From the NCBI RefSeq assembly GCF_019263585.2, contig NZ_JADQDF010000001.1:4908501-4972500 (forward strand): a stretch of DNA of 64,000 bases, given 5' to 3'. This stretch comes from Pseudonocardia oceani (lineage in GTDB: Bacteria > Actinomycetota > Actinomycetes > Mycobacteriales > Pseudonocardiaceae). Shown in pieces: positions 1-64,000 of this stretch. Numbering within the stretch: the stretch's first letter is position 1; every line of letters starts with the position of its first letter. The notes beneath the pieces were generated by a model, which ran no database searches, was not told where the DNA came from, and worked only from the letters and a program-made list of their open reading frames with translations. Position numbers and translations under genes: made by a program.

Positions 1-102
1 GTTCCCGGCGTCGACGAAGCCGTCGAGCGCCACGATCATCACGGGCTCCTCGAGCGCCGGAGCGTCGTCCACGATCTCGTACAGCTCGGCCGGTTCCTGC
101 AC
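1..102 (-). CDS. PAC2 family protein, N-terminal fragment
   Basis: The reverse strand opens with a GTG at position 102 preceded by a purine-rich GAAGAGG, and stays open to the window edge, giving 34 codons. The peptide contains PVMIVALDGFVDAGN, which matches the N-terminal signature of the actinobacterial PAC2 family (proteasome-assembly-chaperone-like fold; mycobacterial Rv2125/Rv2714 type). The function of these proteins is not established. Only the first strand of the domain is visible, so the family call rests on this motif alone; the rest lies outside the window. The gene is divergent from the MFS gene that follows. Confidence 0.7.
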   Translation of the reverse strand, partial: MQEPAELYEIVDDAPALEEPVMIVALDGFVDAGN

Positions 103-202
103 CGCGCACCTCTTCCCATTCGACGGTCGTCCCGTCCGCACAACGTGAACCTGCCCGCACAGCATCCCGTTCCGCACCGGGATCGCGCACCATGGGTCTG
201 TC

Positions 203-1525
203 ATGGATGCCGCAGCCCTCTCCCCGACGACGCCGTCGACCACCTCCACCCGCCGGATCTGGGCGGTCTGGGCGGTGGCTCTCGCGGCCTACCTCGTCGG
301 CGTCATGCACCGCACCTCGTTCGGTGTCGCCGGTCTGGAGGCGGCCGAGCGCTTCGGCGCCGCGCCCGCCGTGCTCTCCGGCTTCGTCGTGCTCCAGCTC
401 CTGGTCTACGCCAGCCTGCAGATCCCCGTCGGCGTGCTGCTCGACCGGTACGGGGCGCAGCGGCTCGTCGTCGCCGGGGCGCTGACGATGGCCGCGGGTC
501 AGGTGGTCCTGGCGCTCGCCACGTCGCTGCCGCTGGCCATCGCCGCGCGCCTGCTGGTGGGCACCGGTGACGCGCTGACGTTCATCAGCGTGCTCGCCGT
601 CGTCAACGCCTGGTTCCCGGCGCGGCGCGTGCCGCTGATGACCCAGCTGACGGGCCTGCTCGGGCAGCTCGGGCAGGTGCTCTCGGCCCTGCCGCTCGCG
701 GCGCTGCTCTACGGGCCGGGGTGGACGCCCGCGTTCCTGTCGGCCGCCGGGCTCGGGGTGTTCGTCGCGATCGCCGTGCTCGTCGTCGTCCGCAACCGGC
801 CGCCGGGGGCCGCGCCGCCGCCCGCCGCGCCGTCGCCGCGGGAGATCGTCGACGGGCTGAAGAAGTCGTGGCGCGAGCCCGGCACGCGCCTGGGCCTGTG
901 GACCCACATGGGCACGCAGTTCTCCGGCACGGTGTTCGCGCTGCTGTGGGGCGTGCCCTACCTCGTCGCGGGGCAGGGGTTCAGCTCCGGGCAGGCGAGT
1001 GCGCTGCTCACGCTGTTCGTCGGCGTCGGGATCCTCGCGGGGCCGCTGTTCGGGGAGTTCACCGCACGGCACCCGCTGCGGCGCTCGTGGCTGGTGCTCA
1101 CCGTCATCGGGCTGACGGCGGCCGCCTGGACGGTGGTGCTGCTCGTCCCGCCGCCCGCACCGGGCTGGCTGCTCGTCGTCCTCGTGGTGGTGCTGGCGCT
1201 GGGCGGGCCCGGTTCGATGATCGGCTTCGACTACGCACGCACGTTCAACCCTGGCCACCGGCAGGGCACCGCGGTCGGCATCGTCAACATCGGCGGGTTC
1301 CTGGCGTCGCTGCTGGTGGCGCAGGCGGTCGGGGTGGTGCTGGGTCTGGCGGCCGGCGGCTACTCGCCCGAGGCGTTCCGGCTGGCCTGGACGGTGCAGT
1401 ACGTCGTGTGGGCGTTCGCGACCGCGGGGATCCTCGTCGCCCGCCGCCGTGCGCGGCGCAAGCTCGCCGCGGACGGCGTCGTGGTGCCGCCGCTGCGCGA
1501 GGTGCTGGCCCGCCGTCGCCGATGA
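203..1525 (+). CDS. MFS transporter
   Basis: A 440-aa integral membrane protein with about twelve hydrophobic helices and a short charged N-terminus. The loop after helix 2 reads GVLLDRYG, the usual MFS A-motif position (G-x-L-x-D-R-x-G), which supports a major facilitator carrier of the cytoplasmic membrane. A central basic loop (about residues 195-235) separates two six-helix halves. Substrate cannot be told from sequence. An in-frame upstream ATG is absent; the ATG at 192 is in another frame, and the chosen ATG at 203 begins the hydrophilic lead. It stands alone between a divergent PAC2 gene and a downstream ATPase gene on the same strand, about 85 bp away, so it is probably its own unit. 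Confidence 0.85.
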   Translation: MDAAALSPTTPSTTSTRRIWAVWAVALAAYLVGVMHRTSFGVAGLEAAERFGAAPAVLSGFVVLQLLVYASLQIPVGVLLDRYGAQRLVVAGALTMAAGQVVLALATSLPLAIAARLLVGTGDALTFISVLAVVNAWFPARRVPLMTQLTGLLGQLGQVLSALPLAALLYGPGWTPAFLSAAGLGVFVAIAVLVVVRNRPPGAAPPPAAPSPREIVDGLKKSWREPGTRLGLWTHMGTQFSGTVFALLWGVPYLVAGQGFSSGQASALLTLFVGVGILAGPLFGEFTARHPLRRSWLVLTVIGLTAAAWTVVLLVPPPAPGWLLVVLVVVLALGGPGSMIGFDYARTFNPGHRQGTAVGIVNIGGFLASLLVAQAVGVVLGLAAGGYSPEAFRLAWTVQYVVWAFATAGILVARRRARRKLAADGVVVPPLREVLARRRR

Positions 1526-1560
1526 TCGTCTTCCCGGGGCCCCGGGTCGTCACCCGATAG

Positions 1561-1575
1561 TGACAACGCTTATCG
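1561..1575. promoter_or_regulatory. Imperfect dyad upstream of the CooC-like ATPase gene
   Basis: The AT-richer stretch TGACAACGCTTATCG has the symmetric frame GAnAAnnnTTnTC, which resembles Zur-type dyads. It lies 34-49 bp before the chosen GTG start. This is one weak, isolated match and could be chance. Confidence 0.22.
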
Positions 1576-1609
1576 TTTGCGCTTCCACAGGCGGATGAGG
1601 GGAGTCCGG

Positions 1610-2560
1610 GTGCGCATCGCGTTCGTCGGCAAGGGCGGCAGCGGGAAGACGACGGCGGCGGCGGTGTTCAGCCGCCACCTCGCCGAGCGGGGGCACCCGG
1701 TGCTCGCGGTCGACGCCGACATCAACCAGCACCTGGGCCAGGCGCTCGGGCACGACGGGCCGCCGCCGCGCGCGCTCGGCTCCGACCTCACCTGGCTCAA
1801 GGACCACCTGCGCGGCACCAACCCGCGCATCGCCTCGGCTGCGACCATGATCAAGACGACGCCGCCCGGGCCCGGCTCGCGGCTGCTCGACCTCGACCCC
1901 GCCGGCGAGCTGCTCGCCCGGTACTCGATCGACGTCGGCGGCGTGCGGCACCTCGTCACCGGCGAGTTCGAGGAGGCCGACATCGGCGTCTCCTGCTACC
2001 ACTCCAAGACCGGCGCGGTGGAGCTGTACCTCAACCACCTCCTCGACGGCCCCGGCGAGTACGTCGTCGTCGACATGACCGCTGGTGCCGACGCCTTCGC
2101 CTCCGGCCTGTTCACCCGCTTCGACCTGACGGTGCTGGTCAGCGAGCCGACCCGGCGCGGGGTCGGGGTGTTCCGGCAGTACGCCGACCACGCCGCCGGA
2201 CACGGTGTCGCGCTCGGGGTGCTGGGCAACAAGGTCGCGGACGACGCGGACGTCGCGTACCTGCGTGAGCAGGTCGGCGACGCGCTGCTCGGGCGCTTCG
2301 GGCAGTCGGCGTGGGTGCGGGCCGCCGAGCGCGGCGCCGCCCGGCCCGTCGCGGAGCTGGAGCCGGAGAACCTCGCCGCGCTCGACGCCGTCGCGGCCGC
2401 GCTGGACGCCCGCGAGCGCGACTGGGCGGCCTACCACCGCGGCACCGTCGAGTTCCACCTGCGCAACGCCCGCGCGTGGGGCGACCGCGCCGTCGGCGTC
2501 GACCTCGCCGCCCAGATCGACCCGGACTTCGTGCCCGGGGCCCCCGTTCCGACCCGCTAG
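1610..2560 (+). CDS. CooC/MinD-like P-loop ATPase
   Basis: A 316-aa SIMIBI-class ATPase. The Walker A is GKGGSGKTT (residues 7-15) with the extra Lys of the MinD/CooC group; VVVDMTAG is the Walker B region and a LGNK motif marks the guanine/adenine pocket. I chose GTG 1610 over TTG 1577 because AGGGGAG sits 5 bp upstream and the protein then begins directly on the first beta strand. CooC-like proteins insert nickel or other metals, but the CXC metal-binding motif of CooC is not seen, so a metal role is only a family hint. The next gene (SCO5389 family) starts 17 bp downstream and is probably cotranscribed; the two are neighbours in other actinomycetes as far as I recall. Confidence 0.82.
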   Translation: MRIAFVGKGGSGKTTAAAVFSRHLAERGHPVLAVDADINQHLGQALGHDGPPPRALGSDLTWLKDHLRGTNPRIASAATMIKTTPPGPGSRLLDLDPAGELLARYSIDVGGVRHLVTGEFEEADIGVSCYHSKTGAVELYLNHLLDGPGEYVVVDMTAGADAFASGLFTRFDLTVLVSEPTRRGVGVFRQYADHAAGHGVALGVLGNKVADDADVAYLREQVGDALLGRFGQSAWVRAAERGAARPVAELEPENLAALDAVAAALDARERDWAAYHRGTVEFHLRNARAWGDRAVGVDLAAQIDPDFVPGAPVPTR

Positions 2561-2576
2561 TTCCCTTAGGAGAGCC

Positions 2577-2966
2577 ATGTCCCTCGACGTCCCCACTCCC
2601 GTCCTCGACGCCGCCGCGCGCGGCGAGATGGACGACGCGCAGTTCGTCGCCGTGGTGCGCGACTCGCTGCCCTACGCCTGGACGACGATCTCGTCGGCCG
2701 TCGACGACCAGGCCCCCGGCAAGCCGTTCGGCGAGCACGAGGTGCCGCCGCCGAGCGAGCGCGAGCGCGGCGAGCTGCTGCGCGCGCTGGCCAGCAACGC
2801 CATCCGCGGGGCGCTGGAGCGGCATTTCGGCGTGGTGCTGGCCTTCCAGAACTGCCACCGGGTGGCGGCCTTCGCGCCGGCGGACGTGGACTCGACGGTG
2901 TACCGGGAGTTCATCAGCCCGCGCGGCCAGGTGCTGAACCAGAGCCCGGAGCTGCGGGACTGCTGA
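2577..2966 (+). CDS. SCO5389 family protein
   Basis: A 129-aa soluble protein ending in LLNQSPELRDC with an internal RHFGV.LAFQNCHRVA block. I recognise both as the hallmark of the SCO5389 family, a single-copy conserved protein of actinomycetes with no known activity. The conserved terminal Cys and the central Cys-His (NCHR) could bind metal or redox-react, which is my inference. A strong TTAGGAGA ribosome site precedes the ATG. It forms a two-gene unit with the CooC-like ATPase; a long perfect hairpin lies 23 bp after its stop. Confidence 0.85.
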   Translation: MSLDVPTPVLDAAARGEMDDAQFVAVVRDSLPYAWTTISSAVDDQAPGKPFGEHEVPPPSERERGELLRALASNAIRGALERHFGVVLAFQNCHRVAAFAPADVDSTVYREFISPRGQVLNQSPELRDC

Positions 2967-2988
2967 GCGCCACCCCCCGCCCCCCACA

Positions 2989-3043
2989 TTGCAGGAAAGC
3001 CACGTCCATGCAGCTCGGCTGCGTGAACGTGGCTTTCCTGCAA
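2989..3043. terminator. Long perfect hairpin between convergent genes
   Basis: Two 17-base arms, TTGCAGGAAAGCCACGT and its exact reverse complement (2989-3005 and 3027-3043), flank a 21-base loop that itself contains GCAGC/GCTGC. It separates the SCO5389 gene from the convergent PadR gene, so a bidirectional terminator is likely, although no T-tract follows. Confidence 0.7.
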
Positions 3044-3059
3044 CTCGGGAGGGCGGGCT

Positions 3060-3692
3060 CTACTCGGCCAGCAGCCGGTAGATCGTCTTGCGGGCCTCGG
3101 TCAGGGCCGCGGTCGCCGCGGTCACCTGCTCGGGCGACCCCGCCGCCATGACCTGCTGGGCGGCCGCGTGGAGCTGACCGAGCTGTTCCCACAGCTCACC
3201 GGCCTCGGTGTCGGCCTCGGCGTCGACCTGCTCCCAGACCGCGTCGAGCTCGGCGCGGTGCTCGGCGACCCAGGCCGTGCCGGCCTCGGTCAGCGAGACG
3301 ACGCGCCGCCCGTCGGTCTTCTCGACCAGGGCCAGGCCCTCGTCCTCGAGCTGGGAGATGGTCGGGTAGACCGAGCCGGGGCTGGGACGCCACGCGCCAC
3401 CGGACCGCTCGGCGATCTCCTGGATGATCTCGTAGCCGTGCCGCGGCTGCGCGGCGAGCAGGGCGAGGACGGCGGCGCGGATGTCGCCGCGCGAGGTGCG
3501 TCGCCCGCGGCGTCCGCGGGGGCCGCCGGGGAAGGGGCCGCCGCGCATGCCGCCGCGGGGGCCGCCCGGGCCGAAGCCCGGACCGAACCGTGGGCCGCCG
3601 GGGCGCCGCCCGAAGCGGGGGCCGTCGGGCCGCTCGCCGGAGAAGGGGTGGGCGCCGAAGCGGGGGTGGGGTGTGTCGAAAGGCGGGTTCAT
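3060..3692 (-). CDS. PadR family transcriptional repressor with Gly/Arg/Pro-rich N-terminus
   Basis: A 210-aa regulator. Residues 1-65 are a low-complexity Gly/Pro/Arg/Phe tract (repeats of FGPGF, GGPRG), followed by the PadR winged helix: DIRAAVLALLAAQPRHGYEI, then PSPGSVYPTISQLEDEGL and the wing DGRRVVSLT. A C-terminal helix (about 140-205) should form the dimer. PadR proteins repress nearby efflux or stress genes and release DNA on ligand binding. AGGAG precedes the ATG. A perfect 16-bp palindrome 62 bp upstream is the likely operator, suggesting autoregulation. The GRP-rich tail is longer than in standard PadR proteins and may bind nucleic acid or be a disordered linker. Confidence 0.88.
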   Translation of the reverse strand: MNPPFDTPHPRFGAHPFSGERPDGPRFGRRPGGPRFGPGFGPGGPRGGMRGGPFPGGPRGRRGRRTSRGDIRAAVLALLAAQPRHGYEIIQEIAERSGGAWRPSPGSVYPTISQLEDEGLALVEKTDGRRVVSLTEAGTAWVAEHRAELDAVWEQVDAEADTEAGELWEQLGQLHAAAQQVMAAGSPEQVTAATAALTEARKTIYRLLAE

Positions 3693-3753
3693 CGGGTGTC
3701 TCCTGGACGTGGCGAGCCTCCTGCTCCGATAGCATCGAGTAGCTCGTGTGCCA

Positions 3754-3769
3754 TCACGATATATCGTGA
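3754..3769. promoter_or_regulatory. Probable PadR operator
   Basis: TCACGATATATCGTGA is a perfect 16-bp palindrome with an AT core, unusual in this GC-rich DNA, located upstream of the padR-like gene. Actinobacterial PadR operators often contain ATATAT-type cores. Binding by the adjacent regulator is inferred. Confidence 0.6.
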
Positions 3770-3807
3770 AAGCTCACACGACACCGTGCTCTGCGTCACA
3801 GATCGTG

Positions 3808-5400
3808 CTACTCGTTCCAGCGGGGCGACGTGGTGCGCGGCGGGGTCAGCCGCGCGGGCACCCGCACCAGGTGCGGGGCCCCGGACGCGACGGCCGCAAC
3901 CAGGGCCGGGGCCAGCGCGTCGACCGAGCCGACGTCGGTCGCGGCGAGCCCGAAGGAGGCGGCCAGCGCGGTGAAGTCGGGCGTCACGAGGTCGACGCCG
4001 CGCTCGGGGTGTCCGGCGCGCTGCTGGTCGTAGCGCAGCATCCCGTAACCGCCGTCGTCGACGACGAGCACGGTGACGGGCAGCCGCTCCTGCACCAGCG
4101 TCGCGAGCTCGCCCAGCGCCATCATCAGCCCGCCGTCGCCGCACACGGCCAGCACCGGCATCCCGGACACCGCGGCGCCCAGCGCGGCGGGCAGCCCGAA
4201 GCCCAGCGTGCCCCAGCCGACGGGGTAGGCGAGCCGGCGTGGCGCGCGCACCGCCGCGTAGCCGCCGACCCAGTAGCCCGCCACGGCCATGTCGCAGACC
4301 AGCACCGCGTCCCCGGCGCCCTCGACGGCCCCGTCGACGGCGTCCAGCAGCGTGAGCGCGTCGGCCGTGGCCGGGTCGGCGCGCAGCCGGTCGAGCACCG
4401 TCCCGCGCAGCCCGGGCGGCGCCCAGGCCGGCGTGGGCGGGAGCAGCGCGCGCAGCCCGTCGAGGACGGCGCCGAGCGGGCCGGTCGCGGTGGCGTCGGC
4501 ACTCCACTCCGGCGGGTCGGCGGGCACCGCGGCGTCGACGACGACGAGGTGCGGCGGGCGCGGCATCGTCCAGTTGCGGGTGTTCATGCCGTCGAGGTCG
4601 CCGCCGACGGCGAGCAGCACGTCGGCCGACGCGAGCAGCGCGGCGGCCTCCGGCTCGTGCGGCGGCAGCCCGAGCGCGGACGGATGCCCGGTCGGCACGG
4701 CGCCGCGCCCCCGGAAGCTCGTGACGACCGGCGCGCCGAGGTGCCCGGCCAGCGCGGCGAGGGCGTCGGCGTCGTCGAGGACCTCACCGCCCGCCCACAC
4801 GACGACCCGTCGACCGCTGAGGACGGCGGCGGCCTCACCGAGCCCGGTCGGGGCGTCGACGACGGGTGCGGCGGCCGGCGGCAGGGCAGCGGCGGGCTGC
4901 CCCAGCACGTCGGCCGGTACGTCGACGTACACCGGCCCGCGCGGGTGCCGCAGCGCCGTGGCCACCGCGTCCCGCACGACGTCGGCGACCTCGGCCGGCG
5001 TGCGCGGCGTGAACACCGCCTTCGCCAGCGGGGCGAACAGCCCGGCCTGGTCGCGCGACTCGTGCAGCACCCCGCGCACCCGACCTTCGCGGCGCAGGGC
5101 CTGCGGGATCTCCGAGGCCACCAGCAGCACGGGGGAGTGCGCCGCGGCGGCCTCGCCGAACGCGGCCACGGCGTTCGCCGCGCCCGGCCCGGTGGTGACG
5201 ACGGCCGCGCCCAGGCGCCCGGTCGTGCGGGCCCAGCCGTCGGCGGCGTACACGGCGGCCTGCTCGTGGCGGACCACCACCGGCGCCGCGCCGGCGTTCC
5301 AGAACGCGAGGTTGTGCACGCCGGGGAGCCCGAACACGGGCCCGGCGCCGCCGCGCCGGGCGACGTCGAGGATCTGACCGGCCACCGAGGAGTCGTCCAC
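3808..5400 (-). CDS. Thiamine-diphosphate enzyme, acetolactate synthase-like
   Basis: A 530-aa member of the TPP-dependent decarboxylase/acetolactate synthase superfamily. The three domains are visible: N-terminal PYR domain with the catalytic Glu in VVRHEQAAVYAADGWAR, a central domain (about 180-310), and the C-terminal PP domain with the TPP motif GDGGLMMALGEL. The metal-ligand position of that motif reads VVDDGGYG, Asp-Asp where acetolactate synthases have Asn-Asn. Sequence alone does not fix the substrate; benzoylformate decarboxylase-, oxalyl- or sulfoacetaldehyde-type activities are all possible. No regulatory (IlvN) subunit follows, which argues against a biosynthetic acetolactate synthase. 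A lipoprotein gene lies immediately upstream. Confidence 0.8.
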   Translation of the reverse strand: MDDSSVAGQILDVARRGGAGPVFGLPGVHNLAFWNAGAAPVVVRHEQAAVYAADGWARTTGRLGAAVVTTGPGAANAVAAFGEAAAAHSPVLLVASEIPQALRREGRVRGVLHESRDQAGLFAPLAKAVFTPRTPAEVADVVRDAVATALRHPRGPVYVDVPADVLGQPAAALPPAAAPVVDAPTGLGEAAAVLSGRRVVVWAGGEVLDDADALAALAGHLGAPVVTSFRGRGAVPTGHPSALGLPPHEPEAAALLASADVLLAVGGDLDGMNTRNWTMPRPPHLVVVDAAVPADPPEWSADATATGPLGAVLDGLRALLPPTPAWAPPGLRGTVLDRLRADPATADALTLLDAVDGAVEGAGDAVLVCDMAVAGYWVGGYAAVRAPRRLAYPVGWGTLGFGLPAALGAAVSGMPVLAVCGDGGLMMALGELATLVQERLPVTVLVVDDGGYGMLRYDQQRAGHPERGVDLVTPDFTALAASFGLAATDVGSVDALAPALVAAVASGAPHLVRVPARLTPPRTTSPRWNE

Positions 5401-5412
5401 GGGGCCAGGGTC

Positions 5413-5895
5413 TCAGCCCGCGGCGCCCGCCACGCAGTTCCGGGCGACGTAGTCGCGCACGCGCTGGTTGGCCGCGGCGTTCTCGGTGGTGTTGACCTGC
5501 GCGGTGAACTCCGGGTCGCGCGCCAGCGCCGCGCCGTCGCCGCCGTTGGCCACGAGCGCGTCGAGCTGCAGGTCGACGACCCGCACGTAGCGCTCGACGT
5601 CGCCGCGGATCTCCTCGGGCGCGGTGTTGAGCAGCTGGGCGGTGCCCGCGCGGACGGCGTCGGCGGTGTTGGTCAGCTGCTCGGCCGGCACGGCCTGCGA
5701 GGTCGTGGAGCTCAGCGGCGCGAGCGCGGTGTTGGTGGCCTGCACCGCGGCGCAGAACGGGCTGGCCGGGGCGGCGCGCTCGCGCATCGGGTCGGGACGG
5801 TCGCGGTCGGCCACCGACCCGCCGCAGCCGGCCACGGCGAGGAGCAGCAGGGCGGCGACGAAGACCTCGGTCGGCAGCAGTCGTGCGCGCTTCAT
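5413..5895 (-). CDS. Putative lipoprotein
   Basis: A 160-aa exported protein. The N-terminus is a typical type II signal: basic KRAR, hydrophobic core, and lipobox LAVAGC with the modified Cys at about residue 24, followed by GG. The mature part is a helical domain with two conserved Cys (FCAAV and RNCVAG), possibly a disulfide. I do not recognise the family; similar small Thr/Ala/Asn-rich lipoproteins occur in Pseudonocardiaceae. It should be anchored on the outer face of the membrane. It shares its strand with the TPP enzyme 13 bp downstream and could be cotranscribed. Confidence 0.72.
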   Translation of the reverse strand: MKRARLLPTEVFVAALLLLAVAGCGGSVADRDRPDPMRERAAPASPFCAAVQATNTALAPLSSTTSQAVPAEQLTNTADAVRAGTAQLLNTAPEEIRGDVERYVRVVDLQLDALVANGGDGAALARDPEFTAQVNTTENAAANQRVRDYVARNCVAGAAG

Positions 5896-5932
5896 GATGC
5901 GCGCAGCGTAGAGCGCGCGCCGTCAGGGGAAC

Positions 5933-6346
5933 GTGTGGGTGTCCTGCAGCGTTGTGTCCGGTGTGCCCACTCTCGGACCACGCCGCGTCGCCGCGTTCCG
6001 CGCGCTCTGGAACGCCGTCTCCTCGAGCCGCCGCCCCGGCGCGCCCGGCCTCGGCGACCGCCTCCGCGCGCTGCCCCGCCTGGTCACCGCAGCCGCGTCC
6101 GGGCGGTTCCCCGAGGCGCGCGGGCGGCTCGTGCTGCTGCTGCTCGCGCTGGCCTACCTCGTCTCGCCGATCGACCTCGTGCCCGAGGCGTTCCTCGGGC
6201 TGCTCGGTCTGGGTGACGACGCCGTCGTCGCCCTGTGGATCGGCGGCACGTTCCTCGCGGAGACCGACCGCTTCCTCTCGTGGGAGCGCACGGCGCCTCC
6301 GGGGCGCAGCCGACCGACCGTGATCGACCAGCCACCGCCGAAGTGA
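5933..6346 (+). CDS. YkvA-like DUF1232 membrane protein
   Basis: A small protein of 137 aa or slightly less. The core LAYLVSPIDLVPEAFLG is the DUF1232 (YkvA) signature, a short membrane-associated helix hairpin of unknown function. The start is uncertain: GTG at 5933 lies only two bases from AGGGGA, while in-frame GTG at 5939 has better spacing. The tail is hydrophilic and Pro-rich. It is divergent from the lipoprotein gene with a 37-bp gap. Confidence 0.75.
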   Translation: MWVSCSVVSGVPTLGPRRVAAFRALWNAVSSSRRPGAPGLGDRLRALPRLVTAAASGRFPEARGRLVLLLLALAYLVSPIDLVPEAFLGLLGLGDDAVVALWIGGTFLAETDRFLSWERTAPPGRSRPTVIDQPPPK

Positions 6347-6401
6347 GCTGATTGCGCCCATCCCACCGGCGCCGGGCGGTCCGTCCTGGTAGGAACCGGC
6401 C

Positions 6402-7349
6402 GTGGAGACGATGCGCGCGATCACCCAGCACACGTTCGGGGGTCCGGAGGTCCTCGTGCTCGGCACCGCCCCGGTGCCCGAGCCGCTGCCGACCGAGATC
6501 CGGGTGCGGGTGGCGGCGGCCGGGGTCAACCCGGTCGACTGGAAGACCCGCGCCGGGTCGGGTGCGGCCGCCGTCCTAGGGGCACCACCGTTCACCGTGG
6601 GCTGGGACGTCGCGGGCACCGTCGACGCCGTCGGCCCCGGCGTCACCCGCTTCGCTGTCGGCGACACCGTCTTCGGGATGCCCTGGTTCCCGCGCCAGGC
6701 CGCGGCGTACGCCGACTTCGTGACGGCGCCCTCGCGGCACTTCGCGCACCGCCCGGCCGGGCTGGGCGAGGTCGCCGCCGCCGCGCTGCCGCTGGCCGGG
6801 CTCACCGCGTGGCAGAGCCTCGTCGACATCGCCGCGGTCCAGCCGGGGCAGCGCGTGCTGGTGCACGCCGCCGCGGGCGGGGTCGGGCACCTCGCGGTGC
6901 AGATCGCGAAGTCGCGCGGCGCGTACGTGCTGGGCACGGCGTCGTCGGGCAAGCACGACCTGCTGCACGACCTCGGCATCGACGAGGCGATCGACTACCG
7001 GCGCGAGGCGTTCGAGAAGGTCGTCGAGCCCGTCGACGTCGTCTACGACCTCATCGGCGGCGACGTCTCCCTGCGCTCGCTCGACGTCCTGCACCCCGAC
7101 GGCCTGATGATCTGCCTGCCCTCGGCGGCCGCGGCCGACGCGCTGGCCGCCGCCCGGGAGCGGGGCCTGCGCGCCACCGGGATGATGGTCGAGCCCGACG
7201 GTGACGGCCTCGACGACCTCGCCGCCCTGGTCGACGAGCGGCGCCTGCGCGTCATCGTGGCCGAGACGTTCCCGCTGGAGCGCGCCTCGCACGCCCACCG
7301 CGCGGGGGAGCTGGGCCGGACCAGCGGCAAGCTCGTCCTGACGACCTGA
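6402..7349 (+). CDS. NADP-dependent zinc-independent oxidoreductase (quinone oxidoreductase-like MDR)
   Basis: A 315-aa medium-chain dehydrogenase/reductase. The N-terminal GroES-like part carries GVNPVDWKTRAG and GWDVAGTVDAVG; the nucleotide domain has VLVHAAAGGVGHLAVQIAK, the AAxGGVG motif of zinc-free quinone oxidoreductases. The zinc-ligand Cys residues of alcohol dehydrogenases are absent. It should reduce a quinone or enone with NADPH in the cytosol; the substrate is unknown. GTG 6402 was kept, though ATG 6411 in frame is an alternative. It is followed by a hairpin and a convergent gene. Confidence 0.85.
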   Translation: METMRAITQHTFGGPEVLVLGTAPVPEPLPTEIRVRVAAAGVNPVDWKTRAGSGAAAVLGAPPFTVGWDVAGTVDAVGPGVTRFAVGDTVFGMPWFPRQAAAYADFVTAPSRHFAHRPAGLGEVAAAALPLAGLTAWQSLVDIAAVQPGQRVLVHAAAGGVGHLAVQIAKSRGAYVLGTASSGKHDLLHDLGIDEAIDYRREAFEKVVEPVDVVYDLIGGDVSLRSLDVLHPDGLMICLPSAAAADALAAARERGLRATGMMVEPDGDGLDDLAALVDERRLRVIVAETFPLERASHAHRAGELGRTSGKLVLTT

Positions 7350-7358
7350 CCGGAAAGC

Positions 7359-7430
7359 CCGCGAGTCGGGCTCTCGTTGCGGGTGAGTCGCGACCCCGAC
7401 ACGGTCGCAACCAGACCCCGACTCGCGGGG
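7359..7430. terminator. Nested intergenic hairpin
   Basis: CCCGCGAGTCGGG near 7359 and its reverse complement near 7418 form a 13-bp outer stem; the 46-base interior can fold again through GTTGCG/CGCAAC and GCGACC/GGTCGC. It lies between convergent genes and probably terminates both. Coordinates may be off by one base. Confidence 0.6.
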
Positions 7431-7432
7431 TT

Positions 7433-8647
7433 CTAGCGCCCCGCCCCGGCGCGCACCCGCTCGACGACCTGGCGCACGCGGTCGCGGATGCCGCGCAGCT
7501 CCGTGAGGTAGAACCAGTAGTCGGGGTGCACGCCGTCGAGGCGGTCGACGGCGTTCTGCAACCGCACCGACTGGGCGTCGAGGACGGGCCCGAACTCCGC
7601 CACCAGGCCCCGGTCGACCACGAGCCGCTGGGCGTCGCGCACGACGAAGCGGGTGTCGGCGGCCTGGCGGGCGGGGTCGGCGCGCACCTCGCGCAGCTCG
7701 GTGAGCCGGTCGGTGACGGCGTCGGCCCGCTCCTCGGCCCGGCCCAGCTCGGCGCGCGCGGCGGCGATGCGGTCGGCGGCGTCGTCCCAGTCGCCCGCGA
7801 CCGCCAGGCGCTCGGCGTCGGCCACCGCGGCGTCGGCGGCCGACAGGGCGGCGCGGGCACGCGGCTCGGCGTCGTCGAGGTCGCGGGAGCACTTCTCGGA
7901 GAACTCCCGGCGCAGCGACGACAGCGCGGGCGGGATCCGCTCGGTGCGGGTCTGCGCGGCGGCGCGCCGGGTGGCCACGCTCGACAGCGCGGTGCGCACC
8001 TGCGCGGCCGTGCGCGGGGCGTCGGCGGCCAGCGCCAGCGCCTCGCGGGCCAGCTCCAGGGTGCGGGCGACGGCGTCGCGGCGCTCCCGCAGGCCGGGCG
8101 AGTCGAGGCGGGCGGCGGCGCGCTCGGCGTCGGCCAGGCGCTCCTCGGCCCGCCGTGAGCGAACGTGCTCGCCCCCCGACGAGCCGGCAGCCGGGGGTCC
8201 CGCGACGGCCGCACGCGCCTCGACCAACGCCACCCGCGCCTCGTGCACGGCCCGCGGCAGGCCCGTGACCAGGTGCGCCGCCTCGTCGAGCACCCGCGCG
8301 TGCGACGCCCGGAACCGCCGGATCGCCTCGCGCGCCCGCTCGATCTCGGCGGTCGCGCGCTCGTCGGCGGTCGCGGTGCCGCGCCCGGGCGGGGTGTCGG
8401 TGGTGGCGCCGAGGTAGGCCTCGGTGGCGTGGTCGCCCAGGTCGGCGACCTGCCGCCACGCGTCGACGAGCCGCCGCCCCGCCGCCCGGTCGGCCGACCC
8501 CAGCTCCTCGGCGGCGTCCACGGCCGTGGCCGCGGCGCGCTGCTCGTCGTCGAGGGCCAGGAAGGCCTGCGTGGCGGCGTTGCGGGCGGCGAGGGCGCGG
8601 TCGTCCGGTGCCGCATCGGGGGCGCCCCGGTCGGACCATCGGAACAA
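7433..8647 (-). CDS. Coiled-coil hypothetical protein
   Basis: A 404-aa, highly charged Ala/Arg/Glu-rich protein that looks almost wholly alpha-helical, with long heptad-like stretches around residues 85-330. It has no signal peptide, membrane segment or catalytic motif that I recognise. The C-terminus (LDGVHPDYWFYLTELRGIRD) is the least repetitive part and may be a small folded domain. The start codon is TTG, supported by GGGAGG six bases upstream. It could be a cytoskeletal or scaffold protein, but no function should be assigned. Confidence 0.65.
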   Translation of the reverse strand: MFRWSDRGAPDAAPDDRALAARNAATQAFLALDDEQRAAATAVDAAEELGSADRAAGRRLVDAWRQVADLGDHATEAYLGATTDTPPGRGTATADERATAEIERAREAIRRFRASHARVLDEAAHLVTGLPRAVHEARVALVEARAAVAGPPAAGSSGGEHVRSRRAEERLADAERAAARLDSPGLRERRDAVARTLELAREALALAADAPRTAAQVRTALSSVATRRAAAQTRTERIPPALSSLRREFSEKCSRDLDDAEPRARAALSAADAAVADAERLAVAGDWDDAADRIAAARAELGRAEERADAVTDRLTELREVRADPARQAADTRFVVRDAQRLVVDRGLVAEFGPVLDAQSVRLQNAVDRLDGVHPDYWFYLTELRGIRDRVRQVVERVRAGAGR

Positions 8648-8708
8648 CCGCGGCCTCCCTCACCTGCCCGTGCTCGGTACCCGGTTCACGCTACCCGTCG
8701 GTCCGGCG

Positions 8709-9245
8709 TCACTGCTCGAAGATCGGCGTGACCGTGGCCCGGGCGAGCGTGTGGCCGAACAGGTTGAACCCGAGGAACGCGGGGCTGGCGTCGGCCGGGA
8801 CCTCGAGGCTCTCGACGTCGAGCGCGTGCACCACCGTGAAGTAGCGGTGCGGCCCGTGGCCCGCGGGCGGCGCGGCGCCGATGTAGCCGGCGAAACCGCC
8901 GTCGTTGCGCAGCTGCACGGCGCCCTCGGGCAGGTTCGCGCCGCCCTCGGCGCCCGCACCGGCGTCCAGCGAGGTCACCGACGCGGGCAGGTTGAACACC
9001 GCCCAGTGCCAGAACCCGCTCGCGGTGGGGGCGTCGGGGTCGTAGACGGTGACGGCGAAGCTCTTCGTCCCCTCGGGGAACCCCGACCAGCTCAGCTGGG
9101 GGGAGCGGTCCTCGCCGCCGGGCACGCCGAACGCGCCGCTGGTGTGCGGTGCGGGAAGCGTCTTCCCGTCCTCGACGTCGGTGCTGGTGACGGTGAACGC
9201 GGGGACCTCGGGCAGGAAGCCGTAGGGGTCGGGGGGCGTGGCCAT
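8709..9245 (-). CDS. YbhB/YbcL family PEBP-like protein
   Basis: A 178-aa phosphatidylethanolamine-binding-protein fold protein. Family motifs are clear: [18 protein letters not shown] (ligand pocket Asp and His) and [12 protein letters not shown] near the C-terminus. Length matches bacterial YbhB/YbcL proteins. There is no signal peptide, so it is cytosolic. The biochemical role of bacterial members is unclear. It is divergent from the meta-cleavage operon across a 135-bp region carrying a palindromic operator. Confidence 0.9.
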
Positions 9246-9319
9246 CGGGTGCTCCTTCTCGTTCCGGAACGGACGGGGCCCAAGCTAGTTCCGTCCCCAA
9301 CGGGCCGCAGCCCGGCCGG

Positions 9320-9338
9320 CGTTCCGTCCACCGGAACG
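9320..9338. promoter_or_regulatory. Palindromic operator, copy 1 of the shared meta-pathway site
   Basis: CGTTCCG-TCCAC-CGGAACG is a perfect 7-5-7 inverted repeat ending 42 bp before the ATG of the acetaldehyde dehydrogenase gene. The same arms and spacing recur at 34823 and, with one mismatch, at 36357. A related spacer-free CGTTCCGGAACG lies at 9260-9271 in the same region. Binding by an IclR-family regulator is inferred. Confidence 0.65.
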
Positions 9339-9380
9339 TGACGGTTCCCTCCGGGCGCCGCGCCGGACACCCTCGACGTC

Positions 9381-10286
9381 ATGAGCTCCGGACCAGTCCC
9401 CGCCGCGATCGTCGGGCCGGGCAACATCGGCACCGACCTGCTGGCCAAACTGCAGCGCAGCGACGTCCTCGACGTCCGGTACGTGGTGGGGGTCGTCGAG
9501 TCCGACGGCCTCGCCCGAGCGCGCGAGCAGGGCATCGACGCGAGCGCCGAGGGGGTCGACTGGCTGCTGCGCCAGGACCCGCTGCCGGCGATCGTCTTCG
9601 AGGCCACCTCCGCCGCGGCCCACGTCGCCAACGCCCCGCGCTACGCCGAGGCCGGCATCCAGGCCGTCGACCTCACGCCCGCGCACCTGGGCCCGATGGT
9701 CTGCCCGCCGGTGAACCTGCGCGACCACATCGCCGCCCCGAACGTCTCCATGATCACCTGCGGTGGCCAGGCGACGATCCCGATGGTGCACGCGGTCTCC
9801 CGCGTCACGCCCGTGCCCTACGCCGAGATCGTGGCCTCGGTGTCGTCGCGCTCGGCCGGCCCCGGCACCCGCGCCAACATCGACGAGTTCACGCACACGA
9901 CCTCCGGCGCGGTCAGCGAGGTCGGCGGCGCCGAGCGCGGCAAGGCGATCATCATCCTCAACCCCGTCGAGCCGCCGATGATCATGCGCGACACCGTCTT
10001 CTGCATGATCGGCCCCGACGCCGACCACGCCGCGATCACCCGCTCGGTCCACGAGATGGTGGCCGAGGTGCAGGAGTACGTGCCCGGCTACACGCTGCGT
10101 GCTGAGCCGCAGTTCGACGACCCCCGCGCCACCTGGGGAGGCAACGGCCGCGTCGCGGTCTTCCTCGAGGTCAAGGGCAACGGCGACTACCTGCCGGAGT
10201 ACGCCGGCAACCTCGACATCATGACGGCCGCCGCGGCCCGCGTCGGCGAGCTCATGGCCCGCGCGAAGCAGGGAGAGAACGCATGA
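9381..10286 (+). CDS. dmpF: Acetaldehyde dehydrogenase (acylating)
   Basis: A 301-aa enzyme (EC 1.2.1.10) converting acetaldehyde, NAD+ and CoA to acetyl-CoA. The Rossmann start [16 protein letters not shown] and the catalytic Cys127 in [10 protein letters not shown] are as in DmpF/BphJ/HsaG. These enzymes form a channelling complex with the class II aldolase encoded next door. The gene overlaps that aldolase gene by ATGA, so the two should be made together. It is first in a three-gene operon for the end of the meta-cleavage pathway. A shared palindromic operator lies just upstream. A role with a steroid-type (Hsa) pathway is possible, but the gene set here fits catechol meta-cleavage. Confidence 0.95.
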
Positions 10287-11317
10287 GCCGCCCCGAACTC
10301 CGCCACGACGTCCGCCTCGTCGACACGACGCTGCGCGACGGCTCGCACGCCATGGCGCACCAGTTCACCGAGACGCAGGTCCGCGACACCGTCCGCGCGC
10401 TCGACCGCGCGGGCGTCGAGGTCATCGAGGTGACCCACGGCGACGGCCTCGGCGGCTCGAGCTTCAACTACGGCTTCTCCCGCACCGACGAGATGACGCT
10501 CATCGCGGCGGCCCGCGAGGAGGCGAAGCAGGCCAAGATCGCGGTGCTGCTGGTGCCCGGCATCGGCACCGTCGACGACCTCAAGCGCGCCCGCGACGCC
10601 GGCGCCGACATGGTGCGGGTGGCCACGCACTGCACCGAGGCCGATGTGTCGCCGCAGCACTTCCGGGCCGCGCGCGACCTCGGCATGGAGACCGCCGGGT
10701 TCCTCATGATGGCCCACCGCACACCGCCGGAGGACCTGGCGAAGCAGGCGCGGATCATGGTCGACTCCGGCTGCCAGGCCCCGTACTGCACCGACTCGGC
10801 GGGCGCGCTGCTCATGCACGAGGCGCGGGCGCGGTTCGAGGCGCTGCTCGCGGAGGTCGGCGACGAGGCCTGGGTCGGCTACCACGGCCACCAGAACCTC
10901 AGCTTCGGCATCGCCAACTCCGTCATCGCGCAGGAGGTCGGGGTCCGCTACATCGACGGCTCGCTGTGCGCGCTGGGCGCGGGCTCGGGCAACAGCCCGA
11001 CCGAGGTCCTCGCCGCGGTGTTCGACCGGCTCGGCGTCTCCACCGGCGTCGACGTGATGGGTTTGCTCGACGCGGCCGAGGACGTCGTGCGCCCCTACCT
11101 CGACCGCTGGCCCAAGATGGACCGCAACGCGATCGTGCAGGGCTGGGCCGGGGTCTACTCCTCGTTCCTGCTGCACGCCGAGGCCGCGGCCGAGCGCTAC
11201 AAGGTGCCCGCGCACGCGATCCTGCGCCGCTGCGGCGAGATCGGCCTGGTCGGCGGCCAGGAGGACATGATCATCGACGTGGCGCTGCAGCTGGCGGCAG
11301 AGGGCGAGCAGGGCTGA
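10283..11317 (+). CDS. dmpG: 4-hydroxy-2-oxovalerate aldolase
   Basis: A 344-aa class II aldolase (EC 4.1.3.39) splitting 4-hydroxy-2-oxopentanoate to pyruvate and acetaldehyde. [17 protein letters not shown] holds the catalytic Arg and the metal-ligand Asp, and GYHGHQNLS holds the HxH metal ligands. Length and motifs match DmpG/HsaF. Acetaldehyde passes to the partner dehydrogenase through a protein tunnel in characterised homologues. The start overlaps the upstream stop by 4 bp and the stop overlaps the next ATG by 1 bp, so all three genes are translationally coupled. Confidence 0.95.
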
Positions 11318-12741
11318 TGGAGACCTTCGGGCACGTCATCGACGGCGAGGAGGGCCCCTCGCTCGACGGCGCCACGTTCGACTCGGTCGACCCGTGGACG
11401 CAGGAGCCGTGGGCGCGGGTCGCGCTGGGCGGGGCGCCGGAGGCCGACCTGGCCGTCACCGCCGCGCGGCGCGCGTTCGACGAGGGGCCGTGGCCGCGGA
11501 TGGGCTTCGCCGAGCGCGGCGCGCTGATCCACCGCCTCGCCGACCTCGTCGGCGTGCACGCCGAGGAGCTGGCGATGGCCGACTCCCGCGACATGGGCAA
11601 GCCGATCGCCGACGCCCGCGGCAAGGACGTGCCGCGCACCGCGCAGAACTTCCGGTTCTTCGCCGACCACGCCCGGCTGGCGATGGCCGAGGCGCTGCCG
11701 ATGGACACCGGCCACCACGCCTACACCCGCTACGAGCCGGCCGGCGTCGTCGCCGCGGTGGCGCCGTGGAACTTCCCGCTGATGCTGGAGTCCTGGAAGG
11801 TCGCGCCCGCGCTGGCCTGGGGCAACACCGTGGTCCTCAAGCCAGCAGAGGACACCCCGGCCTCGGCGACGATCCTCGCCCGGCTCGCGCTGGAGGCCGG
11901 GATCCCGCCGGGCGTGCTCAACGTCCTGCACGGCTACGGCCCCGACTCGGCGGGCTCCGCGCTCACCGAGGACCCCCGCGTCGACCGGATCACCTTCACC
12001 GGCGAGTCCGGCACCGGCCGGACCATCACCGGCGCCGCGGCGCGCAACCTCACCCCCGTCAGCCTGGAGCTGGGCGGCAAGGGCGCCAACCTGGTGTTCG
12101 CCGACGCCGACCTCGACAACGCGGTCGACTGGTCGATCAAGGCGATCTTCACCAACGCCGGGCAGGTCTGCCTCGCCGGCTCGCGGCTCTACGTGCAGCG
12201 CCCCGTCCTCGACGAGTTCCTGGCGCGGTTCGTCGCGGCCGCGGAGGCGCTGGTGATCGGCGACCCCCGCGACCCGGCCACGCAGATCGGCCCGCTGGCC
12301 TCGCGGACGCACTACGAGAAGGTGCGCGGCTACGTCGAGAACAGTGCGGGCAAGATCCTCACCGGGGGCCTGGGCGAGGGGTGGGTCGTGAAGCCGACGG
12401 TCGTCGTCGACGCGCCGGCCGACTCGGCGATCATGTGCGAGGAGGTGTTCGGGCCGGTCGTCACGGTGACGCCGTTCGACACCGAGGCCGAGGCCGTCGG
12501 CGCCGCCAACGACTCGCCCTACGGCCTCAACGCCATGGTGTTCACCGAGGACCTCTCGCGCGCGCACCGCGTCTCGGCGCAGCTGCGGGCGGGCACGATC
12601 TGGACGAACTGCTTCTTCGTCCGGGACCTGCGGGCGCCGTTCGGCGGGTTCGCCGACTCCGGCTGGGGCCGGGAGGGCGGCAACTTCAGCCGGGAGTTCT
12701 TCACGGAGCCGAAGGCCGTGGTGATGGCCATCCGCCAGTAG
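11317..12741 (+). CDS. Aldehyde dehydrogenase, likely 2-hydroxymuconic semialdehyde dehydrogenase
   Basis: A 474-aa NAD-dependent aldehyde dehydrogenase. The oxyanion/NAD motif APWNFPL, the general base Glu251 in LELGGKG and nucleophile Cys285 in NAGQVCLAGSRLYV are all present. Context with the aldolase and acylating dehydrogenase makes 2-hydroxymuconic semialdehyde, the product of catechol extradiol cleavage, the best substrate guess. The Cys loop is GQVCLAGSR rather than GQVCLGTER of DmpC/XylG, so another semialdehyde (for example a homoprotocatechuate-type one) is possible. Its ATG overlaps the aldolase stop (TGATG). Confidence 0.85.
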   Translation: METFGHVIDGEEGPSLDGATFDSVDPWTQEPWARVALGGAPEADLAVTAARRAFDEGPWPRMGFAERGALIHRLADLVGVHAEELAMADSRDMGKPIADARGKDVPRTAQNFRFFADHARLAMAEALPMDTGHHAYTRYEPAGVVAAVAPWNFPLMLESWKVAPALAWGNTVVLKPAEDTPASATILARLALEAGIPPGVLNVLHGYGPDSAGSALTEDPRVDRITFTGESGTGRTITGAAARNLTPVSLELGGKGANLVFADADLDNAVDWSIKAIFTNAGQVCLAGSRLYVQRPVLDEFLARFVAAAEALVIGDPRDPATQIGPLASRTHYEKVRGYVENSAGKILTGGLGEGWVVKPTVVVDAPADSAIMCEEVFGPVVTVTPFDTEAEAVGAANDSPYGLNAMVFTEDLSRAHRVSAQLRAGTIWTNCFFVRDLRAPFGGFADSGWGREGGNFSREFFTEPKAVVMAIRQ

Positions 12742-12795
12742 ACCGTACGGCTCAGCACGGCTACGGCATGTGGCGGACCAACTCCGGCTGGTGAC

Positions 12796-15537
12796 ATGAT
12801 CACCGGCATGGACGAGCGGCCCGTTCACCGCGACCCGCTCGCGCTGGACCGGGCCGTCTTCGTCGGCCGCGACCGCGAGCTGGCGGTGCTGGGCGGGCAC
12901 CTCGCGCAGGCCTGCGCGGGGCGCTCGCAGGTCGTCGTCGTCGAGGGGGAGCCCGGCACCGGCAAGACCGCGCTGGTCCAGGCGTTCCTCGACGGGCTGG
13001 AACCGGGCGCCGCCGTGCTGCGGGCGAGCGGCGAGCAGGCCGAGGAGGCGGTCTCCTACGGCATCGTCGAGCAGTTGCTGCGGGCCGTCGAGAGGGTCGG
13101 CGGCGGTCCCGGCACCGAGGTCCGCCCCGCCGACGAGCCGCCCGTCGCCGGGGCGGCGCTGGTCGCTCTGCTCGACCGGCTGCGCGGGCACGGCGGGCCG
13201 GTCGTGATCGCCGTCGACGACGGTCACTGGGCGGACGTGCCGTCGCTGCAGGCGCTGGTGTTCGCGCTGCGCCGACTCGGGTCCGACCGGGTGCTGACCG
13301 TCGTCGCCGTCCGCCCGCACGACGGCGGCCGCACCGACCGGCTGCGCGCGCTCGCCACGGGCGACCGGGGGCGGGCGCTGCGCCTGGGCGGGCTGGGCGT
13401 CGACGAGCTGGTGGCGCTGGGACGGGCGCTCGGGTCGGGCGAGCTGCCGCCGCAGGCCGCCCGGCGCCTGCACGCGCACACCGGCGGCGTCCCGCTGCAC
13501 GCGCGGGCGCTGTTCGAGGAGGTCGAGCCCGCCGCCCTCCGGTCGTCCGACGGGCCGCTGCCCTCGCCCGTCTCCTACTCCGTGCTGGTCCTGGGGCGCC
13601 TGTCCCAGTGCCCTCCCGGGGCGCGGGCGGTGGTGGCCGCCGCCGCCGTGCTCGGCGAGCACTGCCGGCTCGCCGACGCCGTCGAGCTCGCGGGGCAGGC
13701 CGGGGCGGAGGCCGTGGCGCCGGCGGTCACGGCGAAGCTGCTGACGACGTCCGCGGCCCCGGGCGGGCCCGAGCTGCGCTTCCCGCACGCGCTGGTCCGC
13801 GCGGCGGTCTACCACGACATGGACCTCGGGCTCCGGATGCGGCTGCACGCCCGGGCCGCGCAGGTCGTCGGCACGCCCGACGACGTGCTGCGCCACCGCG
13901 TGGCCGCAGCGGGCGGCAGCGACCCCGGGCTCGCGGAGGAGCTGCGCGACCTGGCCGCAGCGCAGGTCGAGCGGGGCGAGCGGTCCCGCGCCGCCGCCAC
14001 CCTGGTGTCGGCGGCCGGCCTGTTCCCGGACGCGGCCGACCGCTCCCGCTGCCTGCTCGACGCGGTCGAGCTGCTCGTGCTGGCGGGGGAGCCGGCCCGG
14101 GCCGCGGAGCTGGTGCGGGCCGTGCCGGGCGGGGGATCGGCGCACGAGAGCTTCGTGCGCGCGCTGCTGGCGTTCACCGCCGGGCGGACGGCCGAGGCCG
14201 AGCAGCTCCTGCTCGCCGCCTGGGACGCCGCCGCCGACGCCGAGCCGGGCTTCCGCGCCGGGATCTGCGACGCGCTGTGCCACCTGTACTACCTGCAGCT
14301 CCGCGCCGCGGAGTCCGTCGAGTGGGGCAACCGGGCGCTGGCGGTCCACCCGGACCAGTCGGTCTCGCTCGTCACCAGCCTCGCCCTCGCCGGACGCTCG
14401 GCGGCCCCGGCCGCGCAGCTGTCGACGGCGGTCGCGCGCGGCGCCCGGCTGCTCTGGACCGAGGACCACGCGGGCGCGGTCGCGGAGCTGGCGGCGGCGG
14501 TCACGGCGCTGCGCGCGGGCGGGATGTTCGTGGCGAGCCTGCACGCCCAGGGCTACCTCGCGCTGGCCCGGCACCGCACGGGCGCCTTCGACGGGGCCGT
14601 CGCCGACGCGGAGGAGGCCGTCGCGCTCGCCGAGGACTCCGGCCAGGACTGGATGCTGGCCCGCCTGCACTCCTACGCCGCGATGCCGCACGCGGCGCGC
14701 GGCGACCGGGAGCGCGCCGACGCCCACGTGGCGGCGGCGGTCGCGGCGGCCGGGGCCACCGGTCTGCCGCTCGACCGCGTCGGCGCCACGGTGGCCGCCG
14801 CGAACGTCGCCGACGCCCGCGGGGCGCACGCCCGGGTCGTCGAGCTGCTGGGTCCGCTGGCCGCGCAGGCCTCGGGCCGTGCCGGGGAGCCCGGGGTGTC
14901 GAACTGGCCGTGCGTGCTCGCCGACGCGCTGGTGCACCTCGGGCGCCCCGAGGAGGCGGAGCGGGTGCTCGCGCCCTTCGAGCGCCGGGCCGAGGAGCTC
15001 GGCCGCCACGTCGCGCTGGCCGCGGCGTGCCGGGCCCGCGGACGGTTGCAGGCCGCCCGCGGTGACGTCGCGGGGGCCGAGCAGGCGCTGCGGCGGGCGG
15101 CGGAGCACGCACGCTCCGGCAGCGACGTCGACACCGCCCTCACCGACCTGGCCCGCGGTGAGCTGCTGCGCCGGTCCGGGCGCCGTCGCGCCGCGGCCGA
15201 CGCCCTCGGGTCGGCGCGCGCGGTGCTCGCCCGGCTCGGCGCCGCCCCCGCGGTGCTGCGCTGCGACGAGGAGCTGGCCGCGTGCGGGCTCACCCCGGGC
15301 CGCGCCGCCGACCGGGCGCCCGGCGCGCTCACACCGCGGGAGCTGCGCGTGGCCCGCCTCGCGGCGTCCGGGATGAGCAACCCGCAGGTCGCGGCGGAGC
15401 TGATCGTCAGCCTCAACACCGTCGAGTTCCACCTGCGCAACGTCTACGCGAAGCTCGGGATCCGCTCCCGCGCCGGGCTCGCGGACCGCCTCGACGCCCC
15501 GCTCCGTGGGGCGCTCCGGGGGGCCGACGGCCGCTGA
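12796..15537 (+). CDS. Large ATP-binding LuxR (LAL) regulator
   Basis: A 913-aa LAL-type transcription factor. The N-terminal AAA/NB-ARC-like ATPase has Walker A GEPGTGKTA (51-58) and a hhhhDDGHWAD Walker B. The middle (about 350-830) is TPR-like helical repeats, and the C-terminus is a LuxR helix-turn-helix: LTPRELRVARLAASGMSNPQ followed by LIVSLNTVEFHLRNVYAKLG. LALs such as MalT sense an inducer with the middle region, and many control nearby catabolic genes. It follows the meta-pathway operon by 54 bp on the same strand, so it could either regulate it or serve the downstream signalling genes. ATG 12808 is an alternative start. Confidence 0.9.
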   Translation: MITGMDERPVHRDPLALDRAVFVGRDRELAVLGGHLAQACAGRSQVVVVEGEPGTGKTALVQAFLDGLEPGAAVLRASGEQAEEAVSYGIVEQLLRAVERVGGGPGTEVRPADEPPVAGAALVALLDRLRGHGGPVVIAVDDGHWADVPSLQALVFALRRLGSDRVLTVVAVRPHDGGRTDRLRALATGDRGRALRLGGLGVDELVALGRALGSGELPPQAARRLHAHTGGVPLHARALFEEVEPAALRSSDGPLPSPVSYSVLVLGRLSQCPPGARAVVAAAAVLGEHCRLADAVELAGQAGAEAVAPAVTAKLLTTSAAPGGPELRFPHALVRAAVYHDMDLGLRMRLHARAAQVVGTPDDVLRHRVAAAGGSDPGLAEELRDLAAAQVERGERSRAAATLVSAAGLFPDAADRSRCLLDAVELLVLAGEPARAAELVRAVPGGGSAHESFVRALLAFTAGRTAEAEQLLLAAWDAAADAEPGFRAGICDALCHLYYLQLRAAESVEWGNRALAVHPDQSVSLVTSLALAGRSAAPAAQLSTAVARGARLLWTEDHAGAVAELAAAVTALRAGGMFVASLHAQGYLALARHRTGAFDGAVADAEEAVALAEDSGQDWMLARLHSYAAMPHAARGDRERADAHVAAAVAAAGATGLPLDRVGATVAAANVADARGAHARVVELLGPLAAQASGRAGEPGVSNWPCVLADALVHLGRPEEAERVLAPFERRAEELGRHVALAAACRARGRLQAARGDVAGAEQALRRAAEHARSGSDVDTALTDLARGELLRRSGRRRAAADALGSARAVLARLGAAPAVLRCDEELAACGLTPGRAADRAPGALTPRELRVARLAASGMSNPQVAAELIVSLNTVEFHLRNVYAKLGIRSRAGLADRLDAPLRGALRGADGR

Positions 15538-15633
15538 GCCGCCCCGCCCCACGGACCACCGTGGCGCGCGGGTGCGCCCCAGCCGCCAGGCTCGGCCCCC
15601 GGACGGGTCGTCCGGCGACCGAGGGGGCGGAGC

Positions 15634-18600
15634 GTGGCGATGCACCGGGGCTCGGCCGGGTCGCCGGACCCCGGCCACCCACCCGACGCCGGCGGTCGCC
15701 TGCGCCGCCGACGCGGCGGGCTCGCCATGGCCACCGGGCGCGAACCCGACACCGCCGCCGAGTTCGAGACGCTCGCGACCGCCGAGCTTGCCCGCCTGGT
15801 CCGCGCCGAGCGCGCGATGCTGCGGATCCGCTGGGGCGGCTTCGTGTTCGGCCTCGCCCAGGTCCTCACCTACTACCTGCCCTACCCGCCGGGGATGCTC
15901 GAGCTCGCGGTCGGGCTGCTGGCCCTGCTGGCCGTGGGCAACCTGGTGATCTGGCCGCTGATCCCGCGGATGACGACGGTGCGCCGCGCCCGCCGCGTCG
16001 GCGTCGCCGCTCTCGTCCTCAACGGGACGGTGTTCCTCGGGCTGGTCTTCGTCTTCACCTTCGACACCGAGACCGCGATCTGGGCGGTCCTCTACGTGCT
16101 GCCGATGGAGGCCGCTGTCCGGTTCCAGCTGCGCGGGGCGATGGTGGCCATCGGGCTCCTCACCGTTGCCTACACGCTGCGCGAGGTGTTCGGCACGCTC
16201 GTCTACGGCCACCCGTTCCTGGTCGTGTCGATCACCTTCCGGATGGGCATCGGCCTGATCATCGCCGCGGTCGCGGGCGTGATCGCGCAGAGCCTGACCC
16301 GCGACCGCGAGCAGCTCGCCGCGCTCAGCGCGATCACCCGCACGGTCGCGACGGCGGTGTCCCTGCAGGAGGTCCTCGACGGGGCGGCGCGGCGGCTCGC
16401 GGCGCTGTTCCGGGTGCGGTGGGTCGCCGTCGCGCTCGTCGACGACGCCGGGCCGCTCGTGGTCCGCGCCGACCACGACGCCGGCGGGCCGGCCGCGCCC
16501 GCGCCGGACGCCGGCCGGGCCGGGACGGAGCTGTCGACGACCGACGGCAGCCCCGTGGAGCGGGCGGTCGTGCTGCGCCGCGCGGTGGCCGTCGGCGACC
16601 TCGACGCCGTGACCCTGGCGCCCGCGGTCCGCGCGCAGCTCGAGCGCCGCGGGGTGCGCGCGTTCATGGCAGCCCCGCTCGTCGGCCGCGGCGGCCACGT
16701 CATCGGGGTGGTGCTGGCGGAGTCCGCCGGGCGCCGCCGGGTGTTCTCCCCGGCCGAGCTGGCGCTCGCCGAGACCGTCGGCGGGCAGCTCGCCGGGGCG
16801 ATCGAGAGCGTCCGGCTGCACGAGCAGGCGCAGGAGGCCCGGGCCGCCGCCGACGCCGCGAACGCGGCCAAGAGCGCGTTCCTGGCCAACATGAGCCACG
16901 AGATCCGGACCCCGATGAACGCCGTCATCGGGATGACCGAGCTGCTGCTCACCACCGAGCTCGACGGGGAGCAGCGCGAGCTGGCCCGCGTCATCGAGCA
17001 GAGCGGCGACGGCCTGCTGACGATCATCGACGACATCCTCGACTTCTCCAAGATCGAGGCGGGCCGCCTGGAGCTGGAGGCGGTGCCGCTCGACGTCCGC
17101 GACTGCGTCGAAGGCGCGCTGGACCTGCTGGCCACCCGGGCGGCGGAGAAGGGCCTCGAGCTCGTCTGCGCGGTCGACCCGGACGTGCCCGCCGGCGTGC
17201 TCGGCGACCCGACGCGGCTGCGCCAGGTCCTGGTCAACCTCGTCGGGAACGCGGTGAAGTTCACCGCGCGCGGCGAGGTGGTGGTCGCGGTGCGCGCGGG
17301 CCCCGGGGAGCTGTCGGTGGAGGTCACCGACACCGGACCGGGGATCCCGGCCGACCGGCTCGACCGGCTGTTCCGCTCGTTCAGCCAGGTCGACGTGTCC
17401 ACCACCCGCCGCCACGGCGGCACCGGCCTGGGGCTCGCGATCTCGCGGCGGCTCGCCGAGCTGATGGGCGGGCGGGTGTGGGTGCGCAGCGAGGTCGGCA
17501 CCGGCACGACGTTCGGGTTCGCCGTGGCGGCGCCCCCGGCCGACGTGCCGGAGCGGGCGGCGCCGGTGGCCCTGGCCGGGCGGCGCGCCCTGGTCGTCGA
17601 CGACAACGCGACGAACCGCCGCATCCTCGTGGCGCACTGCGCGTCGTGGGGGATGGCCGTCGACGACACCGGCTCGCCGCTCGACGCGCTGGAGCGGGTG
17701 GCGCGCGGCGAGGTCTACGACGTCGCCCTGCTCGACCACGTCATGCCGGAGATGGACGGCGCCGCCCTCGCCGCGAGGCTGCGGGAGCGCGGCGGCCCGC
17801 CGGCGGCCTGCCTGTCGTCACTGGGCGGCACCCGCGAGGGCACCGCGGTGCGGGCCTGGCTGACGAAGCCCGTCAAGCGGGCCCGGCTCGCCGAGGTGCT
17901 GTCGGAGCTGCTCGGGGCGCCGGTCGAGCCGGAGGACGCCCCGGTCCACGCCCCCGCACCCGCGCCGGGCCTGCGGCTGCTCCTCGCCGAGGACAACCCG
18001 GTCAACCGGATGCTCGCGCTGGCGATGCTCGCGAAGCTCGGGCACCGGGCCGACGTCGCGACCACCGGGCAGGAGGTGCTCGACGCCGTCTCCGCCCGCC
18101 CCTACGACGCCGTGCTGCTCGACGTCCAGATGCCGGTGCTCGACGGCCTGGAGGTCACCCGGCGGATCCGCGCGGGCGCGACGCGCGGGCCGTGGCTCGT
18201 CGCCGTCACCGCGAACGCGATGGACGGCGACCGCGAGATGTGCCTGGCCGCGGGCATGGACGACTACCTGGCCAAGCCGATCCGGCTCGGCGGGCTGGCC
18301 GCGGCGCTGCGGCGCGTACCGGTCCCTCCCGCGACCGGCGACGGGCCCGAGGTCGACCCCGGCGTGCTCGCCGAGCTGGCCCGCTCGTTCGGCCCGGACG
18401 GGGACGAGGTGGTCGCTGAGCTGGTGGCGACCGCGACCGCGCACCTGCCCGGGCTGGTGGCCCGCATGCGGTCCGCGCTCGACACCGGCGACGCCGCCGA
18501 GCTGCGGATGGCCGCGCACACCCTGCGCTCCAACGCCGCGACGCTCGGCGCGGCCCGTCTCGCCGCCGCCTGCCGGGAGCTGGAGGACGGCGGCCCGGAC

Positions 18601-18684
18601 GGGGCCGCGGCGCTGGTCGAGGAGATCGGCACCCGGGTCCCCGCGGTGCTGGGCGAGCTGCCGGCCGCCGAGCCGGTCGTCTGA
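15634..18684 (+). CDS. Hybrid sensor histidine kinase (BarA-like layout)
   Basis: A 1016-aa multidomain kinase. Order: about six to seven membrane helices (60-240), GAF domain (245-395), HisKA with H422 in [16 protein letters not shown], HATPase_c (N box [13 protein letters not shown] boxes DTGPGIP and GGTGLGL), receiver 1 (phospho-Asp D701 in [11 protein letters not shown]), receiver 2 (D830 in [11 protein letters not shown]) and a C-terminal HPt (H962 in [12 protein letters not shown]). This is a complete phosphorelay in one protein. The membrane part lacks a clear extracytoplasmic domain, so it may sense membrane or internal signals. GTG 15634 was chosen; ATG 15727 would trim an Arg/Gly-rich lead. 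The separate response regulator two genes on is the probable output. Confidence 0.9.
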
Positions 18685-18699
18685 GGAGGCGGAACACGG

Positions 18700-18885
18700 G
18701 TGGACGCGGCGATGGAGGTGGATGCGGTGGGCGAGCGGTTCGTCGTCGAGATCCGGCCGACCCCGGACGGGCGCGTGGTCGGGACGGTCGGGCGGCCCGG
18801 CTCGGCGGACCGGGTGCCCTTCTCGGGCTGGATGGACCTGCTGCGGCTGCTGGAGCCCCGCGCGCCGGAGGCGGTGACCCGATGA
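18700..18885 (+). CDS. Small protein between kinase and response regulator
   Basis: A 61-aa acidic protein beginning GTG with GAGGAGG about 8-14 bases upstream and ending in an ATGA overlap with the response regulator gene. The sequence (FVVEIRPTPDGRVVGTVGRP, then PFSGWMDLLRLLEP) suggests a small beta-sheet plus helix. I do not recognise the family. The tight coupling on both sides argues that it is a genuine gene and perhaps a regulator of the relay. Confidence 0.65.
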   Translation: MDAAMEVDAVGERFVVEIRPTPDGRVVGTVGRPGSADRVPFSGWMDLLRLLEPRAPEAVTR

Positions 18886-19619
18886 CCGAGCGGACGGAGG
18901 CGTTGCGCGGGCGGGTGCTCGTCGTCGACGACGACCCGGTGAACCGCCTCCTGCTGCGCCGCGCGCTGGAGCGGGAGGGCCTCGACGTGGAGCTCGCCGT
19001 CGACGGCGGGCAGGGCTGGGAGCTCGTCTCCGGCGGCGGGTTCGACCTGGTGCTGCTCGACATCGTCATGCCCGTCCTCGACGGGTACGCGGTGCTCGCG
19101 CGGATGCGGGCGCAGGAGGCGACGGCGGCGCTGCCGGTCGTCGTCATCTCCGGGTCCGACGACCGCGACGGCGTGGTGCGCTGCATCGAGCTCGGGGCCG
19201 ACGACTTCCTGCCCAAGCCGTTCGACCCCGCCGTCCTGCGCGCCCGGCTCGGCGCGGGGCTGGCCCGCAAGCGCCTCGCGGACCTGGAGCGGGAGTACCG
19301 CGAGCAGGTCGGGCACGTCGTCGACGCGGCCGCGGCCGTGGAGCGCGGCGAGTTCCACCCCGGCCGGCTCGACGCCGTGGCCGCCCGCGACGACGCGCTG
19401 GGTCTGCTCGCCCGCGTGTTCGGACGGATGGCGCACGAGGTGGCGCAGCGCGAGCAGCGGCTGCGTGCGCAGGTCGGGGCGCTGCGCATCGAGATCGACG
19501 AGGCCCGGGCGGCGCGGACCGTCGCCGCCATCACCGAGACCGACTACTTCGCCGACCTGCAACGCCGAGCCGCGGACCTGCGCTCGGGGACGGGCCGGCA
19601 GGACAGGGGAGACCGATGA
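18882..19619 (+). CDS. Response regulator with coiled-coil output
   Basis: A 245-aa protein. Residues 10-130 are a CheY-like receiver: VLVVDDDPVN acidic pocket, phospho-acceptor D60 in LLDIVMPVLDG, and the conserved Lys in FLPKPF. There is no DNA-binding domain. Residues 135-240 form a long charged helix with VFGRMAHEVAQREQRLRAQV, as in some cyanobacterial receiver proteins, suggesting protein-protein output or dimerisation. It overlaps both neighbours by 4 bp. It probably receives phosphate from the HPt domain of the hybrid kinase and acts on the downstream MinD-like ATPase or patatin protein. Confidence 0.85.
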   Translation: MTERTEALRGRVLVVDDDPVNRLLLRRALEREGLDVELAVDGGQGWELVSGGGFDLVLLDIVMPVLDGYAVLARMRAQEATAALPVVVISGSDDRDGVVRCIELGADDFLPKPFDPAVLRARLGAGLARKRLADLEREYREQVGHVVDAAAAVERGEFHPGRLDAVAARDDALGLLARVFGRMAHEVAQREQRLRAQVGALRIEIDEARAARTVAAITETDYFADLQRRAADLRSGTGRQDRGDR

Positions 19620-20371
19620 CGTCCATCGTGTCCGTGCACTCCTTCCGGGGCGGCACCGGCAAGTCGAACACCACGGCGAACGTCGCGGCGGTGCTCGCCG
19701 GGCGCGGCCTGCGGGTGGGGGTCGTCGACCTCGACATCCTCTCGCCGGGCATCCACGTGCTGTTCGGCGTCGACCGCCCCGAGCGCCACCTCGACGGGTT
19801 CCTGTGGGGCCGCTACCCGCTGCGCGACGCCGCCCGCGAGGTGACACCGCCGGGCACCGCGGGCCGGATCTGGCTCGTCCCCTCCAGCGTCGACCCGCAC
19901 GACATCGCCCGGATCATGGCCGAGGGCTACGACGTCGGGCTGCTCGGCGAGGGGGTCCGGTCGCTGGCCGCCGGGCTGGAGCTCGACGTGCTGCTCCTGG
20001 ACACCCACCCCGGGCTGAACGAGGAGACGCTGCTGTCGATCGCGATGTCCGACGCGCTCGCGATCGTGCTGCGGCCCGACCACCAGGACTACGAGGGCAC
20101 CCACGTCACGGTCAGCGTGGCGCGCAAGCTCGCGGTGCCGCGCACGGTGCTGGTGGTGAACAAGTGCCCCGAGGCGTTCGACCCGGCGGACGTCGCGCAG
20201 CGGGTGGCGGAGGCCTACGGCACGCCGGTCGCCGCGGTCGTGCCGCACTCCGAGGAGCTGATGGTCCTGTCCAGCGGCGGGATCTTCGTCCTGCACCACC
20301 CGGACCACCCCGTGGCCGCCCTCTACGGGCAGCTGGCCGACCAGCTCGTGGGCACCGGGGTCCGGACGTGA
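19616..20371 (+). CDS. MinD/ParA-like ATPase
   Basis: A 251-aa deviant-Walker ATPase: HSFRGGTGKSNTTANVAAVL has the signature Lys-less KGG variant (RGGTGK), and the Asp of VVDLDILSPG corresponds to the catalytic DxD/DxxP region. LLLDTHPGLNEETL is Walker B. The C-terminus lacks an obvious MinD amphipathic membrane helix. Proteins of this class often sit beside response regulators and control localisation (CpaE- and FleN-like). It overlaps the response regulator and the patatin gene by 4 bp each, so all are coupled in one transcript. Confidence 0.87.
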   Translation: MTSIVSVHSFRGGTGKSNTTANVAAVLAGRGLRVGVVDLDILSPGIHVLFGVDRPERHLDGFLWGRYPLRDAAREVTPPGTAGRIWLVPSSVDPHDIARIMAEGYDVGLLGEGVRSLAAGLELDVLLLDTHPGLNEETLLSIAMSDALAIVLRPDHQDYEGTHVTVSVARKLAVPRTVLVVNKCPEAFDPADVAQRVAEAYGTPVAAVVPHSEELMVLSSGGIFVLHHPDHPVAALYGQLADQLVGTGVRT

Positions 20372-22281
20372 GCAGCACCCAGGTCCCGGAGTTCTTCGAC
20401 CGCGACCGGATCGCGGCCGGGCTCGGCTCCACGCGGCGCCGGCGCCCGCTGCTGCTGCTGGCGGAGAGCTGGTCGGGCACCGAGCCGGGCAGCGAGGTGC
20501 TGGACTTCCTCGCCGGGACCGAGGTGTTCGGCGGGCTCGACCGCGCGGCGCTGCGGGAGCTGTTCGTCGCGCTCGACCCGGTGCACGTCAGCGCGGGGGA
20601 GGTGGTGCTCGACGCCGACCGGGCGCCGGACGCGCTGCACCTGCTCGCCTACGGCCGCCTCGCCGTCCGCTCGGAGACGGGGACGCGCGAGATCGGGCCG
20701 GGGCAGGTCGTCGGGGCCGCGGCGCTGCTCGGAGCCGATCCCGCGGACGCGACCCACGTGCACGCCGTGCGCGACTCGCTGGTGCTGCGGCTGGGTGTGG
20801 CGGGGTTCGAGCGGTTCGCCGCGGCGCACCCGGCGTCGCTGCTCGGGCTGTGCCGGGCGCTGGTGCGGACCGGGAGCGGCCCCGTCACGGGGGTGCCGGC
20901 GCCCACGGCCCCGGCCGTCACGGTCGCGCTGCTGCCGGCCGGGTCGGGACCCGTGCCCGATGAGCTCGCCGCCGCGCTGGTCGCGGCGCTGGGCAGGGCG
21001 CTGGAGGTGACGTCCGCGAGCGTGGACGCGGCACTGGGCGCCGGCGCGTCGGGCACCGAACCCGCCGACCCGCGCAACGGCCGGCTGCTGGCCTGGCTGC
21101 AGCGCGTCGAGGCGGCGCACCGGTTCGTCGTCTACCGCGCCGACGACGGCGACACCGAGTGGACCCGCCGTTGCCTGCGCCAGGCCGACCGCGTGGTGCT
21201 CGTCGCCCCCGCCGGGGACGACCCGGAGCCGGGTCCGGCCGAGCGGGCGCTCGCGCGGGTCCCCGGGGAGCAGCGGCGCGATCTCGTGCTGCTCCACCCC
21301 GCGGGCACGGCCGCCCCGTCGGGCACCGCGGCCTGGCTGGCCGGGCGCGGCATCACCCGCCACCACCACCTGCGGGCCGGCGACACAGGCCACGTGGAGC
21401 GGGTGGCCCGGTACCTGTCCGGCACGGCGCGCGGGCTGGTGCTGGCCGGCGGGGGCGTGCGCGGATTCGCCCACCTCGGGGTGATGCGGGCGCTGGACGA
21501 GGCGGGCATCCCGGTCGACGCCGTCGGGGGAGCCAGCATCGGGTCGCTCATGGCCGGCTTCTACGCCGACGGCCTCGACCACGACCAGCGGGTGCGCCAG
21601 GCCCGGGCGGCGATGGTGGAGAAGGGATCGATGGTCGGGTTCACGCCGCCGTTCGTGGCGGTGTCGTCGGGCCGCAAGGTGACGAGGCTGCTGCGCGAGG
21701 AGCCCTCGTTCGCCGGGATGATCGAGGACCTGTGGCTGCCCTACTTCGCCGTGTCGGCGTCGCTGAGCCAGGCCCGGGAGATCGTGCACGAGACCGGTCC
21801 GACCTGGCGGGCGATCCGGGCCAGCATCGCGATCCCCGGCGTCTACCCGCCGGTGCACGACGGGACCCAGCTCCTCGTCGACGGCGGGGTGATGAACAAC
21901 CTGCCTGTCGACGTCATGGCGGGGGTGGTCGGCGACGGCCCGATCGTGGCGGTCAACCTGCAGCCCACCGGCAGCGGGCGGCGGACGCCGGCGGAGTTCG
22001 ACCTCGCGGTGTCGGGCTGGCGGGTGCTGGCGTCCCGGCTCAACCCGTTCACCCCGCGCATGCGGGTGCCGCGGCTGGGTGACGTGCTGGTCCGCAGCAT
22101 GTCGCTGTCCACCGCCCGGCTGCAGCGCGACCGCCTGGCGAGCCGGTCGATCGAGCTGCTGACCCCGCCGGTCGGCCGCTCGGGCCTGCTGGACTTCCGG
22201 GCGGGGCCGGCGCTGGTCGACCCCGCCTACCGGTACGCGGTCGAGGCGCTGGCGCAGAACCGGGCGGCCGTCGGCACCTGA
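20368..22281 (+). CDS. NTE-type patatin phospholipase with cyclic-nucleotide-binding-like domain
   Basis: A 637-aa protein. Residues about 45-155 resemble a cNMP-binding/CRP-like beta-roll (LAGTEVFGGLDRAALRELF, then a GPGQVVGAAALLG turn). The C-terminal patatin hydrolase has oxyanion hole LAGGGVRGFAHLG, nucleophile elbow GASIGS and the Asp dyad residue in LVDGGVMNN. This is the architecture of neuropathy-target-esterase-like lysophospholipases, acting on membrane lipids. The arginine of the canonical phosphate-binding cassette is not obvious, so cyclic nucleotide binding is doubtful. Start GTG overlaps the ATPase stop. It is the last gene of the signalling operon and a plausible effector. Confidence 0.88.
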   Translation: MSSTQVPEFFDRDRIAAGLGSTRRRRPLLLLAESWSGTEPGSEVLDFLAGTEVFGGLDRAALRELFVALDPVHVSAGEVVLDADRAPDALHLLAYGRLAVRSETGTREIGPGQVVGAAALLGADPADATHVHAVRDSLVLRLGVAGFERFAAAHPASLLGLCRALVRTGSGPVTGVPAPTAPAVTVALLPAGSGPVPDELAAALVAALGRALEVTSASVDAALGAGASGTEPADPRNGRLLAWLQRVEAAHRFVVYRADDGDTEWTRRCLRQADRVVLVAPAGDDPEPGPAERALARVPGEQRRDLVLLHPAGTAAPSGTAAWLAGRGITRHHHLRAGDTGHVERVARYLSGTARGLVLAGGGVRGFAHLGVMRALDEAGIPVDAVGGASIGSLMAGFYADGLDHDQRVRQARAAMVEKGSMVGFTPPFVAVSSGRKVTRLLREEPSFAGMIEDLWLPYFAVSASLSQAREIVHETGPTWRAIRASIAIPGVYPPVHDGTQLLVDGGVMNNLPVDVMAGVVGDGPIVAVNLQPTGSGRRTPAEFDLAVSGWRVLASRLNPFTPRMRVPRLGDVLVRSMSLSTARLQRDRLASRSIELLTPPVGRSGLLDFRAGPALVDPAYRYAVEALAQNRAAVGT

Positions 22282-22287
22282 CCGGCG

Positions 22288-22303
22288 GTTCGCCCTGGCG
22301 AAC
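22288..22303. promoter_or_regulatory. Palindrome upstream of tautomerase gene
   Basis: GTTCGCC-CT-GGCGAAC is a perfect 7-2-7 inverted repeat ending 43 bp before the tautomerase ATG and 7 bp after the patatin stop. It resembles the GTTCG...CGAAC sites at 25.7 kb and may be an operator. Confidence 0.4.
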
Positions 22304-22346
22304 GCACCCCTCGACGGGCGCCCCGGGCGTCCCTAGCGTGCGCGCC

Positions 22347-22766
22347 ATGCCGATCCTCGAGGTGCACCTGGTCGAGGGGTGCCACACCGACACCCAGCAC
22401 GCGGAGCTGCTCGCGGCCCTGTCACGCTGCTACGCCGAGGTGCTGGAGTCGCCGCTGTCGCGGGTGCGGGCGTTCCTCGTGCTGCACCCGCCCGCGCGGT
22501 GGGTGACGGCGGGGGAGCCGGGCGTCGAGGCACCGTACTTCACGGCGCTGGCCCTGCGCGGGCGGCCGGTGGAGCAGCGCCACCGCCTGCTCGGCGCGTG
22601 CACCGACGTGATCGTGGACGTGCTCGGCGTCGACCGGCAGCTCGTCCGCGGGCGGGTGGTGCAGGTCGATCCCGACGACTGGGGCATCGCCGGGGTGCCG
22701 GCCAGCGCGGCGCGGCGGACGGAGATCGAGGCGCGAGCGACCTCAGACGCCCGTCCCGCCCTGTGA
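22347..22766 (+). CDS. Tautomerase superfamily protein
   Basis: A 139-aa protein that starts Met-Pro (MPILEVHLVEG); processing of Met would expose the catalytic amino-terminal proline of the tautomerase superfamily. At this length it is a fused double beta-alpha-beta protein of the cis-CaaD/MIF size class rather than the 62-aa 4-OT type. Counting from Pro1, an Arg is at 70, but His28 of cis-CaaD is Tyr and Arg73 is Pro, so dehalogenase activity is not supported. It sits at the edge of the aromatic island and could tautomerise a muconate-type intermediate. An in-frame GTG nine bases upstream was rejected because it would bury Pro1. Confidence 0.75.
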   Translation: MPILEVHLVEGCHTDTQHAELLAALSRCYAEVLESPLSRVRAFLVLHPPARWVTAGEPGVEAPYFTALALRGRPVEQRHRLLGACTDVIVDVLGVDRQLVRGRVVQVDPDDWGIAGVPASAARRTEIEARATSDARPAL

Positions 22767-22819
22767 CAGTGGAGTGGCTTCACTGGCGCCCAGTGGCAGT
22801 AAAGCCACTCCACTGTCAC
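22763..22819. terminator. Long perfect hairpin with inner hairpin
   Basis: GTGACAGTGGAGTGGCTT (22763-22780) is exactly complementary to 22802-22819, an 18-bp stem. The loop contains CACTGG-CGC-CCAGTG, a second stem. It begins within the last codons of the tautomerase gene and separates it from the convergent SDR gene. Confidence 0.7.
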
Positions 22820-22823
22820 GAGA

Positions 22824-22855
22824 GGGGGGTGTGCGGGGGGGGCTGCGGGGGGGGG
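22824..22855. other. G-tract cluster
   Basis: Runs of 6, 8 and 9 consecutive G residues are separated by TGTGC and CTGC, directly before the SDR stop codon on the opposite strand. The run lengths permit a four-tract G-quadruplex on the + strand. It is intergenic and so cannot phase-vary a coding frame. Confidence 0.6.
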
Positions 22856-23581
22856 CTAGAAGATGCCGCGCCTCGCGCCCATGTCCAGGCCCAGGGTCGA
22901 GCCGTGCAGGGCGTCGGCCTCGGGTGCCAGCAGGGTCGCCACCGCCCACGCCACCTCCGACGGCGTGACGAGCCGGCCCAGCGGCGACTCCGCGGCCCGC
23001 TCGGCCAGCACCTGCTCCACCGGCACCCCGCGCTTCTGCGCCGCCTGCTCGGACAACCCGCGCAGGCGGGGGGTGTCGGCCGGGCCGGGGGCGACCAGGT
23101 GCGCGGTGACCCCGCGCGGGCCGTAGGACACCGCGAGCTGGCGCACCAGGTTGGCCAGCGCCGCGTTCGTGACGCCCGCCGCGCACGCGTAGGGGGCGGG
23201 CTCGATGCCGTAGTGGCCGCCGAGGGCGACGATCCGCGAACCGCGCTCCAGCCGGTCGTCGACGGCCCGGACCAGGCGCAGCAGCCCGCCGCACTTGAGC
23301 GCGACGGCGTGCCCGAGGGCGTCGGGGACGATCGTCTCCAGCGGTCCGGCCGCCGGCAGCCCCGCGGCCTGCACGACCATCCGCACCGGCCCGTCCAGCG
23401 CCGCGACGGCCCCGGCGATGGTGGCCACGGCGTCGTCGGAGCCGATGTCGGCCGCGCACGGGCCACCCCGCGCCACCGCGACGACGTCGAGCCCCTCGCC
23501 GCGCAGCCGCTCGGCGATCGCGCCGCCCAGCGCCCCCGACGCCCCGACGACGACGGCGGTCCCGCCGGTCGGGCCGCTCAC
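22856..23581 (-). CDS. Short-chain dehydrogenase/reductase
   Basis: A 241-aa SDR. The cofactor motif VVVGASGALGGAIAERL starts near residue 10 (GASGALG, the TGxxxGxG position), and the centre has IVALGGHYGIEPAPYACAAG. The usual YxxxK is displaced: the candidate Tyr is in PYACAAGVTNAAL, where Lys is absent at +4, so a catalytic deviation is likely. Many aromatic clusters use SDRs to rearomatise cis-dihydrodiols. The GTG start overlaps the HAD stop (GTGA), making it the last gene of the Rieske, zinc-ribbon, HAD, SDR operon. Confidence 0.85.
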   Translation of the reverse strand: MSGPTGGTAVVVGASGALGGAIAERLRGEGLDVVAVARGGPCAADIGSDDAVATIAGAVAALDGPVRMVVQAAGLPAAGPLETIVPDALGHAVALKCGGLLRLVRAVDDRLERGSRIVALGGHYGIEPAPYACAAGVTNAALANLVRQLAVSYGPRGVTAHLVAPGPADTPRLRGLSEQAAQKRGVPVEQVLAERAAESPLGRLVTPSEVAWAVATLLAPEADALHGSTLGLDMGARRGIF

Positions 23582-24249
23582 GCCGCCGCCTCCGCACCCA
23601 GGCCGAGCTCCGCGCGCGCCACGGCGAACGCCGCGGACGGGTCGGTCAGGTCCAGCTCCACCGCGATCATCCCGGCGCGCTGCGCCCCCGCGATGTTCCA
23701 CGGCATGTCGTCGACGAACACGATGTCGCCCGGCGCCGTGCCCAGCTCCTCGGCCGCCAGGGCGTAGGCCCTCGGGTCGGGCTTGAGGATGCCGGTGACC
23801 GAGGCGTCCACCAGCACGTCCACCTGCTGCAGCACCGGGTGCGAGGCCATCGCCGTGTCGCCGTGGAAGGCGCGCAGGTCGTTGGTCAGCACGCCGATCC
23901 GGTGGCCCGCGGCCCGGGCGTCGGCGACGAGCGCGGCGGCGGGCGGCCGGATGACGTCGTCGCCGGCCAGGGCGTAGAGCGTGTGCATGAACTCCTGGAT
24001 CGGCCAGTCCCGCCCCAGCGCCGCGCCGATCTCCTCGCTGCGCATCCGCCAGTACTCCCGCTCGCTGATCTCCTCGCGGATCATCGCGTCCCACTCCGGG
24101 TCGGGCTCGGTGCCCAGCGGGCCGCGCCGCGCGACCGCGGCCCGCACCCGCGGCTCGACCGCCCCGTACTCACCCAGCAGTTCGCTTCCGGAGCGGAAGA
24201 CCGTGCCGCCCAGGTCCAGCAGCAGTGCGCGCCTCGGTGGCTGCGTCAT
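23578..24249 (-). CDS. HAD-IA family hydrolase, candidate aryl-phosphate phosphatase
   Basis: A 223-aa HAD hydrolase with cap insertion. Motif I is LLLDLGGTVF: the nucleophile Asp is present but the +2 acid/base Asp is Gly, as also seen in YihX-like HAD phosphatases. Motif II is VLTND, motif III the Lys of ILKPDPRAY, and motif IV FVDDMPWN. I chose the ATG at 24249, which overlaps the stop of the upstream zinc-ribbon gene by one base (TGATG); a longer frame exists but would run through that gene. The operon with a Rieske oxygenase and divergence from kinase-like genes suggest removal of a phosphate from an aromatic intermediate. That role is inference; a dehalogenase-like or other phosphatase role is possible. 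Confidence 0.85.
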   Translation of the reverse strand: MTQPPRRALLLDLGGTVFRSGSELLGEYGAVEPRVRAAVARRGPLGTEPDPEWDAMIREEISEREYWRMRSEEIGAALGRDWPIQEFMHTLYALAGDDVIRPPAAALVADARAAGHRIGVLTNDLRAFHGDTAMASHPVLQQVDVLVDASVTGILKPDPRAYALAAEELGTAPGDIVFVDDMPWNIAGAQRAGMIAVELDLTDPSAAFAVARAELGLGAEAAA

Positions 24250-24416
24250 CAGTGTTCGGGTTCCGTTCCGACGAGCGCGGCGGCGAGCACCACCGTGCAC
24301 ATGAGCGAGCAGGACGGGCACCAGCACACCACGTGCCGGTCGCGCGCCACCCAGTACTCCTGGACGAACGCGGCGTCACCGAGCGCGGCCCCGCAGCCCG
24401 GGCAGAACCTGATCAC
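24249..24416 (-). CDS. Rieske-associated small zinc-ribbon protein (55 aa)
   Basis: A short gene from GTG 24416 to TGA 24249, 7 bp downstream of the Rieske oxygenase stop and overlapping the HAD start by one base. The protein opens RFCPGCGAALGDAA and then has a second knuckle CWCPSC, giving a four-Cys zinc-ribbon pattern; the tail is short and hydrophobic. It resembles the 72-aa protein encoded just after the other Rieske oxygenase (30870), sharing RFCPxCxAxLGxA, an E-[YF]-W-x-A element and CxCxxC. Conservation of both sequence and position argues it is a real gene and a partner of the oxygenase, perhaps in assembly or electron transfer. I know no named family for it. Confidence 0.75.
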   Translation of the reverse strand: MIRFCPGCGAALGDAAFVQEYWVARDRHVVCWCPSCSLMCTVVLAAALVGTEPEH

Positions 24417-24423
24417 CGGGCCC

Positions 24424-25659
24424 TCACCACGTCGGCACCGGGTCGCCGAACAGCTCGAGGACCTCCTCCTTGATGGGGGAGTAGCGCACCGAGCTCTCGC
24501 GCGTCCACAGCTGCCGGAACGCCATCGCCGACCCGAACTTGTCCTTCTCCATCGGCAGGTCGATGACGTCGTGCGGCTCGCGGTAGGTGCACAGTGGGTC
24601 CTCGCCGCGCGCGACGGCGTCCATCTGCTCGGCGTAGAGCTTGCGCAGCAGGATCACACCGAGGTCGGAGCGGCCCAGGTGCTCCTTCGTGCGGTCGGAG
24701 ATCCGGCCCTGCGTGATCCAGGCGACGATGTCCTGCCCGTCGACGTAGTCGCGCAGGTACTCGCCCTGCTCGTCGAACAGCGGCACCTCGTATGTCGGGA
24801 TCGTCTCCTGCGCCGGGGCGCCGCCCTCGGGCCGGTAGGTCTGGTACCAGACGTGCCAGGTGTTCTCGTCGTCGATCGGCACCCGGATCTGGAACGTCGC
24901 GAGCCCCGCCGCGCCGACGCGCAGCATGTGCGGGAACACCAGCGGGTGCCCCACCTTCCAGTCCTCGTCCTCCTCGGTGTGCCCCTCCAGGACGCGGCGC
25001 TTGAGGATGCCGTGCTCGAAGACCTCGAACGCGACCTTCACGTGCTTCTTGCTGACGACGGGCAGCGGCGCGGCCTTCCCGCCGATCTCGCGCAGGAAGT
25101 TGCCGTAGCGCCCGTGCAGCCACTCGACGTGGTACGGGTCGACGGAGTTCTCCATGATCTGCACGAAGTTGCAGGGGAGCTCGGCGTGGCCGATGTCGCG
25201 CCAGGCGTCCTCCCACACGAACAGGTCGTAGCGGGGCAGCTCCGGCGCGGGCAGCGGGCCGAGGTAGGCGAACACCAGCCCGCCCAGCTCCTGCACGGGG
25301 TAGGCGGTGGCGCGGATGCGGTCCTTGAACGTCGAGTCGGCGGGCTCGCCGGGCTGCTCGAGGCAGCGGCCGTCCGCGTCGAAGCGCCAGCCGTGGTACC
25401 CGCAGCGCAGGCCCTCCTCCTCGGTGCAGCCCAGCCACAGGGCGGCGCGCCGGTGCGGGCACTGCTCGGCGAGCAGGCCCACGGTGCCGCTGCCGTCGCG
25501 GTAGAGGACGAGGTCCTCCCCGAGCAGGCGGCGCTTCACCGGGATGCGCGTCGCCATGTCGTGGGTGGCGACCGGCCACCAGTAGCGGCGCAGCAGCTCA
25601 CCCATGGGGGTGCCCGGCCCGACCCGCGTCAGGCGCTCGTTCTTCTCGGCGCTCAGCAT
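24424..25659 (-). CDS. Rieske non-heme iron oxygenase, phthalate-dioxygenase/O-demethylase type (paralogue 1)
   Basis: A 411-aa oxygenase component. Rieske [2Fe-2S] ligands are C67-x-H69 and C86-x-x-H89 (CPHRRA and CGYHGW). The mononuclear iron site is ENSVDPYHVEWLHG with H177, H182 and bridging D174. The opening MLSAEKNERLTRVGPGTPMG is typical of the OphA2/LigX-like group, which hydroxylates or O-demethylates aromatic acids and is served by a separate reductase. I chose ATG 25659 because homologues start there; the frame continues upstream through the promoter region. It leads a four-gene operon and is divergent from the PEP-synthase-like pair. It may act on a phosphorylated phenol (inference). 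Confidence 0.92.
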   Translation of the reverse strand: MLSAEKNERLTRVGPGTPMGELLRRYWWPVATHDMATRIPVKRRLLGEDLVLYRDGSGTVGLLAEQCPHRRAALWLGCTEEEGLRCGYHGWRFDADGRCLEQPGEPADSTFKDRIRATAYPVQELGGLVFAYLGPLPAPELPRYDLFVWEDAWRDIGHAELPCNFVQIMENSVDPYHVEWLHGRYGNFLREIGGKAAPLPVVSKKHVKVAFEVFEHGILKRRVLEGHTEEDEDWKVGHPLVFPHMLRVGAAGLATFQIRVPIDDENTWHVWYQTYRPEGGAPAQETIPTYEVPLFDEQGEYLRDYVDGQDIVAWITQGRISDRTKEHLGRSDLGVILLRKLYAEQMDAVARGEDPLCTYREPHDVIDLPMEKDKFGSAMAFRQLWTRESSVRYSPIKEEVLELFGDPVPTW

Positions 25660-25701
25660 GGGGCGGACGGTAGGAAACGGCGCGACCTGCGGGAAGAGCG
25701 C

Positions 25702-25721
25702 TGTTCGCCGTCGCCGAACGG
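25702..25721. promoter_or_regulatory. Operator-like dyad, site 1 of two
   Basis: TGTTCG-CCGTCGC-CGAACGG lies in the 167-bp divergent promoter region between the Rieske operon and the kinase-like operon. The GTTCG/CGAAC arms are perfect. A second copy with the same spacing starts 37 bp downstream. Confidence 0.5.
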
Positions 25722-25738
25722 GCCCGTCAGGGCGGGGG

Positions 25739-25758
25739 TGTTCGGCAGGGGAGAACGG
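25739..25758. promoter_or_regulatory. Operator-like dyad, site 2 of two
   Basis: TGTTCG-GCAGGGG-AGAACGG repeats the outer bases and spacing of the site at 25702. Two spaced sites in a divergent region suggest cooperative binding by a regulator such as the IclR protein encoded at 28734-29507. Confidence 0.45.
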
Positions 25759-25826
25759 TCCGCTTGCCGGGGGCCTTTGCCCACTGACACGGTCCGACGA
25801 ACGTCGCACCGGACCTAGGAGTTCGC

Positions 25827-27575
25827 ATGGCCACTGTCGTCCCTGTGGAGCCGTACACCGGCGAGTGGTACCCGGGCTTCAAGCCCGAGCACCTCGAGTC
25901 GCCCTACATCATCGACGGGACCGGCCCCTTCACGAAGGAGGACGAGGACAAGTTCTGGTTCCTCGACTTCCACTGGTCCCGGGGGATGACCCCGCTCGCG
26001 GCCTTCGCCTGGGGTCAGGACGGGTACTGCTGGGGCACCCAGCACGCGGCCGAGGCCCTCCCGCTCCCCCCCGGCCGCGGCATCACCTCGCGCTTCGCCG
26101 GCACGCACCTCTACGGCTCGGCGATCCCCGAGTCCGACCCCCGCGAGATCGGCGCCCGCGCCAACCGCCTCGGGACCAACCTGCCGCGCTTCCTGCAGAA
26201 CTACCGGTCGACGTGGGAGCAGGGCCGCGACGAGCTCGAGGCCACCTGGGACCACTTCCACAACCTGGACCTGACGGCGGTGCCGACGGGTGAGCTGCCG
26301 ACCCTGCTCACCGCGGCGCGGCGCTACCACCAGCGCTCCATGGAGATCCACTTCAACGTGATGTACCCGCTGCTGGTGAACTTCCTCGGCTTCTACGGGG
26401 CCTGCGCCGAGATGGGCATCAACACCGCCGACATCGGCAAGTTCCTCCAGGGCGAGGACACCAAGATCATGGAGACCGACCGCGGGCTCGCCGAGCTCGC
26501 CCGGAAGGCCAAGGCGGCCGGTCTGCGCCAGGCGTTCGAGGAGAACTCCGGCACCGGCATCCGCACCGCGCTCTCCGCGCAGGGCGGCTCGGCGTCGCAG
26601 TGGCTCACCGACTTCGACGACTTCCTGCAGGTCTACGGCCACCGCCAGGAGGCCACCTGCGACGTCGGCGTCCCCAGCTGGATCGAGGACAACACGATCC
26701 CGCTCGACATGATCAAGAGCTTCGTCCTCAAGGACGAGGACCACGACTTCGAGGCCGCCGCCCGCAACGCGATGGCCGAGCGCGAGGGCGCGATCGAGAC
26801 CGCGCGGTCGGGCCTGACGAGGGAGGAGCAGGCCGTGTTCGACGCCGGCCTGCAGTCCAACCTCGAGGCCAACTTCCCGTGGTGGCAGGACGACCACAAC
26901 TACTACATCGACCTCAAGGTCATGATCCCGCTGCGCCGGGTCTGCCAGGAGCTGGCCGACCGCGTCGGGGCCGACCACAGGGACGACATGCTCTACCTGT
27001 TCTGGCCCGAGCTGCAGCAGGTGGCCGGCGGCTCCACCTACGACGGCGGGCTCAAGAGCCTGGTCAAGGACCGTCGCCAGTACTTCGACCACTGGGGCGC
27101 ACTGCGCGGCGAGATGCCGAAGGTGCTCGGCACGGTCCCGGAGACCGTCGAGGACCCGGTGCTCATCGAGATCTTCGGCCTCAACCCGACCTCGATCCGC
27201 GCGGTGCAGAACCCGAACGCGGCCGAGGAGACGGTGCTGCCCGGCGTCGCCGCGGCGAAGGGCGTCGCCAGGGGCATCGCGCGCGTCCTGCAGAGCAGCG
27301 ACGACATGCACCGCCTCGAGCCCGGCTCGATCCTGGTGTGCGAGTCGACCTCGCCCAGCTGGACCGCGGCCTTCGGCAAGATCGCCGGTGCGGCCTGCGA
27401 CGGCGGTGGCATGCTCAGCCACGCCGCGATCGTCGGGCGGGAGTACGGCGTGCCGACCGTGACCGCGATCGGCATCGCGACCGTCGCCATCAAGGACGGC
27501 GACGAGATCGAGGTGGACGGCACCAACGGCCGGGTCACCATCCTCAAGCGCGCGGCGGATCTGGCGGGCGCATGA
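25827..27575 (+). CDS. PEP-utilizing enzyme, phenylphosphate synthase-like swivelling-His subunit
   Basis: A 582-aa protein. Residues about 480-575 are the PEP-utilizer mobile domain, with phospho-His532 in GGGMLSHAAIVGREYGVPTV; LEPGSILVCESTSPSWTAAF leads into it. Residues 1-470 are helical and unlike the TIM barrel of PEP synthase. Together with the next gene (ATP-grasp half, 365 aa) this reproduces the two-part core of phenylphosphate synthase (about 70 + 40 kDa in Thauera) and of the Corynebacterium CreHI alkylphenol kinase, which transfer the beta-phosphate of ATP to a phenolic hydroxyl via phospho-His. AGGAG precedes the ATG. The genes overlap by ATGA. I infer phosphorylation of an aromatic hydroxyl in the cytosol; the exact substrate is unknown. 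Confidence 0.85.
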   Translation: MATVVPVEPYTGEWYPGFKPEHLESPYIIDGTGPFTKEDEDKFWFLDFHWSRGMTPLAAFAWGQDGYCWGTQHAAEALPLPPGRGITSRFAGTHLYGSAIPESDPREIGARANRLGTNLPRFLQNYRSTWEQGRDELEATWDHFHNLDLTAVPTGELPTLLTAARRYHQRSMEIHFNVMYPLLVNFLGFYGACAEMGINTADIGKFLQGEDTKIMETDRGLAELARKAKAAGLRQAFEENSGTGIRTALSAQGGSASQWLTDFDDFLQVYGHRQEATCDVGVPSWIEDNTIPLDMIKSFVLKDEDHDFEAAARNAMAEREGAIETARSGLTREEQAVFDAGLQSNLEANFPWWQDDHNYYIDLKVMIPLRRVCQELADRVGADHRDDMLYLFWPELQQVAGGSTYDGGLKSLVKDRRQYFDHWGALRGEMPKVLGTVPETVEDPVLIEIFGLNPTSIRAVQNPNAAEETVLPGVAAAKGVARGIARVLQSSDDMHRLEPGSILVCESTSPSWTAAFGKIAGAACDGGGMLSHAAIVGREYGVPTVTAIGIATVAIKDGDEIEVDGTNGRVTILKRAADLAGA

Positions 27576-28669
27576 CATCGGGGGTTCTGATGGTCGACAC
27601 CGCATCGGTGGTCTGGGTCGACGAGGTCGACCCGGCGGAGGCGGTGGCACTGGCCGGCTCCAAGATGGGGCGGCTCACCGAGCTGCACCGCGCCGGGGTG
27701 GAGGTGCCGCAGGGGTTCGCCGTCACCGTCGGGGCCTACCGGCGCCACTGCGCCGAGTCGGGCCTCGACGGGCGGATCGAGGAGGTCGTCGAGTGGCTGG
27801 GCACCGACCCGTCCGACGCCGCCGTCGAGGACGCGTCGGCGCGGATCCGGACGCTGTTCGAGCAGACCCCGATGTCCGACGCCCTGGCCGCCGAGATCAC
27901 CGAGGCCTACGAGGAGCTGTGCCTGCGCGCCGTCGACGTCAACGTCCCGACGGCGGTGCGCAGCTCGGCCACCGGTGAGGACGCCGCCGACGCGTCCTTC
28001 GCCGGGATCTTCGACACCTACCTCGGCGTCTCGGGTCCGCAGCGCGTGATCGACGCGGTGCGGCAGTGCTGGGGCTCGCTGTTCACCGGGCGGGCGCTGG
28101 CCTACCGGCTGCGCAAGGGCATCTCCCACCACGCGATGCCGATCGCGGTGGGCGTGATCGAGCTGATCCACGCCCGCGCGTCGGGCGTGGCGTTCTCGGT
28201 GCACCCGGTCACCGGCAAGCCCGACCGGATCGTCATCGAGACGAGCTGGGGGTGGGGCGAGGCGATCGTGCAGGGCCTGGTCAACCCCGACCACATCGAG
28301 GTCGGGAAGGCCGACGGGCGGCTGCTCAAGTACGACGTCGCGCACAAGACGGTGGTGTCGGCGTTCGACTTCGCCGACGGGCGCGTCACCGAGATCGAGA
28401 TGCCGGCGAAGCTGGCCGACCGCAAGGTCCTCGACGACGAGCAGATCGCCGCGATCGCCGCGGCCGTCACGTCGATCGAGGAGCACTACGGCTACCCCGT
28501 CGACGTGGAGTGGGTCATCTCCCGGCACCGCCGCGCGGGCGACCCGGTGTGCATCGTGCAGTCACGGCCGGTCACCGTCACCGCTCCGGTGGCGGCGCCC
28601 GCCGCCTACGACCCGGTGGCGCTGGCGCAGAAGTTCGTGTTCAGCGGGAAGCCGATCCCGGGGCGGTAG
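27572..28669 (+). CDS. PEP synthase N-terminal-like ATP-grasp subunit of aryl kinase
   Basis: A 365-aa protein matching the nucleotide-binding half of PEP synthase/pyruvate phosphate dikinase: GSKMGRLTELHRAGVEVPQG, VRSSATGEDAADASFAGIFD, GVAFSVHPVTGKPDRIVIE, SWGWGEAIVQGLVNPD and the closing VEWVI...IVQSRPVT. It lacks the swivel-His and PEP-binding domains, which are supplied in part by the preceding gene. It should load the pyrophosphoryl group from ATP onto the partner's His532. The start overlaps the upstream stop (ATGA). It ends the operon, 11 bp before a 17-bp perfect hairpin. No CBS-type third subunit (the gamma subunit of Thauera) is encoded nearby. Confidence 0.87.
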   Translation: MTSGVLMVDTASVVWVDEVDPAEAVALAGSKMGRLTELHRAGVEVPQGFAVTVGAYRRHCAESGLDGRIEEVVEWLGTDPSDAAVEDASARIRTLFEQTPMSDALAAEITEAYEELCLRAVDVNVPTAVRSSATGEDAADASFAGIFDTYLGVSGPQRVIDAVRQCWGSLFTGRALAYRLRKGISHHAMPIAVGVIELIHARASGVAFSVHPVTGKPDRIVIETSWGWGEAIVQGLVNPDHIEVGKADGRLLKYDVAHKTVVSAFDFADGRVTEIEMPAKLADRKVLDDEQIAAIAAAVTSIEEHYGYPVDVEWVISRHRRAGDPVCIVQSRPVTVTAPVAAPAAYDPVALAQKFVFSGKPIPGR

Positions 28670-28680
28670 CTCCCGGCCCT

Positions 28681-28731
28681 GCGCGAACGGCACTCTCACC
28701 CGATCCAGTTGAGCGAGAGTGCCGTTCGCGC
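28681..28731. terminator. Long perfect hairpin between convergent genes
   Basis: GCGCGAACGGCACTCTC (28681-28697) is exactly complementary to 28715-28731, a 17-bp stem with a 17-base loop. It separates the kinase-like operon from the convergent IclR gene and probably terminates both. Confidence 0.72.
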
Positions 28732-28733
28732 GT

Positions 28734-29507
28734 TCAGGGAACGTGCCCCAACCGCCGGCTGATCACCGCCGCCGCCTCGACGACGCCGGTCCGGATGCGC
28801 CTCAGCGCCGGTGCTGCGGCGCGGTCGGTCGGGGCGGCCACCGACAGCGCCGCGATCACCGCCCCGTCGGCCCCGCGCACCGGCGCCCCCACCGACACGA
28901 CGCCGACGCGGCTCTCCTCCCGGTTCTCGGCCCACCCGCGCTCGGCGACCTCGCGCAGCCGCGTGCGCAGCACCGCCTCGTCGACGATCGTGAACGGGGT
29001 GTGGCGCCGCGGCACCCAGTGCGCCAGGCGCAGGTCCAGCTCCTCGGGCTCCAGCGCGGCGAGCAGCGACTTGCCGGTGCTCGTCGTCGTCGCGGGGAGC
29101 CGGGTGCCGACGCGGGAGAAGATGCGGACGGTGTGCGGGCTCTCCAGGCGGTCGATGTAGACCGACTCCATGCCGTCGAGCACGGCGAGCTGCACGGTCT
29201 CGCCCGTGGTGTGGCGCAGCGTCGCCATGACGGGCATCGCGGCCTCGTGCAGGTCCAGGTGCGAGCCGACGCTGGCGCCGAGCTCGAACAGGGCGATGCC
29301 GAGCCGGTAGCCGCCCGGGGCGCGCTCGACGAACCGCTCGGCGGCCAGCGTGGCCAGCATCCGGTGCACCGTCGACGTGGCCAGGCCCAGGCGCCGCGAC
29401 AGCTCCGAGACGCCGAGCTCGCGGTCGGTGCGGGAGAACTCCTTGAGCAGCCGCGCGGCGTTGCGCACCGATCCGAGCTCCCACGACGGCCTGCGGTTTC
29501 CCTCCAT
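28734..29507 (-). CDS. IclR family regulator (paralogue 1)
   Basis: A 257-aa IclR protein: N-terminal winged helix (SVRNAARLLKEFSRTD, then LGVSELSRRLGLATSTVHRM) and C-terminal effector domain (about 85-250) with VYIDRLESPHTVRIFSRVG, TSTGKSLLAAL and SVGAPVRGADG. IclR proteins of this kind control aromatic catabolism with the aromatic or a pathway intermediate as effector. It is divergent from the second Rieske oxygenase (70-bp gap) and next to the kinase-like operon, so either could be its target. It resembles the IclR protein at 34844. Confidence 0.9.
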   Translation of the reverse strand: MEGNRRPSWELGSVRNAARLLKEFSRTDRELGVSELSRRLGLATSTVHRMLATLAAERFVERAPGGYRLGIALFELGASVGSHLDLHEAAMPVMATLRHTTGETVQLAVLDGMESVYIDRLESPHTVRIFSRVGTRLPATTTSTGKSLLAALEPEELDLRLAHWVPRRHTPFTIVDEAVLRTRLREVAERGWAENREESRVGVVSVGAPVRGADGAVIAALSVAAPTDRAAAPALRRIRTGVVEAAAVISRRLGHVP

Positions 29508-29521
29508 GCGGGAAGGATCCC

Positions 29522-29550
29522 TTGTCGGGCAGGGACGCGCTACCTACCGT
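29522..29550 (+). promoter_or_regulatory. Candidate promoter of the second Rieske oxygenase
   Basis: TTGTCG, a 17-base spacer and TACCGT form a sigma70-like pair 28 bp before the ATG at 29578, in the gap from the divergent IclR gene. This is a consensus match only. Confidence 0.4.
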
Positions 29551-29577
29551 CGGGCTCACCACCACGAGGGAGTGCGC

Positions 29578-30873
29578 ATGCTGACCGCCGAGCAGAACGA
29601 GCAGCTGACCCAGGTCGAGGCCGGGACGCCGATGGGGGAGGTGCTGCGCCGCTACTGGTACCCGGTGGCGTTCACGCGCGAGCTCGAGGAGTTCCCCGTC
29701 AAGCGCGTCGAGCTGCTGGGGGAGTTCTTCGCGCTGTGGAAGAGCCCCTCGGGGCGCTACGGCATCGTCCCGGAGGCGTGCCCGCACCGGAAGGCGTCGC
29801 TGGCCTACGGCGTCGTCGAGGCCGACGGCATCCGCTGCCCGTACCACGGCTGGGTCTTCGACGCCGACGGCGCGTGCACCTCGCAGCCCGCCGAGCGCGA
29901 CAACACCCAGTTCCAGGACCGGGTGAAGGCCCACGCCGGCAAGGTCGAGGAGATGGGCGGCCTGATCTGGGCCTACGTCGGCCCGCACTCCGCCGACGAG
30001 CCCGCGCCGCTGCTGCCGCGCTTCGACACCTTCGTCATGGACGGCTTCCGCGACATCGGCTGGGTCGACCTGCCCTGCAACTACGTGCAGATCATGGAGA
30101 ACGCGGTCGACCCGCACCACGTCGAGTTCCTGCACGGGCGCTACTTCGAGTTCGTCGGGCGCCACGAGGGCTTCACCGCGCCGGCGTCGTTCGGCAAGGA
30201 GCACGTGAAGATCGGCTTCACCGCGTTCGAGTGGGGCATCATCAAGCGCCGCGTGCTCAAGGGCGCCACGGAGGAGGACGACGACTGGAAGGTCGGCCAC
30301 CCGCTGGTGTTCCCCTACAACATGCGCGTGGGCGGCGGCGGCATCCACCAGATGCAGATCCGGGTGCCGGTCAACCGGACCACCACCCGCTTCATGCTCT
30401 ACACGGTGCACAGCCCCGACGGCTACGAGCACGTCGACCAGCCGCAGGTGCCCGACTACGAGCTGCCGCTCTTCGACGACAAGGGCCGCCACGTCACCAA
30501 CTACGTCGAGGGCCAGGACATGATGGCCTGGGTGACGCAGGGCCCGATCACCGACCGCACCACCGAGCACCTGGGCCGCAGCGACATCGGCGTGGCGATG
30601 CTGCGCAAGATGTTCCGCGAGCAGATGGACGTGGTCGCGCGCGGCGAGGACCCGCTGGGCACGATCCGCGAGGAGCACGAGCGGATCGACCTGCCGTGCG
30701 AGAAGGACAAGTTCCACGCGGGCGGCGGCGCGCAGTTCGCGCTCGACTTCTGCGACATGGGCTCCACCCGCTTCTCCCCGGTCCTCGACACCATCAAGAA
30801 GATCCACATCTCGGCGGCCGACTCGATCGCGGCGGAGAAGGCGGCGGCCCGGGACGCTGCGCAGGCCGGATGA
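29578..30873 (+). CDS. Rieske non-heme iron oxygenase (paralogue 2)
   Basis: A 431-aa oxygenase component related to the protein at 24424. Rieske ligands are C68-x-H70 and C87-x-x-H90 (CPHRKA, CPYHGW), and the iron site ENAVDPHHVEFLHG gives H181, H186 and bridging D178. The opening MLTAEQNEQLTQVEAGTPMG places it in the same phthalate-dioxygenase-like group. Ligands are complete in both paralogues, so both should be active, perhaps on different substrates or positions. Its stop overlaps the start of a zinc-ribbon gene (ATGA). No reductase gene lies nearby; electrons may come through the Rieske ferredoxin at 32606 or a reductase elsewhere. Confidence 0.92.
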   Translation: MLTAEQNEQLTQVEAGTPMGEVLRRYWYPVAFTRELEEFPVKRVELLGEFFALWKSPSGRYGIVPEACPHRKASLAYGVVEADGIRCPYHGWVFDADGACTSQPAERDNTQFQDRVKAHAGKVEEMGGLIWAYVGPHSADEPAPLLPRFDTFVMDGFRDIGWVDLPCNYVQIMENAVDPHHVEFLHGRYFEFVGRHEGFTAPASFGKEHVKIGFTAFEWGIIKRRVLKGATEEDDDWKVGHPLVFPYNMRVGGGGIHQMQIRVPVNRTTTRFMLYTVHSPDGYEHVDQPQVPDYELPLFDDKGRHVTNYVEGQDMMAWVTQGPITDRTTEHLGRSDIGVAMLRKMFREQMDVVARGEDPLGTIREEHERIDLPCEKDKFHAGGGAQFALDFCDMGSTRFSPVLDTIKKIHISAADSIAAEKAAARDAAQAG

Positions 30874-31088
30874 GCACCCCGCTGGACCGGCGGTTCGTCG
30901 CCGACGCGGCGGCGCACCGCCGGGACGCGCCCCGCTTCTGCCCGGCCTGCGCGGCCGGGCTGGGGATCGCCACGGAGTTCTGGGAGGCCGACGAGCGGCG
31001 CTTCTACTGCTCCTGCACCGGCTGCGGATGGACCGGGGAGATCACGCCGACCGGCGACGTCGCCTCGGGCCACGAGCCGGACCACTGA
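30870..31088 (+). CDS. Rieske-associated small zinc-ribbon protein (72 aa)
   Basis: A 72-aa protein coupled by an ATGA overlap to the second Rieske oxygenase. After about 21 charged residues it has RFCPACAAGLGIATEFWEAD and a second knuckle YCSCTGCGW, then an acidic, His-containing tail. The pattern and residues match the 55-aa protein that follows the first Rieske oxygenase. A zinc-ribbon fold is likely; the role is unknown. Its last 85 bp overlap the 3' end of the convergent PAP2 gene. Confidence 0.78.
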   Translation: MSTPLDRRFVADAAAHRRDAPRFCPACAAGLGIATEFWEADERRFYCSCTGCGWTGEITPTGDVASGHEPDH

Positions 31089-32470
31089 GGGCGCTGGTCC
31101 GGTCGTCCCGGTAGCAGCCGGTCCAGCGCGTAGAGCCACGGCAGCGTGAGGAGCAGGCTGCCCAGCACGTCGCTCAGGTGGTGGGCGCCGCGGTAGAGCC
31201 GGGCCGCGGCGACCAGCACGATGATCACCACCGCCGTCGCGAGGACGAGCCAGCGCCACCACTCCCGGGTCGCGGCCAGCACGATCACGGCGATTCCGCC
31301 GTAGAGCGCGACGGCCGCGGCGGTGTGCCCGGACGGGAAGCTCGACGTCGGCGGGAGCTGGGCGTCCAGCGGCTGCACCTGCGGGCGGGTGCGGCCGGTG
31401 ATCGAGGCGACGACCATGAACATCAGCGTCTCGCCCGCCACCGCCGCGACGAGCAGAACGGCCGGGCGCAGCCGACGCAGCACGGCCACGCCGAGCACCG
31501 CGGCCACGGCCGCCCCGGCGACCACCACCAGCGTGTTACCCATCTCCGCGGCGGGCACCGACAGGGCGTCGAGCAGCGGGACCCGCAGGGTGGCGACGGT
31601 CTGGACCAGGCCGACGTCGGCGTCCGCGACGGGCGTACCGGCGGCGACCACGGTCAGCAGGTGGCCGACGCCCAGCAACACCCCGACGATCAGCACCGCG
31701 ACGACCAGCAGCCGCGCGACGACGGCCCACGGGTGCGCGGGCGGGTCATGGGCGGGGGCGGGGCGCAGGTCGGGCGCGGCCGCGGGATCGAGACCGGCTC
31801 CGGGTGCGGGCACGAGCGCGCCGCGGAAGGCGACGGCGGTGACCCCGAGCCACGCCGCCCCGAGCAGCCACGCGGCGACGACGTCGGTCAGGTAGTGCAC
31901 GCCCAGCCCGATCCGGGTGAGCCCGACGGCCACGACCACCGCGACCGCGAGCGCGACGGCGGCCCGGCGCGCCCGGGGCGGCACGGCGGGCAGCAGCACG
32001 AGCAGCACGATCCCGACCCAGACGGTGGCGGTGAGCGTGTGGCCGCTCGGGAAGCTCGACCCCGGCGCCACCGCCACCGGCACGTCGACGACCGGGCGCA
32101 GCCGGCCCACCAGCCCCTTGACCGCCGGGGCGAGGACCGCGCCGCCCGCCCCCGCGACGACGACGTAGAGCGCGAGCGCCCGCTGCCGGCGCACGAGCAG
32201 GGCGGCGGCCAGCGTCGCGAGCACCAGCGCGGCGGTGAGCCCGGTGCCCAGCGTCGTCACCGCCGTCAGCCCGGCGACGGACCAGGGGCGCGGCGCGACG
32301 AGGTCGTTGGCGGCGCGGGCCACCGCGACGTCCAGCGCCACCAGTGGGCCGGACAGGAACCACAGCGCCGCGACCAGCCCGACCCCCGCCCCGACCAGCG
32401 CCAGCAGGCCCGTCGCACTGCCTGCGGCGAACCGCCCGGCGGCGCGGGCGTCGTCCTCGGTGACGGTCAT
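31004..32470 (-). CDS. Membrane protein with two PAP2 phosphatase domains
   Basis: A 488-aa membrane protein with two PAP2 (lipid phosphatase/haloperoxidase-like) units. Unit 1 has KGLVGRLRP, SFPSGHT and TRIGLGVHYLTDV, a full catalytic set. Unit 2 has GRTRP, SFPSGHT and ARLYRGAHHLSDV, but the first Lys of the KxxxxxxRP motif appears to be Ala, so it may be weakened. Substrates could be phosphatidate, undecaprenyl pyrophosphate or similar lipids in the membrane. I chose ATG 32470 over an upstream in-frame start. About 30 C-terminal residues come from DNA antisense to the zinc-ribbon gene and look like read-through sequence. Confidence 0.82.
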   Translation of the reverse strand: MTVTEDDARAAGRFAAGSATGLLALVGAGVGLVAALWFLSGPLVALDVAVARAANDLVAPRPWSVAGLTAVTTLGTGLTAALVLATLAAALLVRRQRALALYVVVAGAGGAVLAPAVKGLVGRLRPVVDVPVAVAPGSSFPSGHTLTATVWVGIVLLVLLPAVPPRARRAAVALAVAVVVAVGLTRIGLGVHYLTDVVAAWLLGAAWLGVTAVAFRGALVPAPGAGLDPAAAPDLRPAPAHDPPAHPWAVVARLLVVAVLIVGVLLGVGHLLTVVAAGTPVADADVGLVQTVATLRVPLLDALSVPAAEMGNTLVVVAGAAVAAVLGVAVLRRLRPAVLLVAAVAGETLMFMVVASITGRTRPQVQPLDAQLPPTSSFPSGHTAAAVALYGGIAVIVLAATREWWRWLVLATAVVIIVLVAAARLYRGAHHLSDVLGSLLLTLPWLYALDRLLPGRPDQRPQWSGSWPEATSPVGVISPVHPQPVQEQ

Positions 32471-32532
32471 CGGCGCACTATGGCGGGGCCGGTGGGCGGG
32501 CGCCCGGTGTACTGCCCCGAACGGCCCAGGGT

Positions 32533-32600
32533 TCGCGCACAGCCTGTGGGGCCGGCACACAGGTCCGGCACTGTGTGCGACCCCCGCGGCCTGTGTGCGA
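32533..32600. repeat. Intergenic CACACAG/CTGTGTG repeat cluster
   Basis: TCGCGCACAG (32533) pairs with CTGTGTGCGA at 32571 with one mismatch; the same CTGTGTGCGA recurs 20 bp later at 32591, and CACACAG lies between. Alternative hairpins are possible. It lies between the Rieske ferredoxin stop and the PAP2 start on the same strand and may terminate transcription. Confidence 0.5.
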
Positions 32601-32605
32601 GCCGC

Positions 32606-32965
32606 CTACTCGCCGCGGGCGTGCGCGCGCAGGCGCTCGGCCCACGACAGCGTCGCCGCCGGCTCGCCGACGTCGGCGAAGCGCGCCCCGTCGCGCTCGA
32701 CCACCGGGTAGGTGGCGAGGTGGTGCTGCGGGGCGGTCTCGCACTCGCCGGTGTCGAGGTCGAAGCGGTACCAGTGCCACGGGCAGACGACCACGCGCCC
32801 GTCGCGCAGCCAGCCCTGGTCGAGCGGGCCCTTGTTGTGCGGACACACGGCGTCGGTGACGCGGAGCCCGTCGCCGACGCGGAAGACCGCGAAGCCACGC
32901 CCGTCCTCGGAGCGGACGGTCCACGCGTCGCGGCCGTCCACCCCGTCGAGCGGGACCAGGCTCAC
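32606..32965 (-). CDS. Rieske-type ferredoxin
   Basis: A 119-aa soluble Rieske protein with one [2Fe-2S] site, AVCPHNKGPLDQGW and VVVCPWHWYRFDL (C-x-H, C-x-x-H). Size and layout fit the electron-transfer ferredoxins of ring-hydroxylating oxygenases. The GTG start overlaps the tautomerase stop (GTGA), tying it to the hydratase, decarboxylase, tautomerase operon. It may feed the two Rieske oxygenases 2-7 kb away, or reactivate the iron of the extradiol dioxygenases as XylT-type (though not Rieske) ferredoxins do. No cognate reductase is seen. Confidence 0.85.
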   Translation of the reverse strand: MSLVPLDGVDGRDAWTVRSEDGRGFAVFRVGDGLRVTDAVCPHNKGPLDQGWLRDGRVVVCPWHWYRFDLDTGECETAPQHHLATYPVVERDGARFADVGEPAATLSWAERLRAHARGE

Positions 32966-33165
32966 CGCTGCCCGGACGCCCGCAGCGCCGTCAGCGACTC
33001 CCCGCCCACGAACCACAGGTCGGGCTCGCACTCGGTGACGACCACGCGCACGTTCCCCGTCGGCGCGCCGATCGACTCGTGCACGGCGGCCGTGACGGCC
33101 TCGCCGAGCGCGGCGAGCTGCTCGGGGGTGCGGCCCTTGGCGAGCGTGATCTGGACGAGCGGCAC
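32962..33165 (-). CDS. 4-oxalocrotonate tautomerase
   Basis: A 67-aa protein starting GTG-CCG (VPLVQITLAKGRTPEQLAAL), so Pro becomes residue 1 after Met removal, the catalytic base of 4-OT. Length fits the 4-OT family. It would convert 2-hydroxymuconate to 2-oxo-3-hexenedioate for the decarboxylase encoded upstream. AAGGAGG 6-13 bases upstream fixes the start; longer frames would bury the proline. A 20-bp hairpin lies directly upstream of that ribosome site. Confidence 0.88.
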   Translation of the reverse strand: MPLVQITLAKGRTPEQLAALGEAVTAAVHESIGAPTGNVRVVVTECEPDLWFVGGESLTALRASGQR

Positions 33166-33185
33166 GGTGGCCCTCCTTCGTCGGT

Positions 33186-33227
33186 CGTGAGTGGCAACCG
33201 TGGCCCTGGCCACGGTCGCCACTCACG
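33186..33227. terminator. Intra-operon hairpin upstream of the tautomerase gene
   Basis: Arms of 20 bases (33186-33205 and 33208-33227; starting CGTGAGTGGC, ending GCCACTCACG) pair with one mismatch across a 2-base loop. It starts 2 bp after the decarboxylase stop and ends 8 bp before the tautomerase ribosome site, so it may attenuate or insulate downstream expression. Confidence 0.65.
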
Positions 33228-33229
33228 GG

Positions 33230-33970
33230 TCATGAGCAGCCGAGCTCGAGCGTCCCGAGCCGGTCGATCGAGGCGACCACCACGTCGCCGGGCGCCACCG
33301 GCACCGCCGCCGTCAGCCCGCCGGAGAGCACGACGTCGCCGGCCGAGAGGCCCTCGCCGTCGGCGGCCATCGTTCGCACCATCCACGCGACGGCCGCCGC
33401 CGGGTGCCCGAGCGACGCGGCGCCCGAGGCCGTGGACATGAGCTCCCCGTTCTTCTCCAGGACCACGCCGACCAGCCGCAGGTCGATCCCCGCGGCCGGC
33501 ACCGGCGTGCCGACGACGAACCGTCCGGCGGAGGTGTTGTCGGCGACGACGTCGGCCATCGTGAACTCGTAGTCGCGGTAGCGGGAGTCGAGCACCTCGA
33601 TGCCGACGGCCACCCCCGACGACGCGGCGATCACGTCGGCCGCGGTGACGTGCGGGCCCGCGAGGTCGCGCCCGAGGACGAACACGATCTCGGGCTCGCA
33701 GCGCGGCTGGATGAGCTCGGAGGTCGCCAGCGGCTCGCCGATGTCGAGCGCGTTGGCCCCGGCGAGGAAGCCGAACACCGGGCTCGACACGCCCACCTGG
33801 GCCTGCTTCGCGCGGCTGGTGACGCCGAGCTTCCAGCCCACGAGCGGCCCGGCGGCGTCGCGCAGCTCGCGCTGCACGGCGTAGGCGGTGGGGAGGTCGG
33901 GGACGCCCAGGGCGTCGATGGCCGTGCGGTCGGCGACGGCCTTCTGCAGCTGTACGGCGTACTCGGTCAT
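33230..33970 (-). CDS. dmpH: 4-oxalocrotonate decarboxylase (hydratase/decarboxylase family)
   Basis: A 246-aa member of the FAH-like hydratase/decarboxylase family. KLGVTSRAKQAQVGVSSPVFG and the metal-site CEPEIVFVLGRDL (Glu ligands) are clear, with GIEVLDSRY following. It pairs with the neighbouring hydratase; in the Dmp pathway the decarboxylase and hydratase form a complex. Of the two, this shorter one (GVSSPVFG) is the better decarboxylase candidate, but the pair could be swapped. Its ATG overlaps the upstream stop by 4 bp. Confidence 0.8.
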   Translation of the reverse strand: MTEYAVQLQKAVADRTAIDALGVPDLPTAYAVQRELRDAAGPLVGWKLGVTSRAKQAQVGVSSPVFGFLAGANALDIGEPLATSELIQPRCEPEIVFVLGRDLAGPHVTAADVIAASSGVAVGIEVLDSRYRDYEFTMADVVADNTSAGRFVVGTPVPAAGIDLRLVGVVLEKNGELMSTASGAASLGHPAAAVAWMVRTMAADGEGLSAGDVVLSGGLTAAVPVAPGDVVVASIDRLGTLELGCS

Positions 33971-34752
33971 GCGCCCACCCTCACCGTGATCGGGCCGAGC
34001 CGGTCGAACTCGGCGCGGAAGACGTCACCCGCGGCCATCGGGACCGCGGCGTGCAGCGCCCCGGTCATGATGAGGTGCCCGGGCTCCAGCGCGACGCCGT
34101 TCTCCCCGAGCACGTTGGCCAGCCAGGCGACGACGGCCACCGGGTCGCCCAGCGCGGCCGCGCCGGCGCCGGTGTCGATGAGCTCGCCGTTGCGGGTGAG
34201 CGTCATGCCGATCAGCCGGGAGTCGATCCCGTCGAGCGGGACGATCCGGCTCGACGTGGCCATCGCGCCGTTGGAGGCCAGGTCGGCGACGGTGTCGGCC
34301 AGCTTGATCCGCCAGTCGGCGATCCGGGAGTCGACGATCTCCATCGCGGCGACGGCGCCCGCGATGGCCGCGTGCGCCTGCGTGACCGTGACGCCGGGCC
34401 CCTGCAGCCGCGAGCCGAGCACGAACACGATCTCGGCCTCGATCTTCGGGGCGATGAAGCGGTCGAGCGGGATCGTGTCGCCGTCGCGGAAGACGGTGGA
34501 GGCGAGCACGGGGCCGTGGTCGGGGGAGTCGACGCCGACCATCTTCTGCATCGGCTTGCTCGTCAGCCCGACCTTGTGGCCGATGATGCGGTCGCCGTCG
34601 GCCAGCAGCAGCGCGATGAGCTCGCGCTGCACCGCGTAGCCGTCGGCCATCCCGAGCGTCGGGTCCTCGTCGGTGAAGGGCGCGATGGGTACGCGGGTGC
34701 GCCGGGCGTCGTAGAGCGCCCGGGCCTTCGCCGGTGCGTCGGTCACGGGCAT
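33967..34752 (-). CDS. dmpE: 2-keto-4-pentenoate (2-hydroxypentadienoate) hydratase
   Basis: A 261-aa hydratase (EC 4.2.1.80) with KVGLTSKPMQKMVGVDSPDH, APKIEAEIVFVLGSRL (metal ligands) and AMEIVDSRIADW. It hydrates 2-hydroxypenta-2,4-dienoate to 4-hydroxy-2-oxovalerate, the substrate of the aldolase at 10.3 kb. GGGAG precedes the ATG. It is the first gene of the operon, with a CGTTCCG-N5-CGGAACG operator 71-89 bp upstream. Confidence 0.88.
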   Translation of the reverse strand: MPVTDAPAKARALYDARRTRVPIAPFTDEDPTLGMADGYAVQRELIALLLADGDRIIGHKVGLTSKPMQKMVGVDSPDHGPVLASTVFRDGDTIPLDRFIAPKIEAEIVFVLGSRLQGPGVTVTQAHAAIAGAVAAMEIVDSRIADWRIKLADTVADLASNGAMATSSRIVPLDGIDSRLIGMTLTRNGELIDTGAGAAALGDPVAVVAWLANVLGENGVALEPGHLIMTGALHAAVPMAAGDVFRAEFDRLGPITVRVGA

Positions 34753-34822
34753 GTAGTGCTCCCAGTAGTAGGTGTGCTGCAGGGCTGATCGTGTCGGGCC
34801 GCGGCGCCCGGGTCACGACCGA

Positions 34823-34841
34823 CGTTCCGCTGGCCGGAACG
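34823..34841. promoter_or_regulatory. Palindromic operator, copy 2 of the shared meta-pathway site
   Basis: CGTTCCG-CTGGC-CGGAACG is a perfect 7-5-7 inverted repeat in the gap between the IclR stop (34844) and the hydratase start (34752). Same arms and spacing as at 9320. Confidence 0.68.
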
Positions 34842-34843
34842 CC

Positions 34844-35632
34844 TCACGCCTCCCGCCCCCGCTGCGCCAGCTCCGGGTTCCAGCCCAGGCGCCTGCCGAC
34901 GGCCTCGCCCGCCTCCACCAGGTCGCGGGCGAACCGGCGGCGCGGGACGGTGTCGAAGCGGGCCGCCGGCGCCCCGATGCTGACGGCCGCGACGACGTCG
35001 CCGTGGATGTCGCGGATCGGCGCGGCGATGCTCGCGACGCCGATCTCGCGCTCGTCGACCGCCTCGGCCCAGCCGCGGGCGCGCACCGAGGCGAGCTCGG
35101 CGCGCAGCACCGCGGCGTCGACGACGGTGTGCGGGGTGAGCCGGGCCAGGGGACGGGCGAGGAAGGCCTCGCGCTCAGGCTCGGGCAGGTGCGCGAGCAG
35201 GACCTTGCCGCTGGAGGTGCAGTGCGCGGGGACCCTGCGCCCGGTCTCGGTGAACAGCCGCAGCGAGTGGGCGCTCTCCAGCCGGTCGACGTAGACGACC
35301 TCGTCGCCGTCGAGCACCCCGATCTGCGACGACTCGCCGGTCTGGTCGCGCAGGTGCGCGAGCACGGGACCGGCCGCGGCGTGCAGGTCCATGTGCACCT
35401 TGACGGCCTCGCCGAGCTCGAACACGACGATGCCGAGCCGGTAGCCGCCGGTGCGGGGGTCCTGCTCGACCAGGCCCTCGGCGACCAGCGTGGCGAGGAG
35501 GCGGTGGACGCCGGACTTTCCGAGGTCGAGCCGGCGCGCCAGCTCCGACACCCCGATCGACTCCTCGCGGGTGAGGAACGCCTTGAGCAGCCGGGCGGCG
35601 TTGCGGACGGTGGACAGCGTCGCGTCGGTCAT
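34844..35632 (-). CDS. IclR family regulator (paralogue 2), likely meta-pathway regulator
   Basis: A 262-aa IclR protein. HTH: STVRNAARLLKAFLTREE and IGVSELARRLDLGKSGVHRL. Effector domain: VYVDRLESAHSLRLFTETG, CTSSGKVLLAHL and GVASIAAPIRDIHGD. It lies between the hydratase operon and the dioxygenase operon, both of which carry the shared palindrome, so it is the best candidate for the protein that binds it. Its ATG overlaps the stop of the upstream unknown gene (ATGA), so the two are coupled. Confidence 0.9.
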   Translation of the reverse strand: MTDATLSTVRNAARLLKAFLTREESIGVSELARRLDLGKSGVHRLLATLVAEGLVEQDPRTGGYRLGIVVFELGEAVKVHMDLHAAAGPVLAHLRDQTGESSQIGVLDGDEVVYVDRLESAHSLRLFTETGRRVPAHCTSSGKVLLAHLPEPEREAFLARPLARLTPHTVVDAAVLRAELASVRARGWAEAVDEREIGVASIAAPIRDIHGDVVAAVSIGAPAARFDTVPRRRFARDLVEAGEAVGRRLGWNPELAQRGREA

Positions 35633-36330
35633 GCGGGCGGGACCTTCGGCGTCCAGTCCCGGCGCCCGCCGACCGACTCCAGCAGCGCGCGGCGCACCGC
35701 GTCGGGATCGGGGGCGGCGACGTCCGCCGCCGCCGCGACGCCGGCGTTGTGCGGCGCGATCGCCTTCGCCAGCAGCGCCTGGGCGCGGGGGAGCCCGGCT
35801 GCGGCGGCGCCCACCAGCTCGTCGACGAGGTGCTCGCGGCCGCGAACCCGCGCCCGGATCGCCTCGAAGTCGCGCGCCGCGTTCGAGTGCCCGCTGGCCA
35901 GCCCCGAGCCCACGTGCCCGGCGTGGTGCGCGGTGAGCCCGGATCCCGGCTGCGCCACCACGTGGTAGACGACGGTCGTGAGCCCCAGCGCGTGCTTGAC
36001 CTCGGCGTACGCCGGCTCCTCGCGCTCGTCGACCAGCCCGAGCGCGGGCGTGACGACCGGGTCGTAGAACCGCAGCGACCACTCGAGGCCGGGCAGTTCG
36101 CCGGGCAGCGCGACCTCCTGGCCGCGCAGCGGGCCCAGGCCCTCGCGGGTGGCGAGCAGGTGCAGGTTGCGCGCCCCGACGGCGGCGACGGTGAGCGGGG
36201 CGCCGCCGGCCAGCAGGGGCATCCGCCCGCGCACGGCGGGCGGGAACGTGTCGGCCTGCGCCAGGTAGGCGCGGTGCAGCGCGGTGACGTAGCCGGCCAC
36301 GGCGGTGCGCATGTCGAGCGGATCGGTCAT
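35629..36330 (-). CDS. Unknown protein coupled to the IclR gene
   Basis: A 233-aa soluble protein that I do not recognise. It has no signal peptide or membrane helix. Visible features are a His-rich central stretch (LTAHHAGHVGSGLASGHSNA), an FYDPVVTPAL element near residue 90 and a helical Ala-rich C-terminus. The clustered His residues could bind a metal. It starts from a region shared with the divergent dioxygenase gene, whose operator lies 27 bp upstream of its ATG, and its stop overlaps the IclR start. Position implies a role in the aromatic pathway or its sensing. Confidence 0.7.
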   Translation of the reverse strand: MTDPLDMRTAVAGYVTALHRAYLAQADTFPPAVRGRMPLLAGGAPLTVAAVGARNLHLLATREGLGPLRGQEVALPGELPGLEWSLRFYDPVVTPALGLVDEREEPAYAEVKHALGLTTVVYHVVAQPGSGLTAHHAGHVGSGLASGHSNAARDFEAIRARVRGREHLVDELVGAAAAGLPRAQALLAKAIAPHNAGVAAAADVAAPDPDAVRRALLESVGGRRDWTPKVPPA

Positions 36331-36356
36331 GCCCCGCCCCCGTCCTGATGTCCGAG

Positions 36357-36375
36357 CGTTCTGATATCCGGAACG
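36357..36375. promoter_or_regulatory. Palindromic operator, copy 3 of the shared meta-pathway site
   Basis: CGTTCTG-ATATC-CGGAACG matches the other two sites with one arm mismatch and is extended by an outer G-C pair. A further half-site CGGAACG lies at 36390. It is in the divergent region between the unknown gene and the first dioxygenase gene. Confidence 0.6.
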
Positions 36376-36452
36376 CGCTGTCTTCCTTCCGGAACGCTAA
36401 GCGGGTTAGCGTCGCCTCGTCAAGCAGGCCGCCAACCCCGGGAGCCGCAGCC

Positions 36453-37382
36453 GTGGGGATCCTCCGCCTCGCCCACATCGACGTCCGCACGCCGGACCTC
36501 GATCTCGCGACCGCCTACTACACCGAGGTCATGGGCCTCCAGCAGGTCCAGCGCACGAACGACCCCGAGCTGGGCGACACCGTGTACTTCAAGTGCTGGG
36601 ACGAGGAGGACCACCACTCGCTGCGCATGCGCTACAACCCGCGCACCGGGATGGACTCCTTCACCTTCCGCGTCGAGCACGAGGACGACCTGCACGTCTA
36701 CGAGAAGAAGCTCGCCGACTACGGCGCCCAGGTCTCGCGCGTCAGCAAGGGCGAGGCGGTCGGGCAGGGCGAGTCGATCCGGTTCGAGGTGCCCTCGGGC
36801 CAGATCATGGAGCTGGTCTGGGACGTCGAGAAGACCGGCAACATCCTCGGCAAGTCCAACCCGTCGCCGGTGCCGCCGCCGGACCTGCCGGGCATCGCCC
36901 CGCCCCGGATGGACCACATGCTCGTCAACGCCGAGGAGGTGGGCGAGGCCGCGCGGTTCTTCCAGGACGTGCTGGGCCTGCGCCTCACCGAGCAGGTGCT
37001 CGACGGCAACGGCCACCAGCTCGGCGTCTGGCTCGCCGGCCGCACGAACTCCCCGCACGACATCGCGATCGTCAACGGCCCGAACGGCGCGCTGCACCAC
37101 TGGGCGTACTGGCTCGACGACTGGGACCACATCCGCAAGGCCGCCGACACGCTCGCCTACAACGGTGTGCAGATCGACCAGGGTCCGACGCGCCACGGCG
37201 TCACGCGCGGCAACACCATCTACTTCTTCGACCCGCTGGGCATCCGCAACGAGGTGTTCACCGGCGGCTACTGGGTCGACCCCGACCAGGAGATCATCAC
37301 CTGGACCGAGCAGGAGTTCGGCAAGGGGTTGTTCTACTACGAGAACATCGTCAGCCAGCGATTCCTGAGGATGCACACATGA
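36453..37382 (+). CDS. Catechol 2,3-dioxygenase (tandem copy 1)
   Basis: A 309-aa two-domain vicinal-oxygen-chelate extradiol dioxygenase. Iron ligands by position and motif: H155 (RMDHMLV), H215/216 (ALHHWAYW) and E267 (RNEVFTGGY), close to H153/H214/E265 of XylE. It would open catechol or a substituted catechol at the 2,3-bond to 2-hydroxymuconic semialdehyde. I chose GTG 36453 (GGGAG upstream) because the protein then begins on HIDVRTPDL; a longer frame runs back through the operator. It overlaps the second copy by ATGA. Confidence 0.93.
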   Translation: MGILRLAHIDVRTPDLDLATAYYTEVMGLQQVQRTNDPELGDTVYFKCWDEEDHHSLRMRYNPRTGMDSFTFRVEHEDDLHVYEKKLADYGAQVSRVSKGEAVGQGESIRFEVPSGQIMELVWDVEKTGNILGKSNPSPVPPPDLPGIAPPRMDHMLVNAEEVGEAARFFQDVLGLRLTEQVLDGNGHQLGVWLAGRTNSPHDIAIVNGPNGALHHWAYWLDDWDHIRKAADTLAYNGVQIDQGPTRHGVTRGNTIYFFDPLGIRNEVFTGGYWVDPDQEIITWTEQEFGKGLFYYENIVSQRFLRMHT

Positions 37383-38308
37383 GCGATCGGATCCTGCGCC
37401 TCCAGCACGTCGAGATCCGGGTCCCCGATCTCGAGCTGTGCACCGCCTACTACACCGAGGTCCTCGGCCTCATCGAGACCGCGCGCGACGTCAAGGACGG
37501 CGTCGACCGCGTGTTCCTCAAGTGCTGGGACGAGCACGAGCACCACTCGGTGGTCCTGCGCCAGGCACCGACCTACGGGCTCGACCACATGGCGTTCAAG
37601 GTGGCCGAGCAGGGCGACCTCGACTACTTCACCGACAAGCTGCAGGCCGTGAGCGTGCCGGTGAAGCGCTACGCCGCCCGCGAGCTGGGCCCGGGCTGGG
37701 GCGAGGCGATCCGCTTCGAGTCGCCCTCGGGGCACCTCGTGGAGCTCGTGCACGGCATGGAGCGCCTGGGCAACATGCTGCCGATGACGAACCCGCCGCC
37801 CAAGCCGCAGGACCTCGTCGGGATCGCGCCGCCGCGGCTGGACCACGTGTTCGTGATGGCCGAGGACGTCGAGGCGTTCTCCGCGTTCTTCACCGACGTG
37901 CTGGAGTTCCGGCTCACCGAGCAGATCGTGGCCAACGACGGCCACCAGCTCGCCGCGTTCCTCGAGCGCAGCCACACCCCGCACGACATCGCCGTCATCA
38001 CCGGCCCGAACGGGGCGCTGCACCACTTCGCGTTCTGGATGGACGACTGGAACGGCATCCGCGACGCCGCCGACACGCTGGCGTACCACGGCGTGACGAT
38101 CGACGTGGCCCCCACGCGCCACGGCGTCACCCGCGGCTACACCACCTACTTCTTCGACCCCGTGGGCAACCGCAACGAGCTGTTCACCGGCGGCTACTGG
38201 GTCGACCCCGACTTCGAGCCGATCACGTGGACGGAGGAGGAGATGGGGCGCGCCATCTTCTACTACCACCGCCAGGTCAACGAGCGCTTCTTCACGGTGC
38301 ACTCGTGA
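37379..38308 (+). CDS. Catechol 2,3-dioxygenase (tandem copy 2)
   Basis: A 309-aa paralogue of the preceding gene, identical in length. Ligands are H156 (RLDHVFV), the His pair in ALHHFAFW and E267 (RNELFTGGY). Both copies retain all iron ligands, so they may differ in ring-substituent preference. Its ATG overlaps the upstream stop; its stop overlaps the start of a 77-bp MIRU-like insert that links it to the histidine phosphatase gene. Confidence 0.93.
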   Translation: MSDRILRLQHVEIRVPDLELCTAYYTEVLGLIETARDVKDGVDRVFLKCWDEHEHHSVVLRQAPTYGLDHMAFKVAEQGDLDYFTDKLQAVSVPVKRYAARELGPGWGEAIRFESPSGHLVELVHGMERLGNMLPMTNPPPKPQDLVGIAPPRLDHVFVMAEDVEAFSAFFTDVLEFRLTEQIVANDGHQLAAFLERSHTPHDIAVITGPNGALHHFAFWMDDWNGIRDAADTLAYHGVTIDVAPTRHGVTRGYTTYFFDPVGNRNELFTGGYWVDPDFEPITWTEEEMGRAIFYYHRQVNERFFTVHS

Positions 38309-38385
38309 GCGAGCTTGCGAGCTCACCATCAGACGCAGCAGCCCCGCGAATGCGGCCGACGAGTGCCAGCGAGGAGGACTCGTGA
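38305..38385 (+). repeat. 77-bp MIRU-like element with mini-ORF, copy 1
   Basis: From the GTGA at 38305 to the next GTGA at 38382 is exactly 77 bp. The insert is open as a 26-codon mini-ORF ([20 protein letters not shown], then ASEEDS) whose start overlaps the dioxygenase stop and whose stop overlaps the phosphatase start. Its 3' end supplies GAGGAGG (38371-38377), the ribosome site for the next gene. Copy 2 at 60177 matches about 73 of 81 positions. Mycobacterial MIRUs have this same size and start/stop-overlap habit; homology to them is not claimed. Confidence 0.8.
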
Positions 38386-39464
38386 GCAGCCCCCACGACC
38401 CGCGCAAGCTCGACCGGTACGAGGCGCCGAACTACCTCGCGAAGTACCGGGAGCGCCAGGGCGCCGCTCCGGTCGCGAACGGCAGCAACGGCCGCGGCGG
38501 CAACAGCAGCGGCACCGCCAACAAGGCCGGGGCCGGCACCGCGACCGTCGACGACACCCCGCTCTACCTGCGCCGCTTCCGCGAGCGGGGCGCGAGCACG
38601 GCGCCTGCGTCGACCGTCGAGTTCGACGGGGCCACGTTCACACCCGCACTGGCCGAGGCCACCCGCGGCAAGGAGGTCGTGGCGCCGGTCGAGCGGCGGG
38701 CGAGCGAGAAGTTCGTCTGCGAGATCTCGATCATCCGCCACGGCATCACGCAGGGGTACTCCACCGACGCCGGCCTGACGCCGATGGGCGGCTGGCAGGC
38801 CCACCGCCGCGGCCACGAGCTGGCCCGGCGCTGGGACGCCGGTGACACGGTCCGCCTGGTCCACGCCGACACCAACCGCGCCCGCCAGACCGCCGTGCAG
38901 CTCTACAACGGCGCGCAGGACGGCATGGCGATGTGGGGCAAGGACATCACGCTCACCGAGCCGGTGCCGATCCCCGAGCTGCGCAACTTCGGGGTGTGGA
39001 CCCCCGACGGCCTGCGCGACGTCACCTCGGCGTTCCGGCAGTACCAGTCGACGATGGAGAAGCTGGAGCGGATGGCCGTCGGTGACCGCCCGCGCTGGCT
39101 CGTCGAGATCGACCGCTTCTACCGCGTGCAGCTGGGCGGGGGGGACCCGATCCAGACCTGGCTGACGATCCCGCTCATGTACTTCGAGCCGCCCGCGCTG
39201 TGCGTGCGCCGGTTCTGGCGGGGCTTCCACCGGCTCATCGCGGAGAACCCCGGCGACCAGCGCATCCTCGCCGCCACGCACTCCGGCCCGATGCGCGCGT
39301 TCGCCACCTGGGCCCACGGCTACGACCCCGGCGAACCCCTCAACACCGAGGAGATCCGGGTCAAGCTGCGCGAGGGCGGCCAGACGGCCTTCGTCTCCTA
39401 CCGCAACCGCGTCACCGAGGTGAACGTGCCGCCGCCGGACGAGTTCCCGGCCTGGGAATCATGA
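38382..39464 (+). CDS. Histidine phosphatase family protein with duplicated N-terminal motif
   Basis: A 360-aa phosphatase of the phosphoglycerate-mutase-like superfamily. Catalytic H120 is in ISIIRHGITQG, and the second catalytic His is in LAATHSGPMRAF. Residues 1-110 are an extra, mostly disordered region holding two similar segments, APNYLAKYRERQGAAP and TPLYLRRFRERGASTAP, around a Gly/Asn/Ser linker. In the operon of two catechol dioxygenases, and in a locus with aryl-kinase-like genes, it could release the catechol from its phosphate ester. The repeated segments look like short docking or oligomerisation motifs. GTG 38382 sits in the GTGA overlap with the MIRU-like insert. Confidence 0.85.
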   Translation: MSSPHDPRKLDRYEAPNYLAKYRERQGAAPVANGSNGRGGNSSGTANKAGAGTATVDDTPLYLRRFRERGASTAPASTVEFDGATFTPALAEATRGKEVVAPVERRASEKFVCEISIIRHGITQGYSTDAGLTPMGGWQAHRRGHELARRWDAGDTVRLVHADTNRARQTAVQLYNGAQDGMAMWGKDITLTEPVPIPELRNFGVWTPDGLRDVTSAFRQYQSTMEKLERMAVGDRPRWLVEIDRFYRVQLGGGDPIQTWLTIPLMYFEPPALCVRRFWRGFHRLIAENPGDQRILAATHSGPMRAFATWAHGYDPGEPLNTEEIRVKLREGGQTAFVSYRNRVTEVNVPPPDEFPAWES

Positions 39465-39480
39465 CCCCGCGGGAGAGCTG

Positions 39481-40356
39481 ATGACCATCACGGATCTCGA
39501 TGAAGCGGTCCTGGATCCGGCGTCGCTGGCCCCGGACGTCCCGCTGCTGGTGCCCGATGCGTCAGCTCCCGAGCCCGAGCCGGACGGTGCCGGCGACGGC
39601 CCGCTCCGCTCGGTCTCCATCGCGATGGCGGTGCTCGGCTGCTTCGAGCGGGAGCCCGAGCTCGGGGCCACCCGCGTCGCGGCGGAGCTGGGCGTCGCGA
39701 AGAGCACGGCCTGCCGGATGCTGGCCGCGCTGGCGGCGTCGGGGATGCTGGAGCGCTCGCGCAGCGGCCGCTACCGGCTGGGCCTGCGGCTGTTCGAGAT
39801 CGGCCAGCTCGCCGTCGACCGGCTGATGCTGCGCGAGCTGTCGCTGCCCGTGCTCGGCGAGCTGCGCGAGGTGCTGCGCGAGACCGCGCAGCTCGCGGTG
39901 CCCGTCGGTGCCGATGTGCTCTACGTCGACCGCCTGGAGGGCAACGGCGCCGGCACCATGTTCCACACCGAGCTCTACCGGCGCGGCCCGGGGCACTCCT
40001 CCAGCGCGGCGAAGGTCATCGCGGCCTACAACCCGTCGATGGCGCGGGCGATCCTGGACCGCGGTTTCGAGCGGCGCACGCCGTTCACGATCGTCGACCC
40101 GCAGCGCTACGCCCAGGTGCTGCGCCAGGTCCGCGTCGACGGCTTCGCGGCCTCCCGCGAGGAGCACACCATGGGGATGTCGTCGGTCGCCGCGCCGATC
40201 CTGCTGCGCCGCGGCGAGCGCACGGTGGCCGTCGCGGCGATCTCGGTGGTCGGCGGGACCTCCCGCGTGCTGGGCGCGCGGAAGGTCGCGGTCGTGCAGA
40301 GTGTCCGCAGGGCGGCGAAGTCGGTGTCGGCGGCGCTGGAGCGTTCCCAGGAGTAG
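39481..40356 (+). CDS. IclR family regulator (paralogue 3) with extended N-terminus
   Basis: A 291-aa IclR protein. About 40 acidic, Pro-rich residues precede the HTH (SVSIAMAVLGCFEREP and LGVAKSTACRMLAALAASGM). Effector domain motifs are VLYVDRLEGNGAG, SSSAAKVIAAYN and MGMSSVAAPILLRRG. It is less like the other two IclR proteins, lacking their RNAARLLK element. It starts 16 bp after the histidine phosphatase and 12 bp before the IOR gene, so it may be cotranscribed and control the latter. Confidence 0.87.
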   Translation: MTITDLDEAVLDPASLAPDVPLLVPDASAPEPEPDGAGDGPLRSVSIAMAVLGCFEREPELGATRVAAELGVAKSTACRMLAALAASGMLERSRSGRYRLGLRLFEIGQLAVDRLMLRELSLPVLGELREVLRETAQLAVPVGADVLYVDRLEGNGAGTMFHTELYRRGPGHSSSAAKVIAAYNPSMARAILDRGFERRTPFTIVDPQRYAQVLRQVRVDGFAASREEHTMGMSSVAAPILLRRGERTVAVAAISVVGGTSRVLGARKVAVVQSVRRAAKSVSAALERSQE

Positions 40357-40368
40357 AAGAGGTTCCCG

Positions 40369-43300
40369 ATGACCCTGCAGGATTCCCGGCCGGTCGACTT
40401 CGAGCTCGCCTCGCGCTACCGCGCGGGGGCCGGGCCGGTGCTGCTCACCGGGGTGCAGGCGATCGCGCGGATGCTCGTGGAGCAGCACGCCGCCGACGCC
40501 GCGGCCGGGCTGCGCACGGCGTCGTTCGTGTCCGGGTACCAGGGCAGCCCGCTCGGCGGTCTCGACCAGACCCTCGCCAAGGCCTCCGAGCTGGAGGAGA
40601 ACGCCGGGCTGCGGCTGGTGCCCGGCGTCAACGAGGAGCTGGCGGCCACCGCCGTCTGGGGGAGCCAGGTCGAGGTGCCCGGCCACGCCCGGACCGTCGA
40701 CGGGGCCGTGGGCGTCTGGTACGGCAAGGCGCCCGGCGTCGACCGGGCGGGCGACCCGCTGCGCCACGGCAACATGTGCGGCGCGCACCCCCGGGGCGGT
40801 GTACTGGTCCTCGCCGGCGACGACCCGAGCTGCAAGTCCTCCACCATCCCCTGCATCAGCGAGCGCACCCTCGCGGGATACGGCCTGCCCGTGCTCTACC
40901 CCGGCACGGCCGAGGAGATCGTGCGGCTGGGCCGCTACGGCGTCGCGATGTCGCGGGCGTCGGGCATGTGGGTGGGCATGAAGATCACCGCCGACGTCGC
41001 CGACGGCCTGTTCACCGTCGACGGCTCGTGCGGCGACGTCGACATCACCGTTCCGGAGATCGAGTGGGAGGGACGGCCCTGGGAGTACCGGCAGATCCCG
41101 ATGCTCGCCCCGCCCGCCTCGCTGGAGGCCGAGGCGCAGATGTACGGGCCGCGCTGGGCGATGCTGCGCGCGTTCCTGGCGGCGAACCCGATCAACGTCG
41201 TCGAGGTGGCCGGGGGTGGGCGGGACGACGGCGCTGCGACGATCGGCGTGGTCGCGGGCGGCAAGGCGTTCACCGACGTCCGGCAGGCGCTCGCCGACCT
41301 CGGCCTCGACGACGACGGCTGCCGCCGCGCGGGCATCTCGCTGCTGCGCCTGGGCATGGTCCACCCGATGGAGCGGGGCCTGCTGCGCGACTTCGCGCGC
41401 GGCCTCGACACCGTGCTCGTCGTGGAGGAGAAGAGCTCCTTCGTCGAGGCCGCGGTCCGCGACGTCCTCTACGGCCTGCCCGATGCGCCCGCCGTGCTCG
41501 GCTCGACCGACGCCGACGGCGCGCCGCTGGTGCCCGAGGCGGGGGAGCTGACGGCCGGTGCGCTGGTCGGGCCGCTGCGCCGGGTGCTGGCCGGGCGCGT
41601 CGAGCTCGAGCCCGAGCGGCGCGAGCCCCCGAAGCTGGAGCTGCTGCCCGTCGCGCGCACCCCGTACTTCTGCTCGGGCTGCCCGCACAACCGCTCCACG
41701 GTGGTGCCCGAGGGCGCCGTCGCGGGCGGCGGCATCGGCTGCCACGCGATGGTGGCGCTCACCCACCGGCCCTCCAGCGAGGTCACCTCGATCACGCAGA
41801 TGGGCGGCGAGGGCGCGCAGTGGATCGGGCAGTCGCCGTTCACCGAGGCCGGGCACATGTACCAGAACATGGGCGACGGCACGTTCGCCCACTCCGGGCA
41901 GCTCGCGGTGCAGGCGTGCGTGGCGGCCGGGGTGTCGATCACCTACAAGCTGCTCTACAACCGCGCCGTCGCGATGACGGGCGGGCAGGACGCCGAGGGC
42001 GGGCTCGAGGTCCCGGCGATGGCCGCCAAGCTGCTCGCCGAGGGCGTCTCGAAGATCATCGTGTGCGCCGACGAGCCGGAGCGCTACCGCGACCTGGCTC
42101 CGCTGCCCGCGGGCGTCGACCTGTGGCACCGCGACCGCTTCGACGAGGCCCAGCGCGTACTCGCCGACGTCACCGGGGTGAGCGTGCTGGTCTACGACCA
42201 GCGCTGCGCCGCGGAGTCCCGGCGGCTGCGCAAGCGCGGCGCGCTGGCGGTCCGGCCCACGCGCGTCGTCATCAACGAGGCGGTCTGCGAGGGCTGCGGC
42301 GACTGCGGTGTGAAGAGCAACTGCCTGTCCGTGCAGCCCGTCGACACCGAGTTCGGGCGCAAGACCCGCATCGACCAGACCTCCTGCAACACCGACTACT
42401 CCTGCCTCGACGGCGACTGCCCCTCCTTCGTCACGGTCGAGCTGCCCGCCGGGAGCGCCGCCGCGCGTCCCGATCGCCGGGAGCCGCCGGCCGCGCCGGA
42501 CGTCACCGTGCCCGACCACGGCGACGTGTTCCTCGCGGGCATCGGCGGCACCGGCATCGTCACGGTCAACCAGGTGCTGGCATCGGCCGCGGTGCGCGAC
42601 GGGCGTGCCGTGCACGGCGTCGACCAGACGGGGCTGTCGCAGAAGGCCGGCCCGGTCACCTCCCACCTGCGCATCGCCGCCGACGCCGCCGCGCTCGGCC
42701 CGGCCAACCGCGTCGGCACCGGCACGGCCGCCTGCTACCTGGCCTTCGACGCCCTCGTCGGCGCCGACGCCCGCTACCTCGCCTACGCCTCGGCCGACCG
42801 CACGCTCGCCGTCGTCTCCACCAGCCCGGTACCCACGGGCGCGATGGTCCGTGACGCCTCGGTGGCAGCGCCCGACGTCGCCGCGCTGGTCGAGCGGATC
42901 GCCGGCACCACCCGTGCGGTCGTGCCGTTCGACGCGCAGGCCGCCGCCAACGCCCTGTTCGGCGACGCCATGCCGGCCAACCTGCTGGTCGTCGGCGCGG
43001 CCTACCAGTCCGGCGCGCTGCCGGTCACGGCCGCGGCGATCGAGTGGGCGATCGAGCTCAACGGCGTCGCGGTCGCGGTCAACACGGCCGCGTTCCGCTG
43101 GGGCCGGGCGGCGGTCGCCGACCCGGTGGCCTTCGCGGCCGCCACCGGCACCACCGCGGCCCCCGCGCCTCCCACCTGGGACGACCTGGGCGAGCTCGAG
43201 GGGGAGACCCGCCGCCTCACCGGCATCCGGGCCGCCCAGCTCGTCGCCTACCAGGGGGAGCGCACCGCGCGCGCCTACGTCCGCGAGGTGCAGGCGGCGT

Positions 43301-43812
43301 GGCGGGCGGAGCGGGCGCTGGGCGCCTCGGACACGGGCTTCAGCGAGGCCGTCTCCCGCGGGCTGCACAAGCTCACCGCCTACAAGGACGAGTACGAGGT
43401 GGCGCGGCTGCTCACCGACCCGGCCTTCGACGCGGTCCTCGCGGCCGAGGTCCCCGGGGCGTCGAAGCGGCGCTACCGGCTGCACCCGCCCGTCCTCAAG
43501 GCGCTGGGGCGGAACAAGAAGATCGCGTTCGGGCCGTGGATGCGCCCGGTGCTGAGCACCCTGGCCCGCGGGAAGGCGCTGCGCGGCACGCCGCTCGACC
43601 CCTTCGGCCGCACCGAGGTCCGGCGCCTGGAGCGCGCGCTGCGCGACGAGTACCGGGCCATGGTCCGCGGCCTCGCCGCCGGCCTCACCGCGGAGAACCA
43701 CGCCACGGCCGTGGCCGCCGCGCAGGCCGCCGACCTGGTGCGGGGGTACGAGGACGTGAAGCTGGCCAACGTCGAGCGGTACCGCGCGAGGATCTCCGAA
43801 CTCGGGCTGTGA
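40369..43812 (+). CDS. Fused indolepyruvate ferredoxin oxidoreductase
   Basis: A 1147-aa fusion of the alpha-, beta- and gamma-type parts of a 2-oxoacid:ferredoxin oxidoreductase. The N-terminal pyruvate-flavodoxin part has FVSGYQGSPLGGLDQTL; the middle TPP part has GGGIGCHAMVAL and QNMGDGTFAHSGQLAV; VCEGCGDCGVKSNC and SCLDGDCPSF supply iron-sulfur Cys; the C-terminal gamma-like domain begins DVFLAGIGGTGIVTVNQVLA. Such aerobic fused enzymes oxidise arylpyruvates to aryl-acetyl-CoA. The gene follows an IclR gene inside the aromatic island, so an aromatic 2-oxoacid is likely. The ferredoxin partner is not encoded here. Confidence 0.9.
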   Translation: MTLQDSRPVDFELASRYRAGAGPVLLTGVQAIARMLVEQHAADAAAGLRTASFVSGYQGSPLGGLDQTLAKASELEENAGLRLVPGVNEELAATAVWGSQVEVPGHARTVDGAVGVWYGKAPGVDRAGDPLRHGNMCGAHPRGGVLVLAGDDPSCKSSTIPCISERTLAGYGLPVLYPGTAEEIVRLGRYGVAMSRASGMWVGMKITADVADGLFTVDGSCGDVDITVPEIEWEGRPWEYRQIPMLAPPASLEAEAQMYGPRWAMLRAFLAANPINVVEVAGGGRDDGAATIGVVAGGKAFTDVRQALADLGLDDDGCRRAGISLLRLGMVHPMERGLLRDFARGLDTVLVVEEKSSFVEAAVRDVLYGLPDAPAVLGSTDADGAPLVPEAGELTAGALVGPLRRVLAGRVELEPERREPPKLELLPVARTPYFCSGCPHNRSTVVPEGAVAGGGIGCHAMVALTHRPSSEVTSITQMGGEGAQWIGQSPFTEAGHMYQNMGDGTFAHSGQLAVQACVAAGVSITYKLLYNRAVAMTGGQDAEGGLEVPAMAAKLLAEGVSKIIVCADEPERYRDLAPLPAGVDLWHRDRFDEAQRVLADVTGVSVLVYDQRCAAESRRLRKRGALAVRPTRVVINEAVCEGCGDCGVKSNCLSVQPVDTEFGRKTRIDQTSCNTDYSCLDGDCPSFVTVELPAGSAAARPDRREPPAAPDVTVPDHGDVFLAGIGGTGIVTVNQVLASAAVRDGRAVHGVDQTGLSQKAGPVTSHLRIAADAAALGPANRVGTGTAACYLAFDALVGADARYLAYASADRTLAVVSTSPVPTGAMVRDASVAAPDVAALVERIAGTTRAVVPFDAQAAANALFGDAMPANLLVVGAAYQSGALPVTAAAIEWAIELNGVAVAVNTAAFRWGRAAVADPVAFAAATGTTAAPAPPTWDDLGELEGETRRLTGIRAAQLVAYQGERTARAYVREVQAAWRAERALGASDTGFSEAVSRGLHKLTAYKDEYEVARLLTDPAFDAVLAAEVPGASKRRYRLHPPVLKALGRNKKIAFGPWMRPVLSTLARGKALRGTPLDPFGRTEVRRLERALRDEYRAMVRGLAAGLTAENHATAVAAAQAADLVRGYEDVKLANVERYRARISELGL

Positions 43813-44301
43813 CCCACGCCCGCGGCGGGCCCCATCCGGGGTCCGCCGCCGGCGTCGTGCGCGCGGTCACGGGGGGCGGCCCTTGACGCGCGCACCGGCG
43901 GCGGTCCCGATCATCGTCCCCGTCCCGCCGGGCGCCCCCTCCCGCGACGGGCGGCACGGGCCGCTGCTCCGTTCGGCCCACAGTGGCGTCCCCCGTGCCG
44001 CCGCGGTCCCGGTCGGCGGCGAGGCACCGGCGGGGGACGGGTCGCGTCGCTGCGGTGAACGGACGGCTGCCGACGCGGCGTGTCGCGCCGGACACGCCGT
44101 TCCTGCCGTTCGGCGCCCGCCGCGGCCCGACGGCCTCAGCCGGCGACCGGACAGGTTCCGCGCCGGGCGGGTTCGGTTAGCGTCGCTCCCGGATCGATAA
44201 CGGCCCGGTCACAGAACCGGACGACGGACCGCCCTCCCCAGCGGCCCGCCCGCCCCCCGACGGGAACGTCCCCGGGCCGTGTGATCCGGAAGGAAAAGGT
44301 T
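43813..44301. other. 489-bp region without a supported gene; leader of the M23 peptidase gene
   Basis: An open frame on the + strand (43883-44200) has compositionally biased, unstructured translation and no convincing ribosome site, so I do not call it. Near 44197-44213, ATAACG-N5-GTCACA resembles the direct-repeat box bound by the envelope regulator MtrA upstream of wall-hydrolase genes, but this is one weak match. I looked for a c-di-AMP (ydaO) riboswitch, common before such genes, and could not identify its conserved segments. Confidence 0.5.
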
Positions 44302-45237
44302 GTGTCACGGCACCGCTCCCCCCAGGGCCGGCGCACACGCCTCGCGCTCCCGCTGCCGACGTCCCCGGCGGCAGCGGGAGCCGGCGTGGCCCGGTCGGCG
44401 TCCCGCTCGTTCGCCGCACCGGCGTTCGCCTCGTCGGCGCTCTCGTCCGTCGGCTCCGCCACCCCGACCCGCCTGGTCGCGGTCGCCGTCGCGGGCAGCG
44501 CGCTCGCCGCGGCCGGCCAGCTCGCGCTGTCGCAGGCCCTGCCCGCCGCCGCGGAGGGCGCCAACGTCCTGCGCCTGGGCCTCGACGAGCTCCTGACGCC
44601 CGGTGTGCCGGTCGAGCAGGTCGTCGCCGCCCCACTCGTCGCCGAGCCGCTGGCCGCGGTCGCGCCGGTGGCGCCCGAGCCGCAGGTGGTCGGCGCGGCC
44701 GACCTGGTCAAGGCCGCCGAGGTGCAGCGCGTGGCCGCCGAGCAGGCCGCCCGCGCCGCCGAGGAGGCCCGCCTCGCGGAGGAGGCGCGCGTCGCCGCCG
44801 AGGCCGCCGCCGCGCAGTCCGCCGCCTCGTCGGTCGTCGCGTCGGCCGCGGGCGGGGTGCAGATGCTCGTCGGCCGGATCACCTCCGGCTTCGGTGCCCG
44901 CTGGGGCAGCTCCCACCAGGGCCTCGACATCGCCGCCCCGATCGGCACCCCGATCCACGTGCCGCTCGCCGGCACCGTGATCAGCTCCGGCCCGGCCGGC
45001 GGCTTCGGACAGTGGGTCCGCGTCGAGCACGCCGACGGCACGGTCACCGTCTACGGCCACATCAGCCGCTCGCACGTCCGCGTCGGGCAGAGCGTGGCCG
45101 CGGGCGACGTCATCGCCGACGTGGGCAACGAGGGCCAGTCCACCGGCCCGCACCTGCACTTCGAGGTCGTCGCGCCGGGCGGCAGCAAGGTCAACCCGCG
45201 CCCGTGGCTCGACGAGCGCGGGATCGGCCTCACCTGA
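44302..45237 (+). CDS. M23 family metallopeptidase (LytM-like cell-wall endopeptidase)
   Basis: A 311-aa exported protein. The basic lead (SRHRSPQGRRTRLALP) and hydrophobic segment around residues 55-80, ending LPAAAEG, form a long signal or membrane anchor. Residues 135-180 are an Ala/Glu coiled coil. The C-terminal M23 domain has zinc ligands in SHQGLDIAAP (HxxxD) and HLHFEVVAP. It should cut peptidoglycan peptide bridges outside the membrane. GTG 44302 has AGGAAAAGG just upstream; an earlier GTG at 44281 is less well placed. Its stop is one base from the convergent sthA stop. Confidence 0.88.
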   Translation: MSRHRSPQGRRTRLALPLPTSPAAAGAGVARSASRSFAAPAFASSALSSVGSATPTRLVAVAVAGSALAAAGQLALSQALPAAAEGANVLRLGLDELLTPGVPVEQVVAAPLVAEPLAAVAPVAPEPQVVGAADLVKAAEVQRVAAEQAARAAEEARLAEEARVAAEAAAAQSAASSVVASAAGGVQMLVGRITSGFGARWGSSHQGLDIAAPIGTPIHVPLAGTVISSGPAGGFGQWVRVEHADGTVTVYGHISRSHVRVGQSVAAGDVIADVGNEGQSTGPHLHFEVVAPGGSKVNPRPWLDERGIGLT

Positions 45238-45238
45238 G

Positions 45239-46663
45239 TCAGCCGGTGAACGCCTCCAGCGCCCGGATCTTGTTGGTGACGTCGAGCGCGGCGACCTTGT
45301 AGGCCTCCGACAGCGTCGGGTAGTTCAGGACGGTGTCGACGAGGTAGTCGACGGTGCCGCCGCAGCCCATGATCGCCTGGCCGATGTGCACCAGGTCGGT
45401 GGCGTTGGTGCCGAAGACGTGCACGCCCAGCAGCGTCCCGTCCTCGGTGGAGACGAGCAGCTTGAGCATCCCGTAGGAGTCGCCGACGATGGCGCCGCGG
45501 GCGAGCTCGCGGTAGCGCGACATCCCCACCTCGTAGGGCACCGACGACGACGTCAGCTCGGCCTCGGTCTTCCCGCAGTAGGAGATCTCGGGCACCGTGT
45601 AGATGCCGATGGGCTGCAGCTCCTGCAGCTCGCGGACCGGTTCGCCGAACGCGTGGCAGGCCGCGAGGCGGCCCTGGTCCATGCTCGTGGCGGCCAGCGC
45701 GGGGAAGCCGATGACGTCGCCGACGGCGAAGATGTGCGGCACCGACGTGCGGTACTGCGCGTCGACGCCGATCCGCCCCCGCTTGTCGGCCTCCAGCCCG
45801 GCGGCGGCGAGGTCGAGCTCGTCGGTGACGCCCTGGCGGCCCGCGGAGTACATCACCATGTCGGCGGCGATCCGCTTGCCGCTGGCCAGGCTCGTGACCG
45901 TGCCCTTCGCGGTGATCTCCACCTTCTCCACCTCCTCGCCGAAGCGGAAGGTGACGGCCTGGTCGCGCAGGTGGAACTTGAGCGACTCGACGACCTCGGG
46001 GTCGCAGAACTCCAGCATCTGCGGGCGCTTCTCGACGACGGTGACGCGGGTGCCGAGCGCGGCGAACATCGACGCGTACTCGATGCCGATGACGCCCGCC
46101 CCGACCACGACCAGCGAGCCGGGGACGCGCTTCATGTCCAGCACGCCGTCGGAGTCCATGACGTGGCCGTCGTCGAACTCCACCTCCGGGGGCCGCGCGG
46201 GGCGGGTGCCCGTGGCGATCACGATGTTCTCGGCGGTGACCGTGTTGTGGTCGCCGCGGGCCTCGCCCTGCACGGTCACGGTGTGCGCGTCGACGAACCG
46301 GGCCGTGCCGCCGAGCAGGTCGACGTGGTTGCGCAGCAGCTGGTTGCGGATCACCTCGACCTCGCGTCCGACGACGTGCGCGGTGCGCGCGAGCAGGTCG
46401 CAGATCGTGATCTCGGACTTCAGGCGGTAGCTCGCGCCGTACATGTCGCGCTGCGCGAACCCGGTCAGGTACAGCACGGCCTCGCGCAGCGTCTTGGACG
46501 GGATGGTGCCCGTGTTGACGCAGACACCACCCATCATGTGCCGCCGCTCGGCGACGCACACGCGCTTGCCCAGCTTGGCGGCGGCGATCGCGGCCTTCTG
46601 ACCACCCGGGCCGGAGCCGATCACCATCAGGTCGTAGTCGTACACGGGGGTCTCCTCGGTCAC
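45239..46663 (-). CDS. sthA: Soluble NAD(P) transhydrogenase
   Basis: A 474-aa flavoprotein (EC 1.6.1.1) of the lipoamide dehydrogenase superfamily. FAD motif [19 protein letters not shown] motif [14 protein letters not shown]; second FAD motif [15 protein letters not shown]. At the redox-disulfide position it has [14 protein letters not shown], lacking the second Cys, which is diagnostic of SthA rather than lipoamide dehydrogenase. It interconverts NADPH and NADH in the cytosol. It is divergent from the DUF4192 gene. Confidence 0.94.
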
Positions 46664-46849
46664 GCGCCCAGCGTCACGGGCGGGGGCCCGGCGGGCAAGC
46701 GGGGGAGGTTAACAGTGCACGACGACAGTTCCGCGGAACCCGTCCACAGGCCGCCCCGGAACGGCCCCCGCAGGCCCGCGGGACCCGACCGTCCACAGGA
46801 TGTCGATCATGCTCTGGCCCGGCGACCGGCCCCGCCGCACGCTGGCGCC

Positions 46850-47884
46850 ATGACCTCCGTCGCGGACCCCGCACCCACCCTCCTGCGCCTGGGCAGGCCG
46901 GCCGACCTCGTCGCCGCCGTGCCCGTCGTCCTCGGCTTCCGACCCCGCGAGTCCCTGGTGCTGGTGGCCACGGGCGGCCCGTCGGGCCGGCGCGTCGGGT
47001 TGACGCTGCGGGTCGATCTCCCACCTCCGCCCCAGGTCCGCGACGTCGTCGCGCACGCCGCCGAGGCGCTGGGCTCCGACTCGCCCGTCGGCGCGGCGGT
47101 GATCGTCGTCGGCGCGCGGGCGCGGGAGCGCACCGACGTCGTCGACGCGGCGGTCGACGCGCTGCACGAGCGCGAGGTCGCGGTGCACACGGCCGTCTGG
47201 GCCGAGCACACCGGCGGCGGCGCCCGGTGGGGCTGCTACGGGGCGTGCGGGTGCACCGGGGTGCTGCCCGAGCCGGGCGGCACCGAGCTCGACGCGGCCG
47301 CGGTGCTGGCCGGGGCGGTGGTGCGGGCCGACCGGGAGGAGCTCGAGCAGCTCGTGGTGCCGGTCGACCCGGTCCGGATCCGGCGGCGGGAGCGGCTACT
47401 GGTCGCCGCCACCGACCCCGGCGACCCCGACGCCGGCGTCCACGACGGCACCGACGCCGAGCACCGCGCGGTGCTCGACGCCGCGCTCGCCGACGCCGCC
47501 GCCGGCCGCTGCGTGATCGACGATCGGCGCGCGCTGGCGCTCACGGCCGCACTGACCCGCCCGACCGTCCGCGATGCCGTGCTGGTGCGGTGCGCGGAGG
47601 CGTCCGGCCCGGGCGGGGGGCCGGGCCTGCCCGGCGCCGAGACGCTGTGGGCCGCCCTGTGCCGGGAGCTGCCCGATCCCGAGGCGGCCGAGCCCGCGGC
47701 GCTGCTGGCCGCCGTCGCGCTGCTGCGCGGCGACGGCGCCCTGGCCAACGTGGCGCTCGACCGCGCCGAGCGGAGCTGGCCCGGCCACCGGCTCACCCGG
47801 CTGCTGCGCTCGGTCGCGGCGGTGCCGCTGCGGCCCGCGCAGATCCGGGAGTGCCTGCTCGGCGGCGGGGCGGGGGAGCGGTGA
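46850..47884 (+). CDS. DUF4192 domain protein
   Basis: A 344-aa actinobacterial protein. The DUF4192 start PTLLRLGRPADLVAAVPVVL, then GFRPRESLVLVA, is clear, as is WGCYGACGCTGVLPEP in the middle. Function is unknown. Members sit near sigma-factor, ideR and sthA genes in many actinomycetes, as here. The 3' end is 23 bp from the convergent galE gene, with a short GCGGG/CCCGC hairpin in the gap. Confidence 0.85.
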   Translation: MTSVADPAPTLLRLGRPADLVAAVPVVLGFRPRESLVLVATGGPSGRRVGLTLRVDLPPPPQVRDVVAHAAEALGSDSPVGAAVIVVGARARERTDVVDAAVDALHEREVAVHTAVWAEHTGGGARWGCYGACGCTGVLPEPGGTELDAAAVLAGAVVRADREELEQLVVPVDPVRIRRRERLLVAATDPGDPDAGVHDGTDAEHRAVLDAALADAAAGRCVIDDRRALALTAALTRPTVRDAVLVRCAEASGPGGGPGLPGAETLWAALCRELPDPEAAEPAALLAAVALLRGDGALANVALDRAERSWPGHRLTRLLRSVAAVPLRPAQIRECLLGGGAGER

Positions 47885-47907
47885 GCGCCGCTGCGGGTTC
47901 CCGCCGC

Positions 47908-48870
47908 TCAGGCGGGGCGGTGCTCCTGGGCGAAGCGCCAGGCGTCGGCCACGATGGAGTGCACGCCGGTGTGCGCGCGCTGCCAGCCCGTGGCGGCGGT
48001 GATCGCGTCGCTGGAGGCCACGAGCACCGCCGGGTCGCCGGCGCGGCGCGGCGCGGTCACGGCGGGGATCGGGTGCCCGGTCACCTCGCGGCAGGCGTCG
48101 ATCACCCCGCGCACCGAGAAGCCCGTGCCGCTGCCCAGGTTGTAGATCGCGTGCGTCCCCGGCGCGGCGTGGTCGAGCGCGAGCAGGTGGGCCGCGGCCA
48201 GGTCGTCGACGTGCACGTAGTCGCGGATGCAGGTGCCGTCGGGGGTGGGCCAGTCGTCGCCGAACACCTGCACCGACCCGCGCTGCCCGGACGCCACCTG
48301 CAGCACGATCGGGATGAGGTGGGTCTCGGTGCCGTGCCGCTCGCCGAACCGGCCGTGCGCGCCGCCCACGTTGAAGTACCGCAGGCTCACCGCGGCCAGC
48401 CCGTGGGCGCCGGCGTAGGAGGTGATGGCGTGGTCGATGGCCAGCTTGCTCGCGCCGTAGGGGTTGGTCGGGCGGGCCGGCGCGTCCTCGCGGATCGGCA
48501 CCTGCTCCGGCTCGCCGTACGTGGCGGCCGTGGAGGAGAACACCAGGCGCGGCGTGCCGTGGGCCCGCACGGCCTCCAGCAGTCGCAGCGACGTCACGAC
48601 GTTGCCCGACCAGTACCGCTCGGGGCTCACCACCGACTCGCCGACCAGGGAGCGCGCCGCGAAGTGCAGCACACCGTCGAAGCCCGCGGCGAGCACGTCG
48701 CCCGCGGCCTCGCCGACGTCGCCCTCCACGAACGCCACCCCGTCGGGTACGGCGTCGCGGTGCCCGGTCGAGAGGTCGTCGAGCACCGTCACGTCGTGGC
48801 CGTGCTCGACCAGGTGGGCGGAGCACACGCTGCCGATGTATCCGGCGCCACCGGTGACGAGCAGCTTCAC
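47908..48870 (-). CDS. galE: UDP-glucose 4-epimerase
   Basis: A 320-aa extended SDR. NAD motif [18 protein letters not shown], catalytic Tyr/Lys in [11 protein letters not shown], and the GalE-type [19 protein letters not shown]. It interconverts UDP-glucose and UDP-galactose (EC 5.1.3.2) for wall polysaccharides or galactose use. GTG 48870 has AGGAGGAGT upstream and starts right at the first strand. It lies downstream of ideR on the same strand with a 93-bp gap. Confidence 0.92.
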
Positions 48871-48963
48871 GGGACTCCTCCTGGGACGGCTTCGGGGCGG
48901 CCACACCGTCCCACGCCGCCCCGGGCGCCCGTGCACCAGATCCCGGCGCCCGCGCAGCGGCTC

Positions 48964-49671
48964 CTAGCGGGCGCGCACCAGCACCGCGTGCGCGATGAGC
49001 GGCGCCACGGAGGATCCCTCGCCCTCCGACGTCACCGGCACGGCGTCGCCGAAGCGGGAGATGGAGTGCACCTCGACGTCGTGCCCGGGGACGATCCCCG
49101 AGCCCTTCAGCTCCGCCATCAGCGTGGCGTCCATCTGCACGTGCTCGGCGATCCGGCGCACCTCGACGGTGCCGCCGCCGCGCCGCGCGAACTCGTCGAG
49201 CCGCTGCAGCCCCACCTCGAGGGTGGGCGGGCCGCCGGGTGCCGACTGGTGCTGCGCCAGCTCGTCGAGGCCCGGGATCGGGTTGCCGTAGGGGGAGATC
49301 GTGGGGTTGTCCAGCAGGGCCACGAGCTTGCGCTCCACGGCGTCGCTCATCACGTGCTCCCAGCGGCACGCCTCGGCGTGCACCAGCTCCCACTCCAGGC
49401 CGATCACGTCGGTGAGCAGGCGCTCGGCCAGGCGGTGCTTGCGCATCACGGCCACGGCGCGGGAGCGGCCCGCGTCGGTGAGCTCCAGGTGGCGGTCACC
49501 CGCCACCACCACCAGCCCGTCGCGCTCCATGCGCGCCACGGTCTGGCTCACGGTCGGGCCGCTCTGGCCCAGCCTCTCGGCGATCCGCGCCCGCAGGGGC
49601 ACGACGCCTTCCTCCTCCAGCTCGTAGATCGTGCGGAGGTACATCTCGGTGGTATCGATGAGCTCGTTCAC
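48964..49671 (-). CDS. ideR: Iron-dependent repressor (DtxR/IdeR)
   Basis: A 235-aa metalloregulator very like mycobacterial IdeR: NELIDTTEMYLRTIYELEEE, HTH SGPTVSQTVARMERDGL, metal/dimer segment HAEACRWEHVMSDAVERKL and NPTISPYGNPIPG. A C-terminal SH3-like domain (about 150-235) completes it. With Fe2+ it represses siderophore genes and activates storage genes in relatives. The GTG start matches the IdeR N-terminus exactly. It is divergent from the sulfurtransferase gene. Confidence 0.95.
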   Translation of the reverse strand: MNELIDTTEMYLRTIYELEEEGVVPLRARIAERLGQSGPTVSQTVARMERDGLVVVAGDRHLELTDAGRSRAVAVMRKHRLAERLLTDVIGLEWELVHAEACRWEHVMSDAVERKLVALLDNPTISPYGNPIPGLDELAQHQSAPGGPPTLEVGLQRLDEFARRGGGTVEVRRIAEHVQMDATLMAELKGSGIVPGHDVEVHSISRFGDAVPVTSEGEGSSVAPLIAHAVLVRAR

Positions 49672-49755
49672 GCACTCGGCCCCTTCGTCGTCCGCCATCC
49701 TATCCGGGCAACGCCCCCGAGGTCGTCCCGCATCCCGGACCGCCCGGCGGGCAGG

Positions 49756-50649
49756 ATGTGCCCCGTGCCTGCAGCAACGAGCCCGCTGATCCGTCCCGCC
49801 GAGCTGTCCGCCCTCCTCGAGGGTGCCCCCGACGCCCCGCGACCGGTCGTGATCGACGTGCGCCGGCCGCCGGTGGCCGGTCCGGGCGGTCCGCCGGGGC
49901 GCGAGGAGTACGCGGCCTCGCACGTCCCGGGCTCGGTGTACCTCGACCTCGACACCGACCTCGCGTCCCCTCCGGGACCGGAGGGCCGCCACCCGCTGCC
50001 CGAGCCCGGGCGCCTGCAGGACGCGCTGCGCGCGGCCGGGGTGCGCGGCTCCTCGCACGTCGTGGTGCTCGACCACGGCGACGCCACGATGGCCGGGCGC
50101 GCGTGGTGGCTGCTGCGCTGGGCCGGGCTGCCCGCGGAGCGCGTGCAGGTGCTCGACGGAGGCTGGGCGGCGTGGACCGCCGCGGGCCTCCCCGTCACCG
50201 GGGAGCCGACGCCGCCGGTGGCGGGTGACGTCGTGGTCGAGCCCGGGTCGGTCCCCGTGCTCGACGCCGACGGTGCGGCGGGCGTCGTCGACGCGGGCGG
50301 CGCACTGGTCGACGCCCGGTCGGGCCCGCGGTTCCGCGGCGAGACCGAGCCGCTCGACCCGGTGGCGGGCCACGTGCCCGGCGCGGTCAACCTGCCCGCC
50401 GCCGAGCTGCTCGGGCCCGACGGCTTCTGGCCGGAGCCGGAGGTGCTCGCGGAGCGACTGCGCGCCCTGGGCGTGCGCGACGGCGACCCGGCCGCCGCCT
50501 ACTGCGGTTCGGGCGTCACGGCGGCGGCGCTGGTGCTCGCGGCCGAGCACGCCGGGGTGCGGCGGGCAGACGACCCGCTCGCGCTCTACGTCGGCTCCTG
50601 GTCGAACTGGTGCGCGCTCGGGCGGCCCGTGGCGACGGGCGGCGCGTGA
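49756..50649 (+). CDS. Two-domain sulfurtransferase (rhodanese/mercaptopyruvate type)
   Basis: A 297-aa tandem rhodanese. The inactive N-terminal domain has VIDVRRPP and HVPGSVYLDLD; the C-terminal domain has LVDARSGPRFRGE, GHVPGAVNLPA and the active-site loop AYCGSGVTA. The loop CGSGVTA is shared by thiosulfate and mercaptopyruvate sulfurtransferases. It is cytosolic. ATG 49756 was chosen; GTG 49765 in frame has slightly better spacing from AGG. Confidence 0.9.
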   Translation: MCPVPAATSPLIRPAELSALLEGAPDAPRPVVIDVRRPPVAGPGGPPGREEYAASHVPGSVYLDLDTDLASPPGPEGRHPLPEPGRLQDALRAAGVRGSSHVVVLDHGDATMAGRAWWLLRWAGLPAERVQVLDGGWAAWTAAGLPVTGEPTPPVAGDVVVEPGSVPVLDADGAAGVVDAGGALVDARSGPRFRGETEPLDPVAGHVPGAVNLPAAELLGPDGFWPEPEVLAERLRALGVRDGDPAAAYCGSGVTAAALVLAAEHAGVRRADDPLALYVGSWSNWCALGRPVATGGA

Positions 50650-50689
50650 GGGTGCCGCACAACGCCCCCGATCGCCTACGGTCGCGGTC

Positions 50690-51859
50690 ATGAGTCCCCG
50701 CACCTCGGTGGTCTGGACGCCGGAGTTCCTGAGCTACCAGCTCTCCGACGACCACCCGCTCAACCCCGTGCGCCTCGACCTCACGATGCGCCTGGCCGCC
50801 GGGCTCGGCGTGCTCGACGGCGTCGAGGTCCTGGCCCCGGAGCAGGCGAGCGACGAGGACCTCCTGCGGGTCCACGTGCCCTCCTACCTCACGGCGGTCC
50901 GCAGCGCGCCGCACGAGCCCTTCGGCGTCGGCCACGGGCTCGGCACCGAGGACAACCCGATCTTCCTCGACATGCACGAGGCCAGCGCCCTGATCGCGGG
51001 CGGTTCGCTGCTCGCGGCGCGGGAAATCGCCGAGGACCGCGCCGACCGCGCGGTCAACCTCGCGGGCGGGCTGCACCACGCGATGGCCGACCGCGCCGCC
51101 GGGTTCTGCGTCTACAACGACTGCTCGGTCGCGATCGCATGGCTGCTGGAGCAGGGCTACGAGCGCATCGCCTACGTCGACGTCGACGTCCACCACGGCG
51201 ACGGCGTGCAGGCCGCGTTCTACGACGACCCGCGCGTCATGACGATCTCGATGCACCAGCACCCGCTGACGCTGTGGCCGGGCACGGGCTGGCCGGGGGA
51301 GTACGGCAAGGGCGACGGCGCGGGCTACGCGGTGAACGTGCCGCTGCCCCCCGGCACCGGCGACGCCGGCTGGCTGCGCGCCTTCCACGCCGTGGTGCCG
51401 TCGCTGCTGGAGTCGTTCCGGCCGCAGGTGCTGGTCACCGAGTGCGGCGCCGACACCCACTCCGACGACCCGCTGGCGAACCTGGAGCTCTCGATCGACG
51501 GGCAGCGGGCGATCTACCGCTCGCTGCGCGACCTGGCCGAGCGCACCGCGGGCGGCAAGTGGTTGGTGCTGGGGGGCGGCGGGTACTCGCTCTTCCGGGT
51601 GGTGCCCCGCTCCTGGACGCACCTGCTGGCGACGGTGCTGGACCGCGACGTCGACCCGGCGCGGCCGCTGCCGGCCGACTGGGTCGCGCACACCGCGGGC
51701 CTGACCCGGGAGGCCCTGCCCACGTCGATGACCGACGGGAAGGACCCCTCGTTCGCCCCGTGGGGTGATGTCGCGGAGCGGGTCGACACCGCGATCCTGG
51801 AGACCCGCCGCGCGGTCTTCCCGCTGCACGGCCTCGACCCCGACGACCCCCGCGACTGA
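50690..51859 (+). CDS. acuC: Acetoin utilization protein AcuC-like (class I/II-type lysine deacetylase)
   Basis: A 389-aa zinc-dependent deacetylase. HDAC motifs: GGLHHAMADRAAGFCVYND, zinc ligands in YVDVDVHHGDG and ECGADTHSDDPL, and GGGGYSLFR near the end. Bacterial AcuC removes acetyl groups from acyl-CoA synthetases. The next gene, 37 bp downstream, encodes a Pat-type lysine acetyltransferase, so the pair looks like the writer and eraser of one modification. Confidence 0.92.
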   Translation: MSPRTSVVWTPEFLSYQLSDDHPLNPVRLDLTMRLAAGLGVLDGVEVLAPEQASDEDLLRVHVPSYLTAVRSAPHEPFGVGHGLGTEDNPIFLDMHEASALIAGGSLLAAREIAEDRADRAVNLAGGLHHAMADRAAGFCVYNDCSVAIAWLLEQGYERIAYVDVDVHHGDGVQAAFYDDPRVMTISMHQHPLTLWPGTGWPGEYGKGDGAGYAVNVPLPPGTGDAGWLRAFHAVVPSLLESFRPQVLVTECGADTHSDDPLANLELSIDGQRAIYRSLRDLAERTAGGKWLVLGGGGYSLFRVVPRSWTHLLATVLDRDVDPARPLPADWVAHTAGLTREALPTSMTDGKDPSFAPWGDVAERVDTAILETRRAVFPLHGLDPDDPRD

Positions 51860-51896
51860 CTCCCCGCACCCCCGCGCCCACCGGACAGGACCCGCG

Positions 51897-54764
51897 ATGA
51901 CCCGCTCCCCGCACGCCGACCGCGACACGGCCGAGGACGGTGCGGCCGGAGGGAGCGCGGCCGGAGAGAGCGCGAGCGGCGCGGCCGGGGTGGGCGGAAC
52001 CGGCGCGAACGGCGCGGCCGCCGCCGGGGCAGCGGGCACTGCCGGGCCGGCCGGCGCCGACGGACAGGCCGCCTCTCCGCCGACCGACCCGCCCGCCGCC
52101 AGCCCCGGCTACCCCCGCCACTGGGAGGCCGACGTCGTGGCCTCCGACGGCGGCATCGTGCACCTGCGCCCGATCCTGCCCTCGGACGGCGAGGCGCTGC
52201 TGCGCTTCCACGAGAGCCTGTCCGAGCGCACCCGCTACCTGCGGTTCTTCGGTCCCTACCCGCGCATCCCCCCGCGCGACCTGGAGCGCTTCACCGTCGT
52301 CGACCACCGCTCCCGCGTGGCGTTCATCTGCCTGCTCGGCGACGAGATCATCGCCGTCGGCCGCTACGAGGGGCTGCCGGGCGACGGCGGCCCGGGCGGC
52401 ACCGAGGGCACGGCGGGGATCGACTCGGCCGAGGTGGCCTTCGTCGCCCGCGACACCCACCAGGGCCGCGGTCTCGGCTCGATCCTGCTCGAGCACCTCG
52501 CCGCCGCGGCGCGGGAGAACGGGCTGCGCCGGTTCGAGGCCGAGGTGCTCGTCGAGAACCACGCGATGGTGCGGGTGTTCCGGCAGGCGGGCTACCAGGT
52601 GAGCCGGGAGTTCGCCGACGGCGTGCTGCACCTGGAGTTCGACATCGACCCCACGGAGAAGTCGCTCGCGGTGCGCGACTCCCGCGAGCAGCGCGCCGAG
52701 GCCCGCAGCGTGCACAACGCGCTGCACCCGACGTCGGTCGCGGTGATCGGGGCGTCCACGGACCCGTCCAAGATCGGCCACGCGGTCTTCGCCAACCTGC
52801 TGCGCGGCAACTTCACCGGGCCCGTCTACCCGGTCAACTCCGAGGCGCGGTCCGTGCGCGGTGTGCGCGCCTACCCCTCGGTCACCGACATCCCCGACGA
52901 CGTCGACCTCGCCGTGGTCGCCGTGCCCGCGGCGGGCGTCGACGAGGTCATGGACTCGTGCCTGGCCAAGGGCGTGAAGGCGCTCGTCGTCGTCAGCTCC
53001 GGGTTCGCCGACTCCGGCGCCGACGGGTCGGGGGCGCAGCGCCGCCTGGTGGAGGAGGCCCGCGCGCACGGCATGCGCGTGATCGGCCCCAACGCGCTGG
53101 GCGTCGCCAACACCGACCCCGAGGTCCGGCTCAACGCGACCCTGGCGCCGACGCTGCCCGGGCGCGGGCGGGTCGGGTTCTTCTCGCAGTCCGGTGCGCT
53201 GGGCATCGCGATCCTCGCGGCGGCGCGGGGGCGTGGTCTGGGGCTGTCGACGTTCGTCTCGGCGGGCAACCGCGCCGACCTCTCCGGCAACGACCTGCTG
53301 CAGTACTGGCAGACCGACCCGGCCACCGACGTCGTGCTGCTGTACCTGGAGACGTTCGGCAACCCGCGCAAGTTCGGCCGGCTCGCGCGGCGCCTGGCCC
53401 GCACCAAGCCGATCGTGGCGGTCAAGAGCGGGCGGCACTCCGCGCCGATCCCGGCGCACGCCGAGGTCTCCACCCCGATCGACGACGCCAGCGTCAAGGT
53501 GCTGTTCGAGCAGGCCGGCGTGATCCGCGTCGAGACGCTCTCGGAGCTGTTCGACACCGCACTGCTGCTGGCCTACCAGCCGCTGCCCGACGGGCCGCGG
53601 ACCGCGGTCGTCGGCAACTCCACCGCGCTGGGCCTGCTGGTCACCGACGGCCTGCTCGACTCCGGGCTCGACCCGGCCGGCCCGGCCGTCGACGTCGGCA
53701 CGGCGGCCTCGCCCGGCGAGTTCGCCGCGGCGGTGTCGGCGGCGGTGCACAGCGACGAGTGCGACGCGCTGGTCGCGGTGTTCGTCCCGCCGATCGCCAT
53801 CCCCGGCGCCGAGTACGCCCGCGCGCTGCGCGAGGCGGTGGCGGGGTCGGGCAAGCCGGTGGTCGCGGTGTTCCTGGCCGTGGAGGGTGTGCCCGCCGAG
53901 CTGGCGCTGCCCGGTCCCGACGGCTCGCCCGGGCCGGGCTCGGTGCCCAGCTTCCCCAGCCCGGAGCGCGCGGTCGCGGCGCTGGCGCGCGTCTCGCGCT
54001 ACGCCCGCTGGCGCTCGCGCCCGGTGGGGGAGTTCGTCACCCCCGCGGGCATCGACCTCGACCGGGCCCGCGCGCTGGTGGCCACGCTCCCCGAGGGCCG
54101 GCTCGACGACGAGTCCGCCGTGGCGCTGCTCGACTGCTTCGGCATCCCGCTGACCGCCTTCCGCCGCGTCCGGGGCGCCGACGCCGCGGCGGCCGCGGCC
54201 GACGAGCTGGGGTATCCGGTGGCGATCAAGGCCGTCGGCGACCGCTGGCGCCACCGCACCGACCTCGTCGGCGTGCGCCTGGACATCGGCACCGCCCCCG
54301 GCGTCCGCCGGGCGGTCGAGGACCTCGTCGCGCTCACCGGCGACGACGAGGTGTACGTCCAGCGGATGGCGCCGAAGGGCCTGTCGTGCGTGCTGGAGGT
54401 CGTCGAGGACCCGTCGTTCGGGTCGCTGCTGTCGTTCGGCCTGTCCGGGGTGGCCACCGAACTGCTCGGCGACCGCGCGTTCCGGGTGGTACCGGTCTCC
54501 GACCAGGACGCCGCCGCACTGGTCCGCGGCCCGCGCGCCGCGCCGCTGCTCGCCGGCTACCGCGGCAGCGAGCCCACCGACCTCGACGCGCTGGAGCAGA
54601 TCGTCCTGCGCGTCGGCAAGATCGCGGAGGAGCTGCCGGAGGTGCGCTCGCTCGCGCTCGACCCGGTGCTGGCCTCGGCGCAGGGCGTGTTCGTCACCGG
54701 CGCCCGGGTCGTGCTCGGTCCCGCCCCCAGCCGCGACGACGGCGGCCCCCGCCGCCTGGGCTGA
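51897..54764 (+). CDS. GNAT/NDP-forming acyl-CoA synthetase-like protein acetyltransferase (Pat, inverted layout)
   Basis: A 955-aa protein. Residues 1-75 are Ala/Gly-rich linker; about 80-235 is a GNAT domain (FVARDTHQGRGLGSILLEHL, the acetyl-CoA loop); 275-370 a CoA-binding domain (PTSVAVIGASTDPSKIGHAV); 400-690 the ligase part; 740-955 an ATP-grasp domain (GYPVAIKAVG). The N-terminal GNAT is the reversed order known from Streptomyces PatA, which acetylates acyl-CoA synthetases. It lies beside acuC and 3.5 kb from an AMP-forming synthetase whose target lysine motif is intact. Confidence 0.9.
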   Translation: MTRSPHADRDTAEDGAAGGSAAGESASGAAGVGGTGANGAAAAGAAGTAGPAGADGQAASPPTDPPAASPGYPRHWEADVVASDGGIVHLRPILPSDGEALLRFHESLSERTRYLRFFGPYPRIPPRDLERFTVVDHRSRVAFICLLGDEIIAVGRYEGLPGDGGPGGTEGTAGIDSAEVAFVARDTHQGRGLGSILLEHLAAAARENGLRRFEAEVLVENHAMVRVFRQAGYQVSREFADGVLHLEFDIDPTEKSLAVRDSREQRAEARSVHNALHPTSVAVIGASTDPSKIGHAVFANLLRGNFTGPVYPVNSEARSVRGVRAYPSVTDIPDDVDLAVVAVPAAGVDEVMDSCLAKGVKALVVVSSGFADSGADGSGAQRRLVEEARAHGMRVIGPNALGVANTDPEVRLNATLAPTLPGRGRVGFFSQSGALGIAILAAARGRGLGLSTFVSAGNRADLSGNDLLQYWQTDPATDVVLLYLETFGNPRKFGRLARRLARTKPIVAVKSGRHSAPIPAHAEVSTPIDDASVKVLFEQAGVIRVETLSELFDTALLLAYQPLPDGPRTAVVGNSTALGLLVTDGLLDSGLDPAGPAVDVGTAASPGEFAAAVSAAVHSDECDALVAVFVPPIAIPGAEYARALREAVAGSGKPVVAVFLAVEGVPAELALPGPDGSPGPGSVPSFPSPERAVAALARVSRYARWRSRPVGEFVTPAGIDLDRARALVATLPEGRLDDESAVALLDCFGIPLTAFRRVRGADAAAAAADELGYPVAIKAVGDRWRHRTDLVGVRLDIGTAPGVRRAVEDLVALTGDDEVYVQRMAPKGLSCVLEVVEDPSFGSLLSFGLSGVATELLGDRAFRVVPVSDQDAAALVRGPRAAPLLAGYRGSEPTDLDALEQIVLRVGKIAEELPEVRSLALDPVLASAQGVFVTGARVVLGPAPSRDDGGPRRLG

Positions 54765-54779
54765 GCGGGGAGGGCCCGC

Positions 54780-55379
54780 TCAGGCCGGCGGCACCAGCAC
54801 CGCGAGCAGGGCGTCCGCCATCTCCCGCCCCAGCTCCGCGGGGGTGCGGGGGCCGGTCGGGCGGTACCACTTGTACGTCCAGTTGACCGCGCCCAGGCAC
54901 ATGTTGACGAACACCTTCGGCGCCATCGCCAGCCGCACGTCGGGGTGCTCGTCGAGGTGGCGGCGCAGCGTCGAGACCGCGACGTCCTCGAACAGGCGCC
55001 GGCGCACGATCAGCTCCTCGGCGAGGTCGGGCCGCAGCTCGTCCTCCTCCTCGAAGCAGATCTTGAGCAGCTCCCGGTTCTCGCAGGTGTGCACGACGCG
55101 CGAGACGAGCAGGTCGTGCAGCCCGTCGAACGGGGTGGCCGCGGCCGCGACCGTCTCCTGCGCCATCCGCAGGCTCTCGTCGAGCACGTCGGAGTAGATC
55201 CGGACGAGGAGCTCCTCCTTGTTGCGGAAGTAGTGGTAGAGCGTCGGCTTCGACAGCCCGACGCCCGCGGCGATCTCGTTCATCGACGTGGCCCGGTACC
55301 CGCGCGTCCCGAAGATCTCGACGGACGCCGCGAGGACGCGGGCGCGCTGCGCGTCGGCGCGGGCGGAGGTGGGAGGCAT
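54780..55379 (-). CDS. TetR family regulator
   Basis: A 199-aa TetR protein. HTH: ASVEIFGTRGYRATSMNEIA and VGLSKPTLYHYFRNKEELL. The C-terminal ligand domain is typical in length and ends near LAVLVPPA. It is divergent from the acyl-CoA dehydrogenase operon, and a perfect inverted repeat overlaps that operon's promoter, so it is likely its repressor with an acyl-CoA ligand. The start is ATG 55379 (MPPTSARADAQ). Confidence 0.9.
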   Translation of the reverse strand: MPPTSARADAQRARVLAASVEIFGTRGYRATSMNEIAAGVGLSKPTLYHYFRNKEELLVRIYSDVLDESLRMAQETVAAAATPFDGLHDLLVSRVVHTCENRELLKICFEEEDELRPDLAEELIVRRRLFEDVAVSTLRRHLDEHPDVRLAMAPKVFVNMCLGAVNWTYKWYRPTGPRTPAELGREMADALLAVLVPPA

Positions 55380-55422
55380 CGCGGTGACCGTATCCCGGGT
55401 CGGGGCGGGACACGGACCCGTG

Positions 55423-55451
55423 TTGACAGGGATGGCGGCAGCCACTCTACT
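55423..55451 (+). promoter_or_regulatory. Sigma70-like promoter of the acyl-CoA operon
   Basis: TTGACA at 55423, a 17-base spacer and TCTACT at 55446. The -35 box is perfect and rare in this GC-rich DNA. The predicted transcription start falls in the TetR-type operator just downstream. Confidence 0.68.
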
Positions 55452-55454
55452 GGG

Positions 55455-55476
55455 TTCGACCGACCGGGCGGTCGAA
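55455..55476. promoter_or_regulatory. TetR-type operator
   Basis: TTCGACCG-ACCGGG-CGGTCGAA is an inverted repeat with perfect 8-bp arms, resembling the ACCGACCGGTCGGT-type sites of actinobacterial TetR repressors. It overlaps the expected transcription start of the acyl-CoA dehydrogenase gene. Confidence 0.72.
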
Positions 55477-55493
55477 CGATGGAGGGGTACTGC

Positions 55494-56633
55494 ATGAACT
55501 GGGAGCTCGACGCCGAGCACGACGCGTTCCGCGACACCTGCCGCACGTTCGTCGACCGGGAGGTGCGCCCACTGGTCGACGCCGCGGAGTCCGCGGGCAC
55601 GTTCCCCGACGAGCTGTGGAAGCGACTCGGCGCGGCCGGGCTGCTCGGCCTCGTGACGCCCGAGGAGCACGGCGGCGGGGGCGGCGACAGCGTCACGGTC
55701 GCGCTGCTCGCCGAGGAGCTGGCCCGGGCGAGCGGCGGCATCGCGGTGACGGCGCTGGTCAGCGCGTACATGGCGGCCCCGCACGTGGTCCGCCACGGCA
55801 CCGCGGCGCAGCAGGAGCGCTGGCTGGGTCCGTTGGCCTCGGGGGAGGCGGTCGCGTCGATCGCGGTCACCGAGCCCGGCACCGGGTCGGACGTCGCGGG
55901 CGTCACCAGCACCGCCCGCCGCACCGACGACGGGTGGGTGCTCAACGCCCGGAAGATGTACATCACGAACGCCGGGCTGGCCGACCTGCTGGTCGTCGCC
56001 GCCCGCACCGGCGACGCGGGCCGCGGCGGCGTCACCCTGTTCCTGGTCGAGGCCGACGCACCGGGGGTGTCGACGGGCACCCCGCTGGTCAAGATGGGCT
56101 GGCACTCCTCGGACACGCGCGAGGTGGTGCTCGACGACGTCGTCGTCGGCGCCGACGACGTGCTCGGCGAGGAGAACCGCGGCTTCTACCAGATCATGGA
56201 GGCCTTCCAGCTCGAGCGCATCGCGCTGGCCGGGATGGGCCTCGGGCACGCCGCGGAGTGCCTGGACCTGGCGCTGCAGTACACCCGCGAGCGCGAGGCC
56301 TTCGGGGCGCCGCTGACGCACCTGCAGACGATCCGGCACAAGCTCGCCACGATGGAGATCGAGCTGGAGTCGGCGCGGCTGGTCACCTACCAGGCCGCCG
56401 CGCGCCTCGACGCGGGCCACCCGGAGGCGGGGAGGTCGGTGGCGCGGGCCAAATACGTGGCCGCGATCGCGGCGAACCGCATCGTCGACGACGCCGTGCA
56501 GCTCTTCGGCGGCGCGGGCTTCGTGGAGGAGTCGCCGGTCGCGCGGCACTACCGCGACGCCCGGATCCTGCGCATCGGCGGCGGCACCGACGAGATCCAG
56601 CTGGAGATCCTGACGCGCGGCATGGCGTCGTGA
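55494..56633 (+). CDS. Acyl-CoA dehydrogenase
   Basis: A 379-aa FAD enzyme. SIAVTEPGTGSDVAGVTSTA and MYITNAGLADLLVV bind the flavin and substrate, QLFGGAGFVEESPV and RILRIGGGTDEIQ close the active site. It should oxidise a short or branched acyl-CoA. The following carboxyltransferase, MaoC and CitE-like genes suggest isovaleryl-CoA (leucine catabolism). GGAGGGG precedes the ATG; its stop overlaps the next GTG (GTGA). Confidence 0.92.
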   Translation: MNWELDAEHDAFRDTCRTFVDREVRPLVDAAESAGTFPDELWKRLGAAGLLGLVTPEEHGGGGGDSVTVALLAEELARASGGIAVTALVSAYMAAPHVVRHGTAAQQERWLGPLASGEAVASIAVTEPGTGSDVAGVTSTARRTDDGWVLNARKMYITNAGLADLLVVAARTGDAGRGGVTLFLVEADAPGVSTGTPLVKMGWHSSDTREVVLDDVVVGADDVLGEENRGFYQIMEAFQLERIALAGMGLGHAAECLDLALQYTREREAFGAPLTHLQTIRHKLATMEIELESARLVTYQAAARLDAGHPEAGRSVARAKYVAAIAANRIVDDAVQLFGGAGFVEESPVARHYRDARILRIGGGTDEIQLEILTRGMAS

Positions 56634-58222
56634 CCCGCACCGTCGACGGCGCGGCGCCGGCCGGGGAGGTGCACGCGGTGGCCCAGGGAGGACCGGACCC
56701 GGCCGGCGAGATCCGGGTCGACGAGGTCGTCGACGCCACCACCGTCGCGCTCGCCGGCGGCGACCCCGCCCGCTGGCCCGACAAGCTCCCGGTCCGCGAC
56801 CGGATCGCGGTGCTCGTCGACCCGGGCTCGTTCGTCGAGGACGGGCTGCTCGCCACCGCCGCCCGCGACGGGGCGCTGCCGGCCGACGGCGTCATCACCG
56901 GCGTCGGGCGCGTCGAGGGCCGCCCGGTGGCGGTGATCGCGCACGATTTCACCGTCAAGGCCGGATCGTGGGGCGAGCTGACCTGCGAGAAGCAGATCCG
57001 CATCCTGGAGCGCGCCGACCGCGACCTGCTGCCGGTGGTCTACCTCGTCGACTCCGCCGGCGGGCGACTCACCGACCAGATGGGCTTCTTCCCCGGCCGC
57101 CGCGGCGCCAGCGCGATCTTCCAACTGCAGGTGAAGCTGTCCGGGCGGGTGCCGCAGCTGTGCTGCCTGCACGGCCCGAGCGCGGCCGGCGGGGCGTACA
57201 TGCCCGCGTTCTGCGACTGGGTCGGCATGGTCGAGGGCAACGCCTCGATGTACCTGGCCAGCCCGCGGGTCGCCGAGAAGGTCACCGGCGAGCGCACGAC
57301 GCTGGAGGAGATGGGCGGCGCGATGATGCACGCCGAGGTCTCCGGCTGCGGCGACGAGGTGTTCGACGAGGACTGGCAGGCCGTCGCCGCGGCCCGGCTG
57401 CTGCTGTCCTACCTCCCCGACGACTTCCGCTCCGCCCCGGCGCGCGCGGAGTCCCGCGGGCCCGAGCGCGACGACTGGGACGGCCTGGTCCCCGTCGACC
57501 CGAACACCGCCTACGACGTGCGCGACGTCGTCGACCGCCTCGTCGACGCCGGCACGTTCTTCGAGATCAAGGCGCGCTGGGCGCAGGAGATGGTCACCGG
57601 TCTCGCGCGCCTGGACGGGCGGGTGGTCGGGATCGTGGCCAACCAGCCGATGGTCCGCAGCGGTGCGATCTTCGTCGACTCCGCCGACAAGGCCGCCCGC
57701 TTCATGAGCCTGTGCGACGCGTTCAACATGCCGCTGGTGTTCCTGCAGGACGTGCCCGGCTTCATGGTCGGCGTCGAGGTCGAGCGCGCGGGCATCATCC
57801 GCCACGGCGCGAAGATGATCACTGCGATGGCGAGCGCCGAGGTCCCCAAGTACTCGGTGGTGCTGCGCAAGGCCTACGCCGCCGGCTTCTACGCGATGTG
57901 CGCGCCGGGCTTCGAGCCCCGCGCCACGCTCGCGCTGCCCACGGCGACGATCGGCCCGATGGGCGCGCAGGCCTCGGTCAACGCGGTGTACGCCAACAAG
58001 ATCGCCGCGATCGGGGACGAGGACGAGCGCGCCGCGTTCGTCACCGCCCGCACCGCCGAGCAGCAGGCCGACATCAACCTGCTCCGCATGGCGTCCGAGC
58101 TGGTCGTCGACGCCGTCGTGGAGCCCGCGCGGCTGCGCGCGGAGCTCGTCGCGCGGATGGTCGACGCCGACCGCTGGACGCGCTCGACCGGCCGCCGCCA
58201 CCACCCCATCAGCCCCGTGTGA
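56630..58222 (+). CDS. Acyl-CoA carboxylase beta subunit (carboxyltransferase)
   Basis: A 530-aa biotin-dependent carboxyltransferase. N-domain: YLVDSAGGRLTDQMGFFPGR and CLHGPSAAGGAYMPAF; C-domain: MPLVFLQDVPGFMVGVEVER and KYSVVLRKAYAAGFYAM. The LTDQ and PAFCDWV features resemble methylcrotonyl-/geranyl-CoA carboxylase beta chains as well as AccD1 of mycobacterial leucine operons. No biotin carboxylase/BCCP alpha subunit gene lies in the operon, so it must be borrowed from elsewhere. The start is GTG in a GTGA overlap. Confidence 0.9.
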   Translation: MTRTVDGAAPAGEVHAVAQGGPDPAGEIRVDEVVDATTVALAGGDPARWPDKLPVRDRIAVLVDPGSFVEDGLLATAARDGALPADGVITGVGRVEGRPVAVIAHDFTVKAGSWGELTCEKQIRILERADRDLLPVVYLVDSAGGRLTDQMGFFPGRRGASAIFQLQVKLSGRVPQLCCLHGPSAAGGAYMPAFCDWVGMVEGNASMYLASPRVAEKVTGERTTLEEMGGAMMHAEVSGCGDEVFDEDWQAVAAARLLLSYLPDDFRSAPARAESRGPERDDWDGLVPVDPNTAYDVRDVVDRLVDAGTFFEIKARWAQEMVTGLARLDGRVVGIVANQPMVRSGAIFVDSADKAARFMSLCDAFNMPLVFLQDVPGFMVGVEVERAGIIRHGAKMITAMASAEVPKYSVVLRKAYAAGFYAMCAPGFEPRATLALPTATIGPMGAQASVNAVYANKIAAIGDEDERAAFVTARTAEQQADINLLRMASELVVDAVVEPARLRAELVARMVDADRWTRSTGRRHHPISPV

Positions 58223-58236
58223 CCTGGAGGACGACG

Positions 58237-60180
58237 ATGTCCGAGAACAGCGCAGACAGCCTCACGCACTTGCTGGACAGCCCGATCGTCCCGCTCCGCC
58301 CCGAGTGGACGGTGCCCGAGCGCGTCGAGCAGCTCGCCGCCGCCCGCGCGCTGGACGGGCCGGACGCCTACTGGGAGTGGGTGGCGCGCCAGCAGCGCTG
58401 GTCGACGCCGTGGACGAGCGTCCGCACCGGGGAGATCGACGCCTTCCGCTACTTCGAGGGCGGCCGGCTCAACGTGGCCGACAACTGCGTCGACCGCTGG
58501 GCCGAGGACCCCGCGACGGCCGACCGCGCCGCCGTGGTGTGGGAGGGCGAGCCCGGCGACACCCGCACCGTCACCTACGCCGAGCTGGCCGGCGAGGTCT
58601 CCCGGCTCGCGGCCGGGTTGCTGGGCCTGGGCGTGCGCAAGGGCGATGTCGTCGCGATCTACATGCCCAACCTCGTCGAGGCCTTCACCACGATCCACGC
58701 CTGCAACCGCATCGGCGCGATCTACACCGTGCTGTTCTCCGGGTTCGGCGAGGAGGCGGTCGCGTCGCGGCTGCAGGCGGCGCGCGCGACGGTCGTGGTC
58801 GTCGCCGACGCGATCTACCGGCGCACGAAGCCGGTGCCGCTGCTGGAGACGCTGCGCGCGGCCCGCACGCGGACGCCGTCGGTCCGGGCGACGGTCGTGG
58901 TCGACCGCACCGGGGAGGACGTGCCGCTGGGCGAGGGTGAGCACGCCTACGCCGACGTGCTGGAGTCGGGCGCGGCGGGCACCCCGGCCGTGCCGCTGGA
59001 CCCGAACGAGCCCTCGTTCCTCATCTTCACCTCCGGCACCGAGTCGAAGCCCAAGGGCGTGGTGCACAGCGTCGGCGGCTTCCTGCTCGGGACCTGGGCC
59101 AACGCGCACTGGCAGGCCGGGTACGAGCCGGGCGACGTCTACTGGGTGGCGGCCGACGTCGGCTGGCTGACGTTCCCGATCCAGGCCGTCGTCGGCGGGC
59201 TGGCCTGCGGCATGACGATCGCCTGCTACGAGGGCGCACTGGACACGCCGACCACCTCCCGGTTCTACGAGGTCTGCGAGCGGCACGCGGTCACCAAGGT
59301 GCTGTGCGCGCCGACGCTGGTCCGGATGCTGCGCAAGTTCGGCGACGACCTCGCGGCCGCGCACCCGCTGCCCGGGCTCAAGCTCGTCACGGTCCAGGGC
59401 GAGCCCCTGGACGGCGACACGTTCGGCTGGGCCACCGCGACGCTCGGCGTGCCCGTCGTCAACGCCTACGGGCAGACCGAGACCGGCTCGACCTGGACCT
59501 ATCCGGTGTACGGCGCCGAGGACCTCAAGGCGGGCTCGGTGGGCACTCCGGTGCCCGGGCACTCCTTCGAGATCCTCGACGACGACGGCGCGCCGGTCGC
59601 GCCGGGCGTCAAGGGCAACCTGGTGCTGACCAGCCCGTTCCCGACGCTCGCCCGCACGGTCTGGGACGACCACGACCGGTACCTGAGCACCTACTTCTCC
59701 CGGTTCCCCGGAAAGTACGCCACCAACGACGAGGCCGTCCTCGACCACGACGGGCACCTGTGGGTGCTCGGCCGCGCCGACGACGTCATCAACGTGGCCG
59801 CGCACCGCATCTCGACGATGGAGATCGAGGCGGTCGTGACGGCGCACCCCGACGTGGTGGAGGCCGCGGTCGTCGGCGTCCCGGACGACACGAAGGGCAC
59901 CGTCCCGATCGCGTTCGTGACCCTGCGCGAGGGCGCGGGGGAGGGCGCGGCCGAGCAGATCCGGGCCCGGGTCGTGGGGGAGATGGGCGGCTACGCGCGG
60001 CTCGACCGGATCTTCGTGACCCCGGCGATGCCCAAGACGCGCACGGGGAAGACGATGCGCAGGCTGCTGCGCGACGTGGTGGTGCACGGCGGGGCCACCG
60101 GCGACACGTCGGCGATGGACGACCCGGCCGCGCTGGACGCGGTGGCGGCCGTCGTGGCCGCGCAGGGGGTGCGTGCGTGA
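58237..60180 (+). CDS. AMP-forming acyl-CoA synthetase (acetyl-CoA synthetase-like)
   Basis: A 647-aa ANL enzyme. P-loop [27 protein letters not shown] and hinge [16 protein letters not shown] are present. The C-terminal [11 protein letters not shown] carries catalytic K605, the residue acetylated in Acs homologues (Salmonella K609). In this operon it may activate a branched or short acid such as isovalerate or acetoacetate. GGAGG lies 9 bases before the ATG. Its stop overlaps the GTG of the second 77-bp MIRU-like insert. Confidence 0.92.
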
Positions 60181-60257
60181 GCGAGCCCGCGAGCTCACCA
60201 TCAGACGCAGCAGCGCCGCGAACGCGGCCGACGAGCGCCGGCGAGGAGGACACATGA
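60177..60257 (+). repeat. 77-bp MIRU-like element with mini-ORF, copy 2
   Basis: Exactly 77 bp separate the GTGA at 60177 from the ATGA at 60254. The 26-codon mini-ORF ([20 protein letters not shown], then AGEEDT) overlaps the synthetase stop and the MaoC start, and GAGGAGG at 60243-60249 serves the MaoC gene. Differences from copy 1 (38305) are mostly single bases with the frame preserved. Confidence 0.8.
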
Positions 60258-60706
60258 GCGGGATGTGGTTCGAGGACCTCACGGTCGGCACGGTGGTGGA
60301 GGCGGCCACGCGCCGCACGGTCACCGAGACCGACAACGTCCTGTTCACGACGATGACCATGAACCCACAGCCGCTGCACCTCGACGCCGAGTTCGCGGCC
60401 GGCACGGAGTTCGGGAAGCCCCTGGTGAACTCGATGTTCACCGTCGCGCTCGTCGTCGGGCTGGCGGTGCCGGAGCTGACGCTGGGCACCACGATCGCCA
60501 ACCTCGGCTTCTCCGGCATCGAGTTCCCGAAGCCGGTGTTCGCGGGCGACACGATCCGCGTCGTCACCGAGGTGATGGAGGCGCGGAGGAGCTCGTCGCG
60601 GCCGGACGCGGGCATCGTGACGTTCCGCCACGACGCGTCCAACCAGCGAGGCGAGGTCGTCTGCCGGGCCACGCGGGCGGCGTTCATGCGGTGCAGGCCG
60701 GCGTGA
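60254..60706 (+). CDS. MaoC family (R)-hydratase
   Basis: A 150-aa hot-dog-fold enoyl-CoA hydratase-like protein. The MaoC motif is in [19 protein letters not shown] (with the catalytic Asp position replaced by Asn-Pro-Gln, as in several MaoC proteins of leucine and methylaspartate-type clusters) and [18 protein letters not shown]. It matches the small MaoC gene next to citE in mycobacterial leucine operons. Its stop overlaps the next GTG (GTGA). Confidence 0.85.
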
Positions 60707-61500
60707 GGTCGCTGCTGTTCGTCCCCGGCGGGCGCGCCGACATGATCGCCAAGGTGGGTCGCTCGCGGCCCGACGGCGTGGTCCTCGACCTGGAGGACGC
60801 CGTCGCGGCCGGGGACAAGGACACCGCGCGGGCCACCGTCGTCGCGGCGCTGGCGGTGCTCGACGTCGACGCCGTCGTGCTCGTGCGCGTCAACCCGCCC
60901 GGCAGCCCCTGGTTCGCCGACGACCTCGCCGCGGTGGCGGGAACGCGCGCCGACGGCGTGGTGCTGCCCAAGCTGGAGCATCCGGGGCAGGTGGAGCAGG
61001 TGCGCACGGGGCTCGGGCCGGACGCGGTCGTCGTCGGGGGACTGGAGACCGCGCTCGGCGTGGCCGACAGCCGCGCCCTGCTCGAGGGCAGCGGGCTCGC
61101 GGCGGCCTACTTCGGCGCCGAGGACTACGTCGCCGACCTGGGTGGGCGCCGCACCGCCGGCGGGCACGAGGTGCTCTACGCCCGCAGCCGCGTCGCCCTG
61201 GCCGGGCGCCTGTCGGGCGTGCCGGTCCTCGACCAGGTCGTGGTCGCGGTCCGCGACGACGACGCGTTCCGCCGCGAGGCCGCGCAGGCCCGCGACCTCG
61301 GCTACGCGGGCAAGCTCTGCATCCACCCGGCGCAGGTGGCGCTGGCGCACGAGGCGTTCACGCCGTCGGAGGCCGAGGTGGCGCACGCCCGCGCCGTCGT
61401 CGAGGCGTCCGCGCAGGGCGTCGGCCTCGTCGACGGGCAGATGGTCGACGACGTGCACGTGCGCATGGCCCGCGCCGTCCTGGACCGCGCCGGCCCCTGA
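60703..61500 (+). CDS. CitE-like beta-hydroxyacyl-CoA lyase (HpcH/HpaI family)
   Basis: A 265-aa TIM-barrel lyase. [17 protein letters not shown], the metal/CoA region [18 protein letters not shown] and [17 protein letters not shown] are family hallmarks. A close relative of known function is mycobacterial Rv2498c, which cleaves citramalyl-CoA and HMG-CoA. Here it would split HMG-CoA-type products to acetyl-CoA. I chose GTG 60703, which overlaps the MaoC stop; GTG 60691 is possible. Confidence 0.87.
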
Positions 61501-61521
61501 CCGCCCGCCGCAGAGCAGGGG

Positions 61522-63174
<1,653 letters not shown>

Positions 63175-63356
63175 GCGCCCACCTTACGTACGGGTCGGGA
63201 GGCCGGACCGGCCCCCGACCAGTCCGACCCCCCGGGGAACGCGCAGCGGGACCGTGAGGTCCCTCGACGCGGGGTCTCCGGGTGGAGACCCTCCCCGTTC
63301 GGAGAGGTTCCGTCAACCGCAAGCAACCGCTGACATGACCCGATAGCGTGTCCGGC

Positions 63357-64000
63357 ATGGCTGGATCGATTCTCGGCACGTCCGTCCGTCGGGTCGAGGA
63401 CCGCGACCTCATCACCGGCGCGAGCACCTACGTCGGCAACCACCCCGTCGACGGCGTGCTGCACCTCGCCTTCGTCCGATCGCCCCTGGCGCACGGCCGC
63501 GTCACGGGCATCGACACCGCGGCCGCGGCGGCCGCGCCGGGCGTCGTCGCCGTGTTCACCGCCGACGACCTCGAGCTGCCCGCGCACCACGGGCTGATGG
63601 TGCTCAACCCCGCGCTGCCGCGCCCGCCGCTGGCCACCGGCACCGTGCGGTTCGTCGGCGAGGCGGTCGCGGTGGTCGTGGCCGCGTCGCCCGCGGAGGC
63701 CGTCGACGCCGCGGAGCTGGTGGAGGTCGACTACGACCCGCTGCCCGCCGTCGTCGACCCCGAGGCCGCGCTGGCCCCGGACGCCGTGCCGCAGTACGCC
63801 GGGCAGGACACCAACCTCGCGGGCGGCGTGCGCAGCGACGGTGATGCGAGCGGCGGGGACGTCCTCGACGACGCCGAGGTCGTCGTCCGGGCGCGGATGG
63901 TCAACCAGCGGCTCGCCGTGCTGCCGATGGAGGGCAACGCGATCCTCGTGGAGCCCGGCGACGAGGGCCTGACGATCCGGGTCTCCACGCAGATGCCGCA
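63357..64000 (+). CDS. Molybdenum hydroxylase large subunit (CoxL/XDH family), 5' part
   Basis: The first 214 codons of a xanthine-dehydrogenase-family molybdopterin-binding subunit; the gene runs off the window. GTSVRRVEDRDLITGASTYV and HLAFVRSPLAHGRVTGID form the alpha/beta hammerhead domain, then VRFVGEAVAVVVA and VEVDYDPLPAVVDPEAAL. The active-site loop lies beyond the edge, so CO dehydrogenase, xanthine or aromatic/aldehyde hydroxylase cannot be told apart. Confidence 0.88.
   Translation, partial: MAGSILGTSVRRVEDRDLITGASTYVGNHPVDGVLHLAFVRSPLAHGRVTGIDTAAAAAAPGVVAVFTADDLELPAHHGLMVLNPALPRPPLATGTVRFVGEAVAVVVAASPAEAVDAAELVEVDYDPLPAVVDPEAALAPDAVPQYAGQDTNLAGGVRSDGDASGGDVLDDAEVVVRARMVNQRLAVLPMEGNAILVEPGDEGLTIRVSTQMP

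Follow-up and report, generated by a model that had tools for sequence, protein, structure and literature searches.

The gene pair KinA/KinB of Pseudonocardia oceani is, by architecture, a two-component small-molecule dikinase, with the swivel histidine and the ATP-grasp domain on separate subunits and an RPH-like substrate domain, and the recurrent link of two clades of such kinases with demethylase-type genes is the point of interest. Why phosphorylate a phenol beside a demethylase? Our main reading, to which we give a probability of roughly 0.55, is that KinA/KinB is a two-component ATP-dependent aryl dikinase for a guaiacol-type methoxyphenol, the phosphate enabling Rieske demethylation, which would be followed by dephosphorylation and meta cleavage. 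The kinase type is known; its pairing with demethylases looks new. The evidence comes from the window, the whole 64,000-nucleotide stretch of DNA that was analysed (Table 1), and from related loci in other genomes.

Table 1. Features of the kinase pair and of the surrounding gene cluster, in window positions
Feature	Coordinates	Strand	Basis and remarks
SDR dehydrogenase	22856..23581	-	conserved in Pseudonocardia and Actinomycetospora clusters
Tautomerase-family protein	22347..22766	+	
HAD hydrolase, candidate phosphatase	23578..24249	-	motif I is DLG, not DxD
RieA, Rieske oxygenase, divergent to KinA	24424..25659	-	Rieske and LigXa_C above Pfam cut-off
KinA, substrate-binding plus swivel (His532) dikinase subunit	25827..27575	+	Pfam, alignment, structure prediction
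KinB, ATP-grasp dikinase subunit	27572..28669	+	Pfam, alignment; alternative start 27590
IclR-type regulator	28734..29507	-	Pfam/NCBIfam
RieB, Rieske oxygenase	29578..30873	+	Rieske, LigXa_C and VanA_C above Pfam cut-off
72-aa protein, two CxxC pairs (zinc-ribbon-like)	30870..31088	+	ATGA overlap with RieB; conserved after RieB
Rieske ferredoxin, candidate electron donor	32606..32965	-	Pfam, scanned as longer ORF
4-Oxalocrotonate tautomerase-like protein	32962..33165	-	
DmpH-like decarboxylase	33230..33970	-	NCBIfam best match, below cut-off
DmpE-like hydratase	33967..34752	-	NCBIfam best match, below cut-off
IclR-type regulator	34844..35632	-	Pfam/NCBIfam, scanned as longer ORF
C23Oa, catechol 2,3-dioxygenase	36453..37382	+	TIGR03211, 345.6 bits (cut-off 320.2), scanned as 36348-37382
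C23Ob, catechol 2,3-dioxygenase	37379..38308	+	TIGR03211, 364.3 bits (cut-off 320.2)
HisPh, histidine phosphatase	38382..39464	+	50-54% identity to HisPh of clade-B kinase operons
IclR-type regulator	39481..40356	+	

The kinase pair

Both reading frames are intact, and the KinA stop and KinB start share an ATGA at 27572-27575; a further in-frame ATG lies at 27590, so the exact start of KinB is unproven. A 4-base overlap with the KinA stop is possible in 45 of 56 loci (L009-L062, L105 and L108; ATG or GTG start, ORFs of at least 270 codons). Pfam places the swivel domain PF00391 at KinA residues 498-568, and His532, within CDGGGMLSH, is invariant in a 34-row alignment. In KinB, PPDK_N spans residues 26-341 (E 1.7e-94), and K31, VRSSA (V129-A133), E136, D137, D311, E313, Q330 and R332 are invariant in a 14-row alignment whose RPH row is the N-terminal half of that enzyme. 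Neither protein has a Pfam match to the PEP-binding TIM-barrel family, which rules out identity as PEP synthase or PPDK, and the presence of two ORFs rules out a single-chain RPH. No CBS domain was found by Pfam among 30 window proteins, and the Azoarcus PpsC protein as query had no match at any locus of the clade to which KinA belongs (clade A, below).

The first-pass annotation had described a two-gene dikinase with ATGA coupling, the His532 swivel motif and the full ATP-grasp motif set, lacking both the TIM barrel and a CBS gamma subunit, in an aerobic setting; all of this is borne out, oxygen-dependent neighbours being present. It had also treated the missing third subunit as unusual, which it is not, since CreHI and HpeHI are published as two-gene aerobic aryl dikinases that have none (PMC12167813). 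Because the catalytic histidine and the ATP-grasp residues are present, KinA/KinB is likely to function as an aryl kinase, and the context makes a phenolic substrate plausible. The closest named relative of KinA is that of P. hydrocarbonoxydans (93% identity), and proteins at least 69% identical occur in 24 of 62 genomes of the genus, its own included, one copy being in two pieces.

Fold and place in the kinase family

The predicted structure of KinA (mean pLDDT 87.5) matches RPH residues 316-867 with a Z score of 25.0 over 476 residues, a fold relation already published for HpeH (PMC12167813). With PPDK, enzyme I and pyruvate kinase the model aligns over some 100-110 residues, in essence those of the swivel domain, and PEP synthase likewise has only the swivel domain in common with KinA.

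In a 56-row tree rooted on RPH, our own selection from a larger set of rows, KinA falls in a clade A (support 96/91) whose sister, clade B (98/98), holds Azoarcus PpsA, Cre-type and Hpe-type proteins and one Rieske-linked group; the Cre- and Hpe-type rows are labelled by their neighbouring genes, and the tree program gave long-branch warnings for L061, L108, L118 and L120. RPH is a distant outgroup, and with only the swivel domain in common with PEP synthase, KinA does not fall inside the ordinary PEP synthase or RPH clades, the placement that had been proposed earlier as a refutation. KinA is 25-28% identical to seven clade-B rows in the 34-row alignment (29.4% at best in a separate comparison), against a published figure of about 45% among HpeH, CreH and PpsA themselves. 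It scores 227 bits against NCBIfam PRK08296, below the cut-off of 578, whereas a clade-B protein of P. bannensis (L018) reaches 861.9 bits, above its NCBIfam cut-off of 650. Eight residues before the catalytic histidine, all 54 distinct clade-A rows have Cys and 25 of 26 distinct clade-B rows have Thr or Ser, the remaining row stopping before the motif; the clade-A signature is C-D-[GS]-G-G-x-L-[ST]-H, compared with the published T/S-x-x-G-G-x-x-x-H.

Tree, identity (25-29%), PRK08296 score and signature together rule out membership in the Pps/Cre/Hpe clade, and on this sequence evidence KinA/KinB represents a distinct clade within an established enzyme type and is no orthologue of the Pps, Cre or Hpe kinases. 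The likeness to phenylphosphate synthase that had been drawn from the sequence therefore stands for the alpha/beta split and fails for kinship, KinA lying outside the clade and missing its NCBIfam cut-offs and signature. We found no assayed member of clade A.

Neighbourhoods of clade-A kinases

Partner genes were sought by tblastn within about 11 kb of each clade-A kinase. Of 58 loci found, 53 (L009-L061) were counted, L062-L066 being partial, short or remote; since some loci are identical DNA (L016 and L017), share a contig (L049 and L107) or overlap (L060 and L106), locus counts are not counts of independent events. Among the 46 non-mycobacterial actinobacterial loci, a Rieske gene of the LigX/phthalate family lies near the pair in 36 and a LigM-type O-demethylase gene in 5. 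The 33 loci of Pseudonocardia and Actinomycetospora, several on short contigs, have Rieske genes in 32 cases, meta-cleavage genes in 30 and HAD genes in 24. At L020, the locus of P. dioxanivorans CB1190, RieB is present and RieA is not. Elsewhere (13 loci) the partners are more varied: Rieske 4, LigM-type 5 and MetE-like 6, with at least one of the three at 10 loci, and phosphatase-type genes at 6. The link with Rieske, LigM and phosphatase genes was absent from the first-pass annotation.

Not every locus fits this pattern. The six clade-A loci of Mycobacteriaceae carry phenol-hydroxylase genes (5/6) and meta-cleavage genes (6/6), and tblastn within about 11 kb found Rieske, LigM or MetE-like genes at none of them; this suggests a different substrate there, and six loci without a demethylase speak against a single role for clade A. 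The same three kinds of gene were missing within this distance at L030, L043, L044 and L051, of which L043 and L044 have short flanks.

The most compact arrangement comes from a single Rhodoferax locus, with KinA, KinB, a DdmC-like Rieske oxygenase, a HAD hydrolase and a reductase in one row; the best match of this Rieske protein is the dicamba O-demethylase DdmC (161.7 bits). The genes downstream on the contig (NusB, lumazine synthase and RibA-like) have what we take to be a proteobacterial look, so misbinning of the contig is improbable. Searched with the Rhodoferax KinA, the 298 other genomes of the family (299 with the starting genome) gave no match. In P. bannensis and P. acidicola, clade-A and clade-B kinases stand together in one cluster.

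Could the substrate of KinA/KinB instead be a small molecule other than a phenol, as rifampicin is for RPH, with the aromatic genes beside the pair incidental? The RPH fold and the distance of clade A from the phenol kinases would fit, but most clade-A loci, in several families and one proteobacterium, have aromatic-catabolic neighbours, and we regard this reading as very improbable.

Partner exchange and linkage

The distribution of LigM loci over the KinA tree takes three changes of partner, and the starred branches force all three, so LigM-type and Rieske genes have been swapped more than once. The partner at L039 scores 415.7 bits against LigM. A LigM homologue is present in Nocardioides sp. 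PD653-B2. In 394 actinobacterial genomes, G188 alone has a LigM relative with 70% identity to the L039 partner, at a distance of 3.1 kb from its clade-A kinase; the pairing of kinase and LigM is thus not due to LigM being abundant, although G188 adds no independent evidence, its contig being that of L049. Because one or the other of two unrelated demethylase families accompanies the same kinase, removal of a methyl ether suggests itself as the next step.

RieB-like genes show the linkage from the other side. In the same 394 genomes, the window genome excluded, 17 RieB-like places were found at E <= 1e-90, and for 14 of them a two-component kinase match is no more than 1.1 kb away. In 13 this is a clade-B-type kinase at a distance of 29-358 bases (8 assigned from their position in the tree, 5 from being 67-78% identical to KinA2); a RieA-like gene (G381:C345) has a clade-A kinase at 1,089 bases. 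In G325 the RieB-like gene ends one contig and the kinase another, each with its share of the usual operon beside it. Two RieA-like places (G129:C26 and G112:C124) have other neighbours and no kinase match nearby. Five fetched clade-B clusters (L099, L100, L101, L103 and L104) share the order C23Oa-C23Ob-HisPh-KinB2-KinA2-RieB; the window has C23Oa-C23Ob-HisPh at 36453-39464, RieB with its small partner at 29578-31088, and a clade-A kinase.

The two RieA-like places without a kinase, like the many genes and three IclR regulators of the window cluster, would be expected if the cluster held parallel branches, the kinase trapping or activating one phenol, as Cre or Hpe kinases do, and the oxygenases acting on other, unphosphorylated compounds. 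The compact Rhodoferax row and the near-constant presence of RieB-like genes next to kinases of two clades argue otherwise, and we consider such a division improbable.

The Rieske enzymes

RieA and RieB both have a Rieske domain and a LigXa_C-type C-terminus above the Pfam cut-offs. Among PDB entries, those that are phthalate-dioxygenase-like rank first for both (7fhr is so named, and 7fjl is, we assume, such an enzyme), with DdmC in fourth to fifth place. The predicted model of RieB (mean pLDDT 42.6) is unusable for an anion-pocket search. In an alignment of RieB with 7fjl, counted by hand, Arg207 is aligned with Ala202 and Arg244 with Val239, the neighbour of Lys238; both arginines are presumably important residues of 7fjl, but we rest no claim on this comparison.

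These nearest structures leave some room for a pathway in which the kinase turns phenol or an alkylphenol into an aryl phosphate whose ring is then oxygenated by the Rieske enzyme, giving a catechol with no demethylation. Aniline offers a model, being glutamylated first and then dioxygenated, and the phenol-hydroxylase and catechol 2,3-dioxygenase genes at the mycobacterial clade-A loci would also agree. However, LigM-type demethylases take the place of the Rieske gene at five loci, the Rhodoferax Rieske protein is nearest to a demethylase, and a route that sets phosphate free directly would have no use for a phosphatase, although genes of that type are common. Ring oxygenation is, in our judgement, unlikely.

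Proposed pathway

Building on the identity of the genes, the fold, the clade and the linkage, we infer a substrate, a product, an order of steps and a role for the phosphate in the demethylation route. By homology to HpeHI and RPH, KinB would bind ATP, and His532 of KinA would take the beta-phosphate and pass it to a phenol held in KinA, the likely substrate being a guaiacol-type methoxyphenol. RieB and/or RieA would then O-demethylate the aryl phosphate, with the phosphate in place of the carboxylate by which Rieske and LigM demethylases recognise their substrates. HisPh and/or the HAD hydrolase may free catechol, which would enter meta cleavage by C23Oa/b and the Dmp-type enzymes. Since HisPh keeps its RHG and THSG motifs and both C23O proteins score above cut-off, guaiacol would be carried to catechol and beyond.

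More generally, and at a little under even odds, we tentatively propose phosphorylation-dependent aryl O-demethylation, in which a phosphate on guaiacol-type phenols lets acid-specific demethylases (Rieske or THF-dependent LigM type) act before dephosphorylation and meta cleavage of catechol, two kinase clades serving the Rieske version in actinobacteria and Rhodoferax having a compact operon.

Against the pathway stand the mycobacterial loci, the four other loci without a demethylase gene, the phthalate-dioxygenase-like nearest structures, the RieA-like places free of kinase, the DLG motif of the HAD hydrolase (motif I is similar in YihX-like phosphatases), the MetE-like protein, which has no place in the scheme, and the lack of an adjacent reductase, none having been identified beside KinA/KinB in the window.

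If the phosphate is a removable acid handle, this would account for the ATP-to-AMP cost spent on a phenol, and it would give clade A a role and lignin conversion a module. The link between kinase and demethylase makes such a pathway directly testable.

Relation to known systems

The nearest functional parallel is HpeHI, the hydroxyphenylethanone dikinase of Rhodococcus rhodochrous GD02, which uses a histidine to carry the beta-phosphate of ATP over to the phenol (PMC12167813). Like KinA/KinB it has two genes, a swivel histidine and ATP-grasp, an RPH-like fold and a place in aerobic aromatic catabolism; unlike them it belongs to clade B, feeds a biotin-carboxylase pathway and has the T/S-type signature (PMC12167813), our comparison being with the neighbour-named Hpe-type proteins L112, L113 and L120 rather than with the HpeH sequence. 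CreHI, the 4-cresol kinase of Corynebacterium glutamicum, is also an aerobic two-gene aryl kinase, and the Cre-type plasmid loci L067 and L119 likewise have an IclR regulator nearby, but CreHI is of clade B and is followed by a P450, not by Rieske or LigM. PpsABC (Azoarcus sp. KH32C plasmid, L068) shares the alpha/beta split; it differs in its CBS gamma protein and its phenylphosphate carboxylase genes, and KinA is 25% identical to it. PpcA, PpcB and PpcD as queries matched only at L068, the window being checked through its Pfam/NCBIfam-scanned proteins. RPH has the same domains and fold in a single chain and is the distant outgroup.

The partner genes belong by sequence to the LigM, LigX/VanA and DdmC families of O-demethylases, which are described as acting on aromatic acids or, in the case of LigX, on a biphenyl compound (PMC6021390, PMC9867520), whereas here phosphate may play the part of the acid. 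Tested VanA-type demethylases require a carboxylic acid on the ring, and that of R. ruber R1 does not attack guaiacol (PMC9867520). Guaiacol demethylation is described for the P450 system GcoAB, Rieske and THF enzymes being the other two paradigms (PMC6021390).

A P450 gene lies near some loci and was considered as a GcoA-type guaiacol demethylase; the P450 of L018 has 429 PDB matches, and none of the best 60 carries GcoA as its molecule name.

To our knowledge, phenols that have been phosphorylated by an enzyme go on, in published pathways, to either carboxylation (Pps, Hpe) or P450 oxidation (Cre). A search of open-licence PMC literature by titles and beginnings of abstracts found no paper in which Rieske or LigM demethylation is connected with a two-component aryl kinase, and none of PMC9618137, PMC12167813 and PMC13101465 uses the word Rieske in its main text. 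According to PMC13101465, Hpe-type kinase and carboxylase genes are found clustered in no more than 52 of 836 cases, which leaves many Hpe-type kinases in need of another explanation.

Neighbourhoods of related kinases

In seven loci (L040, L042, L045, L049, L059, L060 and L105), the kinases of clade A, the KinA clade that holds the window protein, adjoin a distant MetE-like protein of methyltransferase fold; this protein might carry out demethylation as an additional enzyme or process the methyl group. One of these, L060, carries neither a Rieske nor a LigM-type gene within the fetched stretch. Kinase pairs of clade A and of its sister clade B occur together in one cluster in P. bannensis and P. 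acidicola (L018, L019). Two remote relatives of the swivel-histidine subunit KinA (L108, L109) are 35-36% identical to it; one adjoins a meta-cleavage operon and is accompanied by a short ATP-grasp subunit KinB, and the other adjoins hflX and miaA, with no KinB match within the stretch.

Further proteins encoded in the window

Further proteins of the window
Protein	Position	Domains or motifs	Placement
72-aa protein	30870-31088	CPAC and CTGC pairs	directly 3' of RieB
Double-PAP2 protein	31004-32470	two PAP2 phosphatase domains	within cluster
233-aa protein	35629-36330	no Pfam match	
Histidine phosphatase	38382-39464		
1147-aa protein	40369-43812	TPP, POR, DUF6537	

The 72-aa protein keeps its place behind RieB, the second Rieske oxygenase, in many loci, and its P. 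hydrocarbonoxydans relative has no Pfam match. The 233-aa protein adjoins IclR-type regulator and catechol 2,3-dioxygenase genes in the window cluster and, as a conserved neighbour, in clade-B kinase clusters as well. Just two further loci contain the double-PAP2 protein. The histidine phosphatase is extended at its N-terminus by ~110 residues; this extension contains a pair of similar motifs, APxYLxRY and PLYLRRF, and is missing from the shorter relatives in L040 and L041. The 1147-aa protein appears to be a 2-oxoacid ferredoxin oxidoreductase in fused form.
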